From assembly GCA_016490735.1 (NCBI GenBank), contig JAEMWC010001513.1, forward strand, positions 80,001 to 144,000: a stretch of 64,000 nt of DNA, read 5' to 3'. The position numbers and the translations under genes are program-made. This DNA is from Pachyseris speciosa. Taxonomy: Eukaryota; Cnidaria; Anthozoa; Scleractinia; Pachyseridae. The notes under the pieces are model-generated. The model saw only the letters and a list, made by a program, of their open reading frames with translations, was not told the DNA's origin and made no database searches. The first letter of the stretch is position 1. Every line of letters starts with the position of its first letter. Below, in pieces: positions 1 through 64,000 of the stretch.

Positions 1-72
1 GCTCAGTGAACATAGAAGATAAGTAACCAGGAGCCAGATCATTAAGAGCTTTGAACACCATTAAAGCTACTT

Positions 73-165
73 GAACGAACGAACGAATGAACGAACGAAC
101 AAACGAACGGATGGACGGATGAATGAACGAATGAATTAAGGAATGAATCCATAGATGAATAATAA
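73..165. repeat. Degenerate GAAC/GAAT tetranucleotide repeat
   Basis: Runs of GAAC, GAAT and GGAT tetranucleotides. Simple-sequence DNA with no coding signal. Confidence 0.85.
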
Positions 166-559
166 AGTTTGGAGTTTCGCCCTTAACTTGCCGGAGAATC
201 ATGTTCGTAGGCCTTGTCACCCTCCGTAGTGAGTGAAACTGCCTACAAATTTAAGCTGATAGTAAGCTTATGTGAACGAAGAATTTGCGAGAACGATGTT
301 TACGTCAAAGATTGTTTTCTTGCTTTTGACCAAAAATTGCTCGTAATCCTTTTCATTACGCGGCCTTTGACCTTTGTCTAAACGAGTAAACACGCACTTC
401 CGCAGAAAATTAAATTTATTTACATAACTTGCATGAATTACTGTGACGTCATATAACACGATTCGTGTCAGGTTTTCGTAGACGTGCCCTCCTCTCGTTT
501 TTCCTCAGGAGGTGGGTAGGGCTACACGTAGGCTATTCCTAGTCACCTCTTAGTATCCT
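166..559. other. Non-coding stretch, nothing recognised
   Basis: No exon with splice sites, no RNA gene and no repeat that I can name. The only ORFs are short and have no recognisable sequence. It lies between the tetranucleotide repeat and the Gypsy fragment, so it may be more decayed transposon. Confidence 0.4.
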
Positions 560-1250
560 CTTGGATAGTTCTGGAGTGACTCATCCCTAAGGGTTGCTTC
601 CTTGATGCTATCCATAAGACCTGCGTGGTCAGCAGTGACAAAAAACTTCACTACTCTCTCTATAGCATCTTTGCCGGTCTCTGGCAATGGGTGTCTGGAT
701 AGAAAGTCAAGGGGATCCATTTCATCTTTGTTTGGTTAGAAGATAAGCTGGAACCCTACATATTGCATTCCCGTAAACCAATTTTTGATTCGGGGAGTGT
801 GCTTCTTGCCTGCTTTGCTGAAGAGGGGAATGAGGGGTTTATGGCCTGTGATGTACTTTAACAGTGGGCTCCCAAGAGGTAAATGCTGAATCTGCTCTCG
901 GCCCAATGAACGGCTAGCGAATCCTTCTCTGTCTGACTATATCTCTTTTTTGTGTCCGTCATGGTGCGGCTGATGAAATGGACTAGGCGAAGGCCCGTGT
1001 CTGTCTACTTAAACAATTCAGCGGACAGCCCCTCATGGTAGCTGGCCTCTGCTCTGACAACAATTGGTCTTGATGGTTTGATGAAGTCGATTGTGTTCTC
1101 CTTTGTGATGCTTGCTTTGAGCCTTTCGAATCCTTCATTTTCTTCCATCCCCCAGTTGAACCTGGTATCTTTGTGTTACCTCTCTAATTAGTGCAATCAG
1201 TGATGCATATTTTGGGATGAATTTGCTCCCCCCATTATCACGATCGTTCG
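560..1250 (-). pseudogene. Ty3/Gypsy-type pol fragment (RT thumb, RNase H, linker)
   Basis: Decayed piece of a Ty3/Gypsy LTR retrotransposon pol gene on the minus strand. Reading from high to low coordinate, separate frames give the RT thumb signature SKFIPKYASLIALIREVTQR (about 1,150-1,220), then the RNase H motif RYSQTEKDSLAVHWA (about 905-950), then the post-RNase H linker DPLDFLSRHPLPETGKDAIE (about 660-718). These lie in the order expected for Gypsy pol. Stops and frameshifts separate them, and I see no protease, integrase or LTR nearby, so this is a dead fragment. Family assignment rests on motif recognition; the clade is unknown. Confidence 0.75.
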
Positions 1251-1364
1251 CCCGCCTGCTCGATCTCCCCGCACTGCGTTTGGCAAGGAATCGACTGCTT
1301 CGCAGGCTAGAGATATCATATGGCAAGCCGTTTGCAGCAAAATTGAATCCTTGTAATATATGTT

Positions 1365-1520
1365 TAATCCATCAAATATTAGTTTAATTTAAACTAGTTG
1401 GAATTCATTCAATCCATAATCCATCAAATATTGGCATAATTTAAACCAGTGAAAAGTCACTCAGTCCATAATCCACCAAATGTTAGTTTAATTTAAACCA
1501 GTCAAAAGTTGTGAATATAA
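1365..1520. repeat. 52-bp minisatellite, three units
   Basis: Three tandem copies, starting near 1,365, 1,417 and 1,469, of a 52-bp unit that begins TAATCCATCAAATATT and contains TTTAATTTAAAC. The copies differ at a few positions. It lies just upstream of the broken HECT-related gene. Confidence 0.8.
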
Positions 1521-1714
1521 ATTATCACTTAATTCAGTACATCGAGTTTTGATTCAATCAGTTTCAATCGTTTAAAACGCTTTCCGGTTTTATTCAATCT
1601 TCCTGGGCCAAGGGTGGCCAAGACAGTAATCACGTGATAAATGTTTTGCCGCCTTTCGGTAAACGCCATTTTGTTGAACCGTGGATCGTACTATCCATGG
1701 TTGAACTCGTGGTG

Positions 1715-2785
1715 ATGGAGCGGGCAGAAGATAAAATTCATCGTGTAGCTCAAATGTTGGAAAATGCCTCGAATATCCTTCGGGGAGCAGCATGGACGGC
1801 AAATTCCCAAATGCAAGAGGCTTCAGGTTGTAACAATCAGGCTTCAAGTTCCAATACTGCTCAGACTTTAAGTTCCAATTCTTCTGTACAGAGAGCACTA
1901 GATCATGCTAGAAACATGATCAGAAACAGCACAGCTAGTGGGACCTATCGTCGTCTGAATCGTTCAGAGAGCTTACGAGCTGCTGTCCCTTTTAACAATC
2001 GAAGTAAGACTCAAGCAAAACAAGTTACTAGAAAGACGAACGTGCTAGAATTTGCTTTACTGAAGCGCTTCGGTGATTCGAGCGACGAAGATCTCGGCGA
2101 AGAGCATCACTAAAAATGGCACTTGGTCATTGCCAATGGTATGATAATGCTGGACGAGGAAGACGATGAACAGTGGTGTCAGAAATGCTATCACAAAATC
2201 TGTCAGCAAGACATTTCCCATCATAGGAGCAAATGACTTGGAAGTTAAAGTGCGGCAAAAGAAAATACGAAAGCTCGAGCTTGGTCCTGTTACAGACTAT
2301 AATTACGCTGTGGTGAAGAAAATGGCTGGGCAAGGACTGCTGTACGTGAAAGTTAAAGAAGGATTCGAGTGTATTTATGAAGAAAGTAATGATAATTCTG
2401 ATGAAATGTTACTCGTTAGCCCTTTCTCACCGGCCAACAACAGTGCCAGGACTGATGAGACTGTACTGCCTGTTGCACTATTGGAACACACAACTGAGCC
2501 AACCAATGAGATTCAAACCACCAATGAACCTCGTGAGTCTGACATGCCTATCAATACAGCTACTGACGTGAATCCTGATTAAGGGAAGAAAATTAGATGA
2601 GTGATGAAGGTAATGTGCCTGACCCTGATTACTCTAAAAATGCCACAAATTACATTTGCGTAGATCGTGAAAACGTTTTGCAAACAACATTTGCTGAACT
2701 AGAATCCATCAAGGATTTCTGTACCACTTTCGGAGTTGATTTTATGGGAGAGGTGGCAAAAGATTACGTTTTGAAAATAATTTAA
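1715..2785 (+). pseudogene. Broken gene resembling the N-terminal half of cnidarian HECT-type proteins
   Basis: I start it at ATG 1,715 (MERAEDKIHRVAQMLE); the frame is also open upstream. The first frame runs to a stop at 2,113 through a Ser/Asn-rich region and ends in an acidic tail. The coding sense continues in another frame at about 2,166-2,582 (KKMAGQGLLYVKVKEGF and an acidic Ser/Thr-rich tail), so one frameshift lies at about 2,113-2,166. After a stop at 2,582 a third piece (2,597-2,785) reads VLQTTFAELESIKDFCTTFG...FMGEVAKD, which resembles the entry to a HECT ubiquitin-ligase domain of the G2E3-like type. The following Gly-Gly-Pro block and catalytic Cys lobe are missing. I infer a truncated, frameshifted, probably retro-copied or transposon-carried gene. 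The HECT link is moderate; the upstream domains are unrecognised. Confidence 0.5.
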
Positions 2786-2879
2786 CTGTTTTGAATAATT
2801 TTAAGTATTAGATTTTTAACGTTTGTTTAATATTTTAGATTTTCTTTTACGAAGTTTGTTCTACACGCTCCGCCTCCTA

Positions 2880-3735
2880 AACTCCCTCTCAATTCTAATT
2901 TATTCATACGTGTACGTGTTCGTTTAGTCGGAGGATGAACTCTGACGGAAACGGAATCTCTACGTGTTTTAAGTACCCTTCAGTACTTGAGGGTAATTGG
3001 TTTTTATTCAACCTCCAAACCACAAGTCACCATGATAAAGCCTCTTTAATCAGGGATGGACTCGTTGTGTTTTCAGTTCAGTTTCAGTTTATTTTTGCCA
3101 CTTATTGTTGTTTTCATTTGTGTTTCATTGTTTACATTAGGAAGTCACCTCACTACGGACCCCTGACATTCTGTTTAGTTGCAAAACGTTTGTTCATGAG
3201 TTAAGAAGCTTAAATTTTCCTTGGCGAAATGCCGCCTAGAGCTTTCAAAAAAGTAAAAAACTAATTGCATTTTCTTTTCGGAGGAATACGCTTTTAAACC
3301 TGCCAACTAGGGCCAATTAAAATCTTGCATGACACTGTTAAAAAGTCTCACTGGTTTCGCTTTGAAGCTTTTCGCTTTTCCGCCTTCGAAAATTAATGAA
3401 TTCACTTAACCTTAACCTACTAACAAACGTTAGCAAGTCTAAAACCCCGGCTAAAACGATCCAACGTTTTTATCCGGCATCATGTTTGTCAAACATAACG
3501 TTGGGTGGCTAAACGCACAAACAAAGCGAGTCCACAGAACGGTTTTTATCGTATTATCGCTGAAATTTCGACGTTATTTCAGTGGTTCATTTGGTTGCTT
3601 TGGTTTTCTCTCGTCGGGCGACTTATTGGGCAGTCTCTGGGCGTTTCTCGTGTGTTTCACGTGTAGATAAGTAATATATGACGGCCCGACAAAAAAATGC
3701 ACACTAAATTTCATCGAAAATAACTATGTTTTATG
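2880..3735 (-). repeat. Dispersed repeat family R1, inverted copy (left arm)
   Basis: The reverse complement of this stretch matches 6,020-6,600 imperfectly. Landmarks are the block around GAGATTCCGTTTCCGT next to a TCCTCC/TAAA stretch, the block GTGTGCATTT with TTGTCGG, and the block with CACCCAACGTTA, CCGGGG and GAATTC. A further partial inverted copy lies at about 3,790-3,885. The two arms flank about 2.3 kb that includes the hammerhead array. No coding capacity. The class of element is unknown. Confidence 0.55.
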
Positions 3736-4084
3736 GAAAAACTTCAACTTAGCTCCAGATGAATCCCCCTAAAGCTCAAACGATCAATCATAAACAATTT
3801 ATTAATTCAATTTATTAATTCTAATTTATGCACACGTGTACGTCTTCAATTAGAGATGGAGGAAGAATTCTGACGGAAACAGATGTTTGGTTTTCATTTT
3901 TTTTTTCATGTCAGTTAAAAGAAAATTTAGATATTTAACTTCGTTTCTTTCGGTGGTTCGCTCGAAAGGAAAAGTACATAAAATCATTAATTTTAAGGAC
4001 AAATTTACTTTCCATGTAAGTGGATTTTTTCAGGGCAACGCTAATCAGAACATCAAAACCATGTCTTATATCAATTAAAACGCC

Positions 4085-4673
4085 TAGCACCTTCTCTCAA
4101 AAGCGGACTTAAATCTAGCAAAGAACTGTGCCTTTTTTTTTAGGAGTATTTCTTTCGTCTCAATCATTGATATTTAAGAACTACCTTGTATTGTATATTT
4201 TAGTCTAATGATCACCAAAATATTACTCTTTTCCAACTAAGTTTTGTCACTTGTTGTCCGAAGTATTCCGATGCAATGAACATAATTGGAGTATCTTAGT
4301 TTCATCCCAGGGTTCGTACACTTTTGAGCTGTGAAAATTCCATGACTTTCCAGGACTTTTTCCATACCTTTTTGAAAAAATTCCATGACCTAGGTTGAGC
4401 GACTGTTTTGAGACAGTAATGTCAAAACAATGACGAAAATGTTCGCAAGTGTAATCTTGCAACGCGCGCCATGTTTATTTCAACTTAAATAAATGATATA
4501 TTTGGACTTGTCGGTTAATTTAGTAAAATTACAATATTTCATGACTTTCCAGTTTTTCCTGGACCCGTACGAACCCTGCATCCTCTATGTACTGAAACTA
4601 TCAACACTGTGAGGTACTGAGTTGTGGAATAATTTTAATTTTAATTAGATAGACGCGGATTTCCATCTTACTG
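4085..4673. other. Non-coding stretch, nothing recognised
   Basis: AT-rich, with no credible exon or RNA gene. A short degenerate inverted repeat containing CATGACTTTCCAG recurs at about 4,340 and 4,540, suggesting another small decayed element. Confidence 0.35.
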
Positions 4674-4730
4674 GGCAGTAAGGCCACATGGTAGCGGGTA
4701 TTAGCCCTTAAATCTACCAAAGCAAAGATT

Positions 4731-4811
4731 GAGCCCAAGCATTAGCAGCCATGGAAAGCTGTTTCGGCCTTGTTAGGCCCCATCAGCATGGCATAGCTAA
4801 TGCTCAGGCTC
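4731..4811 (-). ncRNA. Hammerhead ribozyme, type I, copy 1 (damaged core)
   Basis: Read on the minus strand. Outer stem I GAGCCTGAGCATTAGC pairs with GCTAATGCTTGGGCTC. An internal loop follows, then inner stem I GCCATG with CATGGC. The core is CTGATG-G (canonical CTGATGA, so A9 is changed to G), then stem II GGCC-TAACAA-GGCC, then GAAA, then a tiny stem III (C AGCT ...), and cleavage triplet TTC. The TTC gives a C-U mismatch in stem III where copy 2 has GTC. The layout (long stem I with internal loop, 6-nt loop II, minimal stem III) is that of animal type I hammerheads. The A9 change should strongly reduce cleavage. Confidence 0.7.
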
Positions 4812-4984
4812 AAGTACCCACATATCAGTAAAACAAGCAGTGAAAACGTAGAGCTTGTGGGATGTGGCTGGAGTGACAAGGATATCTCACAAATTAGTGT
4901 AACCTGATAAGCTGAAGCCGCTCTAAGGGCACTAAGGCCACATGGTAACGGGGATTACCCCTTAAATCCACCAAAGCAAACATT

Positions 4985-5065
4985 GAGCCCAAGCATTAGC
5001 AGCCATGGACAGCTGTTTCGGCCTTGTTAGGCCTCATGAGCATGGCATAGCTAATGCTCAGGCTC
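4985..5065 (-). ncRNA. Hammerhead ribozyme, type I, copy 2 (damaged core)
   Basis: Same fold as copy 1, 254 nt away. Here the core is CTCATGA (G5 changed to C) while A9 is intact. Stem II is GGCC-TAACAA-GGCC, followed by GAAAC, AGCT and the classical cleavage triplet GTC directly before stem I strand CATGGC. Copies 1 and 2 are damaged at different core positions, and each is canonical where the other is mutated, which argues for descent from an active ribozyme. The G5 change should abolish activity. Confidence 0.72.
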
Positions 5066-5639
5066 AAGTGTTAAACGTTTCCTGCACTGCTAATCAAATG
5101 AAAGTTCCCAACATTTAATCTCATATCATTTAATTGTGTTGACTGATAAAAAAAGACTTCTTTTTAGTCGCCAACAGGGCTAGAAAACTGCAAGTTTTGT
5201 CAAATTCGTCACTGCGACCGTCTGAGCTACAACTCGATTAATTCAACCTTCAGTAAAGTTCGCGGTCTGTTAACTTTGCCCACTGAACTATGTATCGAAA
5301 ACAACCACAGCAACAACAACAACTAAAATCCCTATTGCGCACTTTCAAGGAAAGCCACTCATAGTTGAGAGGAAAAATATTAAGCCTATAATTCATTTCG
5401 TTTCCCTCAAAAACATTTGTATTTCTCAGTACGTTTGCTTATACATTGCCGTTCAACTGTAACCCGAAATTAATATGGCTAATTCGCAATAAAAGGCAAA
5501 GTTATGCGAAATGTAAATTAGTCTTCCTACAATCACATTCATTGATTTCCGCTTCCTTTCGTGTTATTTGTGTTTCCTTCCCGTTTTTTATTTATTTATT
5601 TTTCAGTTCTTTGAAAGCTATAGGCGGTATTTCGCCAAG

Positions 5640-6100
5640 GAAAACTTAAGCTTTTGTACTCAAGTATTCAGTGAATAGCCTCCCAGAGCCGCTCGACTGG
5701 CAAGATAAAAATCCATGTCTTCTAATCAGGAATTGTTGATTTTTGCAGCTAAAACGACCTAAGCTACAAAATTGTTCAGTTTATCCTGTCCTCTGAGCCT
5801 GCAACATTTAAAAAATCGATAGCTTTTCGATGTCTTAACTAACGTTACCCTAAATATGTCCTTAAGAGCAACGCCCTTTATTTCCTTTTCCTTTGAGCGA
5901 ACCCCTGAAGAAAACGAAATGAATGTCTAAGTTTCCTCAGTTTTTTTGGAATGCAAATTTATGTGTCCGTTGCCTCGTATTACTGTTGCTGTTCAATCCG
6001 TACCTTTTTAGGAAAAACAACACTGAGAGATTCCGTTTCCGTTAGCAGGAGTTTCTCCTCCATCTAAATTATATACGTTCCCGTATGCATACATTAGAAT
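5640..6100 (+). repeat. Dispersed repeat family R1, direct copy
   Basis: Matches 7,330-7,800 in the same order: a CAGTGAATAG/CAGAGCC block, a GATAGC.TTTCGATGT.TTAACTA block, a GTCCTTAA..CAACGCCCTT block, then GAGATTCCGTTTCCGT. Also related to 33,180-33,480. No coding signal. Its right part is the inverted partner of 2,880-2,965. Confidence 0.55.
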
Positions 6101-6184
6101 GGATAAGTTCTTTGTGATTGATCTTTTGAACTTCACGGGGATTCATCTGTTCTTCAGTAAAAGTGTTTCAAAAAAACAAAATTA

Positions 6185-6600
6185 TTTCCGGCGGTGAAAT
6201 TTATACAGTGTGCATTTCTTGTCGGACCGACGAATATTATTGACTAAGTCGACCGAAGAAGAGAACAATTGAGAAGCATGAAAGTGTTGGCGGAAGCATA
6301 GCCAAGTAGTTTCTTTTATCATGCGTGAACAAATTTTAGCTATTTGCTTTAACTGGCTTTGCACCCTAAGATAAAAATTTGGCGGTTTCTAACATATATA
6401 TGGCCTGACAGACAGATCTCTTCAGATTGAGTAAAGTCGCATCAAGTAGTAAGGGGCGAACGTAATTGTTTGTCCATTTAGCCACCCAACGTTACTCCGT
6501 CACTTGACAAACACGATGTTAGATGAAAATGTTTGATTGTTTAGCCGGGGCTTTAGACTTGCTAACGTTTCTTAGTAGGTTATGGTTATGTGAATTCTTC
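6185..6600 (+). repeat. Dispersed repeat family R1, inverted partner of 3,390-3,735
   Basis: The GTGTGCATTT..TTGTCGG block (about 6,200) and the AGCCACCCAACGTTA to GTGAATTC block (about 6,480-6,597) are reverse complements of 3,390-3,735. Identity is imperfect, so this is an old inverted duplication. Confidence 0.55.
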
Positions 6601-7009
6601 AATCTTAGAAGGCAGTACGGCGCTCTGTTCAAAAAATCATAGACACCTAGAAAGTTCCCAATATTTTTGTTTGACAGTTAAATGGACTTACAGAGAGATC
6701 TGTTTGAATTGTTACTCTAAAAAGGTACAGTGGCATCAATATTCCTTAAATTACCAAACTGATGTTGGCTTTCGATTCTGAAAACGCTACAATATTGAAC
6801 AAAAATACTTGTGAAAACACAACTGGTTCGGAGTGTGATAATCCTTTTCCAGTTTGTGTACCTCAACAATAGTTCTAAAGTAAACGAAGCGTTTAGGAGG
6901 CGCAAATAACATTGATTCAGAGAAGGTGGCTACTTAAACACACATGCACTAGTGAAGTGGCGAAGTGAAGTCAGACCCTCTTAACAGTGTTGTACAGCAT
7001 TGTAGCTAG
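6601..7009. other. Non-coding stretch, nothing recognised
   Basis: Several 60-residue ORFs but none with a recognisable domain, signal peptide or credible splice sites. No RNA gene seen. Confidence 0.35.
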
Positions 7010-7800
7010 CCCTAACTCGCAGTTTTAAAAACGTATTTCTCTTAAACAAGGGCTTAGTTTCTCAATTTTATGAAAGTCCTAGGCAGGAAACCTTCAGCTT
7101 TTTATCGCTAATTCATCCCGATTTCTGAACCGTTTAAGGCTTTGGAGCAGACAGTTTACCGAGACAAACATAAACTATTAACAGCCTTTCTTTAAGTGAC
7201 TCTCTCATCCAAGCGAATACAAACAAAACACATAGATCCCAACGCTAAATAATTATAAGCCCAATATCACTCCAACAGCACGAGCTTGTGCCATAAAAAA
7301 GGATATTCTCGATATGGAGCATTATTTTACAAGAGCTTTGTTCTGCGAGTTGCGTATTCAAGTGTTGAATGAACATTAAACGCACGGAGTCTTTCAAAGC
7401 CACTTCACGAGTAACTGATGGAAATCCGCATCTTCTAATCAGAAAAAAATGCGTAAGCCACAAAGTGATTCATTTGACTGTTTCTTCGTAGTCTGTAAGA
7501 TTGAACATATCAATAGCGTTTCGATGTTTTAACTAGCGTTACCGTAAAGCCAAAACACCCGCTCATATGCATACCAAAAGTAACTTTGTCCTTAAATCAA
7601 CGCCCTTCATTTCCGTTCCCTTTCAAGCGAACTCCTAAAAGAAACATAATTGCATCTCTAAGTTCTCCTCTTTTTGATGCAAATTTAAACCCGTTTTTTA
7701 TTGTTACTGTTGCTGTTTGTCTTAAATTTACATGTAGAGATTCCGTTTCCGTCCGAGTTCCTGCTCCACCTAAACGAGCACGTACACAATATAACAAACA
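7010..7800 (+). repeat. Dispersed repeat family R1, longest direct copy
   Basis: Begins with CTCGCAGTTTTAAAAACGT, which recurs at about 33,187 as CTCGCAGTTTTAAAAACGTT. It continues through AGAGCTTTGTTCTGCGA and GGAAATCCGC and ends in GAGATTCCGTTTCCGTC followed by CTCCACCTAAACGAGCACG. The last part resembles the promoter-proximal DNA of the MACPF gene (about 9,040-9,090), so this family may derive from duplicated gene-flanking sequence. Confidence 0.55.
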
Positions 7801-7861
7801 AACAACAAAAGCTTTATTTATCCCTGTTTTCAAAAATTACACGAAGCCACAAGTAGCAATA

Positions 7862-8300
7862 TTAAGATAACATTATTTTATGGCTTGTTCTTTTGTGATT
7901 ATTCTGGTTATTATCTTTTCTGTTTAGGAATAAGTAAATACGTGGTTTCCAAAAGACTTCGTTTTCTCGGAAAAGGAACCTGTTCTCTTGGCAGGGGCAA
8001 CCTGAGACCAGTGCGTAGCCGATTGTCTGGAGCCAGCTTCTGAACGTTACTTCCTTTGGCACGTAACTCCCAGGGTGAGCGCCCACCCGATTTTCCCACC
8101 AAATCATCCGAAAAGAAGGTATATTTCGAGTATTTCACTCCGGAATGGTCCACAGAGAATACAGGAGTAGAAAATTACTTAGCCATAAGCAGAAATTCAG
8201 TGATATTTCACTTTCACGTTTTCCACAAATCACCTTACTTAACGAATGTTTGGTTTTATGATCTAAGTAGATTGAGTAACTGTTAGTCACCATAAAAAGG
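7862..8300. other. Non-coding stretch, nothing recognised
   Basis: Overlapping short ORFs in several frames without recognisable domains. No splice-site-bounded exon and no RNA gene seen. Confidence 0.3.
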
Positions 8301-8307
8301 GAAAAGC

Positions 8308-8341
8308 TGACGTTTTGAGCGTTAGCCATTCGTTAGAAATA
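8308..8341 (-). repeat. Degenerate hammerhead-like GCTAACGCT motif
   Basis: The minus strand reads CTAACGA then ATGGCTAACGCTC then AAAACGTCAG. This is a decayed copy of the motif in the foldback at 12,071-12,260, where the tetramer is GAAA. It resembles a minimal hammerhead core (CNGANGA, short stem II with TAAC loop, GAAA, CGTC), but the core here is mutated. Confidence 0.35.
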
Positions 8342-8523
8342 CAGCGAATCGTCCCTCCATCCAGCCATTTCAACAGGTCATTATGACTGGGCTAAAAATC
8401 GAGTTAACACACCTTCAAAGTTTACGTAAAGGTCACGACCACTTAACTTTGCTCATTGAACTTTGAAAGAGCTTAAGAGACAAAATATCCATGAAGAAAT
8501 TAAAATCCCTATTAATGCTATAG

Positions 8524-8975
8524 TGTATCTAGCAAAATTGCTCACAGCTTGGCTGAAAAAAATATTACTCCTAATATTTATCAAAATCATCTGATAATTA
8601 CTCCCCCCCCCCCCCCCCAAAAAAAAGGCATTGTATTTCAGGATAAGTTTGCTACTTTGCTGTTCAATATACCCGAATTAAAATTAATGCCGGCTTTAAA
8701 ATGTGTTGAAACAAAAGGCCTACTCATGCGAAATGCTAATTTGTCTTGTGTATCTAGCAAAATTGCTCACAGCTTGGCTGAAAAAAATATTACTCCTAAT
8801 ATTTATCAAAATCATCTGATAATTACTCCTCCCCCCCCCACCCCCCCCCCCCAAAGGCATTGTGTTTCAGGATAAGTTTGCTACTTTGCTGTTCAATATA
8901 CCCTAATTAAAATTAATGCCGGCTTTAAAATGTGTTGAAACAAAAGGCCTACTCGTGCGAAATGCAAATTTGTCT
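8524..8975 (+). repeat. 225-bp tandem duplication, two units
   Basis: The unit beginning TATCTAGCAAAATTGCTCAC at 8,526 recurs at 8,751 with very few differences, so the period is 225 bp. Each unit contains a poly-C tract of slightly different length (about 8,604 and 8,829) and ends in a CAAAAGGCCTACTC block. The high similarity indicates a recent duplication, just upstream of the MACPF gene promoter. Confidence 0.85.
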
Positions 8976-9129
8976 TCTTCACAATCACACTCATTGATTC
9001 CCGCTCCCTGTCGTGTCTATTTGTGTTTCCTTCCTGTTGCTGTTGAATTCCCTAATATCCGTTTCCTACTCCACCTGTCCTAACACCTACACAAAGAATA
9101 CCTCATTGAATTATGAGGGTCCCGGTTGT

Positions 9130-9251
9130 TATATAAAGACTCGCCCTTTTGACACTGATATAGCACTTTTCATCGAGCAGTTGTAGTTCTTTGAATTCAG
9201 TGTGCAAGAGCCTTGACAGTCAAGGTTGTCGCGAGCGTTCACTCAAGTTCT
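9130..9251 (+). promoter_or_regulatory. TATA box and non-coding first exon of the MACPF gene
   Basis: TATATAAA at 9,130-9,137. About 25-30 bp later transcription could begin (near 9,160). The presumed 5' UTR exon ends with a good donor, TTCT|GTAAGTGA, at 9,251/9,252. The next acceptor is near 9,828-9,832, only a few bases before the ATG at 9,841. I infer the start site from spacing only. Confidence 0.55.
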
Positions 9252-9636
9252 GTAAGTGATCATTTTTTTCTTGCTGTTGCTGACTGGCTTCTGCTAGTTA
9301 TTTTAAAGTTCTTTACTTTTGCAAAAGTGCTAGTATCAAAATCAGGGACTCTGGTTAGCATTTTTTTTTAATCCTGCGGCCTTTTAATTTGATTTCGGCG
9401 TTTCGCATGGCAAATTGGATGAAACTTATGTGCGTCGATTTGCCTTGTCCTAAAAAAGTCCTTTATTCAGCTTTCTATTAAATGGTCTCTGTTTGCCGAT
9501 TATTTGTTTGTTTTTCTCTTTGTTTACTCCGCGCTCAGTAGCAAAACATAGACAAGCAAGGCGACCCCCGTGAGAAGCGGTTGTATTGTTTTGCGGGCCA
9601 GCGCAGCCAAGTTGCACTTGATGTTCGAAACGACAT

Positions 9637-9702
9637 ATTCTTCTTCTTCTTCTTCTTCTTCTTCTTCTTCTTCTTCTTCTTCTTCTTCTTCTTCTTCTTC
9701 TT
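9637..9702. repeat. (TTC)n microsatellite in the 5' UTR intron
   Basis: About 22 TTC units followed by T-rich sequence. It produces long Ser, Phe, Lys and Arg runs in the six frames, which are not proteins. Confidence 0.95.
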
Positions 9703-9840
9703 TCTTTTTTTTTTGTTTTGTTGTTTTGTTTTGTTTGTTTGTTTTTTTTTTGCATTTTTCGCTTTTATAATTTGTCTTGTCACGCTAATTCTCTCTTAGT
9801 TTGTCTGTCATACATTTTTAAGGGATAGCCAGCCGGTGAC

Positions 9841-12082
9841 ATGAACACCACTGGTGTGGTACTTTTGGTTGTCTTTGCGACCAACTGTTGCTTGGCGGGA
9901 AAGATTCCATGGCAGTTGAAAGCAGCTGGTAAGTATAGAACAATTTGCTCAGTTGTATGAAAATATTTATTAATTGATTAATTTATTTTATCACCGTTTG
10001 TCACACTTGCTGTTGGTAGTTTTATTGCGTTGTTTTCATTTTGCCGCATGTTTTGAACTGTAATGTTCTGTCGTTTCGCATAGAGTTTAAATTAAGCCAG
10101 TTTGCAGATGACACAACACTCATCTTGGATGGTTTAAAAGAATCCTTTGTTGAATCTATACTCCAATAGAAGCTTTTGGGAATTTATCTGGCCTCAGGCT
10201 CAACAATAAGAAGACATAAAGCTTTATGGATTGGATCTAAAATGGACTGTGAACATAAGCTTTGCCCAGAAAAAGATTTCAAATGGTCAAGGAAAAAAGT
10301 TAAAGCACTAGGCGTGTGGTTCTCAACAGACCCAAATTTAATGATCTCTTTGAATTACAGAGATAGGCTTTAAAAAAATAATTTCGATCCTGGAATGCTG
10401 GGAGTTTCGTAGGCTCACCTTATTAGGAAAAATAGTAGTTTTAGAAAGCCTTGTCGCGTCTCAACTTGTCTATATACTCTCCCCCTTGCAAACTAACCAT
10501 GAAGCGATTAAAGAGATAAACTCAATGTTCTATGCCTTTTTATGGAACGATAAAGGGGATAAAGTTAAACGGAAAATAATGATTAACGACTATGCTAATG
10601 GCGGTCTGAAAATGCTCGACATTTCATGTTTTAATAAAGCTCTTAAAGTTGTCTAGATTAAAAAAATATCTTGACCCAGAAAACAACAGTAGGTGGAAAT
10701 TTTTATTTGATTTGCAACTCGAAAAATTCGGCAGTGAGGAAGTCAGATCTAAGCCGAAACCAATATGTCTTGATGTGCTGTAGCGACGAGAAAATTGCTC
10801 TCGAAATAGTCTCGAAGCCGTTTCGACTCGGTCATCGGTTCCCTGTTAAGTATAAATTTCAACATTTTTCGGGTCACACCTTAGAAATGTAGTCTAAAAA
10901 ATTAGGTAGTGGTACTCTTAACCTTTCTGGTATTATTTAAGGTACATTTGATTGGGAGCTTTTAATATAAGTGGACCAATACTGTATATACTTCCGGGTC
11001 CGGCGCCTCTCCACAAAATTTCCATTGTAATGTAAACTCACGTTTTTGAACAATTCAAATTGTAATAACTTAGGTCAAAGGAGCCATAGTGATTATATGG
11101 AAAGTGATAAGAAATCAAAGAACCTCATGGATCAACTCAGTAACCTGCGTATTGCGAGAGACAGTGGATCTTCGAACCAGAACACCATTAAAAGTCGCCA
11201 GGTAAATTAAGGGCTTGAATAATTGATCACTTTGAATATCTAGGCACACAACTTCTCTATTCTGAAGACAGTCTTAACTTCCATGTAGCAATTAATGTAA
11301 CCAGTATAATCGATAGAGAAGCATGAATACCATCCTCGAAAACTCCATACAAAAATGCTTTGACAAAAATTTCGTATACGTCTGCGGCGCTGTTCGTCAG
11401 GAGGTAAAAACTACCAAGAGCTAATTAGAGCAACTACTAAAAACGTGGATACCTCGCAAATTAATGTGATTTGGTAAGCTGAAGCCACTCTAAGGGCACT
11501 AATGCCTCAAGGTAGTGGGTATTACCCCTAAAATTTACGTTTTTACTAAATAAAACATCCACTTGCAGTTGAAACAACAAGCAACAATCGCTCTCGACAA
11601 CTAGTAACGGCAACTGATGCCTAAGGTACTTATGAGGAACTTACGACTGCTAACAACTAGCAACCACTATTTAGGGACAACCACTGACGGACAAGGTTCA
11701 TTAGACGGTAACGACTACTGAGCTGAACTGTCAGCATCTAGCAGCAAAATCTAACACACATAAAGTGCTAGGATCAACTATTAACAACTATCAACTGCTG
11801 GTAACAAGGAGTGACAATGGTGCGGGATATCTAGAATCAAAGTTTCCGAAGCCAGTATCAACTGTGCTGACGGTTATCAATACCTAGCTGGGAACGAATA
11901 CTGATATCAATAAATAACTAGGATCAACTAGTAACGTGAACTCAAACCTATGAACTTCTAGTCCCTACAGCTAGCTCCCAATAACTTGTAGTTAGTAAAA
12001 GGAAGCTAGCAACAAGGATTAGCGTTTTTTAATACCTATGATAAGCTGTCAATCACTATCACGAAAATGTGGTTCATCAACG

Positions 12083-12113
<31 letters not shown>

Positions 12114-12226
12114 GGATTCGATTAGCTGACATTTCGAGCTTTAGCCCTTCGTCGGAGCGATGGCCCTTCGCTCCGAAGAAGGGCTAACGCTCGAAACGTC
12201 AACTAATCGAATCCCCGTACTGTGGC

Positions 12227-12269
<43 letters not shown>

Positions 12270-15200
12270 TTCACTCCTCCACCGACGCAGCACCACAGTT
12301 TCGTTAGAAACTAATCCCCTTTATTCATTTGTAAATAACTATCGATGACTTTGGTGAAGTACTGACACTATCAGGGATTACAAACAGCTAGCAATAATGA
12401 CCACCCATCAGTATCAATGAAAACGAACTGATGAACAAATGCACATACACCAACGAACTTTTACTGAAGTAGATTTTAAGGTGTGGTTTTATCGTAAATA
12501 GAAACGTGTTGTGCCCGCTGTTGTCGCAGAAGTTGGGGCAGATATAGTAAAGGACTTGGCCAAGCAAGCTGTGGACAAACAATTGAAAATCATCGATGAA
12601 CAACAACAAAAGGCGGAGGATTTTGTCAACAGAAAGGTATTTTGTTTTAAAATTAATGTCTCGGTAGTAGTATTCTGGGATCGATATTGCCATGAAGACC
12701 AACTAAGTTGTTTCAAGACAAATAGGTTGAGTTTTCATAGTTTGCACGGTTTGAAGGGAAGTAGAAAGGACAACTCTAACCTTCACAGCAGAAATATTTG
12801 CATTTTCGCGAGCTAAGTCATTTGGTGATGCCCTAAGATTCTTATTAAGTAGACCATTACTTATACTTGGGAAAAACATATCTAGCTCTGTAGGTTGTGG
12901 AAATTTTCTCACGGAACTTTACAGCAGAGGCTAAACGAGTGAAATACAATTTGAATCGCGAATGAAATACAGTGGCAGTTTGTGTGGAAGTCTTGCTGTG
13001 TGTGGACAGAACAATTTTTCTCCTTACAGCTTCTCATGTCAACAGCGAGGGAGAAAATGCCAAATGAAAATAATAACTAGTTCTTTGTTTTCCTGGTAAG
13101 AGGTGATGGTAGACAAGAAAATGATAAGATGAGATTTCTATTCTCAGTTGAAACTGAACATTGAGCCCAACAAAGGATGGAAAACGGAGAGCATGTATGT
13201 TCCTGCTGGAGTTCACATTGATGCTGAGTACAGTAATAACAATAAAGGACAAACGAGGCATGGTGGAGCTCAACCATTTATTTACCCCATGGGTGTAGGA
13301 GGTGTTATGATGAATGGGTGTTATGGCAGAGATTATCAGAGAGGCGATCCGTGTTACGCGGCCAAGAGGATGTCAACCAAATGCCTTGTAAGTGATCTTG
13401 AAAACATTTCTATAAAGAGGCCCCTCAAAATAGGCTCCTTCCTCCCCACCCACTCTACCCTCACCGCCCAAAGTTAGACGTCAATCTGTTTCGAAATGTT
13501 TCAGGCTGGTAGACCCTTGCTCCAACTGTGGTACTTCCTTTTTGATTGCCAAACCCAAGTCCTTTTCAGACGCAAAATTCCCTCTACATGTTTTCATGTC
13601 TTTCGCATTGCCGAGCCCTCCTCGAAAATGAGCTTTCCGGCCTTAAGCTAGAAATTGAGTAAGTGACAATTGTGATATTTTAAAGTTCGTATTTCCATTT
13701 CTTTTTTTGCTTCAAACACAAACATCCCCATTACTTGTCCTAAATTAGCCAAAAGCACTTATTTTGAATGGATTTCGTAACAGTAGCCGCCATAACAATT
13801 ATGCCGACTTGAGACTACTGTTCAAAGCAAAGTCTTTTGCCTCCTTTTTGATGGATTTTTGCTGATAAATGCCCAGAAATTGTTCACTGATCTCTGCTTT
13901 TCTTGGTAACAAGGATCTTATTGATGGCGCTGCCTTTATTGGAGTCGGATTTGACGGGCGCAGTGACTACAGTCCTGAATCACGGAAGATGAGCATCGTT
14001 CAGAGAGTTTGCGCGGGAAAAGCCTCGTAAGTTCTTTGCCTCGCTGTTCCGGCATGCGAAAGAGCAATGGAAGAAATGAAGTTCTAAATGTAACTTAGTT
14101 AACTTTTACATGGAAAAGTGAATCAAACTTTAACTTTTAAGTGCCCATGGTTAAATTTTTCAATCAGTATAGGACTCTAGTAATTTTTAGTAGTCACACA
14201 AAATGCATTGTCATTTTGTTATATCAGTTTAGAACAGGATCCCGTTTGCCTTATGATATGAGTTGTGTTTAAAATAGTTTGCAGATGATCCACCCATGGT
14301 GAGAAAGTTCCAACAATGATGAGAAAATTGCAAAGAAAATTCTAGCAGAAATTGAGTTCACCAAACAAATATTTCCTTTAAATTATTATTTTGTTCCTAC
14401 TCGAAATAGCCTCCCTTCCGGTGTGCTGGCCAAGCATGATTTGTGCGACCTATTTCTGACGTCACTTGCGGGATTTCATTGACCCATTATAAATGCGCCA
14501 GACTTGATTTGAGACAGTTGGCCGAAAATGAAAGGACCTTTACGTTGCGGGTATCAGGAAATTTCCGTTTTGACGTTACCTAATTTATCAATTCCAAGCA
14601 AGGGCTGAAGAAGGATTTCATCGTTGCTAACATTTTCGAAATCTCATGAAGAATTTCTCTTCGTTCAGGTATGATGATGCTGACGTCCCCGATACCATGA
14701 ATGTACACGGAGTTTATGATACAAGCACCTCAATGCACAGCTTTTACAGTCGATCAGAGTACCAGACTTACCTTCAGCAACAAGCAGGGATGTCTGGATC
14801 TCATTTTGTTTTTTTCGCCGGCGTTAAAAGGGCCTGGGGAAGCTCTTCACTTAGTGGATCAGAGAGATACATGTCACTTCTTTCTATTGACATAGATAGG
14901 TGAGTGGAAAAAATGAATTTTTAAAAATTTCGGGTTGAAGAATAAGTGTGCAACAGGTTTAAATAGGTTAACATGTTGAAACTGTTGTTAAAGTTGAAAT
15001 TTGCACGCTTTGTATATATTTTCCCTTTAATTTTATTCGTACTTATTCCCACTTACTAGTCCAGTATTTATATTCAGAATTGCATTTTGTAGCACTTGCA
15101 TTGAAAAAGGCAGACATTTCTGCCGAAACATGTCTGTTAAATTCAAAATAGTGGTCGTCTATGAAAACTCATTGTGACCTTCCTACTGTCCAGACCTTAA

Positions 15201-15572
15201 GAAAAGTACTATTTAATCCCAGCATAAGAGTACTAATGCTTAGCTTTTTTTTTCCAACAAAAACTTTATTTACACAATAAATAACAATACAATGCATTAC
15301 ATAGCCTAGTTACAGAAACATTACGTTAGCCACTTACTAATGCTTAGCTACTTAGTTCTTGTCGCTCCAGTAAACACGCAAGGGCCACAAATCCACTGAA
15401 TCATCTCCCGAGGACTAACGTATAAATATGAAATTTTCTTTGGTGTTTATAGGTATGAAATCTATCTCGACGAAGTGAAGCCAGAGGATCTTAGTGTCAA
15501 CTTTCTTCAGGAATTCATGGACTTACCAACATCCTATTTGGCTCCTGGTGCCTCAATAAAGTTCCGTAAGTG

Positions 15573-15614
<42 letters not shown>

Positions 15615-16954
15615 TATTATTATTATTATTTTTATTATTATTGTTATTTTTTATTATTATTATTATTTTTATTGTTATTATTAATTTTCTGTTACTCCAT
15701 CGCTTCGTCTACCAGTAAAAAAGGAAGGTACAGCGACACTGCAGTTACCTGGATAGACGCACCGTTTCAATTAAATTCAAAAATCCAAATCAGTAAGTCA
15801 TTCAAAAAAGTTCTCGGACATTGAGGTTTGCATTGTAATGAAGACCTTCTTTATCCGCTCGATTCCATTAAAAGGTTTCTATGTTTTGAAAATATTAATG
15901 GTCAAACTAACAAGGGAAAGTAACTGCCAGACATACATACCGAAACACAGACCATTACCTTATTATCACCACAAGGAAGTGAACGCAATTCGCATTGTAT
16001 CATGTAGCAAATGATAAACAAAGCACGCTCTAAAATTAAAAAAAAAAGACACCTCCTTCAACAGAAGGTTTTTAAGGAAATATTTGAGATTGGTCAATAG
16101 AGTCACACATGACATTTCTTTTTAGTAAATAAACAAAGCACGCTCTAAAATTAAAAAAAAAAAGACACCTCCTTCAACAGAAGGTTTTTAAGGAAATATT
16201 TGAGATTGGTCAATAGAGTCACACATGACATTTCTTTTTAGTAAAGTTGAATATAAATGCACATGGTGTTGTTTTTTCAAACTGTTACGCATTATGAATT
16301 ACACTACAGTTTGTTACCTTGATATTGTATCCACAGAAAATTTCATTCTTCGTTGGGGCACACACTACATCAAATCAGGGAATTTGGTGGCCGACTTCAG
16401 ATTTTTAAGACAATGGACGCCAGCCAGGTCTCAAGCAAAGAAGAGTTCAGCCAAGTTATGGAAGTCGGGTATAAAGTCTGTTTTCTAGTTTCAATGCCAA
16501 ATATGAACAAAGCGGAGGAAGCAGTGAAAAGAAGGAAGCTAAAACGTCATCAACCTCTATAAGCGTTGAAGGAGGAGATCAACAAATTGCCTCCATCATC
16601 ACAGATTTCAATTCCCCCACAATAAAATATGACCTGACGCAATGGTTGGCTTCAATTCGTACGTATCCCAAACCTTTCAAGTTTATGGTGGCGCCAATCA
16701 TAGATCTGCTGAAGTTCAATCCTTCCTCCCTGTTTCGCGATGAAAAGAGAGACTGGGGTTGTGAGGCACACGTGGCGGCCATGAAGGAAGACCCACAAAC
16801 CAGACAGCACTACTATGAAGTTATAGTTAATGGCACAGTGGTGAGGCAACGAGGCAACGATCGCAACGATTTGGTTACGCTGATCGAGAGGAGAAGGAAC
16901 GGCCTGGAGAGAGCAGTTGGAGTCTACATGGAAGAGGTGAAGAATACCATGTAA
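9841..16954 (+). CDS. Secreted MACPF (perforin-like) protein, seven coding exons, two frameshifts in the last
   Basis: MACPF proteins oligomerise on membranes and form pores; cnidarian members serve in venom, immunity or development. Coding exons with matching phases: 9,841-9,928 (signal peptide, hydrophobic TGVVLLVVFATNCCLAG), 12,530-12,636, 13,148-13,387, 13,914-14,026, 14,669-14,899, 15,453-15,565 and 16,337-16,954. The MACPF signature WGTHY starts at 16,354, followed after six residues by Gly-Gly, but a single-base loss in a G run at 16,378-16,380 puts the Gly-Gly in another frame. A second single-base loss lies at about 16,470-16,476. The exon total is 1,510 nt, two short of 504 codons, so the two breaks account for the frame. 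The stop is TAA at 16,954. There is no C-terminal EGF module, unlike some sea-anemone 60-kDa MACPF toxins. The breaks may be real (pseudogene) or assembly errors; the upstream exons are clean. I cannot say whether it is a toxin. Confidence 0.8.
10085..10750 (+). pseudogene. Non-LTR retrotransposon (LINE) reverse transcriptase fragment
   Basis: Lies in the intron after the signal-peptide exon. It reads KLSQFADDTTLILDG (RT catalytic block with the Asp-Asp pair), then in frames broken by stops KKTKALWIGSK, KVKALGVWFSTDPN, LLGKIVVLESLVASQLVYIL and MFYAFLWNDKGDKVKRK. This is the order seen downstream of the RT active site in L1/Tx1-type LINEs. Several internal stops and no ORF over 75 residues, so it is dead. 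It runs with the host gene. Confidence 0.75.
11453..11533 (-). repeat. Fragment of the retrozyme-like monomer without ribozyme
   Basis: Matches the segment between the two hammerheads at about 4,890-4,965: the blocks AAGCTGAAGCC, CTCTAAGGGCACTAA and GGGTATTACCCCT are shared. It ends before the ribozyme part. It lies in the same intron of the MACPF gene as the LINE fragment. Confidence 0.6.
12071..12260. repeat. Foldback element with two inverted hammerhead-like motifs
   Basis: Inverted repeat centred near 12,165. Arms start at TTCATCAACGGAGTTGATAA and end at TTATCAACTCTGTTGATAAA. Each inner arm carries the GAAGGGCTAA(C/A)GCTCGAAA motif, followed by CGTCA in the right arm and TGTCA in the left arm, reading outward. 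No coding capacity. Confidence 0.75.
15573..15683. repeat. (ATT)n microsatellite in a MACPF-gene intron
   Basis: Long interrupted ATT/TTA array starting 8 bp after the donor of the exon ending at 15,565. It gives Leu/Ile/Tyr runs in the frames. Confidence 0.95.
16016..16245 (+). repeat. 115-bp tandem duplication in the last MACPF intron
   Basis: The block GCACGCTCTAAAATT at 16,023 recurs at 16,138; the units are almost identical and both end in CATTTCTTTTTAGTAAA. The only clear difference is the length of a poly-A run. It duplicates a pyrimidine tract plus AG, so an extra cryptic acceptor now lies upstream of the true acceptor at 16,336. Confidence 0.85.
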
Positions 16955-17168
16955 TTAATTTATCTATCCTTTGAAGAGAGTAATAATAGCATTATCATCT
17001 ACCTATAGGCCGCGTAGGACACTTAATCTCATTACGTATGTCCTTATTTAAAGAGTATGCGCGAATCGTGCGACTGATTCCGACGATGCACGGGATATTC
17101 ATGCGAAGAGGTTTTACATCGTAAATTTATTCAGTGCATTGTGTGTTCGATGTATTGCTAATAGGCCC

Positions 17169-17218
<50 letters not shown>

Positions 17219-17294
17219 TTTCCATATGAAAATTAATTTCCATTCAAATGCAACTTTAACTCATTTTCATATGAAAAGATGAGCACCAGGACTA

Positions 17295-17328
<34 letters not shown>

Positions 17329-18365
17329 AGCCTATTACAGGTGTGATTGAAAACTCGAAGCATTGTCATCACGGATATAGAACTTCAGGAGCTGATACAC
17401 CAGAGAGATAAAACTTAGCATGCTATACTGCGATGAGAGAGAAGCAAAATTGCAAAAACAAAACTTCACAAAGAAGATCAGACGCTTCAAAGTTTAAGTT
17501 TCACAGTTTTTCTCCTATGGAGGCCAATAACTTTAAACGAGTCTTGAAATCGAGACATCTGCCTCTGTCACATAACATAAGAGGTTATCGTTTATCGTTG
17601 AGTAATAAAACTATTTATTTTACTGCGCTTCTCAATCAGAAAACTCGAACACAAACATTGATTTCCTCAGTTCTGACTTTAAAAGGCAGCCTAAAAATCA
17701 CCGTAAATTCCGATTAGCCTATAAAACGACAACCACGATCTAATTCTCACCATCCACGGAGATCCCCGTCAAATTTCAGCGAAATTGACCCTGAAAATTA
17801 AGAAAAGAAGCTTCAAAATAAAACACCACCCCAAAAATTTGGCTCACGAATTTATTCATAGGCAAGTGTCCTACGCGAGCTTAACTAGCAGAAAAAATTT
17901 TTTGAGAAACATAGCGGTAGGAGTGTTAAAAGGAGGAGGCTTTTATCATAAGCAGAATAGGGTATGTAAAAAGAAAACTGACGAGCTGAGGAATGTCTGT
18001 GGATACCTTTCTCCACTGGTGTAGAGCCTGCCTGCATGCTTTACACGCATCATAGAATGGTCTGAGATCATCGGATCTGAGCACGTGATGATTTTACTCC
18101 AGCAAGAAATTATAGATAAATGGCCACGCATTTTCGAAAACACGAATTTTCAAAAGGTGAAAAAAAGCAGTGTTATTCTTATGTATTCTATGAGTAATTA
18201 ATAATTGTTGTTAAATATTATCTTGAACAATGGAAACTTATCTGCAATTTTCTTTATGGATTCCTGCAAGAGCACCTTTCTTTCCAGAATTGAAAACCAG
18301 ATTGAATACCTCATTTAATGAAACTATTTGTTTGCCAAAATCTTTAGGGTCCTATTTCAACATCA
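16955..18365. other. Intergenic region between the MACPF and TLDc genes
   Basis: Contains a MITE (17,159-17,336) and otherwise no exon I can support. A signal-peptide exon for the next gene should lie here, but I could not identify one. ORFs at 17,433-17,717 and 17,785-18,024 show no domain. Confidence 0.4.
17159..17336. mobile_element. MITE/foldback element with near-perfect arms
   Basis: Left arm starts AATAGGCCCTTTCCGAATTA, right arm ends TAATTCGGAAATAGCCTATT. The arms run through GCCTCTTTTTCAAAG and ATGAGCACCAGGAC to a centre around 17,250. It has the structure of a non-autonomous DNA transposon and no ORF. Confidence 0.8.
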
Positions 18366-21300
18366 GACAGAACCCTTCCGGCCGGATTGCCAGGATGCCA
18401 GACCAAAAACTACAAGTTCCAACATAATGCTCGCAAACCAAGCTGGGATGAAATCACTAAATACGAGACACATTTTTTGGTCATTTTTAACACACGAAAA
18501 GAACTGATGGGAACATATGACGGCCCAGTAAAGATATCTCCTCACACGGAAAAGTACGCACGATTCTACAACGGGGAATGGTTTGTCGGTGACAGTCGTG
18601 AACAGATGGATCTGACTTCAGGTTGTAAACACGGCGACGGGGAAGACAACAAGATTTGCATACTTGGATTGGTTTTGAATTACCATGCACAAAATGGATT
18701 TCTCACATTGTCAAAAGACGACTTCAACGTCTCCAAAGAGTCATTTCCCAGTTTGACAACAGATATGATTGGTTCGTTGATAGCTCACATTGAATGGCCA
18801 TCTGACTACATCTTCCAGTTGAAAGAAGTGGTTGGGTACCTGCCATGCAATGCGAAGTGGTCCAACGTCTTGCGCTTTGACCCAAGCAACCAAGATGGAA
18901 AATGTCTTCACTTTAGCGCATCTTCAAAAGGAAATATATTCGTCATATTTGCTGCAGTTCCCAATAACAAGGACACCTGGTACTACATTGAAATCTCACC
19001 ATATGGTGTGGGGATTTTCAAGGTTAGTCTTGAAAGTATGAAATGGTTAACTGGCTTCTTAATCTAGCTATGTAACGTGTAGCCAACTAAATGAATTTCA
19101 CTCCTCTAAAAAGCTGATGTTATTTATCCGATAAAGTTTTTTTCCACGTCGGAAGGTAGGAGGGGAGAGACTTGCGCAATTAAAAAAGAAAATCATCGAG
19201 ACGAAATTGTGCTCATTTTCTTAGAACACCAGCAACTAATTGCGATCTTGCTACGTTTTTATTTGACAGACAAATGGAAAATTATGCACCGATCTAGTGT
19301 CTGTGTACTTGAACTGGTGAAATTAAGAGAATAAAGTTCTTCTTTCTTTCAACTTTTTCAGTCTCAACGGCTGATGGTTTCCACCATTGATGTGAATGCA
19401 GTTGGCTTGGGAGCTGATATCCTCTACCAGTCCTACTTTGTCTGCCTTAAAGAGACTTCACAGAGCACTGTGATCGAGTACGGGAAAAGTCAGGGGACCA
19501 CTGAGAGTGGCGACGTGTACCTGACAATGATTGACAGAGATGGCCCCTTATTTGTGCGTTTTTATTCCTTTGGGAATGGAGAGGAGCCTTTGGAGATTGT
19601 CGACGCACATATCATCTCACGTCACCTGACCAAAGCCAACTGCAAGGGGGGCACTGTGCTTGACAATCAAACAAACATGTGTGTTCAAAATTGCCACCCT
19701 TTGTGCGATCCAATGCAAGGTAGGGAACAGTTGCAAAATGCTCTTCGTGATCTCAGAAAGGAATTCACGTTTAAGCTGGAAAAAAAAAAGCCATTCCGCC
19801 CACTAATGTATTTTAACCTTATACCCAATTTCTGTTGAATAACTGGATAAATATTTGTTCTTGTTTTAATAATGTCTCTTCATGTCCTTTCGGTAATTTT
19901 TCGCTGTTGTTTTTACAAATGTCTCCGTCGCTTGCTCGATAAAAATAGAACTGTACCTCATGTGTAGAAAAATGTAAAGCTTAGATCATGTTGGTTTTCG
20001 TCATATCTGATGCATACGATTAATTTTGCTCTTCTTGTGCAGGATGCCGAGGAAGCTCCGGTGGGAAACCTTTACCCACTAACTGCAATGCATGCCGGTA
20101 TGTGAAGAATGCTGTAACTGGGGAATGCTTGAAGGAATGCCCACAAGGCTGGGACAAAATGGAGGACAACACTTGTAGAAGTAAGAATGCTATTGCCAAA
20201 TACAGAGTAAATTTCACTCAAAAATATTTTCCCTTATCCCTTGTTTTGGCATAAATTACTCTTTGCGATTCACTCTGCTGAATAAGATAGCAATCCAGAC
20301 TACAAATTCAATAAGTTCTAATCTGGCAAATCATGAGAGAATCTTAACGAGAGGGTCCCGAAGGGGTAAAATGAAACTGGGATTTGCCCTTTTATGGACT
20401 GGGAAAATGGGATTTAACCACTGGGAATGGGATGAACAATTTCGAAAATGAGAATGCGATTTTTAGGTTTAGCGCTCTCTGCCTCTATTATTTTACACTA
20501 CTACTTAATTTAGCCTACTTATTTTTAGAATAAAAAAATACAACTTTATAGCAGTAGAGTTCAGTAGCCAAATAGAATCAGTACATTTTTCGCCTCCGCG
20601 TTCTAGCTAGCAGGCTCCACACACAGTTTCACAAGATATAACACAAACTGCAGTGATAAAAATTACAATAAAACGCATTGTTGGAAAACAAAAATAAAAC
20701 TATATCATTTGACTTGACGTTTGGTGTTTCGACATGCATCTTCAGAAGTGACCGTTAGGAGTAGAAGCAACTAAATTTTAAATTCAAGATAGGTAACTAA
20801 TTAACAATAACAATGACAGAGGCTGAAAATAATTTGCATATTTAAAGATGCAAACTAATAAAGAAAAAGCTTTTCGCTGTTTACATTGTCATTTAGGGTA
20901 GCTTTCAATTTTCTAATTAGTAGAGTCTCCTTTATCGTGCAATGTGTATCTGACCGACCTTTTGCTAATATCTCAAAGTGGTCTCATTTTAACTTATGAC
21001 CAGCTTTTAAAGTGCCTATGAGGTAAAAAAAAATTATAATAATTCTTCTAGTACGATAGTTAATATGTAGGTTTCAGGCAATAAAACATTCACAACGTGG
21101 AATAAATCAAAGCTAAAGTCTTAAATTTAGCGCCTAAGAATGTCTCCACTTTCGCAGCCAAAACGATCGTATGACAAAGCTGTGACGTAAATACTTTGCA
21201 CTTCCTACGTCATTAGCATTTTCTTGAGCAAAGACTCGTTGCCAGTCCACGGGACACGATTTAGTGAATTTCGACTTAAGTTGATTTTGTCAAATTCATT

Positions 21301-21911
21301 TCGTAATCAAGACAAAGCAAGCTTCAAAAATGCAACAACAAATGTTATTTCATAGGCACTTTAAAATGTGGTAGAATTACATAGCAGAAACGGGCACGAA
21401 GGAAAAAAAAAAAGAAATATTATCGTCATAACCTCGCATCCTCGACAAAACCTCAGGATTTGGTTATTTCACGTTGTTGTTTTGAAGAGGACGGGAAAGA
21501 AATGTACCAAAAATATATATATAAAATACAGGTGTAGAGCAATATTGTTTTGCTCACCAAACCCTTTGTTTTGTTTCGTTTCGTTCTCGTTTCCGTTGCC
21601 GTTCCCTATTCTGAACAGTGGATGGCGAGGACAATTACGACTTTTTTATGACAATATTTAAAGTTTTTCACAACTTTGTTCGTTTTGTTATCAACAAAAC
21701 AGATATTCATCCTTGTAATGGTGTTCAGTGTTTGAACGGAGGAACATGTAGAAACCTTGAAGGTGGGAAGTTTAAATGTGACTGTCCTGAGGGAGTAATT
21801 GGACAGTATTGTGAAGGTGAGTCATAACTTTTTTTTGTCGCATGTCGTGGCTATAATGAACAATAAGAGGCCACCATCTCTTACCAAAGGAAACTAACTA
21901 TTTGTAGCTTA

Positions 21912-21942
<31 letters not shown>

Positions 21943-24900
21943 TAGCCTGCAAAGTAGTTTAGGAGCTGAACAACCGAAAAAAAATTGTTATTGCCAGTGT
22001 AGGAAAAACTATGAATAGTAGTGAAACCTGGAACCTAATTGTTTGCCTGGGTTATATTCTTTAAAAACCGTGATTTCAAATTGCCCTATCTTGAAAATAA
22101 GTAAGGAAATTGCACCACTACGTCATCATCTCATATTCTTTCCTGGCTTCAAATGCAGACTTTTACGTCATGTATATGTAAATATTCTAACTTATATTAA
22201 TTATTTTTTTTCTCCTTAAAATATGTTTTTCATGTCCCTATTACGAGTAAGTAACACCAATAATATGGGTGGTCACCTTGCTCGTTTCTTTGCAACGTGA
22301 CGACAAAGGGGCATTTCGGTTGACAAAGCTCAATTTGATCAAGGCAAATACGCCTTGTTTCTGAAGTGCGCGCTGAATGACGACGTAAATTGTGCACAGT
22401 AAGGATGCGCCCCGCAATTGTCAGTAGTCCACCTTCAACTTTGAAGAGAAGCAAAAAAAGACATTCACAGAGCAAGTGATTTTCCTCTGCCGTCGCCATT
22501 GCCAGCAGTCTAAATTCATTTATATATTTTGCAAATTTCGCTGAAATTTTTAACATGAAAATAAAATTTCATAATTTATGACTTTTGCTTTGTTCCCGAT
22601 TTTCATATATTGCTCGATTAAAGTGCCTATGAAGCACTAATTTTAAAGTTTACCCCTAAAAACGCAAAATTTGAGGTGCTCGTTATTAAAATTAGCGATT
22701 TTACGAGCGTTTGAAGTTGGGCTATTTTGCCTTTAAAAATGGTCAGGGGTCTGGGTCGAGTTTATTCGCGAAATTCTATGATGTGACGTCATTTTGGGTA
22801 GAAAAATGTGTTTGCGCTTAAGAAATATAGTGAAATAGTTGGAATACTTGTCCCAAAATTACGTCACAGCTACTGTCACGTGTCTTTTTGCCCGCGCGAT
22901 TCAAATGCCATTTTTGAGGGCAAAATAGCCCAACTTCAAACGCTTGTAAGATCGCCAATTTTAATCAAGAGCACCTCAAATTTTGGAATGTTTAGGTTTA
23001 TGGATTAAACTTTAAAATTAGCGAGAAACAAAATTCGCTTCATAGGCACTTCAAAGTGTCTGCAACCATTAACCGACATTATCGTGTTTGACACTTTCTA
23101 AGTTTAGTAGAGTGTTTTCCCATGACTTCACGGCGGCCATATTGCTGTCCCAAAACAAAGAAACGGTGGCCATGTCGGTATCCCAAACTGAACATCTTGA
23201 AATAGAACACTACTTTTTATGCAAATACTTTCTTTTGTTTCAGTAAACCAATATGGCGGATAGTCACGTGAATGAAAACGCTGTATAGCTCTCTCTGAGT
23301 CACGTATTTTTTTATTGTCCTTGTTTTCATTAGCATGCCAATTAGTATCGTGTAGGTATTAGTCAGTTGTTTCACCCTGCTCCATAACTGACGATGCCAG
23401 TAGAAACCACTGAAACATATCTTCATTAAAGCTCTCAAAATTTGAACCCAAGGTAATCACTCTGACCCTTTCACAACCGACGGAAACAACGCAATGAGCC
23501 GACGCCAAGCGCGCGAAAATGCACGTCTGCAAGTCACGATTGGTTTGGTTTTGCTTCTCATTGGTTGAGTTTTTTCTTTTACCAGTCACAGAACGACGTG
23601 AAGCAAAAGCGAGGCAAACGCGAATTACTTTCGAAAGTCAACTGAAAACCACTCCAGTCTGCATTAAATGAATGTTTGCTCCGGTAAAATCCTCACCAAT
23701 TCCACAAATGTGTGCTACTTTAAGGAAACAGTTAACTAACGCATCGCGTGACAATTCCCCATGTGCAAAATCTCATTGAGTTCCATTATTTTCCGTGGTT
23801 AATTCTATCACAAGAAAACCATTTGTGCTAATATTAATTTTACACCGACCAAGGCCTTAAAATACTTGACTTCGTCCGACGATATTGGACTTTAGTAACA
23901 AGGTCCAACTTTATTTGTACTTTGCTGTTGACTAATTAACATCAACAATTATAGCTCACAATATATCTCACCATTAACAGCTTGATGAGAATTTAGTTTG
24001 AAAATGTTCTCTCCTGCAGGAAATGTTTGCGGTTTAAATCCATGCTTAAATGGAGCGACATGTACGAACTTGCCTGATGCCAAGTATAGTTGCCGCTGCA
24101 CGATAAGTTGGAAAGGGAAAAGATGTGACGGTACAGATATTTCCTAAAATTTTATTTATATATCATGTCACGGGAACAATACAGGAAAGCCGTTGAATAT
24201 TCCGAATATGGTTATTGGTTGAGGCTAATGGCGTCACGATCAACAATTAGGAGACAAAAATATTTGATGCGTTGTAATCAAGAATACTTGTTATACACTG
24301 TATTTATGTGTTTTGATTGTGAATAACTAATTTTTCACTGTTAATATAAAATGAAAGAAGGGTTTATACTTTTTTTTTCTCAAAACGCAAGATTAATTCT
24401 TTAGCTAGATATTAAAATATGCAACTGTTGCGTAGCCTGCGTCGCAAACGTTAACTAATCCCGGTTAGTAACGTCTGCGAAGCAGCGCCAAATTCCTTGT
24501 TCTGTACCAGAATTTGATTACATGCTGTGATTGGCTCGTCAACAAAAGGCTTTCAGGTTGACGAGCCAATCATAACGCGTACTCAAATTCTGGTACAGAA
24601 CAAGGAATTTGGCGCTGCTTCGCAGACGTTACTAACCGGGGTTAGTTTACGTCTACTACGCAGGCTACTGTTGCGTGAGTACAGAATTCTTAAAAATTCT
24701 TCTCGAAAGCAATCATGCCAACGAAAAGAACCTTCAAAACCTGACAAATCCAGTTTACAGTCTTCAAGTGAAGTATTTTAACCGAAACTAGAAGTTTTGG
24801 TTTCGTCAACAGAAGCCTAATCGATTTTTATCCTGAATTGCCATTAATTGTTACAAGTAAGAAAACCTTCGACCGGCACAACTATTAGGCCCCGTTTATA

Positions 24901-25142
24901 CGGAGAAAAGTTGTCCCGGGTAAGAGGGTCACCCTCCCAGCCGAGGCAAATTTAGCGATCGTTTATATGAGGAAAAATTGACCCTTTTTCCCGAGCCAGC
25001 ACCACTCGCGCATGCTCTGATTGTCTCACCTTGACCAGAGTTGACCCGGCTAGGCGAGCCAAAGTGTTTACATGGAGAAAAGTTGGCTCGGCTAGGAGGG
25101 TGACCCTACCATCGAAAGAGGGTGACCCGGCTAGGAGGGTCA

Positions 25143-25180
<38 letters not shown>

Positions 25181-28100
25181 CGGTTCGCCAAGTTTTGTAA
25201 GGAAATGTAGGAAAAGTTGGCTCGCCCAGGGTAGCTCGGGTAGGCGGGTGACCCTTCTACCAGGGACAACTTTTCTCCATATAAACGGGGCCTTAGATAC
25301 TAAACCTTAATAGGGATGGCAAGTGGTTGAACGGCTTGCGACCCAGAAAAGTCGCGAAGTTTGATCTCTTTGTTAAATAAGCACACACTCACACATAAGA
25401 CGAGGCATAGCTCTGTCGCGTCCGGCACTTTTCTTTAAGCGTTGTGTGGTTATCATAATTACTTTCGTTTTGCAGAAAGGACAGCGTGTTATTCGAATCC
25501 TTGTTTGAACGGAGGAAACTGCACAGACGAAAAAGGTTCAGGAATGTACATTTGCCATTGTGCCAGTGATTGGATAGGAAAAAACTGTGCCGGTAAGCGC
25601 GAATTCTCTTTTCTCTTTTATGATGTTGTTTGCTTCTCGGTTTCTCTCTTTGTTTGTTCGTCCAGTTTCGAGTTTGCCGTGACCACTAAATAAAAGCCCT
25701 GATAATGCATTTTTATGGGTTTAGCCTCCATCTGAAGTGGATATATAATTAACAAATTCAAGAGAGAAGATGACCGGTGTACAACTTACCCTGTCTATTG
25801 TTTAGTTCTTTAAATTTTAGGCACCTTTCCACCGGTATTTGTAAATGTTGTACGTTACATCGACACTAACCCTGCATCGACGTGTCAATGGTGTTCAGCA
25901 GTTATTTTAAATAAGAAAAGGGACTATTGCATTATTCTTACTCCGTTTAAGTGCCAAAGCTAAAAAAAATGAGTAAATGCCAGAAGGGAGCAGTGGCTTT
26001 GTTGGAATTGTCATATTGTCTTGGTCAGTTATCGACATATAGGTCAGCCAAACCGCTATTAACACTGCGAACTTCATTGAAAACACCTTTTAAAGATGGT
26101 TTAGCGAGGTATCCAGAGGCACTAGTTTTACCCAGGAACGGAAGATTGAGGTTCTCATTATCAGTGTCGTCTTTGTCATCATTACCACTGCCGTTGTCGT
26201 TGTCATGATAATTGTCGTTTGTTGTTGCTCTTGTTGCTGTTCCTTTAGTTTGTTTGTTGTTTCCGCAAAAACATGCTGCTCAAATTAACCTGGAATATCC
26301 TGTTTACAATTGATTTTATTTGGCTAAGCTAAGCCCAGTGTGCATGATATTCTTTCAAAAGATATCACGACAATAAGTCACGTGTTGCTTTAGATTGTTA
26401 GAACTCAGTTATGCTTGTGCTTTTTTCGAGCTATTTCCCACGATGAAAACTGCATGCAGCCCAAGCAAAGAAGCAAAGGCTAAGAAAAGAGAATAGCTTT
26501 TTTCCCCGGTGCTAGTACTTACACTTGCAGTGGTGCTCATCTAGTGTCGTTTCTCGAACGATTTTTGCTATCGTTGAGCCTGTCCCTTAGGTGCGAATCA
26601 ACTTGTGCCTACGATTGCGCCAGCGCTTAAGTAGCTGGTAAAAACAACTGAGATGGCTTTCAACATCATGTGACTAATAGACTGCTAGCAGTCTCTATTC
26701 GGATACTCGAAAGTGTAGGCCTTCAACAGAGCAGCAACACTGGAGCGAGAAGAAATAAGAAAACGGAAACTGGGACCCTTGAGCTCGTTTGCTCCAGGTT
26801 TCGGCTTTTTTCGCCCGCCTTCTCAGCTTTCCAGAAAGGGACGGCCAGCAACGTTACTTATGGCTTAACTCTAAATAGGTTACCTCCGTTTGTTATATTG
26901 ATATCACTGTTTCTTTTTTTTTCCTTGTTTCCAGAACCGAATTCCAAAGGCTTAGAAGTTTCTACAATATTGGGATCCAAAAAACTACTTTTGGGTAATT
27001 TAACCAGTTATCTAAGACCCGTGGCGCGGAATGGATATCACTGGGCAATATGCTGGCGTGCTTCTCAAGATGGCTGGGCTCCCGCGAGGTTCCATTCCTT
27101 GTGTGATGGAAAAGGTCCCACTGTCACCATTGTTAAAGCGAAAGAGTACATATTTGGAGGATACACCAGCGCCTCATGGAGTAAGTAATTTTAGCTCAGT
27201 TGTTTTGAATCATTTTCAACCTACCCCTCTAAGCGCGTGCGCAATGTCACCACAAGAAAATGGTATTTGGAGGATATCTTTATTGATAACACTGATCAAA
27301 GACAATTTTATAATTTAACTTATCCCTATCCCATCCCTATCCCATCCCTATCCCTATCCCTATCTTTATCCCTATCCCAATCCTATCCCTATCCCTATCC
27401 CTATCCCTATCCCTATCCCTATCCCTATCCCTATCCCTATCCCTATCCCTATCCCTATCTCTATCCCTATCCCTATCCCTATCCCTATCCCTATCTCTAT
27501 CCCTATCCCTATCCCTATCCCTATCTCTATCCCTATCCCTATCCCTATCCCTATCCCTATCCCTATCCCTATCCCTATCCCTATCCCTATCCCTATCCCT
27601 ATCCCTATCCCTATCCCTATCCCTATCCCTATCTCTATCCCTATCCCTATCCCTATCTCTATCTCTATCCCTATCCCTATCCCTATCCCTATCCCTATCC
27701 CTATCCCTATCCCTATCTCTATCCCTATCCCCATCCCTATCCCTATCTCTATCCCTATCCCCATCCCTATCCCTATCCCTATCCCTTACCTATCAATATC
27801 TCTATCCCTATTCCTATCTCTATCCCTATCCCTATCCCTATCTCTATCCCTATCTCTATCCCTACCACTATCCCTATCCCCATCCCTATCCCTATCGCTA
27901 TCTCTATCCCTATCCCTATCACTATCCCTATCCCTATCTCTATCCCTATCCTTATCCCTATCCCATCCCTATCCCTATCTCTATCCCTATCCCTATCCCT
28001 ATCTCTATCTCTATCCCTATCCCCTATCCCTATCCCTATCCCTATCCCTATCCCTATCCCATCCCTATCTCTATCTCTATCCCGATCCCTATCCCTATCC

Positions 28101-30599
28101 CTATCCCTATCCCTATCCCTATCTCTATCCCTATCCCTATCCCTATCTCTATCTCTATCCCTATCCCTATCCCTATCCCTATCCCTATCCCTATCACTAT
28201 CCCTATCTCTATCCCTATCCCTATCCCTATCCCTATCTCTATCCCTATCCCTATCCCTATCCCATCCCTATCTCTATCTCTATCCCTATCCCTATCCCTA
28301 TCCCTATCCCTATCCCATCCCTATCTCTATCTCTATCCCTATCCCTATCCCTATCTCTATCCCTATCCCTATCCCTATCCCTATCCCTATCATTTTCTCT
28401 ATTCCTATCCCTCTCCCTATCCCTATCCCTATCCCTATCCCTATCCCTATCCCTATCCCTATCCCTATCCCTATCCCTATCCCTTCCCTTTCTCTATTCC
28501 TATCCCTATCCCTATCCCTTCCCTATCCCTATCTCTATCCCTATCCCTATCCCTATCTCTATCTCTATCCCTATCCCTATCCCTATCCCTATCCCTATCC
28601 CTATCCCATCCCTATCTCTATCCCTATCCCTATCCCTATCCCTATCTCTATCTCTATCCCTATCCCTATCCCTATCTCTATCCCTATCCCTATCCCTATC
28701 CCTATCTTTATCTCTATCCCTATCCCTATCCCGATCTCTATCTCTATCTCTATCCCTATCCCTATCCCTATCCCTATCCCTATCCCATCCCTATCTCTAT
28801 CTCTATCCCTATCCCTATCCCTATCCCTATCCCTTTCCCTATCCCTATCCCTATCCCTTTCTCTATTCCTATCCCTATCCCTATCCCTTCCCTATCCCTA
28901 TCTCTATCCCTATCCCTATCCCTATCCCTATCCTTATCTCTATCCCTATCCCTATCTCTATCTCTATCTCTATCCCTATCCCTATCCCTATCCCTATCTC
29001 TATCCCTATCTCTATCTCTATCCCTATCTCTATCCCTATCCCTATCTGCATCCCTATCCCATCCCTATCCCCTATCCCTATCCCTATCTCTATCGCTATC
29101 TTTATCCCTATCCCTACCTCTATCCCATCCCTATCCCTATCCCTATCCCTATTTCTATCCCTATCTCTATCCCTATCCCTATCCCTTCCCTATCTGTATC
29201 CCTATCCCTATCTGTATCCTTATCCCATCCCTATCTCCTATCCCTATCCCTATCTCTATCCCTATCTTTATCCCTATCCCTATCTCTATCCCTATCCCTA
29301 TCCCATCCATATCCCTATCGCTATCCTATCCCTATCCCTATCCCTATCTCTATCCCTATCCCTATCCCTATCTCTGTCTCTATCCCTATCCCTATCCCTA
29401 TCTGTATCCCTATCCCTATCTCTATCCCTATCCCTATCCCTATCCCTATCCCTATCTGCATCCCTATCCCATCCCTATCCCCTTTCCCTATCCCTATCTC
29501 TATCCCTATCTTTATCCCTATCCCTATCTCTATCCCATCCCTATCCCTATCCCTATCTCTATCCCTATTTCTTCCCTATCTGTATCCGTATCCCTATCTG
29601 TATCCTTATCCCATCCCTATCTCCTATCCCTATCCCTATCCCTATCTCTATCCCTGTCTTTATCCCTATCCCTATCCCTATCCCTATCCCTATCCCATCC
29701 ATATCCCTATCCCTATCCCTATCCCTATCCCTATCCCTATCCCTCCCTCTATCCCTATCCCTAACACTATCTTTATCCCTATCCTTATCCTTATTCCACC
29801 CCTGTCTTTATCTCATCCCTATCCCATTCCTATCCTTATTCCTATCCCTATTTTGTCCCATCCCTATCCTTATCCTTATCCCATCCTTATTTAATCCCTA
29901 TGGCTATAACATCCCTATGTATATGTCTATCCTTATTCCTATCCCTTTCCCATGGCTATCCTTTTCCTTTATTAAACCCACAAAATCCACTTGAATTAAA
30001 AATAGTCAAAGCGAAAAATAAAATGCTAAAATGATATTGGGTTCAACGGACAAAAAATCGATAATTTTGAAAACATTCGCAACAAAGTTTGATTACCCCG
30101 GAAACAAGAAATCTCCTGAACAATGACATGTTGTACCCCATTTAACTGCTGTATGCCCTGACTGATTGTGATCAATGCCAGTCGACTTGGGTGAGTTTAA
30201 AGCAGTAATTGTCAAAAGCTTGGGTCAGTTAGTCTTATTTTCATATTTCTTATTTTCTCATTAGCTGACAACGACGGCTGTAAAAAAACATGGGATCCAA
30301 AAGCTTTCATATTTTCATTGGTAAACAGTGAACATAGGGGCCCGTTAAAACTGGAGCAAACAGGACGTTATACTTCTCTGGGCGAATCCATAATGAGCTG
30401 CGATTATATGGGGCCTGTGTTCGGTGCAGGAGCTGACTTTGCCATTGCGGACAAGGACTCTAATAGTTATTCACACACAAATGCTGGCCACACCTACGGT
30501 CCACCGGATTTGTATAACCAACCCGCCTCCACACGTCTCCTCGCTGGCTCCTACGAATTCATGCGAGACCAAGTAGAAACTTTCTATGAAACAACTTGA
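18366..30599 (+). CDS. Extracellular mosaic protein: unknown domain, FAMeT-like, Cys-rich, 3 EGF, TLDc
   Basis: Eight exons with compatible phases: about 18,366-19,022, 19,362-19,719, 20,043-20,180, 21,703-21,816, 24,020-24,130, 25,476-25,592, 26,935-27,180 and 30,265-30,599 (stop TGA). At least 684 codons. Exon 1 encodes an unrecognised domain ([18 protein letters not shown]) and, with exon 2, a farnesoic-acid-O-methyltransferase-like domain ([17 protein letters not shown]), a fold thought to bind ligands rather than methylate. Exon 3 is furin-like Cys-rich. Exons 4-6 are single EGF modules (CLNGGTC, CLNGATC, CLNGGNC), all phase 1-1, so they can be gained or lost cleanly. Exons 7-8 encode a TLDc domain ([31 protein letters not shown]). 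The signal-peptide exon is not found, and the first acceptor is uncertain. Extracellular role inferred from EGF modules. No frameshift seen in these exons. Confidence 0.75.
21007..21366. mobile_element. MITE with AAAGTGCCTATGA termini, copy 1
   Basis: Starts TTTAAAGTGCCTATGAGG and ends CATAGGCACTTTAAA. The interior has no ORF of note. Lies in the intron before the first EGF exon. Confidence 0.6.
21914..21942. repeat. (GA)n microsatellite
   Basis: About 13 GA units, intronic. Confidence 0.95.
22617..23057. mobile_element. MITE with AAAGTGCCTATGA termini, copy 2, long imperfect arms
   Basis: Starts TTAAAGTGCCTATGAAGC, ends CTTCATAGGCACTTCAAA. Long inverted arms run through TTGAAGTTGGGCTATTTTGC (about 22,712) and its complement GCAAAATAGCCCAACTTCAA (about 22,921). 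The centre holds GTGACGTCATTTT and a second ACGTCAC. Same terminal family as 21,007-21,366, in the neighbouring intron. Confidence 0.7.
24433..24670. mobile_element. Palindromic MITE
   Basis: Arms share GTAACGTCTGCGAAGCAGCG / CGCTGCTTCGCAGACGTTAC and AATTCCTTGTTCTGTACCAG / CTGGTACAGAACAAGGAATT, with the centre near 24,548 and outer ends CAACTGTTGCGTAGCCTGCG and CGCAGGCTACTGTTGCG. Intronic and non-coding. Confidence 0.8.
24888..25292. mobile_element. MITE with GGCCCCGTTTATA termini and TTA target duplication
   Basis: Left end GGCCCCGTTTATACGGAGAA, right end CTCCATATAAACGGGGCC, flanked by TTA on both sides (24,885-24,887 and 25,293-25,295), as expected for PIF/Harbinger-type insertions. The interior is built from repeated GGCTAGGAGGGT and GCCGAGCCAACTTTT blocks in both orientations. 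Confidence 0.75.
27318..29960. repeat. 2.6-kb CCCTAT hexanucleotide satellite in the TLDc intron
   Basis: Hundreds of CCCTAT units, with CTCTAT and CCCAT variants interspersed, in the intron between the two TLDc exons (27,181-30,264). The unit differs by one base from the telomeric CCCTAA. The array becomes more irregular toward its right end (after about 29,750). The very long Ser-Leu, Tyr-Pro and Ile-Pro ORFs across it are artefacts. Confidence 0.95.
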
Positions 30600-33099
30600 A
30601 GATTGGAGACCAGCCATGGTTGAGGTTTGAGTCTCAGCTGAGTGCCGTATTTCGATCAACAGAACTTTTAAATAATTTGTTGTTGTTGTTGTGTTGAAAG
30701 GTCATAGCTGAGAAAAAAACAATTTAGAGATTCAGTGGTAGATTGATGCAACATTACAATTATCATTATAATCATCACTATCATTTTATTATTGCCATAA
30801 TTCCGTCAATAACAAGATGTTCGAATATGTTTGGTTCTCAATAGCTCTTACTTGTGGCTTAATTGGCTGTTTCAAGTCCAAACTGTCTGATTTGACCTGT
30901 CCTAGCAGCCAATAAAAATTTAACGCTTAATGCATTAATCAATACACTTTAACTACCTAACCCATGCTAGCCAATCAAAATCAAAGAAAATTAAATTTCT
31001 TAAATGAGCAGGTTAAGACAGCTTGACAGCTTTGTTTCAGATTCTTCGTGTTCGAACCGATTCTTCATATTCGATATTTTGTATTTCATTTTTACACTTT
31101 AGAAAGTTGAGCTTTAGCTGACTATCGTATATCTATTAATAAGAAGCGTATGCGCTCTTACATTAATCTTTTTTCAATTTCTGCGTTTCTTGCATTTCGT
31201 TATGAACACAATTCATTGGTGCATGTAATGGCAAAATTCAGGGGTAATCGCCCGGCTGCTCCCTGGATTGTACTCCACTCAGTCCTATTACCATTACTTA
31301 GTGGGTTTAGCATTGGAACAAGAGTCAAGGTCGAGTGAGGATACCATACCATTCTCTTTCCCTTTTCACTCAATTCCGCGAATCGGCCACTTGTATTAAG
31401 TGGTCACGTGATTGTGTTTACTTAAAATGAAAGTTGTGACGTTTTGATCTTAAATGATTGACAGGTATTGTTCAACCGAAATAAAGTAAAACGATCTTCG
31501 TTCCAAAAAATGGCCATAGCCTGCAAATATTGATATTGTTGATGTATGATCTTTTTGGAAGTAAAGTGACATCAAGGATATAATCGATCACGGAATATAC
31601 AATTTGAATTGACAAGATAATAGCAAGTTGCAGTTTTGATCACGTGGCATGTTGAGAATCCAACGTTTAAGTCCTCCTGATTCCACCTGTGATAAACTCT
31701 GTCTCTTGAATGAGATTGGTTTCAAATTTGGGATCCACAAAAAGTTCGTTTCGGTACTCTCTGTTTCTAGTTTCAGTTTTATTTCAAATCTTAATGGGAA
31801 TGGATGATTTGACTTCTTAGTAACAGGAGCCTATCGATAAAACACGACCCTGTCATGATGTCACCAACAGGATTGATGCGCCAATCTCGCATCAATGCAC
31901 CACTTTATTTTGTACCTTTTGTGTGTTTGGGTATTTATCTACGAATTAACCACCTCCTAGTGCTGAAGATTGTGATAAGTTAGGAATTTATGATTTTTCC
32001 TCGCTTAACTCGATATTCAGAGAAGCGGTCAGTTATGTCCGGTGGTGACACGTTTTGAAGGTTAGCGTAAAACCTATATACTTTTCTTGGCAAGGGGGGG
32101 GGGGGGGGGTGCGGAAGGATTTGTTCCGAATTTTGGCTTCTTGCAGCCAAGAAATGGAATGAATTATCAAATGACATTAGAATAAAAGTAGGCACCAATG
32201 AAAAAGTAAACAGAATTAGATCGTTAAATTTCGGGGATTAGGAAATTTGTAACATTAGCTTTTTAATAGTATTTTGACTGCGGCGGTAATATTGTAATAA
32301 TAGTTTTAAATAGTTTCAATCGGTATTTAATTTGTGATTTTATCTGATGAATTGTGTTATTAGCGTTGTTTTGGTGTTAGGTTCTCATTAGTTATTAGAT
32401 GGAATACCTGTAAACTAGCTCTCAGGCTAAGTGTATATCCACGTTAAATAAAGCATGATGATGATGATGATGATGATGATGATGTGTAATTTAAAATAAT
32501 GTCCGCTAATGCTGTTGTTGTTGTTGTCGTACTGCATTTTAACTCTCTCTCGTTTTGCTTTATTTTGTTAAGCTAGAGAGGCAGCATTTTGTCGTATTCA
32601 CATTTTGTTAACGAAATAAATAAGTGCAAAACCTCTGAACCTACCCTCCTGAATCCATCCGCCTGGATTAGCATTCAGTGCTATTTGCGGGATAGAGTTG
32701 TCAATAAACTTAAAACTTGAAAATTGAAACTATCTCGTCTGTGATTAATTTTATGGCGAAGAGCTTTATTTTTCACCATGGTAACACATGTCTAATACTG
32801 TCGACCTTATATAGGACCCGAAAAACTCGAAATATGATCGAAATTGACCGACAACTGAAATCACAAGACCCGTGAAATGTGATCGACATTCCAAAAGAAA
32901 GATTATTCGTCGTCAGTAACAGCTGGGAATGTTACGCCAGCCCACAACAGGCAAGTCGTATATTCCACGGAAGGATACAAGTAATCTCGGCTTGCCAAGG
33001 CTTATTACTTGCAAGGGCGCGGTTACAGCGTGCCACGCTCAAATGAAACGTTGAGGGCGTTGCGGCGCTGTGTTACTGCACAGACACCCAAAAATTTCA
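30600..33099. repeat. 3' flank of the TLDc gene, copy 1 of a segmental duplication
   Basis: Non-coding. Landmarks such as AGTGGTCACGTGATTGTGTT (about 31,400), ATATTCAGAGAAGCGGTCA (about 32,010), ATTTTGGCTTCTTG (about 32,131) and CTACTGTCGACCT-like sequence (about 32,800) recur in the same order at 33,912-34,692 and 40,203-40,660. Also holds a short poly-G run (about 32,094-32,109) and an (ATG)n microsatellite (about 32,455-32,484). Confidence 0.6.
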
Positions 33100-33490
33100 C
33101 CGATTGTTATGTGGCCTGAAAGACCGATCTGTTATTTGGCTCCTGTTCCAAGCTGATCCTGAATGTCGTAAAATGCTTCATGGCCTTATCTCGCAGTTTT
33201 AAAAACGTTTTCCTCTGAAAACAAAAATAATTTTTCAGAGAGAATAAACCCAAATTAAGCATGTAATATCCCTTCAGAGCATTATTTCAGGAGAGCTTTG
33301 TTCTGCGATTTGCGCACTCAAATGTTCAGTGAATAGAGTCACTCAGAGCCACTGGCCCGGCAAGACGGAAATCCGCTGAAAGGGCCTAAGCCACACACTA
33401 TCCATTTGATTTTTTAATCTTGGCCTGCCACATTGAGAAAATTGATAGCGTTTTGATGTTCTGACTAACGTTTTCTCTGATCGACAGATC
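33100..33490 (+). repeat. Dispersed repeat family R1, distant copy
   Basis: Shares CTCGCAGTTTTAAAAACGTT, GAGCTTTGTTCTGCGA, CAGTGAATAGAGTC, GGAAATCCGC and GATAGCGTTTTGATGTT, in order, with 7,010-7,520. Non-coding. Confidence 0.6.
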
Positions 33491-33763
33491 GCTAATACGG
33501 ACCGTTACAGTGCGTGCAGGTATATTGGACAATCCTCGTTAAGAGACAAAACATCAATATGGCTTGGCAAAGAAACTACACTTGACTCCATTATAAACAG
33601 ACTTCTAGAATCTATGCCTGATGAACCCCAAGATAAATTTTCAGTCAAAACAAACTATTCACAGTTCTGTAGCGCTGAACACAGCCATGGTTCATCTCAT
33701 AGTGTGTTTCCACTCAGTTATTGGACAAACACCTATTCATAGATTCCAATTAGTTCGATATTA

Positions 33764-33911
33764 TTCACTTTTCATTCACAACGGTTGGCCATAATTACGG
33801 TCCAGCGGATTTGTATAGCCAAGCCGACTCCAGCCGTCTCCTGGCTGGCTCCTACCAATTCATGCCAGACGAAACAAAAACTTTCTACAAAACAACTGGA
33901 GTGGAGGTTTG
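33764..33911 (+). pseudogene. Duplicated fragment of the TLDc terminal exon
   Basis: Resembles 30,465-30,600: it contains ACGGTCCAGCGGATTTGTAT (cf. ACGGTCCACCGGATTTGTAT in the real exon) and the CGTCTCCTGGCTGGCTCCTA block. The region is followed by the same 3' flank. The acceptor and the first half of the exon are missing, so it is a pseudogene left by the segmental duplication. Confidence 0.8.
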
Positions 33912-34692
33912 AGTCTGAGATGAGTGCGTTTAGAAAGGGTTTTGTTGTTATATTGAAAGGTCATACGCTAAGACCGCAACAATTAAGAAATTTAGTGGTA
34001 GATTGATAGAACACCACAATAATAGATGTCACTATCACTATCGTTGTTGTTTTTATTATTGCCATTATTGTTGGGGTAGCATTAAAACAAGGGTTAGGGT
34101 TGAGTGATAATTGGATAAAATGTCTAGCACCCAGGCCTTTTCTTTCCCTTTTCACTATATTCTACGAATAGGTCACTTTCGTTAAGAGGTCACGTGATTG
34201 TGTTTACTTAGAATGACATGAAAAATACATTTGAATTAACAAGATAACAGCTCAAAGTTTTGGCTCTAAATCATGCTGAAAATCCAACCTGGTGGACGTG
34301 TAAGTCCTCCTTATTCCACCTGTGATAAATTATGTCAATTGGTTGAATATGGGTTCAAATTTGGAATCTGCAAAACGTTTCTTTGCACTCTCTGTTTCCA
34401 TTTCATTGTTTCTTCAAATCTTAATGAGAGTGGATCATGTGACTTCTTAGGGACAAGAGCCTGTCTGTAAAGCACGACCCCGCTATGGCGTCACCATGCA
34501 GCTGGGTTGGTGCACCACTATATTGCACATGACCCAGAAATGTGGAAAAAATGGCGGCTTTTTAACTTTTTCACATGTTAACTCTAGTGTGTCTGGATAT
34601 TTGTGTTCGAATTAACCACCTCCTAGCGATGAAGATTGTGATAAGTTTGTCCTCGCTTACCCCGATATTCAGAAAAGCGGTCATATATGTCC
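33912..34692. repeat. Segmental duplication copy 2, part 1
   Basis: Diverged, shorter version of the 3' flank of the TLDc gene. It stops at the target duplication ATATGTCC (34,685-34,692) of the foldback element, and resumes at 40,203. Confidence 0.7.
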
Positions 34693-34746
34693 ACAGGCAG
34701 CCCAGACATAATGTATGTGTAATTACAAGCTTAATGTTCTGTATAT

Positions 34747-37700
34747 TAAGGAGGACGAACCACAACTCCCATAATGCATCGCTTCGAACTATATTATCAA
34801 ATTGTCGAGGACACGTGATCACTTCATTTGAAATGGACGCGATGGAGGAACAAGCGTGTCAAGCGCCAATGTTTCGGAAATCAAACATTTTATATCTGTA
34901 TTGCTTGGACACCGAGTATATTTCCGAGCTCACAGTGCCTAGTTTACCTTTCCTCAAGCTGAGATGTTTGTTTGGACACATGAGTTTTCCTGCATCTCTT
35001 TCGTAGCGCCGAATGGTCGTCTTCCTGCACACAAAGCGTTTGCTTGACAAAGTAATGTAGTTTGCTTAGTGATGTGATGTAGTTTCGCCTTGCGTTATCA
35101 AGGTTACATCAAGTGTGGAATTTCAGGTAAGAAGCAGGGGCAGTCATAACAATTGTTGTCTGTTTAATACAGTCGTTAAAATATAGCGTTACATGACCGA
35201 TTGTTGTGATTGCAGATCCAGGTCGAAGACGATGAAGAAATTATGCTCGTTTGGGATTTCGATGCAGCTGATGTCTTTTTATCGCTGACTGCCTCTCAGT
35301 GTTTATAAGTTCAAGCCAAGATTCCCTCTCACTCTGATATTTCCATAATAATCAATTCTGTTATATACAGTGTTTTGTTTGTGATATCCAGCTGACTTTT
35401 TCCCTAGCTGTGTTTCGTCAAGAATAATTATTCAGAGACCACAGTGGGGGGAGGTTTAGTAGAGCTAAAGCCCTATGATTTTATAGGGCTCCAGATGACA
35501 TGGAGAATAATTATATGAATTTTACCACTTGAATTTGGCCACATGTTTCAGCGATACCACTTTAAAATAGTCTCTGTGGTCCATTTTGTTCTTAACATCA
35601 TGATCACATATTTGCAACAAAAATTAACTACTTTTCAATTGCATTTCTTGTATTTGGTATAAATTACATTTTGGAACACAGGCTTACGAAAGAAAAGAAA
35701 AAATTAATCGGTTTTTTGTCTTTAATTTGAACAAAAGACAACAGAAGTTGTCAAACATTTATTTTGGTACATGTTTTCAAGAAGACTAAGCTAGATACAA
35801 TGACAAAAAATACAAGGCCAAAGCAAGTTGTAAACAAAAAAGAATCAAACTCCTTGACTTTGTATTAAAAACTAAAACAATGTACCCACTCTGCCTGAAT
35901 GTGGTACTCATCCTACCAGGGAAAGGCCACACATGTGCTGTGTGTGCATCTTGATAATTGGCCTGTTTGGTAATTACACTCTACTGTCACTGTACAGTAT
36001 TTTGGAAAAAATAAAAAAAGCAGAATGCCATGTTTTTGAGCACTCTTTTAATTGCAAATTATAATGGCTGAAATATCTTTCCAACATGTAGAAAACATAC
36101 ATATAGTATAGTGGTTGCTTGCATATACATGTAACATCATGGCAACCATGTTGGTTGACAAGAATAATAGGCTCTCTGCAGGGACCTTAACTTAATTTTT
36201 TTTGTAAATTATGCCAAAAAAGGTATTGTCAACCAACATGGCTGCCTTGTCACATGGGTGGAAACCAAGAATATCTAAACAAAAACCATCCGCATGAATA
36301 ACTGTAGCAGTTGGCTTTCAAACAAAATACTTTTTTCTATTAACTTGAAGACATCCTTGATTTGCTTTGACAAAGGGCCACGCTTGAAAATTAGCTTTTA
36401 AATCACTACACACAGACCAATAGGCTAGTTTCGAATTGTGGGAGAACAAAAGAACAGAGTCGAGGTTGAGGGGAATAATTTGCATTTTCCTTTGTTTTTG
36501 ACAAAAGAAAATGCAAATTATTCCCCTGAACCTCGACTCTGTTCTTTTGTTCTCCCACAATTCGAAACTAGCCTATTTACTTCATCAGGCAAACTCGAAA
36601 CTGTTATAATAATGTACTTGCACTTGGTGCAAATAGTGGTGGCAAGTGTATTAAAAGTCTTTTTGGTAAATGAGAATTTCAAAACATTGAATTACCCCTA
36701 GATAAAAAATAAATAAATAATAATAATAATAAAAGTAATGATAATAGGACTGAGTGGCAAACACTTCAGGGAAGTACCAGTAATCAGGTGAGTGATTTTA
36801 AATTTGGCTGAGCATGTAGCAGGAAGCTGATTTGAAATTATGAGCACCCCTGAATTGTATGGCACGAAGTCCAATTACCAATTAATTGTGTCAATAACAA
36901 AATGCAAGAAATTCAGGAATTAAAGATGAGCATATATGTTGTAGTTAAATTTATCCTTGGTTCAATCTTAAGTTCCTTATTTGTTCTTGTGTATGTTATG
37001 TAGGAAAATATGGAGAAAAATATAAATTGAACCACAACATAAATGCTTCTTGTTTTCAATCTGGACCTGTCAACCTCCTCACTAAAGATATTCTCCTTGA
37101 TTTTGATTGGCTAGCATCAGACTGTCTGATTTGGCCTGTCTGATTGCAAGTGTTTGTAATCGGACAGCTCAAATCGGACAGTTTGGACCTGAAACAGTCA
37201 ATTTTCCCAACAAACCATAATAACAATAAACTTTATTTACTACTGAGAACCATGAGTACAAAATGTTCTATTATGCTCAGAGCATCAATATTTTCATGTT
37301 CATCAAAGAACCTCGATAACAATTATTGTTCCACATTTACACTGGATTCTAACAAGGCCAAGCTCTCCAAAATTAAATAAGTTAGTTGTTTCTCAGTTAA
37401 ACAATGCAGTTTTCCAGTCAGTGATGGAGACATTGAGGTAAGCTGCATCACCGCTTGTTCCAGGTTGGGTGACAGGAGAGCCATCAATATGACTTGACAG
37501 ATATAGCAAGTGCATCTTCAGCCTCGTCAATCGATTTATACTTCTGTTTTAATTAATCATCACATGGCTCCGAACACTGGGTTCTGAAAAAAAAAAGTTA
37601 AGTGACTGCACTTTACAGTGAAGGTCTAATTACAGCATTTGGAAAATATATGACTGTCCCTGTCATCATGAAAATAGAAAACTCTTGAAAAAACTCTCTC

Positions 37701-38867
37701 TGCTTTATGATATGCTCATAACTAACACTGCAGAACATTCAGCGAACTGAATTTATAAAATAACAAACAGCAAAATATCTTGATCTGTTTGTGTAAAATA
37801 TTCTCAGCTCCAATTCAAAGCCTGCGTTTTATAGATTTCCTTTTCAGTGAGTTCTAAAATAAACAATATGTGAAGATTATTCATCTCATGCAAAAATCTT
37901 ACTGGTTCTCTTGTATGAAGTCCCCACAGTTTGCTAGATGAAATCTGAGCAGCCTTTATCCCAGTATTCATGCTGATCTCCAAATGTTGGTCATTCAGGT
38001 CATTCACCAGTCTTTAGCTTAAATTGTGTTCCAATTTTTATTTTCGTTTCGAAGTAGCTCATTTAGATAAAAAATCAAGAAAAAAATCTAAGACTCAAGT
38101 ACCTTTTACAAAGGGCTTCCTTTTCCTTGAAAAGCCAACGTTCTCCGGGTTCGCGTTGGTATTTCTTCGCCTTCTGGTTCAAGCACAGGAAGAATTTACA
38201 AGGCTTTTCTCTTTTGGTTTGTTCGGGGTTCAGCCCTGGCAACATATGGACGTTTCTCTCGTTCATCCATGGCAGTAATAATCTAGAAAAATAACAAAAG
38301 AAAGTCAACCAAGATATAACCAAACAGCTGATAGGAATGTCTCGAAAACGACAAATGAAATGAAAAAACACATGGAAAATTAAAGCTTGTTGGCATGTTT
38401 TATCACACCTCGCGAGCACGTGTATGACGAAAAATACCAAACTTTGTGGCCACAAAAGACATTGAAATCGCGAGGTTCTTCGAGGTTCCAAAATCGAACC
38501 ACCTTCCGATTTATCTTATTTTGCTATTCTGACTATCTACGGGCCAAAAGATTTCGAAAACAACGTTCACTTACCCTGATTGTTTGAGGTCATTCACCCA
38601 TCAACCATTTGCAATTAAAATGAGGTCCGAAATATTGAACTGAAAGAAGGACAAAACCATTATTATCAGAGCTAGAAACACAACTCATAATAGCAAAATG
38701 CAATAAAAATACACATAAAAATAAAAAACTGACCTTAAAGTGCTTCGATCTCTGTAAATTCAGCGATCGAAAAAGCTCACTATGAGCACTTCTTGAGCGA
38801 ATACATCGATGAGACGTATGGAATTTTAAGCGCAAAGCATCATGGGGGTCCTGATTCGTCCTCCTTA
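34747..38867. mobile_element. 4.1-kb TIR element nested in the foldback, 8-bp target duplication
   Basis: Starts TAAGGAGGACGAA, ends TTCGTCCTCCTTA, and is flanked by CTGTATAT at 34,739-34,746 and 38,868-38,875. Beyond the first 13 bp the terminal inverted repeats continue imperfectly (CCCATAATGC / GCATCATGGG). I found no transposase; an exon-like acidic stretch at about 35,218-35,308 and short ORFs at both ends are unrecognised. Probably non-autonomous and hAT-like, judging by the 8-bp duplication. Confidence 0.8.
36419..36577. mobile_element. Small perfect-arm hairpin element
   Basis: About 70-bp arms: AATAGGCTAGTTTCGAATTG at the left, CAATTCGAAACTAGCCTATT at the right, meeting around AAATGC / GCATTT near 36,480-36,515. 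A MITE nested inside the 4.1-kb element. Confidence 0.8.
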
Positions 38868-40202
38868 CTGTATATAGTCAAAATATTGATGTAAAAGTTC
38901 AAAAATAAATATTGTTTCAATTTAATATCACTATGTGTTTGTTGTGTTGCTCAATAACTGGTCTATTTTGCGGTGCTTCTGGCCTGTTCGCCTGCTATCA
39001 TAACCGCTTTGGAGCCATTATTCTTACACCTATATTCACGGTTCAAAAAGTGTCTAAAAATTCGAAATACTCTAAAGAAAAGCTCACTTACCTTTAGCTG
39101 AAAGCTTCCTTGAGTGTCCTGGCCGGTTTAAATAGCGATTTTTCTCTTTTTGTTACCAGACGGATCTTCCACTAAAGAAGAATTGAAGGCAGGCTAGACC
39201 AAAACCGACCATCTCCACGCGAAGCTCCATAAATTCTCTAATAATAGTCGGATTCGCTCCAAATTGCGATCAGCTGAACGGCAGTTAATGTGGCTTCCTG
39301 TATATTGCTCCCTGGCTTTCAAAACCCATCGCAAGTGCACGAGCATCGCTCATTTTCCAGCATTTACCTGACCTTTTCCCTTCGTCAGGCACTGCATTAT
39401 CGACGGTTTTACTACGCGATTTGAATATCCAAGCTTAGCGACCGCGTCCCTTCGACAAAATGCACTAGCCGAGAGAGGGAGCAATAGATTGGTCGAGTGC
39501 CAATAGTATCGTCCCTCCCTCGGCACTCGACCAATCTATTGCTCCCTCTCTCGGCTAGTGCATTTTGTCGAAGGGACGCGGTCGCTAAGCTTGGATATTC
39601 AAATCGCGTAGTAAAACCGTCGATAATGCAGTGCCTGACGAAGGGAAAAGGTCAGGTAAATGCTGGAAAATGAGCGATGCTCGTGCACTTGCGATGGGTT
39701 TTGAAAGCCAGGGAGCAATATACAGGAAGCCACATTAACTGCCGTTCAGCTGATCGCAATTTGGAGCGAATTCGACTATTATTAGAGAATTTATGGAGCT
39801 TCGCGTGGAGATGGTCGGTTTTGGTCTAGCCTGCCTTCAATTCTTCTTTAGTGGAAGATCCGTCTGGTAACAAAAAGAGAAAAATCGCTATTTAAACCGG
39901 CCAGGACACTCAAGGAAGCTTTCAGCTAAAGGTAAGTGAGCTTTTCTTTAGAGTATTTCGAATTTTTAGACACTTTTTGAACCGTGAATATAGGTGTAAG
40001 AATAATGGCTCCAAAGCGGTTATGATAGCAGGCGAACAGGCCAGAAGCACCGCAAAATAGACCAGTTATTGAGCAACACAACAAACACATAGTGATATTA
40101 AATTGAAACAATATTTATTTTTGAACTTTTACATCAATATTTTGACTATATGCAGAACATTAAGCTTGTAATTAAACATACAGTATGTCTGGGCTGCCTG
40201 TG

Positions 40203-40680
40203 ATATGTCCGGTGGAGAAACGTTTTGAACTTTAACGCATAACCTACGGTTTTGGGGGGGATTTCTTCCAAATTTTGGCTTCTTGTGTAATTTAAAATGA
40301 TACCCTTTATTTGTAGCTGTTTTCATTGTACTGCATTTTAGTTTGCGTTGTTTTTCGTTGACATTATTTTGTTCAGCTAGAAAAGAAGCAGTTTATCTTA
40401 GTCACCAGGAATTGTTGACGAAATAAACAAGTACACAACCTCTATAGCTCGTTGTGATTCATTTTATGGCAATGGGTTTTATTTTTCACTTTGGTAATAC
40501 GCATGTCTACTACTGTCGACCTGATAAGACCCGAGAAAATCAAAGTACGAACTAAACGGATCAACAAAATCAGAAGACCCGTGAAATATGATTTTCTACC
40601 CGAAAGAAACAATTATTGACCCGAAAACTGCATCTCGTTCAGTTAGTGACAGCTGGTTCACAAATTATGACAAAACTCGA
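40203..40680. repeat. Segmental duplication copy 2, part 2
   Basis: Resumes the copy of the TLDc 3' flank: ATTTTGGCTTCTTG (about 40,273), TGTAATTTAAAATGATA, ACTGTCGACCTGATA and GACAGCTGG match 32,131-32,930 in order. Confidence 0.7.
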
Positions 40681-43600
40681 CGGACATATGTAAGTTTTTT
40701 TTTTTTTTTTCAAATTTATCTGGGCACGGCCCAAAAATTGTGGCGAGTCTCCCTCAGTCTGTCCTGGGTCTCGATGTACTTGGTAAACGCCCGTTTACAG
40801 TGGCAATTTTTGTCGTGCAACTCAATGCAATTCAGTTTTGTCGCGCTTAAGTTACAACTTCAAAATCTCATGTGTAAACTAGGTGCGATTTCAGGGCAAT
40901 TTTAGTGCAATTTGTCGCCTCAATATCGCATGGGTTTCGAACGTGCTCGAAACTTGATAAAATTTTGCTGCGATATCTTGATAAAGCCGTGTTTCGTGAG
41001 TTGCATCTCAAATCTCGGTGTATCGTTGCGACAAATTGCAGGATATTACTAACACCAGGAACGGGGAACGGGGAACGGGAGTCTGGGAACCAGTGTACAG
41101 CGGTAATCCTCCAAAATTCAAATTGGTGGACGAAAACAGGTAAGCAGAGAAAATATGAAGCTAACTTGCCATTTGCAGTGTAATTAGACGACTCGTATTG
41201 CTGGGTGAGAATTTTAAGTCAACGGTTCTGCAGTGGTTGCACCATTCGTTTTGGCGATTCGCTTTTTCCCTTCCTGAAATAGTCATTTCACCCTACTGTA
41301 TTTCAACCAGAGGGCAACCAGACAATCTGATTATGTAACCCATTGTTTTTTGGATAGTAAATGTATGGGATTTATCATACTTTTCATGCTCTACCGATGA
41401 ATCGCTAAGAATATGTATTGACCAATGCTAAAAGTTAAATTGCCTTACCTGTGGTGTACTGTCATCCTTTTGCCTCAGAGGTGATAGTTGAAGTGATTTT
41501 GACAGGTTCTGTCTTCACCATCGACTGTGCCTGACTGTTTCTTATTGTTGGAAGTAATAACAATTATTATGTCTGCTTATGTTTTTCTTTCTTTTGCTGA
41601 CAATGTAATTGGCTGACAAAACTACCAACACTCATAGCTGAACCCAATAATTACTCCAAGATTCTCTTGCATGCAGATACCATTTTGGCATTGTTGTTGT
41701 GAATTCAGATAAGATCATGTTTTTGAAACAGGTGATTACCTTGGTTTTTGTCTTATTCACTAAACTCAAATAGAAACTACTCCAGTGTCTTGGCTAAAAA
41801 AGGGATGGTTAGGACAAAAACAGATTTTATTTTTTACAATCTGACTGTCATGAGCATGTAAACACTAAATGTTTTCCTTAGTATTGGTATAATTTTTGAG
41901 ACCTTAGAAACTTTTTGGCTGATTTTTTGCTTAATAATTGGGACAGGGCATTGACCTGACACTTTTTGTACAATTACAGGGCTTTCATAGCTCCTAATAA
42001 GAAGGCAGTTTGGTATGGTATTGCTGAACACGTGGGCTGCATCCGCTGATAAAAGTGCACTTGCTGTGAAGCCTATTATTACAGGTGTTTCAGTGAATGA
42101 TGTTGGAAAACAGGCCCTTTGGTGATAACAACTCACCATTAACCCTTTCAAAGCAAGACATTCTGACTGTGTTTCGTGGGTTTTTCAAAGTTAAAAAATT
42201 CAGTAATTTTGTAATTTTGTAATTTGTACGTTAATTTTACCAGCATTGTGGGCAAAGAAAAGGTACCAGAAATAAACGTTACGTAGTAAAAGATGGCGAA
42301 AATATGTGTTAGCATTATGCTGATTTCTTAAATATGATCAAAGTGTTGATGATACATTGATGATACACTTGAGCTGGGAAACAACACTGCAACAACACTC
42401 CTGCGTTTCCCATAAATAAGAAACCTTTCTGGGCTAACATAACAGGGAACGAGAATTGAACAGGTAGAAAATCACGTCGAGTCTAGAAGATTAACATAAC
42501 CCTGTATTGTTGAAATCAGCCAGAGATTTGTTAAATATGGCCAAAATCTTTACGATGGCATTCAACTGTGCTATACTTTGAGTCCCAGGTCTGCTTCAAT
42601 AATAGTCCAGTTTCGGATTCCTAAGAAACCGCTGGAATTTCGTCTAGCATGAGCAATTTCTGCACCAGGACGAGGCTAACCCTTTATTCCCTGTATTGTA
42701 TTGTATTGTATTGTATTGTATTGTATTGTATTGTATTGTATTGTATTGTATTGTATATTTTATTCCTCCAATCTCTAAATAATATGGCCAAAATCTTTAC
42801 GATGGCATTCAACTGTGTATTCGCTGGATTCGCTTTCCTTCCGTTCTTATCGCTCTCGTTGATATGGTGTTTGAACTGCGCTGAAAGTCGAACAAATCCT
42901 GGAAAATGGACCAAGAGAAACTGGAAAAAAGTGTAAGATAAGGAAACACCGAAGCCGTGGAGTGGAGTATGCAGCAGCTAAGTGGAGTGCTTTGAACATA
43001 ATAGCGATGAAAGTGGGTTTGTTTACACTTCTTTAGACTCTCCATCGAAGAACTCTGCAAAAGCACTTTGATATGCACTTTGATCAAGCGTCGAGATGGA
43101 AGAGGCGGTTGCCGTTTAATATGCGAAAAACATTTTCAGAAACACCAAATAATCAAAGATGTTGGAGGAGTTCGGTGCAGATTGAGTAGAAGTATGGCAT
43201 TTGTTCGGGAGTTCCACTGCTATCACAGTCTTCACCTGTGTACATCACTACTGAATTGCATTTTGATGGGGATCTACTACTGCGACTGTTGAATTGCGTA
43301 ATTATTATGATAATCTTGTATTGTCTGACGTATAAGAAATAAAACAATATATTCTTACTTTATTTCAGTGTCCACGTCCTATGTTTGTGTTTTTTGTATA
43401 CCCTCTATTAACAGTATTATGAGATATTAACGAAGCTGATTTAATGTGAAATACTGATTCTGAAAACTGAAAACCCTTTCAGCTAATTCTTAATTGGTCT
43501 ACTAACGGAGAAAAATTTTTATTAATGTTTTCAATTGTAACTTTATTTTTGGTTTGTTCTGTTTTTCCATTTTATTATAAATGAACTTTCTTTTCCAAAA

Positions 43601-43744
43601 GTACAAATCAAGTTTTAGATCAGAGTGACTGTATAAGCATAACGAAACCCACTCCTGAGCTTTATCAAAGAAAAATATTATTTAAGCTAATTTGAACCGG
43701 CTTTTAAATGAAATAAAAAGCTGTTGTTGAAGACTATAGATCAG
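40681..43744. other. Non-coding region with two simple repeats
   Basis: No exon I can support. Holds a pentamer array (TATTG)n at 42,692-42,755 and a 34-bp direct duplication beginning ATGGCCAAAATCTTTACGAT at 42,536 and 42,784. A 40-codon ORF starts at the second copy (hydrophobic, then basic) but has no family I know. Confidence 0.4.
42692..42755. repeat. (TATTG)n pentanucleotide microsatellite
   Basis: About 12 uninterrupted units between the two copies of the 34-bp duplication. Confidence 0.95.
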
Positions 43745-44041
43745 TTGTTTTCCCCTCATGTTTTGCCTGTAAGTGATTATGGGGAGACTTCTGCTACAAA
43801 GGTTTATCAAAATCTAAGTATTAATATTTGCATCAGAATTCACATTCTGAATGTTGGAGTGGAACCATTAATATTTAACTGGTCATCAGTGTCAACCTTG
43901 CTACAGAAACTACCAAATGATCAAAGCTATTCTTCAATACACACCACTACATCAACTACATGGGTAGAATTGACAGCAGTCATCTTGTCTATCAAAACAT
44001 ATGAAGAATTAGAGTCCACATGTTCTTTGGGAGAAGTTGAG
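43745..44041 (+). CDS. Probable host exon, unrecognised, ending at the Polinton insertion
   Basis: Open for about 99 codons after a possible acceptor (GATCAG, ending 43,744) and closed by a donor, GAG|GTAAGT, at 44,041/44,042. The peptide reads like real protein (NWSSVSTLLQKLPNDQSYSS; WVELTAVILSIKTYEELEST), but I do not recognise a domain. The donor is made partly from the Polinton target duplication (GAGGTA) and partly from the first bases of the element (AGT). Low certainty; the other exons are not visible here. Confidence 0.35.
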
Positions 44042-44044
44042 GTA
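44039..44044. repeat. Target-site duplication GAGGTA, left
   Basis: Six-base duplication matching 63,607-63,612 exactly and directly abutting the terminal AGTAGTAT of the Polinton. Polintons make 6-bp duplications. Confidence 0.95.
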
Positions 44045-44352
44045 AGTAGTATAGTGTTTGGGGGTACGAAATCAATTGATCTCGTTTTCCCCAAACACTA
44101 TCTGGTCTCGTATTCTGGAATATATAGTTATTTAATTTGATGGAATATATAGTTATTTAATTTGATGGAATATATAGTTATTTAATTTGATGGAATATAT
44201 AGTTATTTAATTTGATGGAATCTATAGTTGTTCAATCTGATGGAACCAAGGTCTGCACACTTCATCTATAGTTTATTATAATGCGTGACATTCTCGGAAA
44301 AATCACCAAGCGTGACATTCTCGGAAAACAGGGAATGAGTCATCGCCTATAG
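44045..44352 (+). repeat. Polinton terminal inverted repeat, left
   Basis: About 308 bp, complementary to 63,321-63,606. Starts AGTAGTATAGTGTTTGGGGG, then has four copies of a 25-bp unit containing ATATATAGTTATTTAATTTG plus one variant, then two copies of a GTGACATTCTCGGAAAA block, ending ATGAGTCATCGCCTATAG. It has one more 25-bp unit than the right repeat. Confidence 0.93.
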
Positions 44353-45070
44353 ACGTCAGATTTTTCGCTTTTACACATGCGTATTATTTTTTATCTTTGT
44401 AAATTTCATTTATGTACCACAAGCATAAAAATGAAAATACAAACGAATATATAAGGGTTGTTTCACACAGATAAAGAGTGGCTTGTATACATAGGATCTA
44501 ACGATTGGAAAAAGCGGGGGCCTTTCGTTAGCGAAATGTATACAAGCCACCCCATGGAATAATGAAAAACCCCCGCCGTTATTCCATGGGTTGAAAAAAT
44601 AAAAAAATAATAAAAAATGAAAAATAAAAAAATGAAAAATAAAAAAAATGAAAAATAAAAAATCACCCTTAGATGGTGTCGGATTGTTGGGTAGAGCTAT
44701 AGTGAAAGCTTAGGCTTTGACAGAAGTGCCGGTTCAATCTCAAGCCGGAGGGTGAAAAAAACAAATAAACAAATACTTGGCCTCAAGAGGGTCTGATAGG
44801 GCCAGAGCGGAGTGGAGGTGGGAAAGACATAAATGATAGTGCTCTGGTGGTGTGGAGGTGGGAATTCAAAAAAACAAAACAAAAAAAACCTCTCATGAGG
44901 GACGGGTGGTGATTCAAATTCCAAATTAAGTCCCTCATGAGAGGTTCTGGTGGCCACCAGTTTTGCTATTTTTTTCTGCAGCTATAGGCGATGACTCATT
45001 CGAAAGGGAAACCCCCCAAAGAGGGTAGTATTTTAAAACTCACAAAAATCATATGGCGTGACGTCAACAG
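44353..45070. other. Polinton left subterminal region with three hairpins
   Basis: Non-coding. Hairpins: GTGGCTTGTATACAT with ATGTATACAAGCCAC (about 44,478-44,551); CCATGGAATAA with TTATTCCATGG (about 44,553-44,589); CCTCTCATGAGGGAC with GTCCCTCATGAGAGG (about 44,890-44,945). The TIR inner end recurs inverted at about 44,981-45,001 (CTATAGGCGATGACTCATTC). These may be origin, packaging or insertion-related structures; no evidence decides between them. Confidence 0.6.
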
Positions 45071-48000
45071 CTAGATTTTATAATGTCCATAAGCAAAACT
45101 TGTCACGCCATTATCATGAATATACCGCTTGTCGTCAAAGCAGCTGAGTGATACTTTATTTATCTCATAACTTCCAAGTTGATGGTTCTGACTTCTAATT
45201 GTTTTCATTCTATGATGCATCTGTTTATTATCAAATAGTGTCTCTTTATAATTTTCATGTTTGATGTTATTCTTAATAATATTCTTACTAATACCTTTTG
45301 CTGTCTTCCCTCCTTTCTGATCATCTTTAATATAGCTATACATCTTCGATCTCAGTCCTACGAATTCACATATTGGGACTCCAGCAGTCTCATCTTTCAT
45401 CTTACCGATTACTTTTTTATTGGTCTTATCGGAGAATGGCGAGCTTTCAGGATAGTCACTGTTATCAAATTTATTTTTATCCTTCCAGAAATTTCTATAG
45501 ATGTCATGGGTTCCAATTTCATATGTCAGTGAGTCTGTGTCTGTAAATAATAATTTTGCTTCATCTCCATATTTCTCTTTGATGTAGTTGTAATGGAAAT
45601 CGTACATCAGTGTCTTGCTAAGGTCTAGAATACAATCCCCACGTATGCTGGCCGGTTTAAAGTAAGTGTTTCTTTTATCCTATGAACAGCTACTAGATTT
45701 TCATTGAAGATTTTACTGCTAACATAAGTGGGTTTACTAGCTAATTTCAATAGCTTCTCCTCATCAGTCACCAATCTGACGTCTACTCGCTTTCTAAGGT
45801 TTTCCATCGTTTTGCCAAATACACTGTTATTCATCAGCTTGAAAAAGTCTTTCTCAAAAGCATTTTTAGCATTCTTACGTTTTTCAGTATTGAAATCAAT
45901 ATATTGCCTAAGCCACGCGGACTGATTGAATTCTAACACTCGATGGATTTTAGTTATTTTCAAACCGAGATCAGTATATAATTGGAGGTTCCTGTAATGG
46001 AGCACGTATTTTTCTTTGTTGCTTAATGTTGGTATCAGTTTATGTACCAGACCAGTTGATATTTTATATTTCTTCGCTATGTTTTTACAATAATCTGATA
46101 GCATGTCCCCAGTCACTTTGACCTTTTCCGGTGCCAGTGGATAGTCATTGTGAAGATCATGTAACTCTGGGGGGTATTCTAAATCAACTTCAAGTATCAA
46201 ACCTTTGTTGCCATCTTCTTTATACTTAGTTAGGTCTATTTTATCAATCTGTTTTTGTGTCAACCATTTGAAACCACCGGTTGGTAAATATTGACTCATA
46301 GCCCAACCATACAAATTATTAGCATCAAGATACACGATGTACGTTGAGGGCGCCTTCTCGTCATACTCTTTCATGTATTTATTATTTGCTTTACCGTAAC
46401 GGTTGGCTATATAGCTGATTCCTCCACGCATACCCTTTTCAATGAATTGGAACATATCAATGTCTGTCATCAATTCTAATTTTATGTCAGTCATTTTTAG
46501 CATGGCGTCCCAAGATAAACCGGGAGATGTGAAATAGTGACACGGGTCCAGTTTATAGTACTCAAGGCATGTTTTTCTGAAGTTTTCAAATACATCAGCC
46601 AGTAGGAGTACATCTGTTTTAAGCTACAGGTCATGATAATCACCCATGTTTTTCAAAGAGAATGTTTCCCACACTGTCTGAGCATGTGTATAGTCTTCAT
46701 CTGATATATGCGTATCACTCAGTATGCTATAGAATTCTTCTTTTGAGGGCAGCTTCTGATTGAATTGATCGAAACTGTCCATGTAGTCGTAAGGATAAAC
46801 ACCTTTCTGTGCCATCAGATTAAGATCCTTTCCCTTGAACTCTTGTGAGGTGTATTTTAAGGCTTCTCTAGGTAGATTGCCTACAAGTTTTTCCAAACTG
46901 GAGCTCATGAACTGGAAACTATCAATGAAGGTCAAGTGGTTACCAAGCATGAAAGCCATATACTTCTCTATGTTATTTGGGATAGCATTGATGTTCATTT
47001 GACAGTCTTCACCTTTCTTGTTTTTGTAAGTGTGCTTCTTAACAATAGCTCCAATCTCCTGCATGATAAAATGACTATCATAGCCTCTTAGATTGTGAAA
47101 TATGACTGGTATTTTTATTTCTTCTGGGTTCACTCTGAGTTTCAGATTACAATCTTGGTGAGCAGAACCTCTGTATTTACCAGTGATGTGACAATGATCT
47201 CGAACTCGGATATCTTTGTCAGTGTATTTTTTATCACAGATGTGACAAACTTTGGCTTTTCGGAATTTCTCTTCATCATCTTTAGTCATTTTCAATGGTT
47301 TGTTAAAATTTTTTTCACAACATTCTTGCAATATTTGACCTCCTCCAACATAGCTTTCATGAATTTGTACACAGCCTTTTCACCCCTGTATATTACTGCT
47401 GGTTTGCTGTATTTATCATCATAACAACAAACTACTTTATAGCCGTGGCCACAGTCAGTATGCTTCTGATAGGCTTCAGTGTATGATTTATCATTGTTGG
47501 GTTGACAACCGTGTATTTTTTCAGTGATGGCCTCAAAGTCAGCATATATAACAAATGGTACCCGCTGTTGTTTATGAAAGTTGTTGAATTTCACTATGTT
47601 GTTATCTTTGTTTGGCATTTTTATTGCCTGTGTGCCATTTACTTGCATGCAGTTGTCCTTGTGATCATTCAACACCCTTTCAGAGCTGAAGCATTGAAGA
47701 CAGTGCATACAAAAATGTTTTCTTTCTTTGTGCTTTGTTTGATTGTACATGAACTTATTGAAATCTTTGATCAGCACATAATGCTTGTTTTCATTTTCAG
47801 TTATTAGAAGCAGATTCAAGCAGTCTTCATATTTCTCTTTTGAAACAAAAATTGGATATGGCTGTCTATTCTCATAACCGAATACATTGATGTTGATCTC
47901 ATTTTGTTTCTCTATCTTGTTGTAATGCTTGGTTGCAACTGGGAATTCAATCCCTGTATAATCCAATTTTTCAATGTATTTTTTGTCAACTTTTTTAATC

Positions 48001-48875
48001 CTCTGTGGGTATTTCTCTTGTGGGTTCAGGTGTCTGATGTGACACCATCGGAAGCATTCATTATCCTCATTTTTCAAGTTAATTAAACCCTTTGCACTGT
48101 TTCTGAGTTCATTCGGTAGTTTAATGTATGAGGAGCCCTTCATTGGCGCATATTTCACAACATTGAGGTAATGGCTGTCAACAGATTCAATTGTCCAACC
48201 TGAACCTTCAGATACCCAAACTGCAATCTTATTCATTATTTGGTCTTTTGACAACTGTAGTGATTCAGTTACTTCCAGATTATTCACAATTGTTTGAGCT
48301 ACACTGTTGAAATATGCGGTTTTAAACTCTAATTGTCCATCAGTCATTTTTACAAATGTTACCTTAAGCGTTTCAACGAATTTCAGTCCTTTCATTTCAT
48401 TCAACAATTTTATAATATTATATGCAACAGCCTTTCTTGTGTTTTGCAGTTGCGCAAGCGGGTCTTTGTTATTTTTTATACCGATTTCAAAAGATTTTGT
48501 GAAGCCCTTCAGAGCTTTCTCTATTTGCCCTATCTTAGTCCTGGGTGTAGGTGTTGGTCTCTGAATCACCTGTTTGGTTCTGGGGGCTGGGATCGGTCTC
48601 TTTTTCAATTGTGCTATTTCTTCCAACCATTCTTTTGGTGGAGCTGGTAATCTTTTCCTCTCAAAATAATCAACCAATTCTTTCACAGTTGGTCTTTTCG
48701 TCCTTGGGGCGGGAATTGGTCTTGTTCTTGGTTTAGGTACTGGTTTTGTGTCATCAACTATAATAACTTTAGGCTTTTTCTGCTGCTTCAACAGCAATTC
48801 GATTAGCTTGGATTTGCTCAATTTTTTGAGACTTTTCTTGTCCATATTACTACTAGTTTCGATAATTTTTTCCAT
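45071..48875 (-). pseudogene. polB: Protein-primed family B DNA polymerase (Polinton PolB), three breaks
   Basis: Replicates the element DNA from its termini by protein priming. It starts at ATG 48,875. The N-terminal extension has four proline-rich PRT repeats (PIPAPRTK type). Then come a C2H2-like finger (HFCMHCLQCFSSERVLNDHK), exonuclease motif I FVIYADFEAI, a CHICDKKY...HCHITGKYRG zinc module, Exo II FHNLRGYDSHF, motif A YLDANNLYGWAMSQYLPTGG, motif B LMNNSVFGKTMEN and motif C FTDTDSLTYEI. It ends at 45,071. Breaks: a frameshift in a run of seven A (about 47,309-47,317), an in-frame TAG at 46,624-46,626, and a frameshift at about 45,627-45,640. All catalytic motifs survive. Upstream is a TATTTAAAC box 43 nt from the ATG, shared with the BRO-N gene. 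Confidence 0.93.
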
Positions 48876-48918
48876 TTATAATGTATCTATAGTTATTATT
48901 TCTTTAATACATTTCCGT

Positions 48919-48935
48919 CTGCGTTTAAATATGGT
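48919..48935 (-). promoter_or_regulatory. Early-type promoter box upstream of PolB
   Basis: The minus strand reads ACCATATTTAAACGCAG, ending 43 nt before the PolB ATG. It differs at only two positions from the box before the BRO-N gene (50,098-50,114). TATA-like core. It lacks the TCTAA motif seen before virion genes. Confidence 0.65.
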
Positions 48936-48979
48936 TGAGAATTCAATTGATCCAATTACTGGATCCTTTTGAATTGTAA

Positions 48980-49177
48980 TTATTGAAGAATATTTTTTTG
49001 ATGTTTTTTTGTTTTAATATGACAAGATTTTCCTGCCATTGTGTAGTTACGTCCTGTCTTACATATGTTACAGTACCATTCTTTATTTAGCATATAGGTA
49101 GTCTTGTGTTTTTTTCTTTCCTCATCACTGAGAACTCTAGGCCTTCCCCGACCTCTCTTGACATTTTGATTCTCCAT
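48980..49177 (-). CDS. Small AT-hook and zinc-finger protein
   Basis: 65 codons, intact. An AT-hook (KRGRGRPR) near residues 7-14 is followed by a Cys-Asn-Ile-Cys pair and a His..His pair (YCNICKTG ... HIKTKKHQK), together a single zinc finger. Predicted to bind AT-rich DNA, and so could be a transcription regulator or replication accessory factor of the element. It lies between PolB and the BRO-N gene on the same strand. I know similar small finger ORFs from large DNA viruses but cannot name a family. No TCTAA box; the upstream DNA is A/T only. Confidence 0.7.
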   Translation of the reverse strand: MENQNVKRGRGRPRVLSDEERKKHKTTYMLNKEWYCNICKTGRNYTMAGKSCHIKTKKHQKNILQ

Positions 49178-49210
49178 ATATAATCTATATATTTTTATTT
49201 TTATATCAAT

Positions 49211-50050
49211 TTAATTTTCTTTTAAATCTTTCCTTCGTGATAAGTATAATTTGCTTTCTTCCAAGTGTTTGGTTATTTCATGAATCAAGTCTTCGAAACA
49301 ATTGCTCATGATGTACTTACACTTATTTTTCTCATACATTTGCTTCATACTTTTTTGTTTATCTGACACTTGATACACACCAGTTGGACTTTTGAATTCA
49401 AGACATAGAGCATTGTATTTTCTAGTGGGATTCAACAGCATTAAATCACACTGACCAGCCATATATCCTTTGTTATAACTTCTGATTCTCATATTTGAGC
49501 TTATTTGATTTTCACCTAGACCGACAATCATTAAAGCATCTTCATATTTTTTTCTGATGAATGATACAATCTTGCAGTGCAGATCATTTTCACTTTCAAT
49601 CATCAGCATGTTATTACTTCTATCATTGAACTGTTTGTAATATCCCTGTTTCCTGATTGATGGTAATACTTTCGATGTAACCCAATGTTTGAATTTTACT
49701 GCTTCCTGTTTTTTAGAGGACAGTATTAGTGAATAAAGTCCAGATTCATTTACGAAGAAACATTTGAAAGTTTTTTCGGGGGTCTCAGGACGAGGGACCA
49801 TTTTTGTCCCCCGTGAATCAGTGGCCTCAGCACGAGGGACCATTTTTGTCCCTCGTGAATTTATGCTGATTTTGTGGTCTCTTAAGATTTTATCATCCGA
49901 TACAACATAATCTCTGATTGCTCTTTGTGGATTTTTATAGTCAAGAATTTTAGCAATGTCTCTTCCTCTGAACCATATTTCATTTTTATCATCAAGATAG
50001 CAATCTATTGATACATCTAATTCTTTATTATCGTAGGAATATTTTTGCAT
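49211..50050 (-). CDS. BRO-N domain protein with C-terminal PD-(D/E)XK-type nuclease domain
   Basis: Intact, 279 residues. Residues about 25-150 form a BRO-N DNA-binding domain (EIWFRGRDIAKILDYKNPQR; FVNESGLYSLILSSKKQEA; FKHWVTSKVLPSIRKQGYY). Residues about 165-265 look like a VRR-NUC/PD-(D/E)XK nuclease: GQCDLMLLNP supplies the Asp, LCLEFKSPTG the Glu-x-Lys, followed by a conserved VSDKQ. BRO-N proteins are common in large DNA viruses. Between strand and helix of BRO-N is a two-unit 14-residue repeat (SRGTKMVPR) encoded by tandem DNA palindromes (49,790-49,857). An early-type box lies 47 nt upstream, as for PolB. Role probably DNA processing; this is inference. Confidence 0.88.
   Translation of the reverse strand: MQKYSYDNKELDVSIDCYLDDKNEIWFRGRDIAKILDYKNPQRAIRDYVVSDDKILRDHKISINSRGTKMVPRAEATDSRGTKMVPRPETPEKTFKCFFVNESGLYSLILSSKKQEAVKFKHWVTSKVLPSIRKQGYYKQFNDRSNNMLMIESENDLHCKIVSFIRKKYEDALMIVGLGENQISSNMRIRSYNKGYMAGQCDLMLLNPTRKYNALCLEFKSPTGVYQVSDKQKSMKQMYEKNKCKYIMSNCFEDLIHEITKHLEESKLYLSRRKDLKEN
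49790..49857. repeat. Two tandem coding palindromes, 42-bp period
   Basis: Unit 2 (49,831-49,857) is CACGAGGGAC, a 7-nt spacer CATTTTT, then GTCCCTCGTG: a perfect 10-bp stem. Unit 1 (49,790-49,814) is the same with one mismatch. The 42-bp period keeps the frame and inserts 14 residues each time into a loop of BRO-N. Confidence 0.9.
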
Positions 50051-50097
50051 TTGTATATTATATTATAATAATTTATTTTTTTTAATTCATTTTCGAC

Positions 50098-50114
50098 CTG
50101 TGTTTAAATATAGT
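50098..50114 (-). promoter_or_regulatory. Early-type promoter box upstream of the BRO-N gene
   Basis: The minus strand reads ACTATATTTAAACACAG, 47 nt before ATG 50,050. Nearly identical to the box before PolB in sequence and position. Confidence 0.65.
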
Positions 50115-50201
50115 CAGGAATAATAATATTCTTGGCTACATAATAGCAAATAACAGATATACTGTAGGGTCTACTCACATATATGTTAGATAATTTTCTC
50201 T

Positions 50202-51165
50202 TTATAATATGTCTTTTAAATCCTTGAACGGGATCCAACTGTTAAATTCGTCACTGTAACCCTTCCACTTCACCAAAGCTTGTTTCTTCTTGTAATCTCT
50301 GCGAATGACTTTATCAATACGGAATACATCCTGTCTGGCTTTCAATAATTCAGCTTCATAAAAACTCCCTTGTATTTCTTCATCGTTGAGATCTTTTAGT
50401 TTGTAAGTGACTGGATTAGTGTATTGGATCTTATCAACTGTAAATACTTCTTCAGTCCAATTTGGTGTATAGCCCTTGTCGAACACATTCCGTTTATACT
50501 TGGATATTCGGACCTTGTCACCTATTTTAAATTTTGGTTTCTGTTTTAATGTTTTCATATCACCATACAAATTGAAGTAAACAGTTCCTTCATTCCTCTT
50601 ATCAGATGCTTCAACGGGTGTCATCTTTGTGCTTGAATGTTTGGTATTATTATACTGTTTCACTAATTTTGGTAACATGTCTAAATACTGTGTATTACCT
50701 TGAACAGTGAACTGCTTCCACATTTTGGATTTAATTGTCCTATTCCATCTTTCAACTACTGATGATTTCTCTTCATTCTCAGTTGAGTACATCTGTACAC
50801 TATGTTTCTCTAGCAAGTCCTTCAAGTGTTTGTTGTAAAACTCTTTTCCCTTGTCGACCCATAAATACTGTGGTTTTCTACCTTCCTTGAATATTGATTT
50901 GAATGCTTCAGTGACAGATTCACCTTTCTTATCCTTCAATGGGACAATCCAACCATATTTGCTGAAGACATCAATAACCATAAGAAGATATCGATAACCT
51001 TTATTCCATTTACTGAACTGTTGCATTTCAACTAGATCACTTGCCCATATTTCATCAATTTTATTTACAATCACACGCCGCCGAGTGAAATTTCGTTTTA
51101 TGGGTGCATGTAATTCATCAGCTAGTTTTTCTTGCCAGTTTTCTTCACTCGACGGCTTTTTCCGT
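50202..51165 (-). CDS. int: Polinton integrase (rve family, DDE) with C-terminal chromodomain
   Basis: Joins element ends to host DNA, making the 6-bp duplication. The clear open part runs from GTG 51,074 to the stop at 50,202. The frame is open further upstream, about to 51,165 (KKPSSEENWQ, HAPIKRNFTRRRV), inside the 3' end of the phospholipase gene in another frame, so the true start is upstream of 51,074 and unresolved. Catalytic triad: Asp in IWASDLVEM, Asp in YLWVDKGKEF, Glu in STENEEKSSVVERWNRT. The last 45 residues are a chromodomain (VIRRDYKKKQALVKWKGYSD, then FNSWIPFKDL), likely targeting modified histones. No stop or frameshift in the catalytic core. No TCTAA box found for it. Confidence 0.92.
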
Positions 51166-52061
51166 TTTTTGAAACACCGAGACCAAGTTTCTGTTTTTTG
51201 TCGATTAAGAATCTAGCTGTTTGACCCCATTTTGGCATCTCACCATATGGTATTTGATCTAGTGACTCGACCATTGTTCTATCACAATCGCCTTTATTTT
51301 TTCCCATATCATAACAAATATCGTGGTAAGCTGCTATTTCATCCACCTTATTGTAAGGTTGTACATTCCATTTCAAGACCTCGCCAGTATTTGGATCATA
51401 TTCCAACTGCTCATGCAATGGATTGTATGGTCCCATATATTTATATTTACTTGGTGTCCAACCTGCTTTTGGTTTAGGAAGCTTGCCAATTACCTTATGG
51501 ATATCAATCGCGCCTCCCATTTTATTGATTTTAGCTACCCATTTTTGTATATCTTCTGGTTTTGCATACATGATATCTCCAAGCAATGAGCCACCACGTG
51601 TATAATCAACTCCAGCAATATCTGTTTTATACATTTTTTTCTTGTCAGAGCGTTTGGGTCTAATAGCAGTGCTCAATTGCATTAAGCCTTCTTTACCAAC
51701 CTTTGTGATTGTAGGCTTTGGGAGGGAAAGTCCTTTGTCAATTAATTTCTTTTGCAGCTTTGGATTTCTCATTGCTTCTGATGCATAATATCTTCCCATT
51801 TCTACACCTTTTTTGCTAAATAAGGGACTCCATGTTCCAAAAATCCTGTTAGTGCCATATCTGCTGCCGAATCTAGTATGCCCGCCCCTTCAGACGGGCT
51901 ATTCAGTTTCCCCGATTTCTGACAAATTTAGTCTTTGTGATTCCACATTCAGCACAAGTACATCTCATCACAGTTCGACCATTTTTTGTCTTTTGATATC
52001 TTTCACTTCCTGGTACACACTCAGTCTGCTTCTTCTGTTTCACACAATATGATTTTACCAT
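51122..52061 (-). pseudogene. Zinc-ribbon plus parvoviral-type phospholipase A2 protein, two frameshifts
   Basis: Begins at ATG 52,061 with a small zinc ribbon (Cys at residue 6, Cys 15, then RCTCAECG), stops at 51,903, and continues in other frames. The breaks are in a G run at about 51,910 and an A/T run at 51,809-51,814. The long intact part (51,799-51,122, 225 codons) holds the phospholipase domain: calcium loop YMGPYNPL and catalytic AAYHDICYD followed by a downstream Asp, as in the VP1 unique region of parvoviruses, where the enzyme helps virions leave endosomes. The C-terminus is Lys/Arg-rich. The late-type motif TATCTAA lies 12 nt before ATG 52,061, overlapping the protease stop. Probably a virion-associated membrane-penetration enzyme; the role is inferred from parvoviruses. 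Confidence 0.85.
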
Positions 52062-52073
52062 TATACCATTAAG

Positions 52074-52080
52074 TTAGATA
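52074..52080 (-). promoter_or_regulatory. Late-type motif TATCTAA before the phospholipase gene
   Basis: Twelve nt upstream of ATG 52,061. Its last three bases are the stop codon of the protease gene. Confidence 0.7.
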
Positions 52081-52560
52081 TTTTTGAAGTAGTCTATGAT
52101 GAATCTGTGATTGACTCTTGTGTCTGTTGGATCAAATTCAGCATTATGTATTGTATTAAGAATGGATCTGCCTTTTTGTCTCTCAAGAAGATAGTACAAA
52201 CACCAATATCCACATAATACTGATTCCCTTTCTTGTATCTCATCACCAGAGTATTCAAGTTGTTTACCGCTTGCAGCCATGTATTTCTGTACTTCTGTTG
52301 GCATCATTAAACCGAAAGAGTCGAAGTATTCACAGTATTTATCATTTTTGAAATTCCTATAACAAACCCAATGAGTACCAGGTCCAATTTTGGAATCAAG
52401 ATTGACTATCCCACATTCATTCTTTTTTATTTGTCTCGGCAGATTGTCTCTTGAAAATACTCCTCTAAAATGTTTTATTCCAAGTTGTTTAACCCAATTG
52501 ATTAAATCAAAGTTGGATAAGGGTTTATTTACAAAATGGTTCCTAGTATGGGGATTGAAT
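52074..52560 (-). CDS. Adenain-like cysteine protease (virion maturation protease)
   Basis: Processes capsid and core proteins in adenoviruses; Polintons carry the same family. The frame is open from about 52,560 to the stop at 52,074. It reads KPLSNFDLINWVKQLGI, then the catalytic His in GPGTHWVCYRN (His codon about 52,371), the Asp in EYFDSFGL, then Gln and catalytic Cys in QERESVLCGYWCLYYL, in the adenain order His-Asp-Gln-Cys. No ATG precedes the conserved N-terminus in frame. The gene overlaps the 3' end of the upstream basic-protein gene in another frame, so its start was lost by a frameshift or uses a non-standard mode. Its last codons contain the late motif of the next gene. Confidence 0.88.
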
Positions 52561-53398
52561 TGAATGGACTGTTTTTGCCTAGTAGAAGTCCTTTTCCTTT
52601 GGTTTTTCTTTTTTTTTTCATTCCCATGCCTATTGGGTTATCCCATGTACCAAAAACAGGAGGGGATTGCCATGGAATCATAGCATGTTTCCCACCACTT
52701 TTATTTTTTGCAATGGAATCTGGAACATGAACTGGTAATGACCGTCTTGGACGGCTGCTTTCAACATGCAAACCTTTTCCAGTTAATTTTCTAATTGCTT
52801 CTATGGCTAAAGGAATACCAATGCTAGCAAGAATTGACGCAATCCCCCGTCCAGTCTGCGCTTTTGTGGGTCTGATAACAACATCACCACCAGACTGCAA
52901 TTTGCTCATTATCTGTGATAGCTGTCCTTTTGTGAGCAAGTTACCTAAGCTCAGTAATTGAGGCAGATTATTATTAGGAATCATAAAACCACCTTTTTGT
53001 CCACTTCCTTTCTTGCTGCCAAATAATTTGTCAATACCAAGACTGCCAAGTTGACTTATTGCACCTGTAGCCAACGCTGGGATAGCTTTTGATGCAGCTC
53101 TGGCAGCATAAGGCAGAAGTTTAGTTCCAAGTGAAAAAAGACTGGACCAAAGAGAGCCTCCTTCTTGGACTGATTTTCTGATCTGTGCTTTGGATATCTT
53201 TACATCAGCACCTGTTCCATTTCTCTGTGCTTTGGCTAATTTTTTTATCTGTGTTTTTGTCAACATCATTTGATCACCTCCAGTGAGATCTCCAACTCTA
53301 AGTCTCAATGTTACGGGTGAATTTGTTTGTATAGCTTTTGCAAGCCTTTCCTTCTGACTTCCTGAAAGTCTTACTCCATGAGGATGATAAGTAGTCAT
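52529..53398 (-). CDS. Basic virion-type protein, unrecognised (289 residues)
   Basis: Intact. The N-terminal third is regular and Lys/Arg-rich, with two similar KxQIxK segments (MLTKTQIKKLAKAQR; VKISKAQIRKSV). The middle is hydrophobic and Ala/Gly/Leu-rich (LPYAARAASKAIPALATGAI; GIASILASIGIPLAIEAI), compatible with amphipathic or membrane-active helices. The tail is basic (KKKRKTKGKGLL). One site, LTGG-D near residue 38, fits the adenain cleavage consensus (M/I/L)xGG-x. Position between protease and major capsid protein fits a minor or core virion protein like adenovirus pVI or pX, but I see no firm homology. No TCTAA motif before its ATG. Confidence 0.75.
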   Translation of the reverse strand: MTTYHPHGVRLSGSQKERLAKAIQTNSPVTLRLRVGDLTGGDQMMLTKTQIKKLAKAQRNGTGADVKISKAQIRKSVQEGGSLWSSLFSLGTKLLPYAARAASKAIPALATGAISQLGSLGIDKLFGSKKGSGQKGGFMIPNNNLPQLLSLGNLLTKGQLSQIMSKLQSGGDVVIRPTKAQTGRGIASILASIGIPLAIEAIRKLTGKGLHVESSRPRRSLPVHVPDSIAKNKSGGKHAMIPWQSPPVFGTWDNPIGMGMKKKRKTKGKGLLLGKNSPFNSIPILGTIL

Positions 53399-53465
53399 AT
53401 AATATATGTTTATACTAAATTGTATTTAATATAAAACAATCATTTAATTTATTTAATTATTTAAT

Positions 53466-54749
53466 TTACATTGATCTCAGAATTAATTTTCCATCAGTCT
53501 TTCTCATCTCAATATCCTGCTCATAGAGGACCAATGCATACACACTGTAATCAGCATTTGTTGCAGCACTCAAAGTGTATTTGAAAGTCAGTTTTGTCAT
53601 TCCATCTTTAATATCCTGTTTCTGTTTTGTCAGATCGAAATAAACAAAAGGGAATATTGTACCGAAATTGCCCCTGTTGAGAAGGGTACTTTCACTGAAA
53701 TCGTTTACAGCTTGAACATATTTCAAAACATCTCTAAATACTCTTGTTGGTTCTGTTGATGGTTTGTAACGAAGCTCTGGATAATCATTTCCATTACCAA
53801 CCTCAAGATAACAATCAGTCAAAGTTCGGTTATTTGCAACTGAGAATGTGTTGTACAAGAATTTATTGGCTGTCTGAGATGCATCATTGGCATCATTGAT
53901 GATGAATACAAAGACATGCCTGGGTTTGTTTATTCCTGTGGAAATACGGAAATTGGCTGTCTGCTGTCTTGTTGAATTGCCTCTCTCAATCAGTTCTCTC
54001 ATGTAAGTCCACTTTCTGTTGTCAAGATACTTGCTCATGTATAAGGACTTTCCAGTAGAATTAAAAATAATACGAGGAACAATTAGCTGGAATTTAGTTA
54101 GTACCACACGACATTCATCAGTAGCTTGCCAAATCAAATTGGCATCACTCTCAAGTGTCAATTTCACCTCTACTTTTGAGTTAGGCATGAGTTCATCCCA
54201 AAAGCTCTTGAAAAAACCGTATCTGTTCAATGCTATCTCTGCATTTACTTCACCACCACCATCAAGTAAAGCTTTACGATCTGAGAATCCTTTGTTATAA
54301 GCAGCTTGTGCCACTCTGTTTTCAGCACCTCTGCTGGTGTCAAGATAGAAGAACTCATTGGTTCCCTGACTTACAACATAACCCTGTGAATACTCAAGCA
54401 ATGACTTAATATTTGTGGCCTGGTTAGCGTCTCGGCATTCATAAACATCAAGACCATTCATTTTTACATTAATGGTGTTTATAAGAGCGTGAGCTGAATT
54501 AACAATACCATTTCGATCTGCACCAGCAATGTTACCTCCATCTGCAAGCTTGTTTACAATGAAAATAACATTTAAACGGGCATTATACCAGTCAAATGGT
54601 GTAGTCTCTCCACTGTTATCAACAACGAAACGGTAACCTGTTTTCCTCTGATGAGCATCGTTTGCTACTACAGTATTAAGTGCTGTCTCTAGTTCGAACA
54701 CTACATCTTCATATCTTTCGATATATTTTGAGTCACGATAGTTTGACAT
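53466..54749 (-). CDS. Major capsid protein (double jelly-roll type), intact
   Basis: 427 residues, one uninterrupted frame. It begins MSNYRDSKYIERYEDVVFEL and contains the beta-rich segments expected of Polinton/adintovirus hexon-like proteins (TPFDWYNARLNVIFIVNKLA; IKSLLEYSQGYVVSQG; VLTKFQLIVPRIIFNSTGKS; YALVLYEQDIEMRK). Hexon-like trimers form the icosahedral shell. Its neighbours, a penton-type protein, protease and ATPase, form the morphogenesis set. TATCTAA lies 11 nt before the ATG. Being unbroken while polymerase, penton and ATPase are broken is notable. Assignment is by recognition of the family and context, without a structure prediction. Confidence 0.88.
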   Translation of the reverse strand: MSNYRDSKYIERYEDVVFELETALNTVVANDAHQRKTGYRFVVDNSGETTPFDWYNARLNVIFIVNKLADGGNIAGADRNGIVNSAHALINTINVKMNGLDVYECRDANQATNIKSLLEYSQGYVVSQGTNEFFYLDTSRGAENRVAQAAYNKGFSDRKALLDGGGEVNAEIALNRYGFFKSFWDELMPNSKVEVKLTLESDANLIWQATDECRVVLTKFQLIVPRIIFNSTGKSLYMSKYLDNRKWTYMRELIERGNSTRQQTANFRISTGINKPRHVFVFIINDANDASQTANKFLYNTFSVANNRTLTDCYLEVGNGNDYPELRYKPSTEPTRVFRDVLKYVQAVNDFSESTLLNRGNFGTIFPFVYFDLTKQKQDIKDGMTKLTFKYTLSAATNADYSVYALVLYEQDIEMRKTDGKLILRSM

Positions 54750-54760
54750 ATATTATTGTG

Positions 54761-54767
54761 TTAGATA
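54761..54767 (-). promoter_or_regulatory. Late-type motif TATCTAA before the major capsid gene
   Basis: Eleven nt upstream of ATG 54,749; its last three bases are the stop codon of the AT-hook protein gene. Confidence 0.75.
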
Positions 54768-54997
54768 AAAGTTATTTTACGCGGTCGGCCTCTCTTTCTT
54801 TTGATTAAACCACCAGTCTGGCTCGCACTCTCAGTTCCACTCTTTCTCTTTTTCAAAAGTTCTATGATTTTGTCGCCAGCTTTTTTGCCAGCATGTTCAC
54901 CAATTGTTGTTGCTGCTTTTTTTCCAGCTGTTTTGATCATATCAGTCACAATACCTTCACCATGTTGTTCATATTTTTTAAACTCAAACCGTTTCAT
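54761..54997 (-). CDS. Small basic AT-hook protein, probable genome-packing core protein
   Basis: 78 codons, intact. Residues about 15-50 form a Lys/Ala-rich amphipathic segment (MIKTAGKKAATTIGEHAGKK), followed by an AT-hook near the C-terminus (IKRKRGRPRK). High Lys/Arg content and position between the major and minor capsid genes suggest a DNA-condensing virion protein, analogous to adenovirus core proteins; this is inference. There is a Thr-Gly-Gly before the AT-hook, but it does not fit the adenain site fully. No canonical TCTAA box: CCTAA is present but only 6 nt from the ATG. Confidence 0.7.
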   Translation of the reverse strand: MKRFEFKKYEQHGEGIVTDMIKTAGKKAATTIGEHAGKKAGDKIIELLKKRKSGTESASQTGGLIKRKRGRPRKITFI

Positions 54998-55051
54998 ATA
55001 CTATTAGGTTTTATAATTCTGTCTCTCTCAAGAATAACTCAATATACCAAT

Positions 55052-55799
55052 CTATCCATTTAAATCGACTGGAGCTCTAGAAGAGTCTGTGACATAAAAG
55101 CGTATTGAGCTGATATTATGTGTTGAGACTGGATTCCATGAAAGAAAACGAGGTTTGTAAGTGAAAGGTAAACTTCTAACGAGATCTGTGACAGGAATAA
55201 CAGCGATTGTATTTGTGCTATTTCCATCAACAATGCTATCTGTCACCAAATCACAATTGATATAAATTTCATCTACTCCTCTTGTAATATCAGGTAGATT
55301 TGTTCCATATTCTGTGGCTGGAACTAATTTTGAATCGAAACCGATAAGTTTTCTGAAATCAAGATTCCTCAGATCCACACGATAATTTTCATTGAGTTCA
55401 ATCAAAATGCGATATGTTGACAAAACGAAATACATGTTAATACCATACAGGAATTTTGATTGATTTGTCTGTTTCAGATGGATTCAGTACATGGCTGTTT
55501 TTTCTCATATACTCATGAATGTAACTATTGATATCGTCGTATGAATACATCCCGTTAACGAATGTTATTGTTTCCCAGTTTACACCTTTGTCATAGCTGT
55601 ATTTAATTTGATTATTCCCAAAAATATCTCTGATATTGTACCAACTGTATGTCATATTGATGACATTCACAGCCATTTCATATTTTAAATCATTCGTTAA
55701 TTTAAGAGGTGAATTGAATCTTTTTTCAAAATCATGAGTCTTGCTGACACCAATTTTGTCTCTGTTTTTACTGTTGAATCGTAATGAAATTTCTGTCAT
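55052..55799 (-). pseudogene. Penton-type minor capsid protein, one frameshift
   Basis: The N-terminal part (ATG 55,799 to a stop at 55,437, 120 codons) starts MTEISLRFNSKNRDK and continues with YEMAVNVINMTYSWYNI. The rest continues in another frame from about 55,435 to 55,052 and ends with SIRFYVTDSSRAPVDLNG, the typical end of Polinton single-jelly-roll penton proteins. One single-base break lies at about 55,437-55,445; total length about 248 residues fits the family. It forms the fivefold vertices. TATCTAA is 11 nt before the ATG, at 55,811-55,817, inside the end of the coiled-coil gene. Confidence 0.85.
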
Positions 55800-55805
55800 A
55801 TACTT

Positions 55806-56606
55806 TTACATTAGATATTTCATCATTATTTTATTTAGCTCACCGGTTTTCAGGATTCCCAGTCTGTTCAATGTATGCAATATATTTGTGAATTCATTTT
55901 GAACATTTTTGCTGTTGTTGCCGGCTGAAATAGTTGCACCAAGCAACTGTAAACGTGAAAGCATGTCACCCAAAAATGCACCCTTGAACCCATTCCTTTC
56001 CCTGTTTTGTATTTGTAAGAAGCTAATACATCATCAATCGTTTCTCTGTATTTCTTCAAAGTTTGTATTTCTCTTTTATGAGATTCATTTTCTTCTGGAG
56101 TGAATGATTTTTTTTTTCTTCCCATATTCTGGGCTATTTCTTTAGCTTTTTTCTTTTCCTCGACAAGTTTTTGTGGGGCGACTTGAGTCAAATCGCTTGG
56201 TTTCAAAAGCCTGTTATTTTTAATATATTCTGTCATCTTTATCGAAATAGTTATCGATCGATAATATGTTGGGTGTCCGATCCTCTTTTTCAGGTGCTTC
56301 AATTGTCAAAGGAAGTTCCATTCCCATTGTAATTGCTCTGCGATTAGCTTCAATAACATCATCAAGTCCTTGTGTTAAAGCCTGTTGATTTGTTTTCAAC
56401 TGTTTAATGACTTCATCCTGTTTTTTCGTCGACACTTTCTTTCACACTCTTCTGGACATCAATAGAGGGTTTCAGCAATTCTGATGTTGTATCATATGCA
56501 TCCTGTTTTCTGTATTCATAAGTCTTGATAACATCACGAACTTCTCTTGTTTTGTTTCCAGCTTCAATTCCACTTTTAAGAAGCCTTTTCATTCGTTTAT
56601 ATCCAT
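55806..56606 (-). pseudogene. Coiled-coil/charged protein of unknown function, several frameshifts
   Basis: The late promoter points to ATG 56,606 as the start (11-nt spacing), but that frame stops after five codons. The next start, 56,592, opens 59 codons (MKRLLKSGIEAGNKTREV). The sense then continues at 56,435-56,220 (QALTQGLDDVIEANRRAITM), then 56,302-55,868 (charged KKKAKEIAQNMGRKKKS), and finally in another frame to a TAA at 55,806 (LNRLGILKTGELNKIMMKYL). Long charged helices are likely. I do not recognise the family. Position upstream of the penton gene and a late-type promoter suggest a virion or assembly protein. Confidence 0.6.
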
Positions 56607-56617
56607 ATACAATTGTG

Positions 56618-56631
56618 TTAGACTAATCTAA
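56618..56631. promoter_or_regulatory. Palindromic divergent late-type promoter
   Basis: TTAGACTAATCTAA. The plus strand gives AATCTAA 11 nt before the ATPase ATG (56,643). The minus strand gives AGTCTAA 11 nt before ATG 56,606 of the coiled-coil gene. One near-perfect palindrome thus serves both directions at the point where gene orientation switches. Confidence 0.75.
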
Positions 56632-56642
56632 ACTATTTACAT

Positions 56643-57277
56643 ATGGAAATCCCTAATTATGATATTCAGGGTTTAAAGAATTCATTCAGACAGTTGTATC
56701 CGTATATGCCAAAAGATACATTTAGAATGTTATTGGCTGGTAATTCTGGATCTGGAAAGACAACATTGTTCATGCATCTGATTATGGAACGTTGGTCTAT
56801 TATGATCAGATACATCTTTATGCAAAAAATTTAGATCAAAGACAATATATCAATATCTTCGGAAGTAATGGATGAAATAAGCAGTCACATTGGATATCCT
56901 GCTTGGTTTGCAGTCAAGAAGAGATATTACCAGTTGAACAAATAAAAGACACAGATTTGCAGCGATTGGTTGTTTTTTGATGATTTTGTCACTGATAAAA
57001 ACAAGATCAAATCATAAGCTATTTCATTCAGGGGGAGACACAAGAACTGTTCAGTCATATATCTCACACAATCATTCTATGGCTGTCCAAATCATCAGAC
57101 TCAATTGCAGTCACTTCTGCCTTTATGATTTCCATCCTCAAGAGAAAGGAATTGATTGCACAGGAGCTTGGAATCGACAAGAAGAAATACATTGAAGCAA
57201 CCAAAAAACCATATTCCTTCTGTTATGTTGACAAGCCGATGAAAACAATCAAGAGAAATTTTTATGGTGCTGTTTAA
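56643..57277 (+). pseudogene. Packaging ATPase (FtsK/HerA type), broken
   Basis: Starts MEIPNYDIQGLKNSFRQLYP, with Walker A LLAGNSGSGKTTLF at residues about 29-42. After a frameshift near 56,800, and in changing frames, come Walker B LVVFDDFVTD (about 56,967-56,996) and the motif III-like SVIYLTQSF (about 57,052-57,076). It ends IKRNFYGAV with TAA at 57,277. About 210 codons, the usual size for the genome-packaging ATPase of adenovirus-like and Polinton elements. At least four frameshifts. Late-type motif 11 nt upstream. Confidence 0.85.
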
Positions 57278-57361
57278 TCTAATCTAATATTATATGGAAT
57301 AAATAATTTCACAAAATGTTGAAAAACAGGAGAATCCAAAAACAGAAAGAATCGAAAAATT

Positions 57362-57368
57362 AATCTAA
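57362..57368 (+). promoter_or_regulatory. Late-type motif AATCTAA before fibre gene 1
   Basis: Thirteen nt before ATG 57,382. A doubled AATCTAATCTAA also lies just after the ATPase stop (about 57,276-57,288). Confidence 0.65.
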
Positions 57369-57381
57369 CAAGATTGTATAA

Positions 57382-60300
57382 ATGGGAGTTTTTAATTCTC
57401 CACAAGATCAAGATAAAACTGAAAATGGTGAAAGAGGCCCAGCTGTCAATTGGTCCCAAGGTGAAAAAGGTGATAGAGGTGAAAGAGGTCCAAAAGGTGA
57501 TAAGGGGTGATAGAGGTCCATTTGGTTTCAAAGGTAATAAAGGTGAAACAGGTGATGGATTTAGATTAACACAAGATGGCAATTATGATATTGAAAATAT
57601 AAACGTTTGACAAATCTTGGTGATCCAGTAAATCATTATGATTCTGCTAACTTGGGATATGTTAATGATGCTGTTTTATAATTGAAGGAACACGTGTTAA
57701 TCCATTCAAATTTCTTCTTGAAGATACATCAAAACAACTATTCTTAGAATGCGAATAATCTGCAATTGGAAGATTTTGACAAAAGCCCTTACTCATTTAA
57801 TAAAATAGCCTTGTCTTTTGTTATTCCTACTGCTGGTCTTACAACTGTTTTCGTTTTGATCTGACACAATTGGAAGTTTCAAAGTACACTTTAGTTGTTG
57901 AGTTTTTATACTGATGGTAGCCCAAATAATGCAACAGTCGATGACGACAATCTGTCATCTAATTTAATTGAAAGAAAGGATTCAATAAAAAAGAGCATTT
58001 CCAAAGACTCATCTTGTTGATGGTTATATCTCAAAAGAATATTCTTCCTTGAAAAAACAAGTCATGGTTCCACATCAATGGAGTTATTGTTGATTTCACC
58101 ATATTTACAAAATAATAAAAAACATTATGTTATAGTTTATGGTGTTTTATGGATTTCTCTAATATCATTTTATCACATATTCACGACCCAGCTTTTGTAA
58201 TAGAAGAAGGAAGATTGTATTTTGATCGTGGAGCTTAAAATGAGTTTTCGTAGAATAGTCAATGTTGCATACCCTATATTAAAACAAGACTGTGCAAATA
58301 AAAAATACGTTGATGATGCTGCCATATATCTGACGAATAATAAAGCGAATATAGCATATGTTAATTCTAACTTTGTGAAAAAAGATGGAAGCGTTGCAAT
58401 GACTTCTGATTTGAATCTTGGAGGTAACAAATTGCTAATGTAGCAGTGCCAACAGCAAACAATGATACAGCTACAAAGGGGTATGTTGATACTGAAATTG
58501 CTGGAATTACTGGCATTGATGTTTCACCATTTCTTAAAAAAGATGGAAGTGTTGCAATGACTGGTGATCTTGACATGGGTGACAATAAAATAAACAAATG
58601 TTGGGGCTCCAACTCTGATAAAGATTCTGCCAACAAAAAGTATGTTGATGACCTTGTTTTTTCAGCATCTGGAGCTCAACGCAACCCATTCGCTTTTTCT
58701 GTTGAAAGATATTTCCAAGTCTTCTGCAGTCAGTGATGCAACAAACTTCAAATTGAGAAATTTTGATAGATCACCATACCACATAAACAAGTCCTCATTG
58801 TCTTTTTATCATTTCACATAGTGGTAATTTACATCCAAAATTCGTTTTAATGTGACATCTTTGAGAACAGTCAGTACACTTTTGTTGTTGAGTTTTACTC
58901 ACATCAGACCCAAGAAGTGCAACAGTCGATTTAACCTTCCAACTGTAAATACGAGATGCGGGACAGCCGTTTCAAAAAACCTTTTCCCCAAACTCCACAC
59001 GTTGATGGTTATATGAAGAAGCTTTTCCGAATCGAAAAACCAGTGGTGGTCAAGCGGCAATACAGGTGGAACTTTCCAGCACAGCTCCTGCGTCTAACAC
59101 CAAAACACATATCATCGTTTATGGGCTTATGGCTATCATACCAATTTGTCTTACTTTCTCCATGACCCAGCTTATGAAATTGAAAACGGCCATGTCGCGT
59201 TTGGTAGTAATATTGACATGAAATTGAACAAATCATCAACCTGCAGGATACCCCTCAAACCTCAAAGATGCTGTGAACAAAAAGTATGTTGATGCTGAAA
59301 TTGCTGGTATTGATGTTTCTCAAATTTCTTAAAAAAGATGGAAGTGTTATAATGACCGGCAATCAGGATTTTGGGGGGTTTATTATTAGAGGCCATGGGA
59401 TAGGAAACCAACCAGCAGATCTTGTGAATAAATCATATATTGACACTAATCTCGCATCAAAAAGCAGTATCGGTCAACTCTACTTCGAGATGGAACACAA
59501 GAAATGACTGCTAATTTAAGTCTGGCTGGTAAAAAGTGATCAACTGTGCAACAACCAAGCTGCTAACACAGATGCTGCAATAAGTTTTATGTAGATGATA
59601 AACTAAAGATATAATTGGATTTACATCTGATGGAAGCTTTGATTTTTTTAAACAAACACTTGGAGAATGTTGGCCAGATTCATACTTCAGACTTCATTGA
59701 CATGAATAATAATAAAATAACAAATTTAGCGGACGTGGTGAATGAAACTGATGCAGTGAACTTTAGAGTTTTAAATCGAGCTTCACACCATCAGAGCAAA
59801 CACTTTATTATTGAATGGAACAAATGCGATGGTAGCGGATATGAAACTTGGAGGGTATAAAATCATTGACTTAAAAGAAGGAACAAATAAAACTGATGCC
59901 GTAAATTTAGATCAATTAGAAAAAAGTCATATTTCATTGCTTCTCATCCAAAGAATGCTTTTCAAATATTTGATGAATGATATCGATGAAATTAGCACTG
60001 AATATGGCTTGACAGTTAATGGATATGTCAATTTACCTCGTTCACCACATTTGATTTTTCAAAAAAGGTTATTGATATAGACTTGAATAAGAGAAGCTAA
60101 TCATATTTACAGAGCTAGAATTGGATTTAATATGTACACAATAAAAGATGGAAAATACACTTTCATTCTTGAATGGCTATTTCCTGATTATGAAGGAATG
60201 AGTCTTAGTAGTGTAACATTCAGTGCAACTGGTGGAATTACAATTCATGAAACTGTAGGGAGAAAATTTGATAACAGAATGAAGATCATTCGAGATTTAT

Positions 60301-61170
60301 TATGGATTGAAAAACCATCAGCAAGTTCACCCATGAATTTTATATTGTACAATACATATTAATGCTAACCCAACTTATCCAATAAGTACAAAGTTCATTG
60401 TGTTGCATATGGTATTGATTTTGAAGCTGTAGACGTTCCATCAAGTGTTTACGACTTCTCTGAACCTTTCAAAATCGTGAATGAAATAATACAATTAACT
60501 GATTTGGATTTGAATGTTTTTGACGTGAAAAGAAAATGAAAATTGGTTGTTTGGTGGAGACAATGGCGAATTGACAATGCTAATATATTATAATGAACAG
60601 CTATTTAATAAAGAGAGGCTAAATTTTGGTGGTGATTTAAATCTAAATGGCCATAGAATTCATAATAATGGTTTGAAACTATTTCGTTCAAGCGTTACAG
60701 GGTGTAATTATGGAAACAGCTTTCGATTTGGGTGGATTTGCTCTTTACAGGCCGAAATTAGGAGGTGATCTAATTTGAATGGGAATGGAATAATCGGTCA
60801 AATACATATTTAAACTGCTTGTCAAAGCCAATCGAGGACATGATAAGAATGTTTTAAAGCTGTATTGATAAATGGCTCTGAATTTTTAGTTATTCACAAC
60901 AATACTTTCATATTAAGAATATGTATGTATTACAAGGAACAAAACCCGGAATATTCTACTTCAAGACAAAAGCTGAAGGTGGTGGGCTTTTGCCATTACC
61001 AGCAACTGTTTATGAACACAGACATAATACTATGAGTAGAAATCACAACCGGTTACGTCAACAAAATCATTATCGAGAGGCTATCTTAAAATTTAATTGA
61101 TTATTTTCACACATCTAATACAGGCGCATTTGATACAACATTCACACTTGAAGTGGTCATGATTATCTAA
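57382..61170 (+). pseudogene. Fibre-like gene 1: collagen-like start, then phage-tail-fibre-like repeats
   Basis: Starts MGVFNSPQDQ, then Gly-X-Y repeats (GEKGDRGERGPKGDKG), then in shifting frames at least seven modules of a repeat resembling bacteriophage tail fibres: SVAMTGDLDMGDNKINKCW, DSANKKYVDD, NNKITNLADVVNETDAVN, GDLNLNGHRIHNNG. Between them is a repeated beta-rich domain (RNFDRSPYHINKSSLSFYHF at about 58,750; EDFDKSPYSFNKIALSF at about 57,765). It ends FDTTFTLEVVMII at TAA 61,170, which forms part of the next late motif. Frameshifts every 100-250 nt. By analogy it would be a trimeric receptor-binding fibre on the virion vertex; this is inference. About 1,260 codons if continuous. 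Confidence 0.7.
61164..61170 (+). promoter_or_regulatory. Late-type motif TATCTAA before fibre gene 2
   Basis: Twelve nt before ATG 61,183. Its TAA is the stop codon of fibre gene 1. Confidence 0.7.
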
Positions 61171-61182
61171 ATTAATATTATA

Positions 61183-62160
61183 ATGGGAGTTTTCAATTCT
61201 ACACAAAATAGAGGCCCAAAAGGTGATAGAGGTGATGCTGGTGCAATTGGTCCTAAAGGTGATAATGGAAATGGTTTTTACATTAACACAAGATGGTCAT
61301 ATGATCTTGGAAACAAACATTTGACTAATGTAAAAGCAGGCAATGATTCTGATCAATGTTGTAATCAAATCAAAGTTTCAGATATTGTCAGAGATAGTTT
61401 TTTGATTTATGGGTTTCTGAATTCACAGATTATACTCTAAATGTACTTATCAAATCGATAGAGCGAATAATAATTTTCTAGATATGAATGCAGACAGAAA
61501 AGTTGAAACATTGTACGATCTCTCGAATGAAGAAAATAATGCAACGCAATGCAACGCAATGCAACGCAATGCAAACACAAGTAAAATCTATTGGAATAAA
61601 AACATATTGGAAGTTTTACAGCGGCTAACAGAAGTGGTAGTCGGCAAATGACTTTTGGTGATTTGGATCCTAGCTCCATCGCACCTCTTGACGGTAGTGT
61701 TATTTTTTTCTGTGTGTACTTGGATTCTATATTAGACGAAAAAACAATTTCAGATCATCATCAAATTTTAATCCAACGATATAATATAAATGAACAAAAT
61801 AATTAGATATGTGAGATGGTTTACTCGGGATGCGAACGGAAAAACCTTGGTGTTGACAAGAGGATTTTGAAATCAGCTTTGGTTTATCAGTTTCTATATC
61901 ACAAACATTTTAACAAGTATGTTGAGTTAGAGATATCCTTTTGGAGCATGAAAGAACATTGGATTAATTGGATATGGTGATGGTTGCCTGACATATTTGC
62001 TGGAGCATACTCTTGGATGGATTAATGTGTTGCAAACACATGCAATATTACATGATGCTTTCGGTCGATTCTACGTCAAACATTCACTTGACAGAGGATA
62101 TTCTTATGCTTTCCCACTGTTCATGACAATGAAATTTAACAAATTGTCACTCTAAGTGGA
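61183..62160 (+). pseudogene. Fibre-like gene 2: collagen-like start, same N-terminus as gene 1
   Basis: Begins MGVFNSTQNRGPKGDRGDAG, almost identical to the start of gene 1, with a Gly-X-Y run (GAIGPKGDNGNGF) and one tail-fibre-like unit (LGNKHLTNVKAGNDSDQ). The frame closes at 61,440. Later sense fragments such as DANGKTLVLTRGF (about 61,830), GYGDGCLTYLLEHTLGWINV (about 61,974) and FGRFYVKHSLDRGYSYAFPL (about 62,060) suggest a separate C-terminal domain. A GCAACGCAAT decamer array (61,540-61,574) interrupts it. A second, shorter fibre arising by duplication and then diverging is the simplest reading. Heavily broken. Confidence 0.6.
61540..61574. repeat. GCAACGCAAT decamer array in fibre gene 2
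   Basis: Just over three units of GCAACGCAAT. It probably expanded after the gene decayed. Confidence 0.9.
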
Positions 62161-62217
62161 CAATTGTCTGGTTTGTGGTACTGTGTGTTGAACAGAATCG
62201 TTATATAAGCATATTGT

Positions 62218-62705
62218 ATGAAAGAGCGAAAAAGCATATTCAGCTGGAACCATATTTCAGGTGAATTAACAGAAGATCAGGTAAATGAATTAAAAGCCTA
62301 TTACCACACATATCACAGAAAGTGTTGGGCTCATAAACAGGCTGTTAAACGGTTCAAAAAATGGAAATTACTGGGGAATTCCTTGTCCATCATCTTTGCA
62401 ACTGGGGGTCTCGCCACAAGTGTGGCAACAGGTGGTGTTAGTTTGGTAGCCATCAGTACAGCAGCACTTTTGGATACAAGGGTGGATGAAGCATAAAAAC
62501 CTAGATTTGAAAATCCAGAATTGCACATATGCTTATCAAAGCTATCAACATCTACTCAATTCAATAAAAGACAAGTTGAGAAGTGGTGATTTTGATGCTT
62601 CAAGTATACAAATCTCAATGAAAGAATATTGACGATTATGTGACTGACAATAGTCCAATTATTGATAAGTACCTACTGAAATATGATGAAAAATTCACTG
62701 CTTGA
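62218..62705 (+). pseudogene. Polinton right-end protein with hydrophobic hairpin, two frameshifts, function unknown
   Basis: Starts MKERKSIFSWNHISGELTED. Residues about 25-45 are Tyr/His/Lys-rich (KAYYHTYHRKCWAHKQAVKR), followed by a Gly/Ala-rich hydrophobic stretch (IIFATGGLATSVATGGVSLV) that could form a two-helix membrane hairpin. The frame shifts at about 62,480 and continues with YAYQSYQHLLNSIKDKLRSG, then shifts again near 62,630 and ends at TGA 62,705. I recall similar proteins near Polinton fibres in cnidarians but know no function. No TCTAA motif; TATATAA lies about 14 nt before the ATG. Confidence 0.55.
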
Positions 62706-63320
62706 TAATACGAATAATCTTATCAAATCTCAACAATAGAATCTCAACCAATATCGATCATAAAATCCAAGCGTCTTTTTTGATCTAGTAACTATTATTT
62801 TATCAAATGGAAGATCAAGCATTAAAAATATTTGCTTAAGCATAAATTTCGTACTTATCATCCTTTTACGATTCTTATTCACCAAAGGAAGGAGTGTCTA
62901 TCTCTTGGAATATTTTCAATATTTTGCTTTTATCTTTTACAGAAATTTGAAGTCCATTTTACAACATATATCATTTATCACATTTTCAATATGGTACTTC
63001 CGATGATATACAGATTTTCGCCGTATTTTATACATATTATTATGAAAGTCAACGTACTCTTTACAATAGTCATAGCTGTGGACTGAACCGCAATTTAGAC
63101 AAACATTTTCCAATCATCGTTAAACATTTTCTGATTATCACAGCAAGGTGCTTTCACACTTTTAACAACTTTGACCAATAGCTGATCACAAAATAACATG
63201 ACAATTCTCCCATATTCTTTAATTCATTGTGGATTACTGAATTACAACTCATTCTATAATATTATGTGATATTTTATTTTTTTATGTAACCATCGGATGG
63301 TTCCACGTGAGAAATAATAG
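62706..63320. other. Polinton right subterminal region
   Basis: Very AT-rich. One 84-codon ORF (62,832-63,086) is Ile/Phe-rich and unrecognised. No hairpins as strong as those at the left end. Nothing else supported. Confidence 0.4.
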
Positions 63321-63606
63321 CTATAGGCGATGACTCATTCCCTGTTTTTCCGAGAATGTCACGCTTGGTGATTTTTCGAGAGAATGTCACGCATTATAAT
63401 AAACTATAGATGAAGTGTGCAGACCTTGGTTCCATCAGATTGAACAACTATAGATTCCATCAATTAAATAACTATATATTCCATCAAATTAAATAACTAT
63501 ATATTCCATCAAATTAAATAACTATATATTCCAGAATACGAGACCAGATAGTGTTTGGGGAAAACGAGATCAATTGATTTCGTACCCCCAAACACTAATA
63601 CTACTG
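63321..63606 (-). repeat. Polinton terminal inverted repeat, right
   Basis: About 286 bp, inverted relative to 44,045-44,352. Starts CTATAGGCGATGACTCATTC and ends CCCCCAAACACTAATACTACT after three 25-bp units plus a variant. There is one extra base near the tip (AATACTACT against ATACTACT). Confidence 0.93.
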
Positions 63607-63612
63607 AGGTAT
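63607..63612. repeat. Target-site duplication GAGGTA, right
   Basis: Exact copy of 44,039-44,044. Confidence 0.95.
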
Positions 63613-64000
63613 GAATAGAGCCTGCTTGCTAAGAATTTCCCAGTGGTATTATAATCCCTAGAGTCTTGGGTCGGATTCTCTTTGAAGCCCTATAAGATTT
63701 GGATTCCATGTTTGAGTGGCAGGGGATCCTCCTCAATGTGGTGACATATTCTTCTTGCTGCTCAAACATAAAATTTTGTATCTTTGAGGCCTGTAGTGTG
63801 TATTTTGTGGATGCCTTTACATACATTCAGTTTACCTGTTCCAACTATTGTCCTGAGATAGATGAAGTCGGGTCTACTGAGATGTTTTGGGAGATCTAGA
63901 TGTTGAGGTAGTGTTTGCATACTGAAAATAACTCCACACAGACATTCATTTCGTGTACTTTGTGAGTCGACACAATGTCCATTGACCATACTTATGCATT
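63613..64000. other. Host DNA right of the Polinton, nothing recognised
   Basis: Presumably the intron or flank that followed the exon ending at 44,041 before insertion. The short ORFs have no recognisable domain. Confidence 0.35.

Follow-up and report, generated by a model that had tools for sequence, protein, structure and literature searches.

In CroV, the tetranucleotide TCTA in AT-rich flanks is described before 124 late genes (PMC5294985); a TCTA motif is reported as common to mavirus and type 4 EMALEs (PMC8547959), and ChlorV likewise has one (PMC13196603). CroV and mavirus are viruses of protists, the former encoding its own polymerase and the latter using a helper. WSSV (Nimaviridae), a shrimp virus, is described as having a late start motif, ATNAC, in mostly TATA-less promoters, structural genes that share a motif below an A/T-rich stretch, early genes with TATA-containing, polymerase II-like promoters, and a late machinery left open (PMC1550435); its start sites lie 30–220 nt before the ATG. 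Late genes of KSHV and other gammaherpesviruses are marked by TATT, a variant TATA element that is read by a viral TBP mimic and sits about 30 bp upstream of the start site (PMC6590836). Yeast linear plasmids, with their UCS (ATNTGA, 20–40 nt before the start codon), and poxviruses, with their early element, place a short element near the ATG of each gene of a compact genome (PMC6211774), and both encode their own RNA polymerase.

We compared with these systems a Polinton found in a 64,000-nucleotide stretch of Pachyseris speciosa DNA (hereafter the window), in which most virion genes are preceded, at an almost fixed distance, by the heptamer WATCTAA. With CroV and mavirus the element has in common a TCTA core that lies between AT-rich flanks a short way upstream of its virion genes; it differs from them in the extended WATCTAA with its 11-nt spacer, in the lack of the motif at the replication genes looked at, and in its animal host. 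Like WSSV, it is an animal DNA element whose structural genes share a motif next to A/T-rich sequence, but the sequence is another one and stands 9–13 nt before the ATG. A TATT-type element 30 bp above the start site would be impossible in a motif that ends 9–13 nt before the ATG, if that ATG is used. Among animal viruses, WSSV offers the nearest working analogue.

The element measures 19,561 bp and has the terminal inverted repeats and 6-bp target-site duplication that are hallmarks of Polintons/Mavericks (Table 1). A Pfam scan recognised a retrovirus-like integrase (rve, 40.2 bits, cut-off 32.6) with a chromodomain, a Bro-N protein, PLA2 and a putative A32-like packaging ATPase (Pox_A32, 22.9 bits against a cut-off of 22.8). 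Candidates under the curated cut-offs are the double jelly-roll major capsid protein (MCP; PF21738, E 5.1e-5, 23.1 bits, cut-off 27, by sequence profile), the family B polymerase (DNA_pol_B_2, 22.3 bits, cut-off 25.8, in one of four broken frames) and DUF5679, the last in a relative. Matches to the S273R and adenain protease profiles are weak (E 0.007–0.038); the gene at 53,398 is a single 439-aa frame in another locus, L039, with the protease-like part at its end. The labels penton, coiled coil and fibre are taken over from an earlier, sequence-only reading of this DNA. That reading took the element for an animal Polinton, and an animal host is borne out by the Wnt family, which has 70 matches in the 984-Mb assembly that contains the window, on which the genome-wide counts below were made, and none in 14 control genomes. 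Four scans of IMG/VR, with the MCP, an MCP alignment, a piece of the polymerase and a protease alignment, found no relatives.

Table 1. The Polinton and the short upstream elements of its genes, in window coordinates.
Feature	Position	Strand	Relation to gene
Polinton	44,045–63,605	.	19,561 bp; inverted repeats and target-site duplication
Terminal inverted repeats, matched parts	about 44,052–44,352 and 63,321–63,597
Target-site duplication GAGGTA	44,039–44,044 and 63,606–63,611
TATAGATA	48,884–48,891	-	8 nt before polB ATG
TTTAAACGCAG	48,919–48,929	-	43 nt before polB start 48,875
TTTAAACACAG	50,098–50,108	-	47 nt before Bro-N start 50,050
TATCTAA	52,074–52,080	-	12 nt before zinc-ribbon (DUF5679-like)/PLA2 start 52,061
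TATAAAC	53,408–53,414	-	9 nt before minor capsid/protease start 53,398; TCTAA absent
TATCTAA	54,761–54,767	-	11 nt before major capsid start 54,749
TATAAAA	55,009–55,015	-	11 nt, the same distance, before basic-protein start 54,997
TATCTAA	55,811–55,817	-	11 nt before penton start 55,799
AGTCTAA	56,618–56,624	-	11 nt before coiled-coil start 56,606 (frame broken in window)
AATCTAA	56,625–56,631	+	11 nt before ATPase start 56,643
AATCTAA	57,276–57,282	+	11 nt before ATG 57,294 of broken fibre gene
AATCTAA	57,362–57,368	+	13 nt before fibre start 57,382
TATCTAA	61,164–61,170	+	12 nt before fibre start 61,183

The seven sites listed by the sequence-only reading, and their spacers, all lie exactly where it had placed them. 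The site before the ATG at 57,294 was absent from it; in divergent copies a fibre gene (MG[ILV]FN...) begins at this ATG, and in the window that gene is broken. The motifs of the ATPase and coiled-coil genes stand head to head. The 3' ends of the eight spacers are TAT in four cases, TATA or TATAA in three and CAT in one, so that the earlier impression of mostly TATA or TATAA endings applies to three of them. As had been noticed, motif and 3' end of the gene before it often overlap, and two window ORFs (52,074–52,307 and 54,761–54,997) take their stop codon from the TAA of the motif; at the penton, by our reading, the stop codon of the preceding gene falls within the spacer and not within the motif. 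In divergent copies, also by reading, the motif supplies the stop codon of the ATPase gene. The protease gene of the window family likewise has its stop codon inside the motif, and among 120 listed of 1,063 protease homologues the C-terminal residue is isoleucine in 50 and methionine in 17. This would fit ATC-TAA across species, but only weakly, because three codons specify isoleucine and many homologues have some other last residue. Of the remaining starts, 61,790 has AATCCAA at 13 nt, and the motif is absent from 62,218 and from the PLA2 frame at 51,799; in relatives, PLA2 adjoins the zinc ribbon.

As a word, WATCTAA is not enriched: the window holds 25 occurrences, below the expected mean of 35.3, and the genome 275,372, against 288,818 for the backward pattern. 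Between positions 44,980 and 63,340, on both strands, WATCTAA lies 11–13 nt upstream of 7 of 804 ATGs, and all seven are gene starts; if AGTCTAA is admitted, the coiled-coil start joins them. TCTAA alone at this distance marks 10 of the 804, including 45,212 and 60,785, which are not recognised gene starts. Virion-gene starts have TCTAA at 11–13 nt in 8 of 10 cases, versus 0 of 4 on the replication side (polB, the AT-hook gene, Bro-N and the integrase, whose start is uncertain; Fisher p 0.015); the starts at 61,790 and 62,218, the PLA2 frame at 51,799 and the internal frames at 56,236 and 47,289 were kept outside this comparison. The pattern WATCTAA-N8-TATATG, with at most one mismatch, has six window matches, five of which are these starts, and none of 100 shuffles reaches six. 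Five further WATCTAA sites within the element (47,088, 50,186, 57,561, 60,640 and 61,803) stand apart from recognised starts, and the heptamer is thus not sufficient alone.

A de novo test of any k-mer at any three-wide distance was run against 1,000 dinucleotide shuffles. With 16 starts, five of which had been named partly for the motif, TCTAA precedes eight, a number reached in 0 of 1,000 shuffles (6-mers, 0 of 1,000; 7-mers, 2 of 1,000). With the strict set of 11 ORF-defined starts, ATCTAA precedes 4 (matched in 10 of 1,000 shuffles), and the corresponding figures are 54 of 1,000 for 7-mers and 170 of 1,000 for 5-mers, which is only modest significance. It is therefore the other copies of the element that provide the decisive evidence.

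Throughout the genome, TATCTAA-N8-TATATG has 4,129 matches, compared with 19 for the backward control. For a start-by-start count we used the window element and 106 fetched loci (24 of 130 were excluded: eight irrelevant, two repeating the window and 14 chosen by motif), recognising starts by N-terminal peptide expressions. In the fetched loci TCTAA stands 9–13 nt upstream of all 79 MCP starts, with an 11-nt spacer, and of all 65 penton and all 37 ATPase starts; it precedes 31 of 35 coiled-coil starts (the misses being TATCCAA in three and AGTCGAA in one) and seven of eight fibre starts (the miss being TATATAA). Only 34 of 11,469 other ATGs in these loci have it at that distance. On the replication side, the counts are 0/3 for polB, 0/3 for the AT-hook gene and 0/1 for Bro-N, and no zinc-ribbon start was matched by the peptide expressions in these loci. 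All copies come from one genome and are related, and the counts are not independent; reduced to distinct 96-mers, TCTAA is found in 32/32 for MCP, 24/24 for penton, 14/14 for ATPase, 7/11 for coiled coil and 7/8 for fibre. The sequence-only reading had held that so fixed a distance was very unlikely to arise by chance, and the counts in other copies bear this out.

Because the copies are related, diverged ones were examined too. The MCP family is very large, with 4,480 first-look candidates genome-wide; the 98 of these that were scored are 94–100% identical, and 96 of the 98 are free of internal stops. The penton has 2,767 candidates, of which 150 were scored. With two foreign MCP queries (98 and 97 candidates scored, out of about 4,480 for each), none of the scored matches resembled the foreign protein (63–67%) much more closely than the window family does; other families may be present. 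Twenty MCP copies taken from the foreign-query matches, part of them close to the window and part not, have TATCTAA in 19 cases and CATCTAA in one, with an 11-nt spacer in all, and many of them differ strongly in sequence further upstream. Among these 20 starts and that of the window, pairwise divergence is 0.014 in the motif, 0.119 in the spacer and 0.191 in the five bases upstream, and it is 0.079, 0.030 and 0.255 at MCP codon positions 1, 2 and 3. The conserved block spans from a few bases before the motif up to the ATG, and over the last 20 nt the AT fraction climbs to 0.82–0.85, against 0.65 for the element.

We also picked, from the first 100 of the 4,129 matches, 14 that looked unlike the window family in spacer or surroundings, and read about 480 nt of each. 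Selected by the motif, such sites can show what comes after it but not how frequent it is. Thirteen of the 14 matches stand immediately upstream of the start codon of a Polinton gene, which is the MCP in three, penton in two, coiled coil in two, fibre in two (both weak by BLAST), protease in one and zinc ribbon in three (assigned by reading, with an adjoining PLA2 in two and a DUF5679 match below threshold in the third). The remaining match lies before an ORF of 91 aa for which Pfam gave nothing.

Some genes lack the motif or vary it. In the fetched loci, TCTAA at 9–13 nt precedes none of 30 protease starts and 1 of 65 basic-gene starts. Conservation of the block upstream of the protease nonetheless comes close to that seen at the MCP: in 30 loci, the window being one, the minor-variant frequency in the block and further up is 0.004 vs 0.050 for the protease, 0.0013 vs 0.025 for MCP and 0.004 vs 0.028 for penton. 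A divergent locus (L119) has TATCTAA 11 nt before the protease start, and seven divergent copies of the basic gene have TATAAAA in five, TGTAAAA in one and AATCTAA in one (L090). TATAAAA-like and TATCTAA elements may thus be exchangeable at the basic gene. At the basic gene variation shows no drop near the ATG (0.065 vs 0.056 further up), and at the zinc-ribbon gene it is higher there (0.102) than further up (0.057); the latter has TATCTAA at 12 nt in 20 of 30 loci and at 9 nt in two, TATGTAA in seven and a misaligned sequence in one.

The replication genes polB and Bro-N have another shared sequence, TTTAAACRCAG, for which their two sites are the only places in the window; at least two occurrences are found in 1 of 100 shuffles. 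In addition, two divergent copies retain TATAGATA, 11 and 13 nt ahead of their polB ATG. We tentatively regard TTTAAACRCAG as a candidate promoter class of replication genes, defined by two window genes and a few copies.

We propose that WATCTAA belongs to a core promoter of roughly 25 bp, specific to the virion-gene class, which yields near-leaderless mRNAs through host polymerase II, and we consider this account as a whole probable. Most virion genes would have a core promoter of their own, an AT-rich stretch that has WATCTAA some 11 nt upstream of the start codon and extends as far as the TAT that usually abuts the ATG. That the block has promoter function is, from its conservation and placement, highly probable. 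The ATG is the true MCP start (14 aligned homologues begin at the same ATG or one residue later, bar one extended protein); if the block is a promoter, transcription must therefore start within the motif or in the short stretch from there to the ATG. An ordinary TATA box about 30 bp above the start site is unlikely and was set aside, because a start site 25–30 nt below the motif would be located within the gene. Initiation at the motif's own A residues or just after them thus appears fairly likely, and would leave virion mRNAs with leaders of about 0–15 nt. The virion-gene class would likely be switched on late, with polB and Bro-N using TTTAAACRCAG some 45 nt upstream. TATT late promoters of gammaherpesviruses work with the host polymerase. 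For the Polinton we lean towards host polymerase II as the enzyme that reads the motif, perhaps together with an element-encoded DNA-binding protein.

A different view of the same geometry is that the virion genes depend on late machinery of their own, either an unrecognised factor or polymerase of the element or a large DNA virus that infects the same cell and has TCTA-type late promoters, in the way proposed for CroV and mavirus, rather than on polymerase II alone. A motif 11 nt before the ATG, with scarcely room for a leader, is what viruses with their own polymerase display; the poxvirus early element lies a median of 12 nt from the start site in the cited account (PMC6211774), and the late-gene TCTA of CroV is shared by mavirus (PMC5294985, PMC8547959). 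Against this, none of 15 window translations, several from broken frames, matches an RNA polymerase in Pfam, the likeness to the CroV/mavirus motif amounts to four letters, and the mimivirid early motif AAAAATTGA, in a further difference from those viruses, is not enriched, with two occurrences in the window and a mean of 4.9 in shuffles. The likeness in TCTA is real but short and may not mean common descent, and we consider machinery of this kind unlikely. The sequence-only reading had proposed a late-promoter class implying either its own or a helper-type transcription system. Its first part stands to the extent that a motif class at fixed distance precedes most virion genes, is kept in divergent copies and is probably a promoter; late action is likely, and an own or helper system need not follow from it. 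A broader version would give animal Polintons a true two-stage programme of transcription whose late stage has a dedicated system, driven by an unseen large animal DNA virus or by an element factor at WATCTAA (for example the small AT-hook/zinc protein encoded at 48,980–49,177 or the zinc-ribbon protein); in either case Polintons, virophages and giant viruses could have inherited the TCTA late promoter in common. This version strikes us as rather doubtful.

The block might instead act in the mRNA, as a translation leader before the start codon, with the true promoters further up; in favour are its position directly at the ATG, its strand specificity and the nearly invariant TAT at its end. The strongest constraint, however, falls on the distal TCTAA and not on the ATG-adjacent bases alone, a common sequence above the block is absent from the copies inspected, and two blocks stand head to head between divergent genes, which makes a leader function distinctly improbable. 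A role of TCTAA(C/T) as a splice branch point or trans-splice acceptor signal, suggested by the resemblance of CTAAY to a branch-point sequence, is very improbable: there is no AG between motif and ATG at the window MCP, ATPase and coiled-coil genes, and the genome copies keep these blocks as DNA. Mere coincidence in AT-rich sequence, with starts picked to fit, could appeal to the window starts at 57,294, 56,606 and 52,061, which head short or broken frames, and to the modest significance of the strict 11-start set. It is scarcely credible in view of the genome-wide excess over the backward control and the rarity of TCTAA before other ATGs; moreover, in relatives longer genes begin at the same ATGs as these short or broken frames.

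As of a 2021 study of vertebrate Mavericks, particles of these elements had not been observed, and the available portion of that text does not mention a promoter motif of the elements (PMC8097293). The term 'promoter' is absent from PMC11071308, PMC11071296, PMC8363768 and PMC10120064. Such a motif in animal Polintons was not found among the matches listed from the open-licence literature, and no account of animal Polinton expression was found in the literature searched.

The motif marks virion genes and is under strong constraint in a family with thousands of candidate copies, which indicates that selection has acted on the expression of these genes, as in a virus rather than a plain transposon. 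The 25-bp sequence offers a handle for searches in other animals and for comparison with RNA 5' ends. Should it prove to share its descent with the giant-virus TCTA promoter, this would bear on the origin of that whole virus group.

Departures from the TATCTAA motif were found at individual start codons of the Polinton and its relatives. The TATAAAA that stands before the basic-protein gene of the window (Table) gives way at the same upstream position to AATCTAA in L090, a related locus of this genome, and TATCTAA is replaced by TATATAA at a fibre start of a second such locus, L099. The TATCTAA past the integrase ORF, which may perhaps mark a broken small gene, recurs in one further locus. A perfect TATCTAA-N8-TATATG precedes a 91-aa ORF at locus L129 (G000:C1:2007510-2007990), for which a Pfam scan returned no match.

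Features of the Polinton (window positions)
Feature	Position	Strand	Remark
ORF in polymerase region	46,624-47,289	-	Endonuclease_7 match, 26 bits (cut-off 23.6)
TTTAAACRCAG	48,919-48,929	-	43 nt before polB start codon
65-aa small protein	48,980-49,177	-	AT-hook-like and zinc-finger-like stretch, read by eye from sequence
TTTAAACRCAG	50,098-50,108	-	47 nt before Bro-N start codon
TATCTAA	50,186-50,192	-	directly past integrase ORF, 5 nt before ATG-TGA
TATAAAA	55,009-55,015	-	before basic-protein gene, in place of TATCTAA of other starts

The two TTTAAACRCAG sites, upstream of polB (family B DNA polymerase) and Bro-N, are the only matches in the whole window and possibly represent a promoter class of replication genes. 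The 65-aa protein is a candidate DNA-binding regulator; a Pfam scan of it gave no match. The Endonuclease_7 match adjoins a sub-threshold DNA_pol_B_2 match. Two window ORFs within 52,074-53,398 (-) correspond to a single 439-aa frame in the related locus L039. One part of this frame is minor-capsid-like, and the other is a protease that weakly resembles ASFV S273R and adenain in profile comparison. Outside the Polinton, 28,001-30,000 displays extreme strand bias (GC skew -0.95, AT skew -0.38) and is probably a simple-repeat array.

The Polinton family is very large, with 4,480 first-look major capsid protein candidates in the whole genome assembly. The 98 of these that were scored are 94-100% identical, and 96 of the 98 lack an internal stop. 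Together these figures suggest that the family spread recently.
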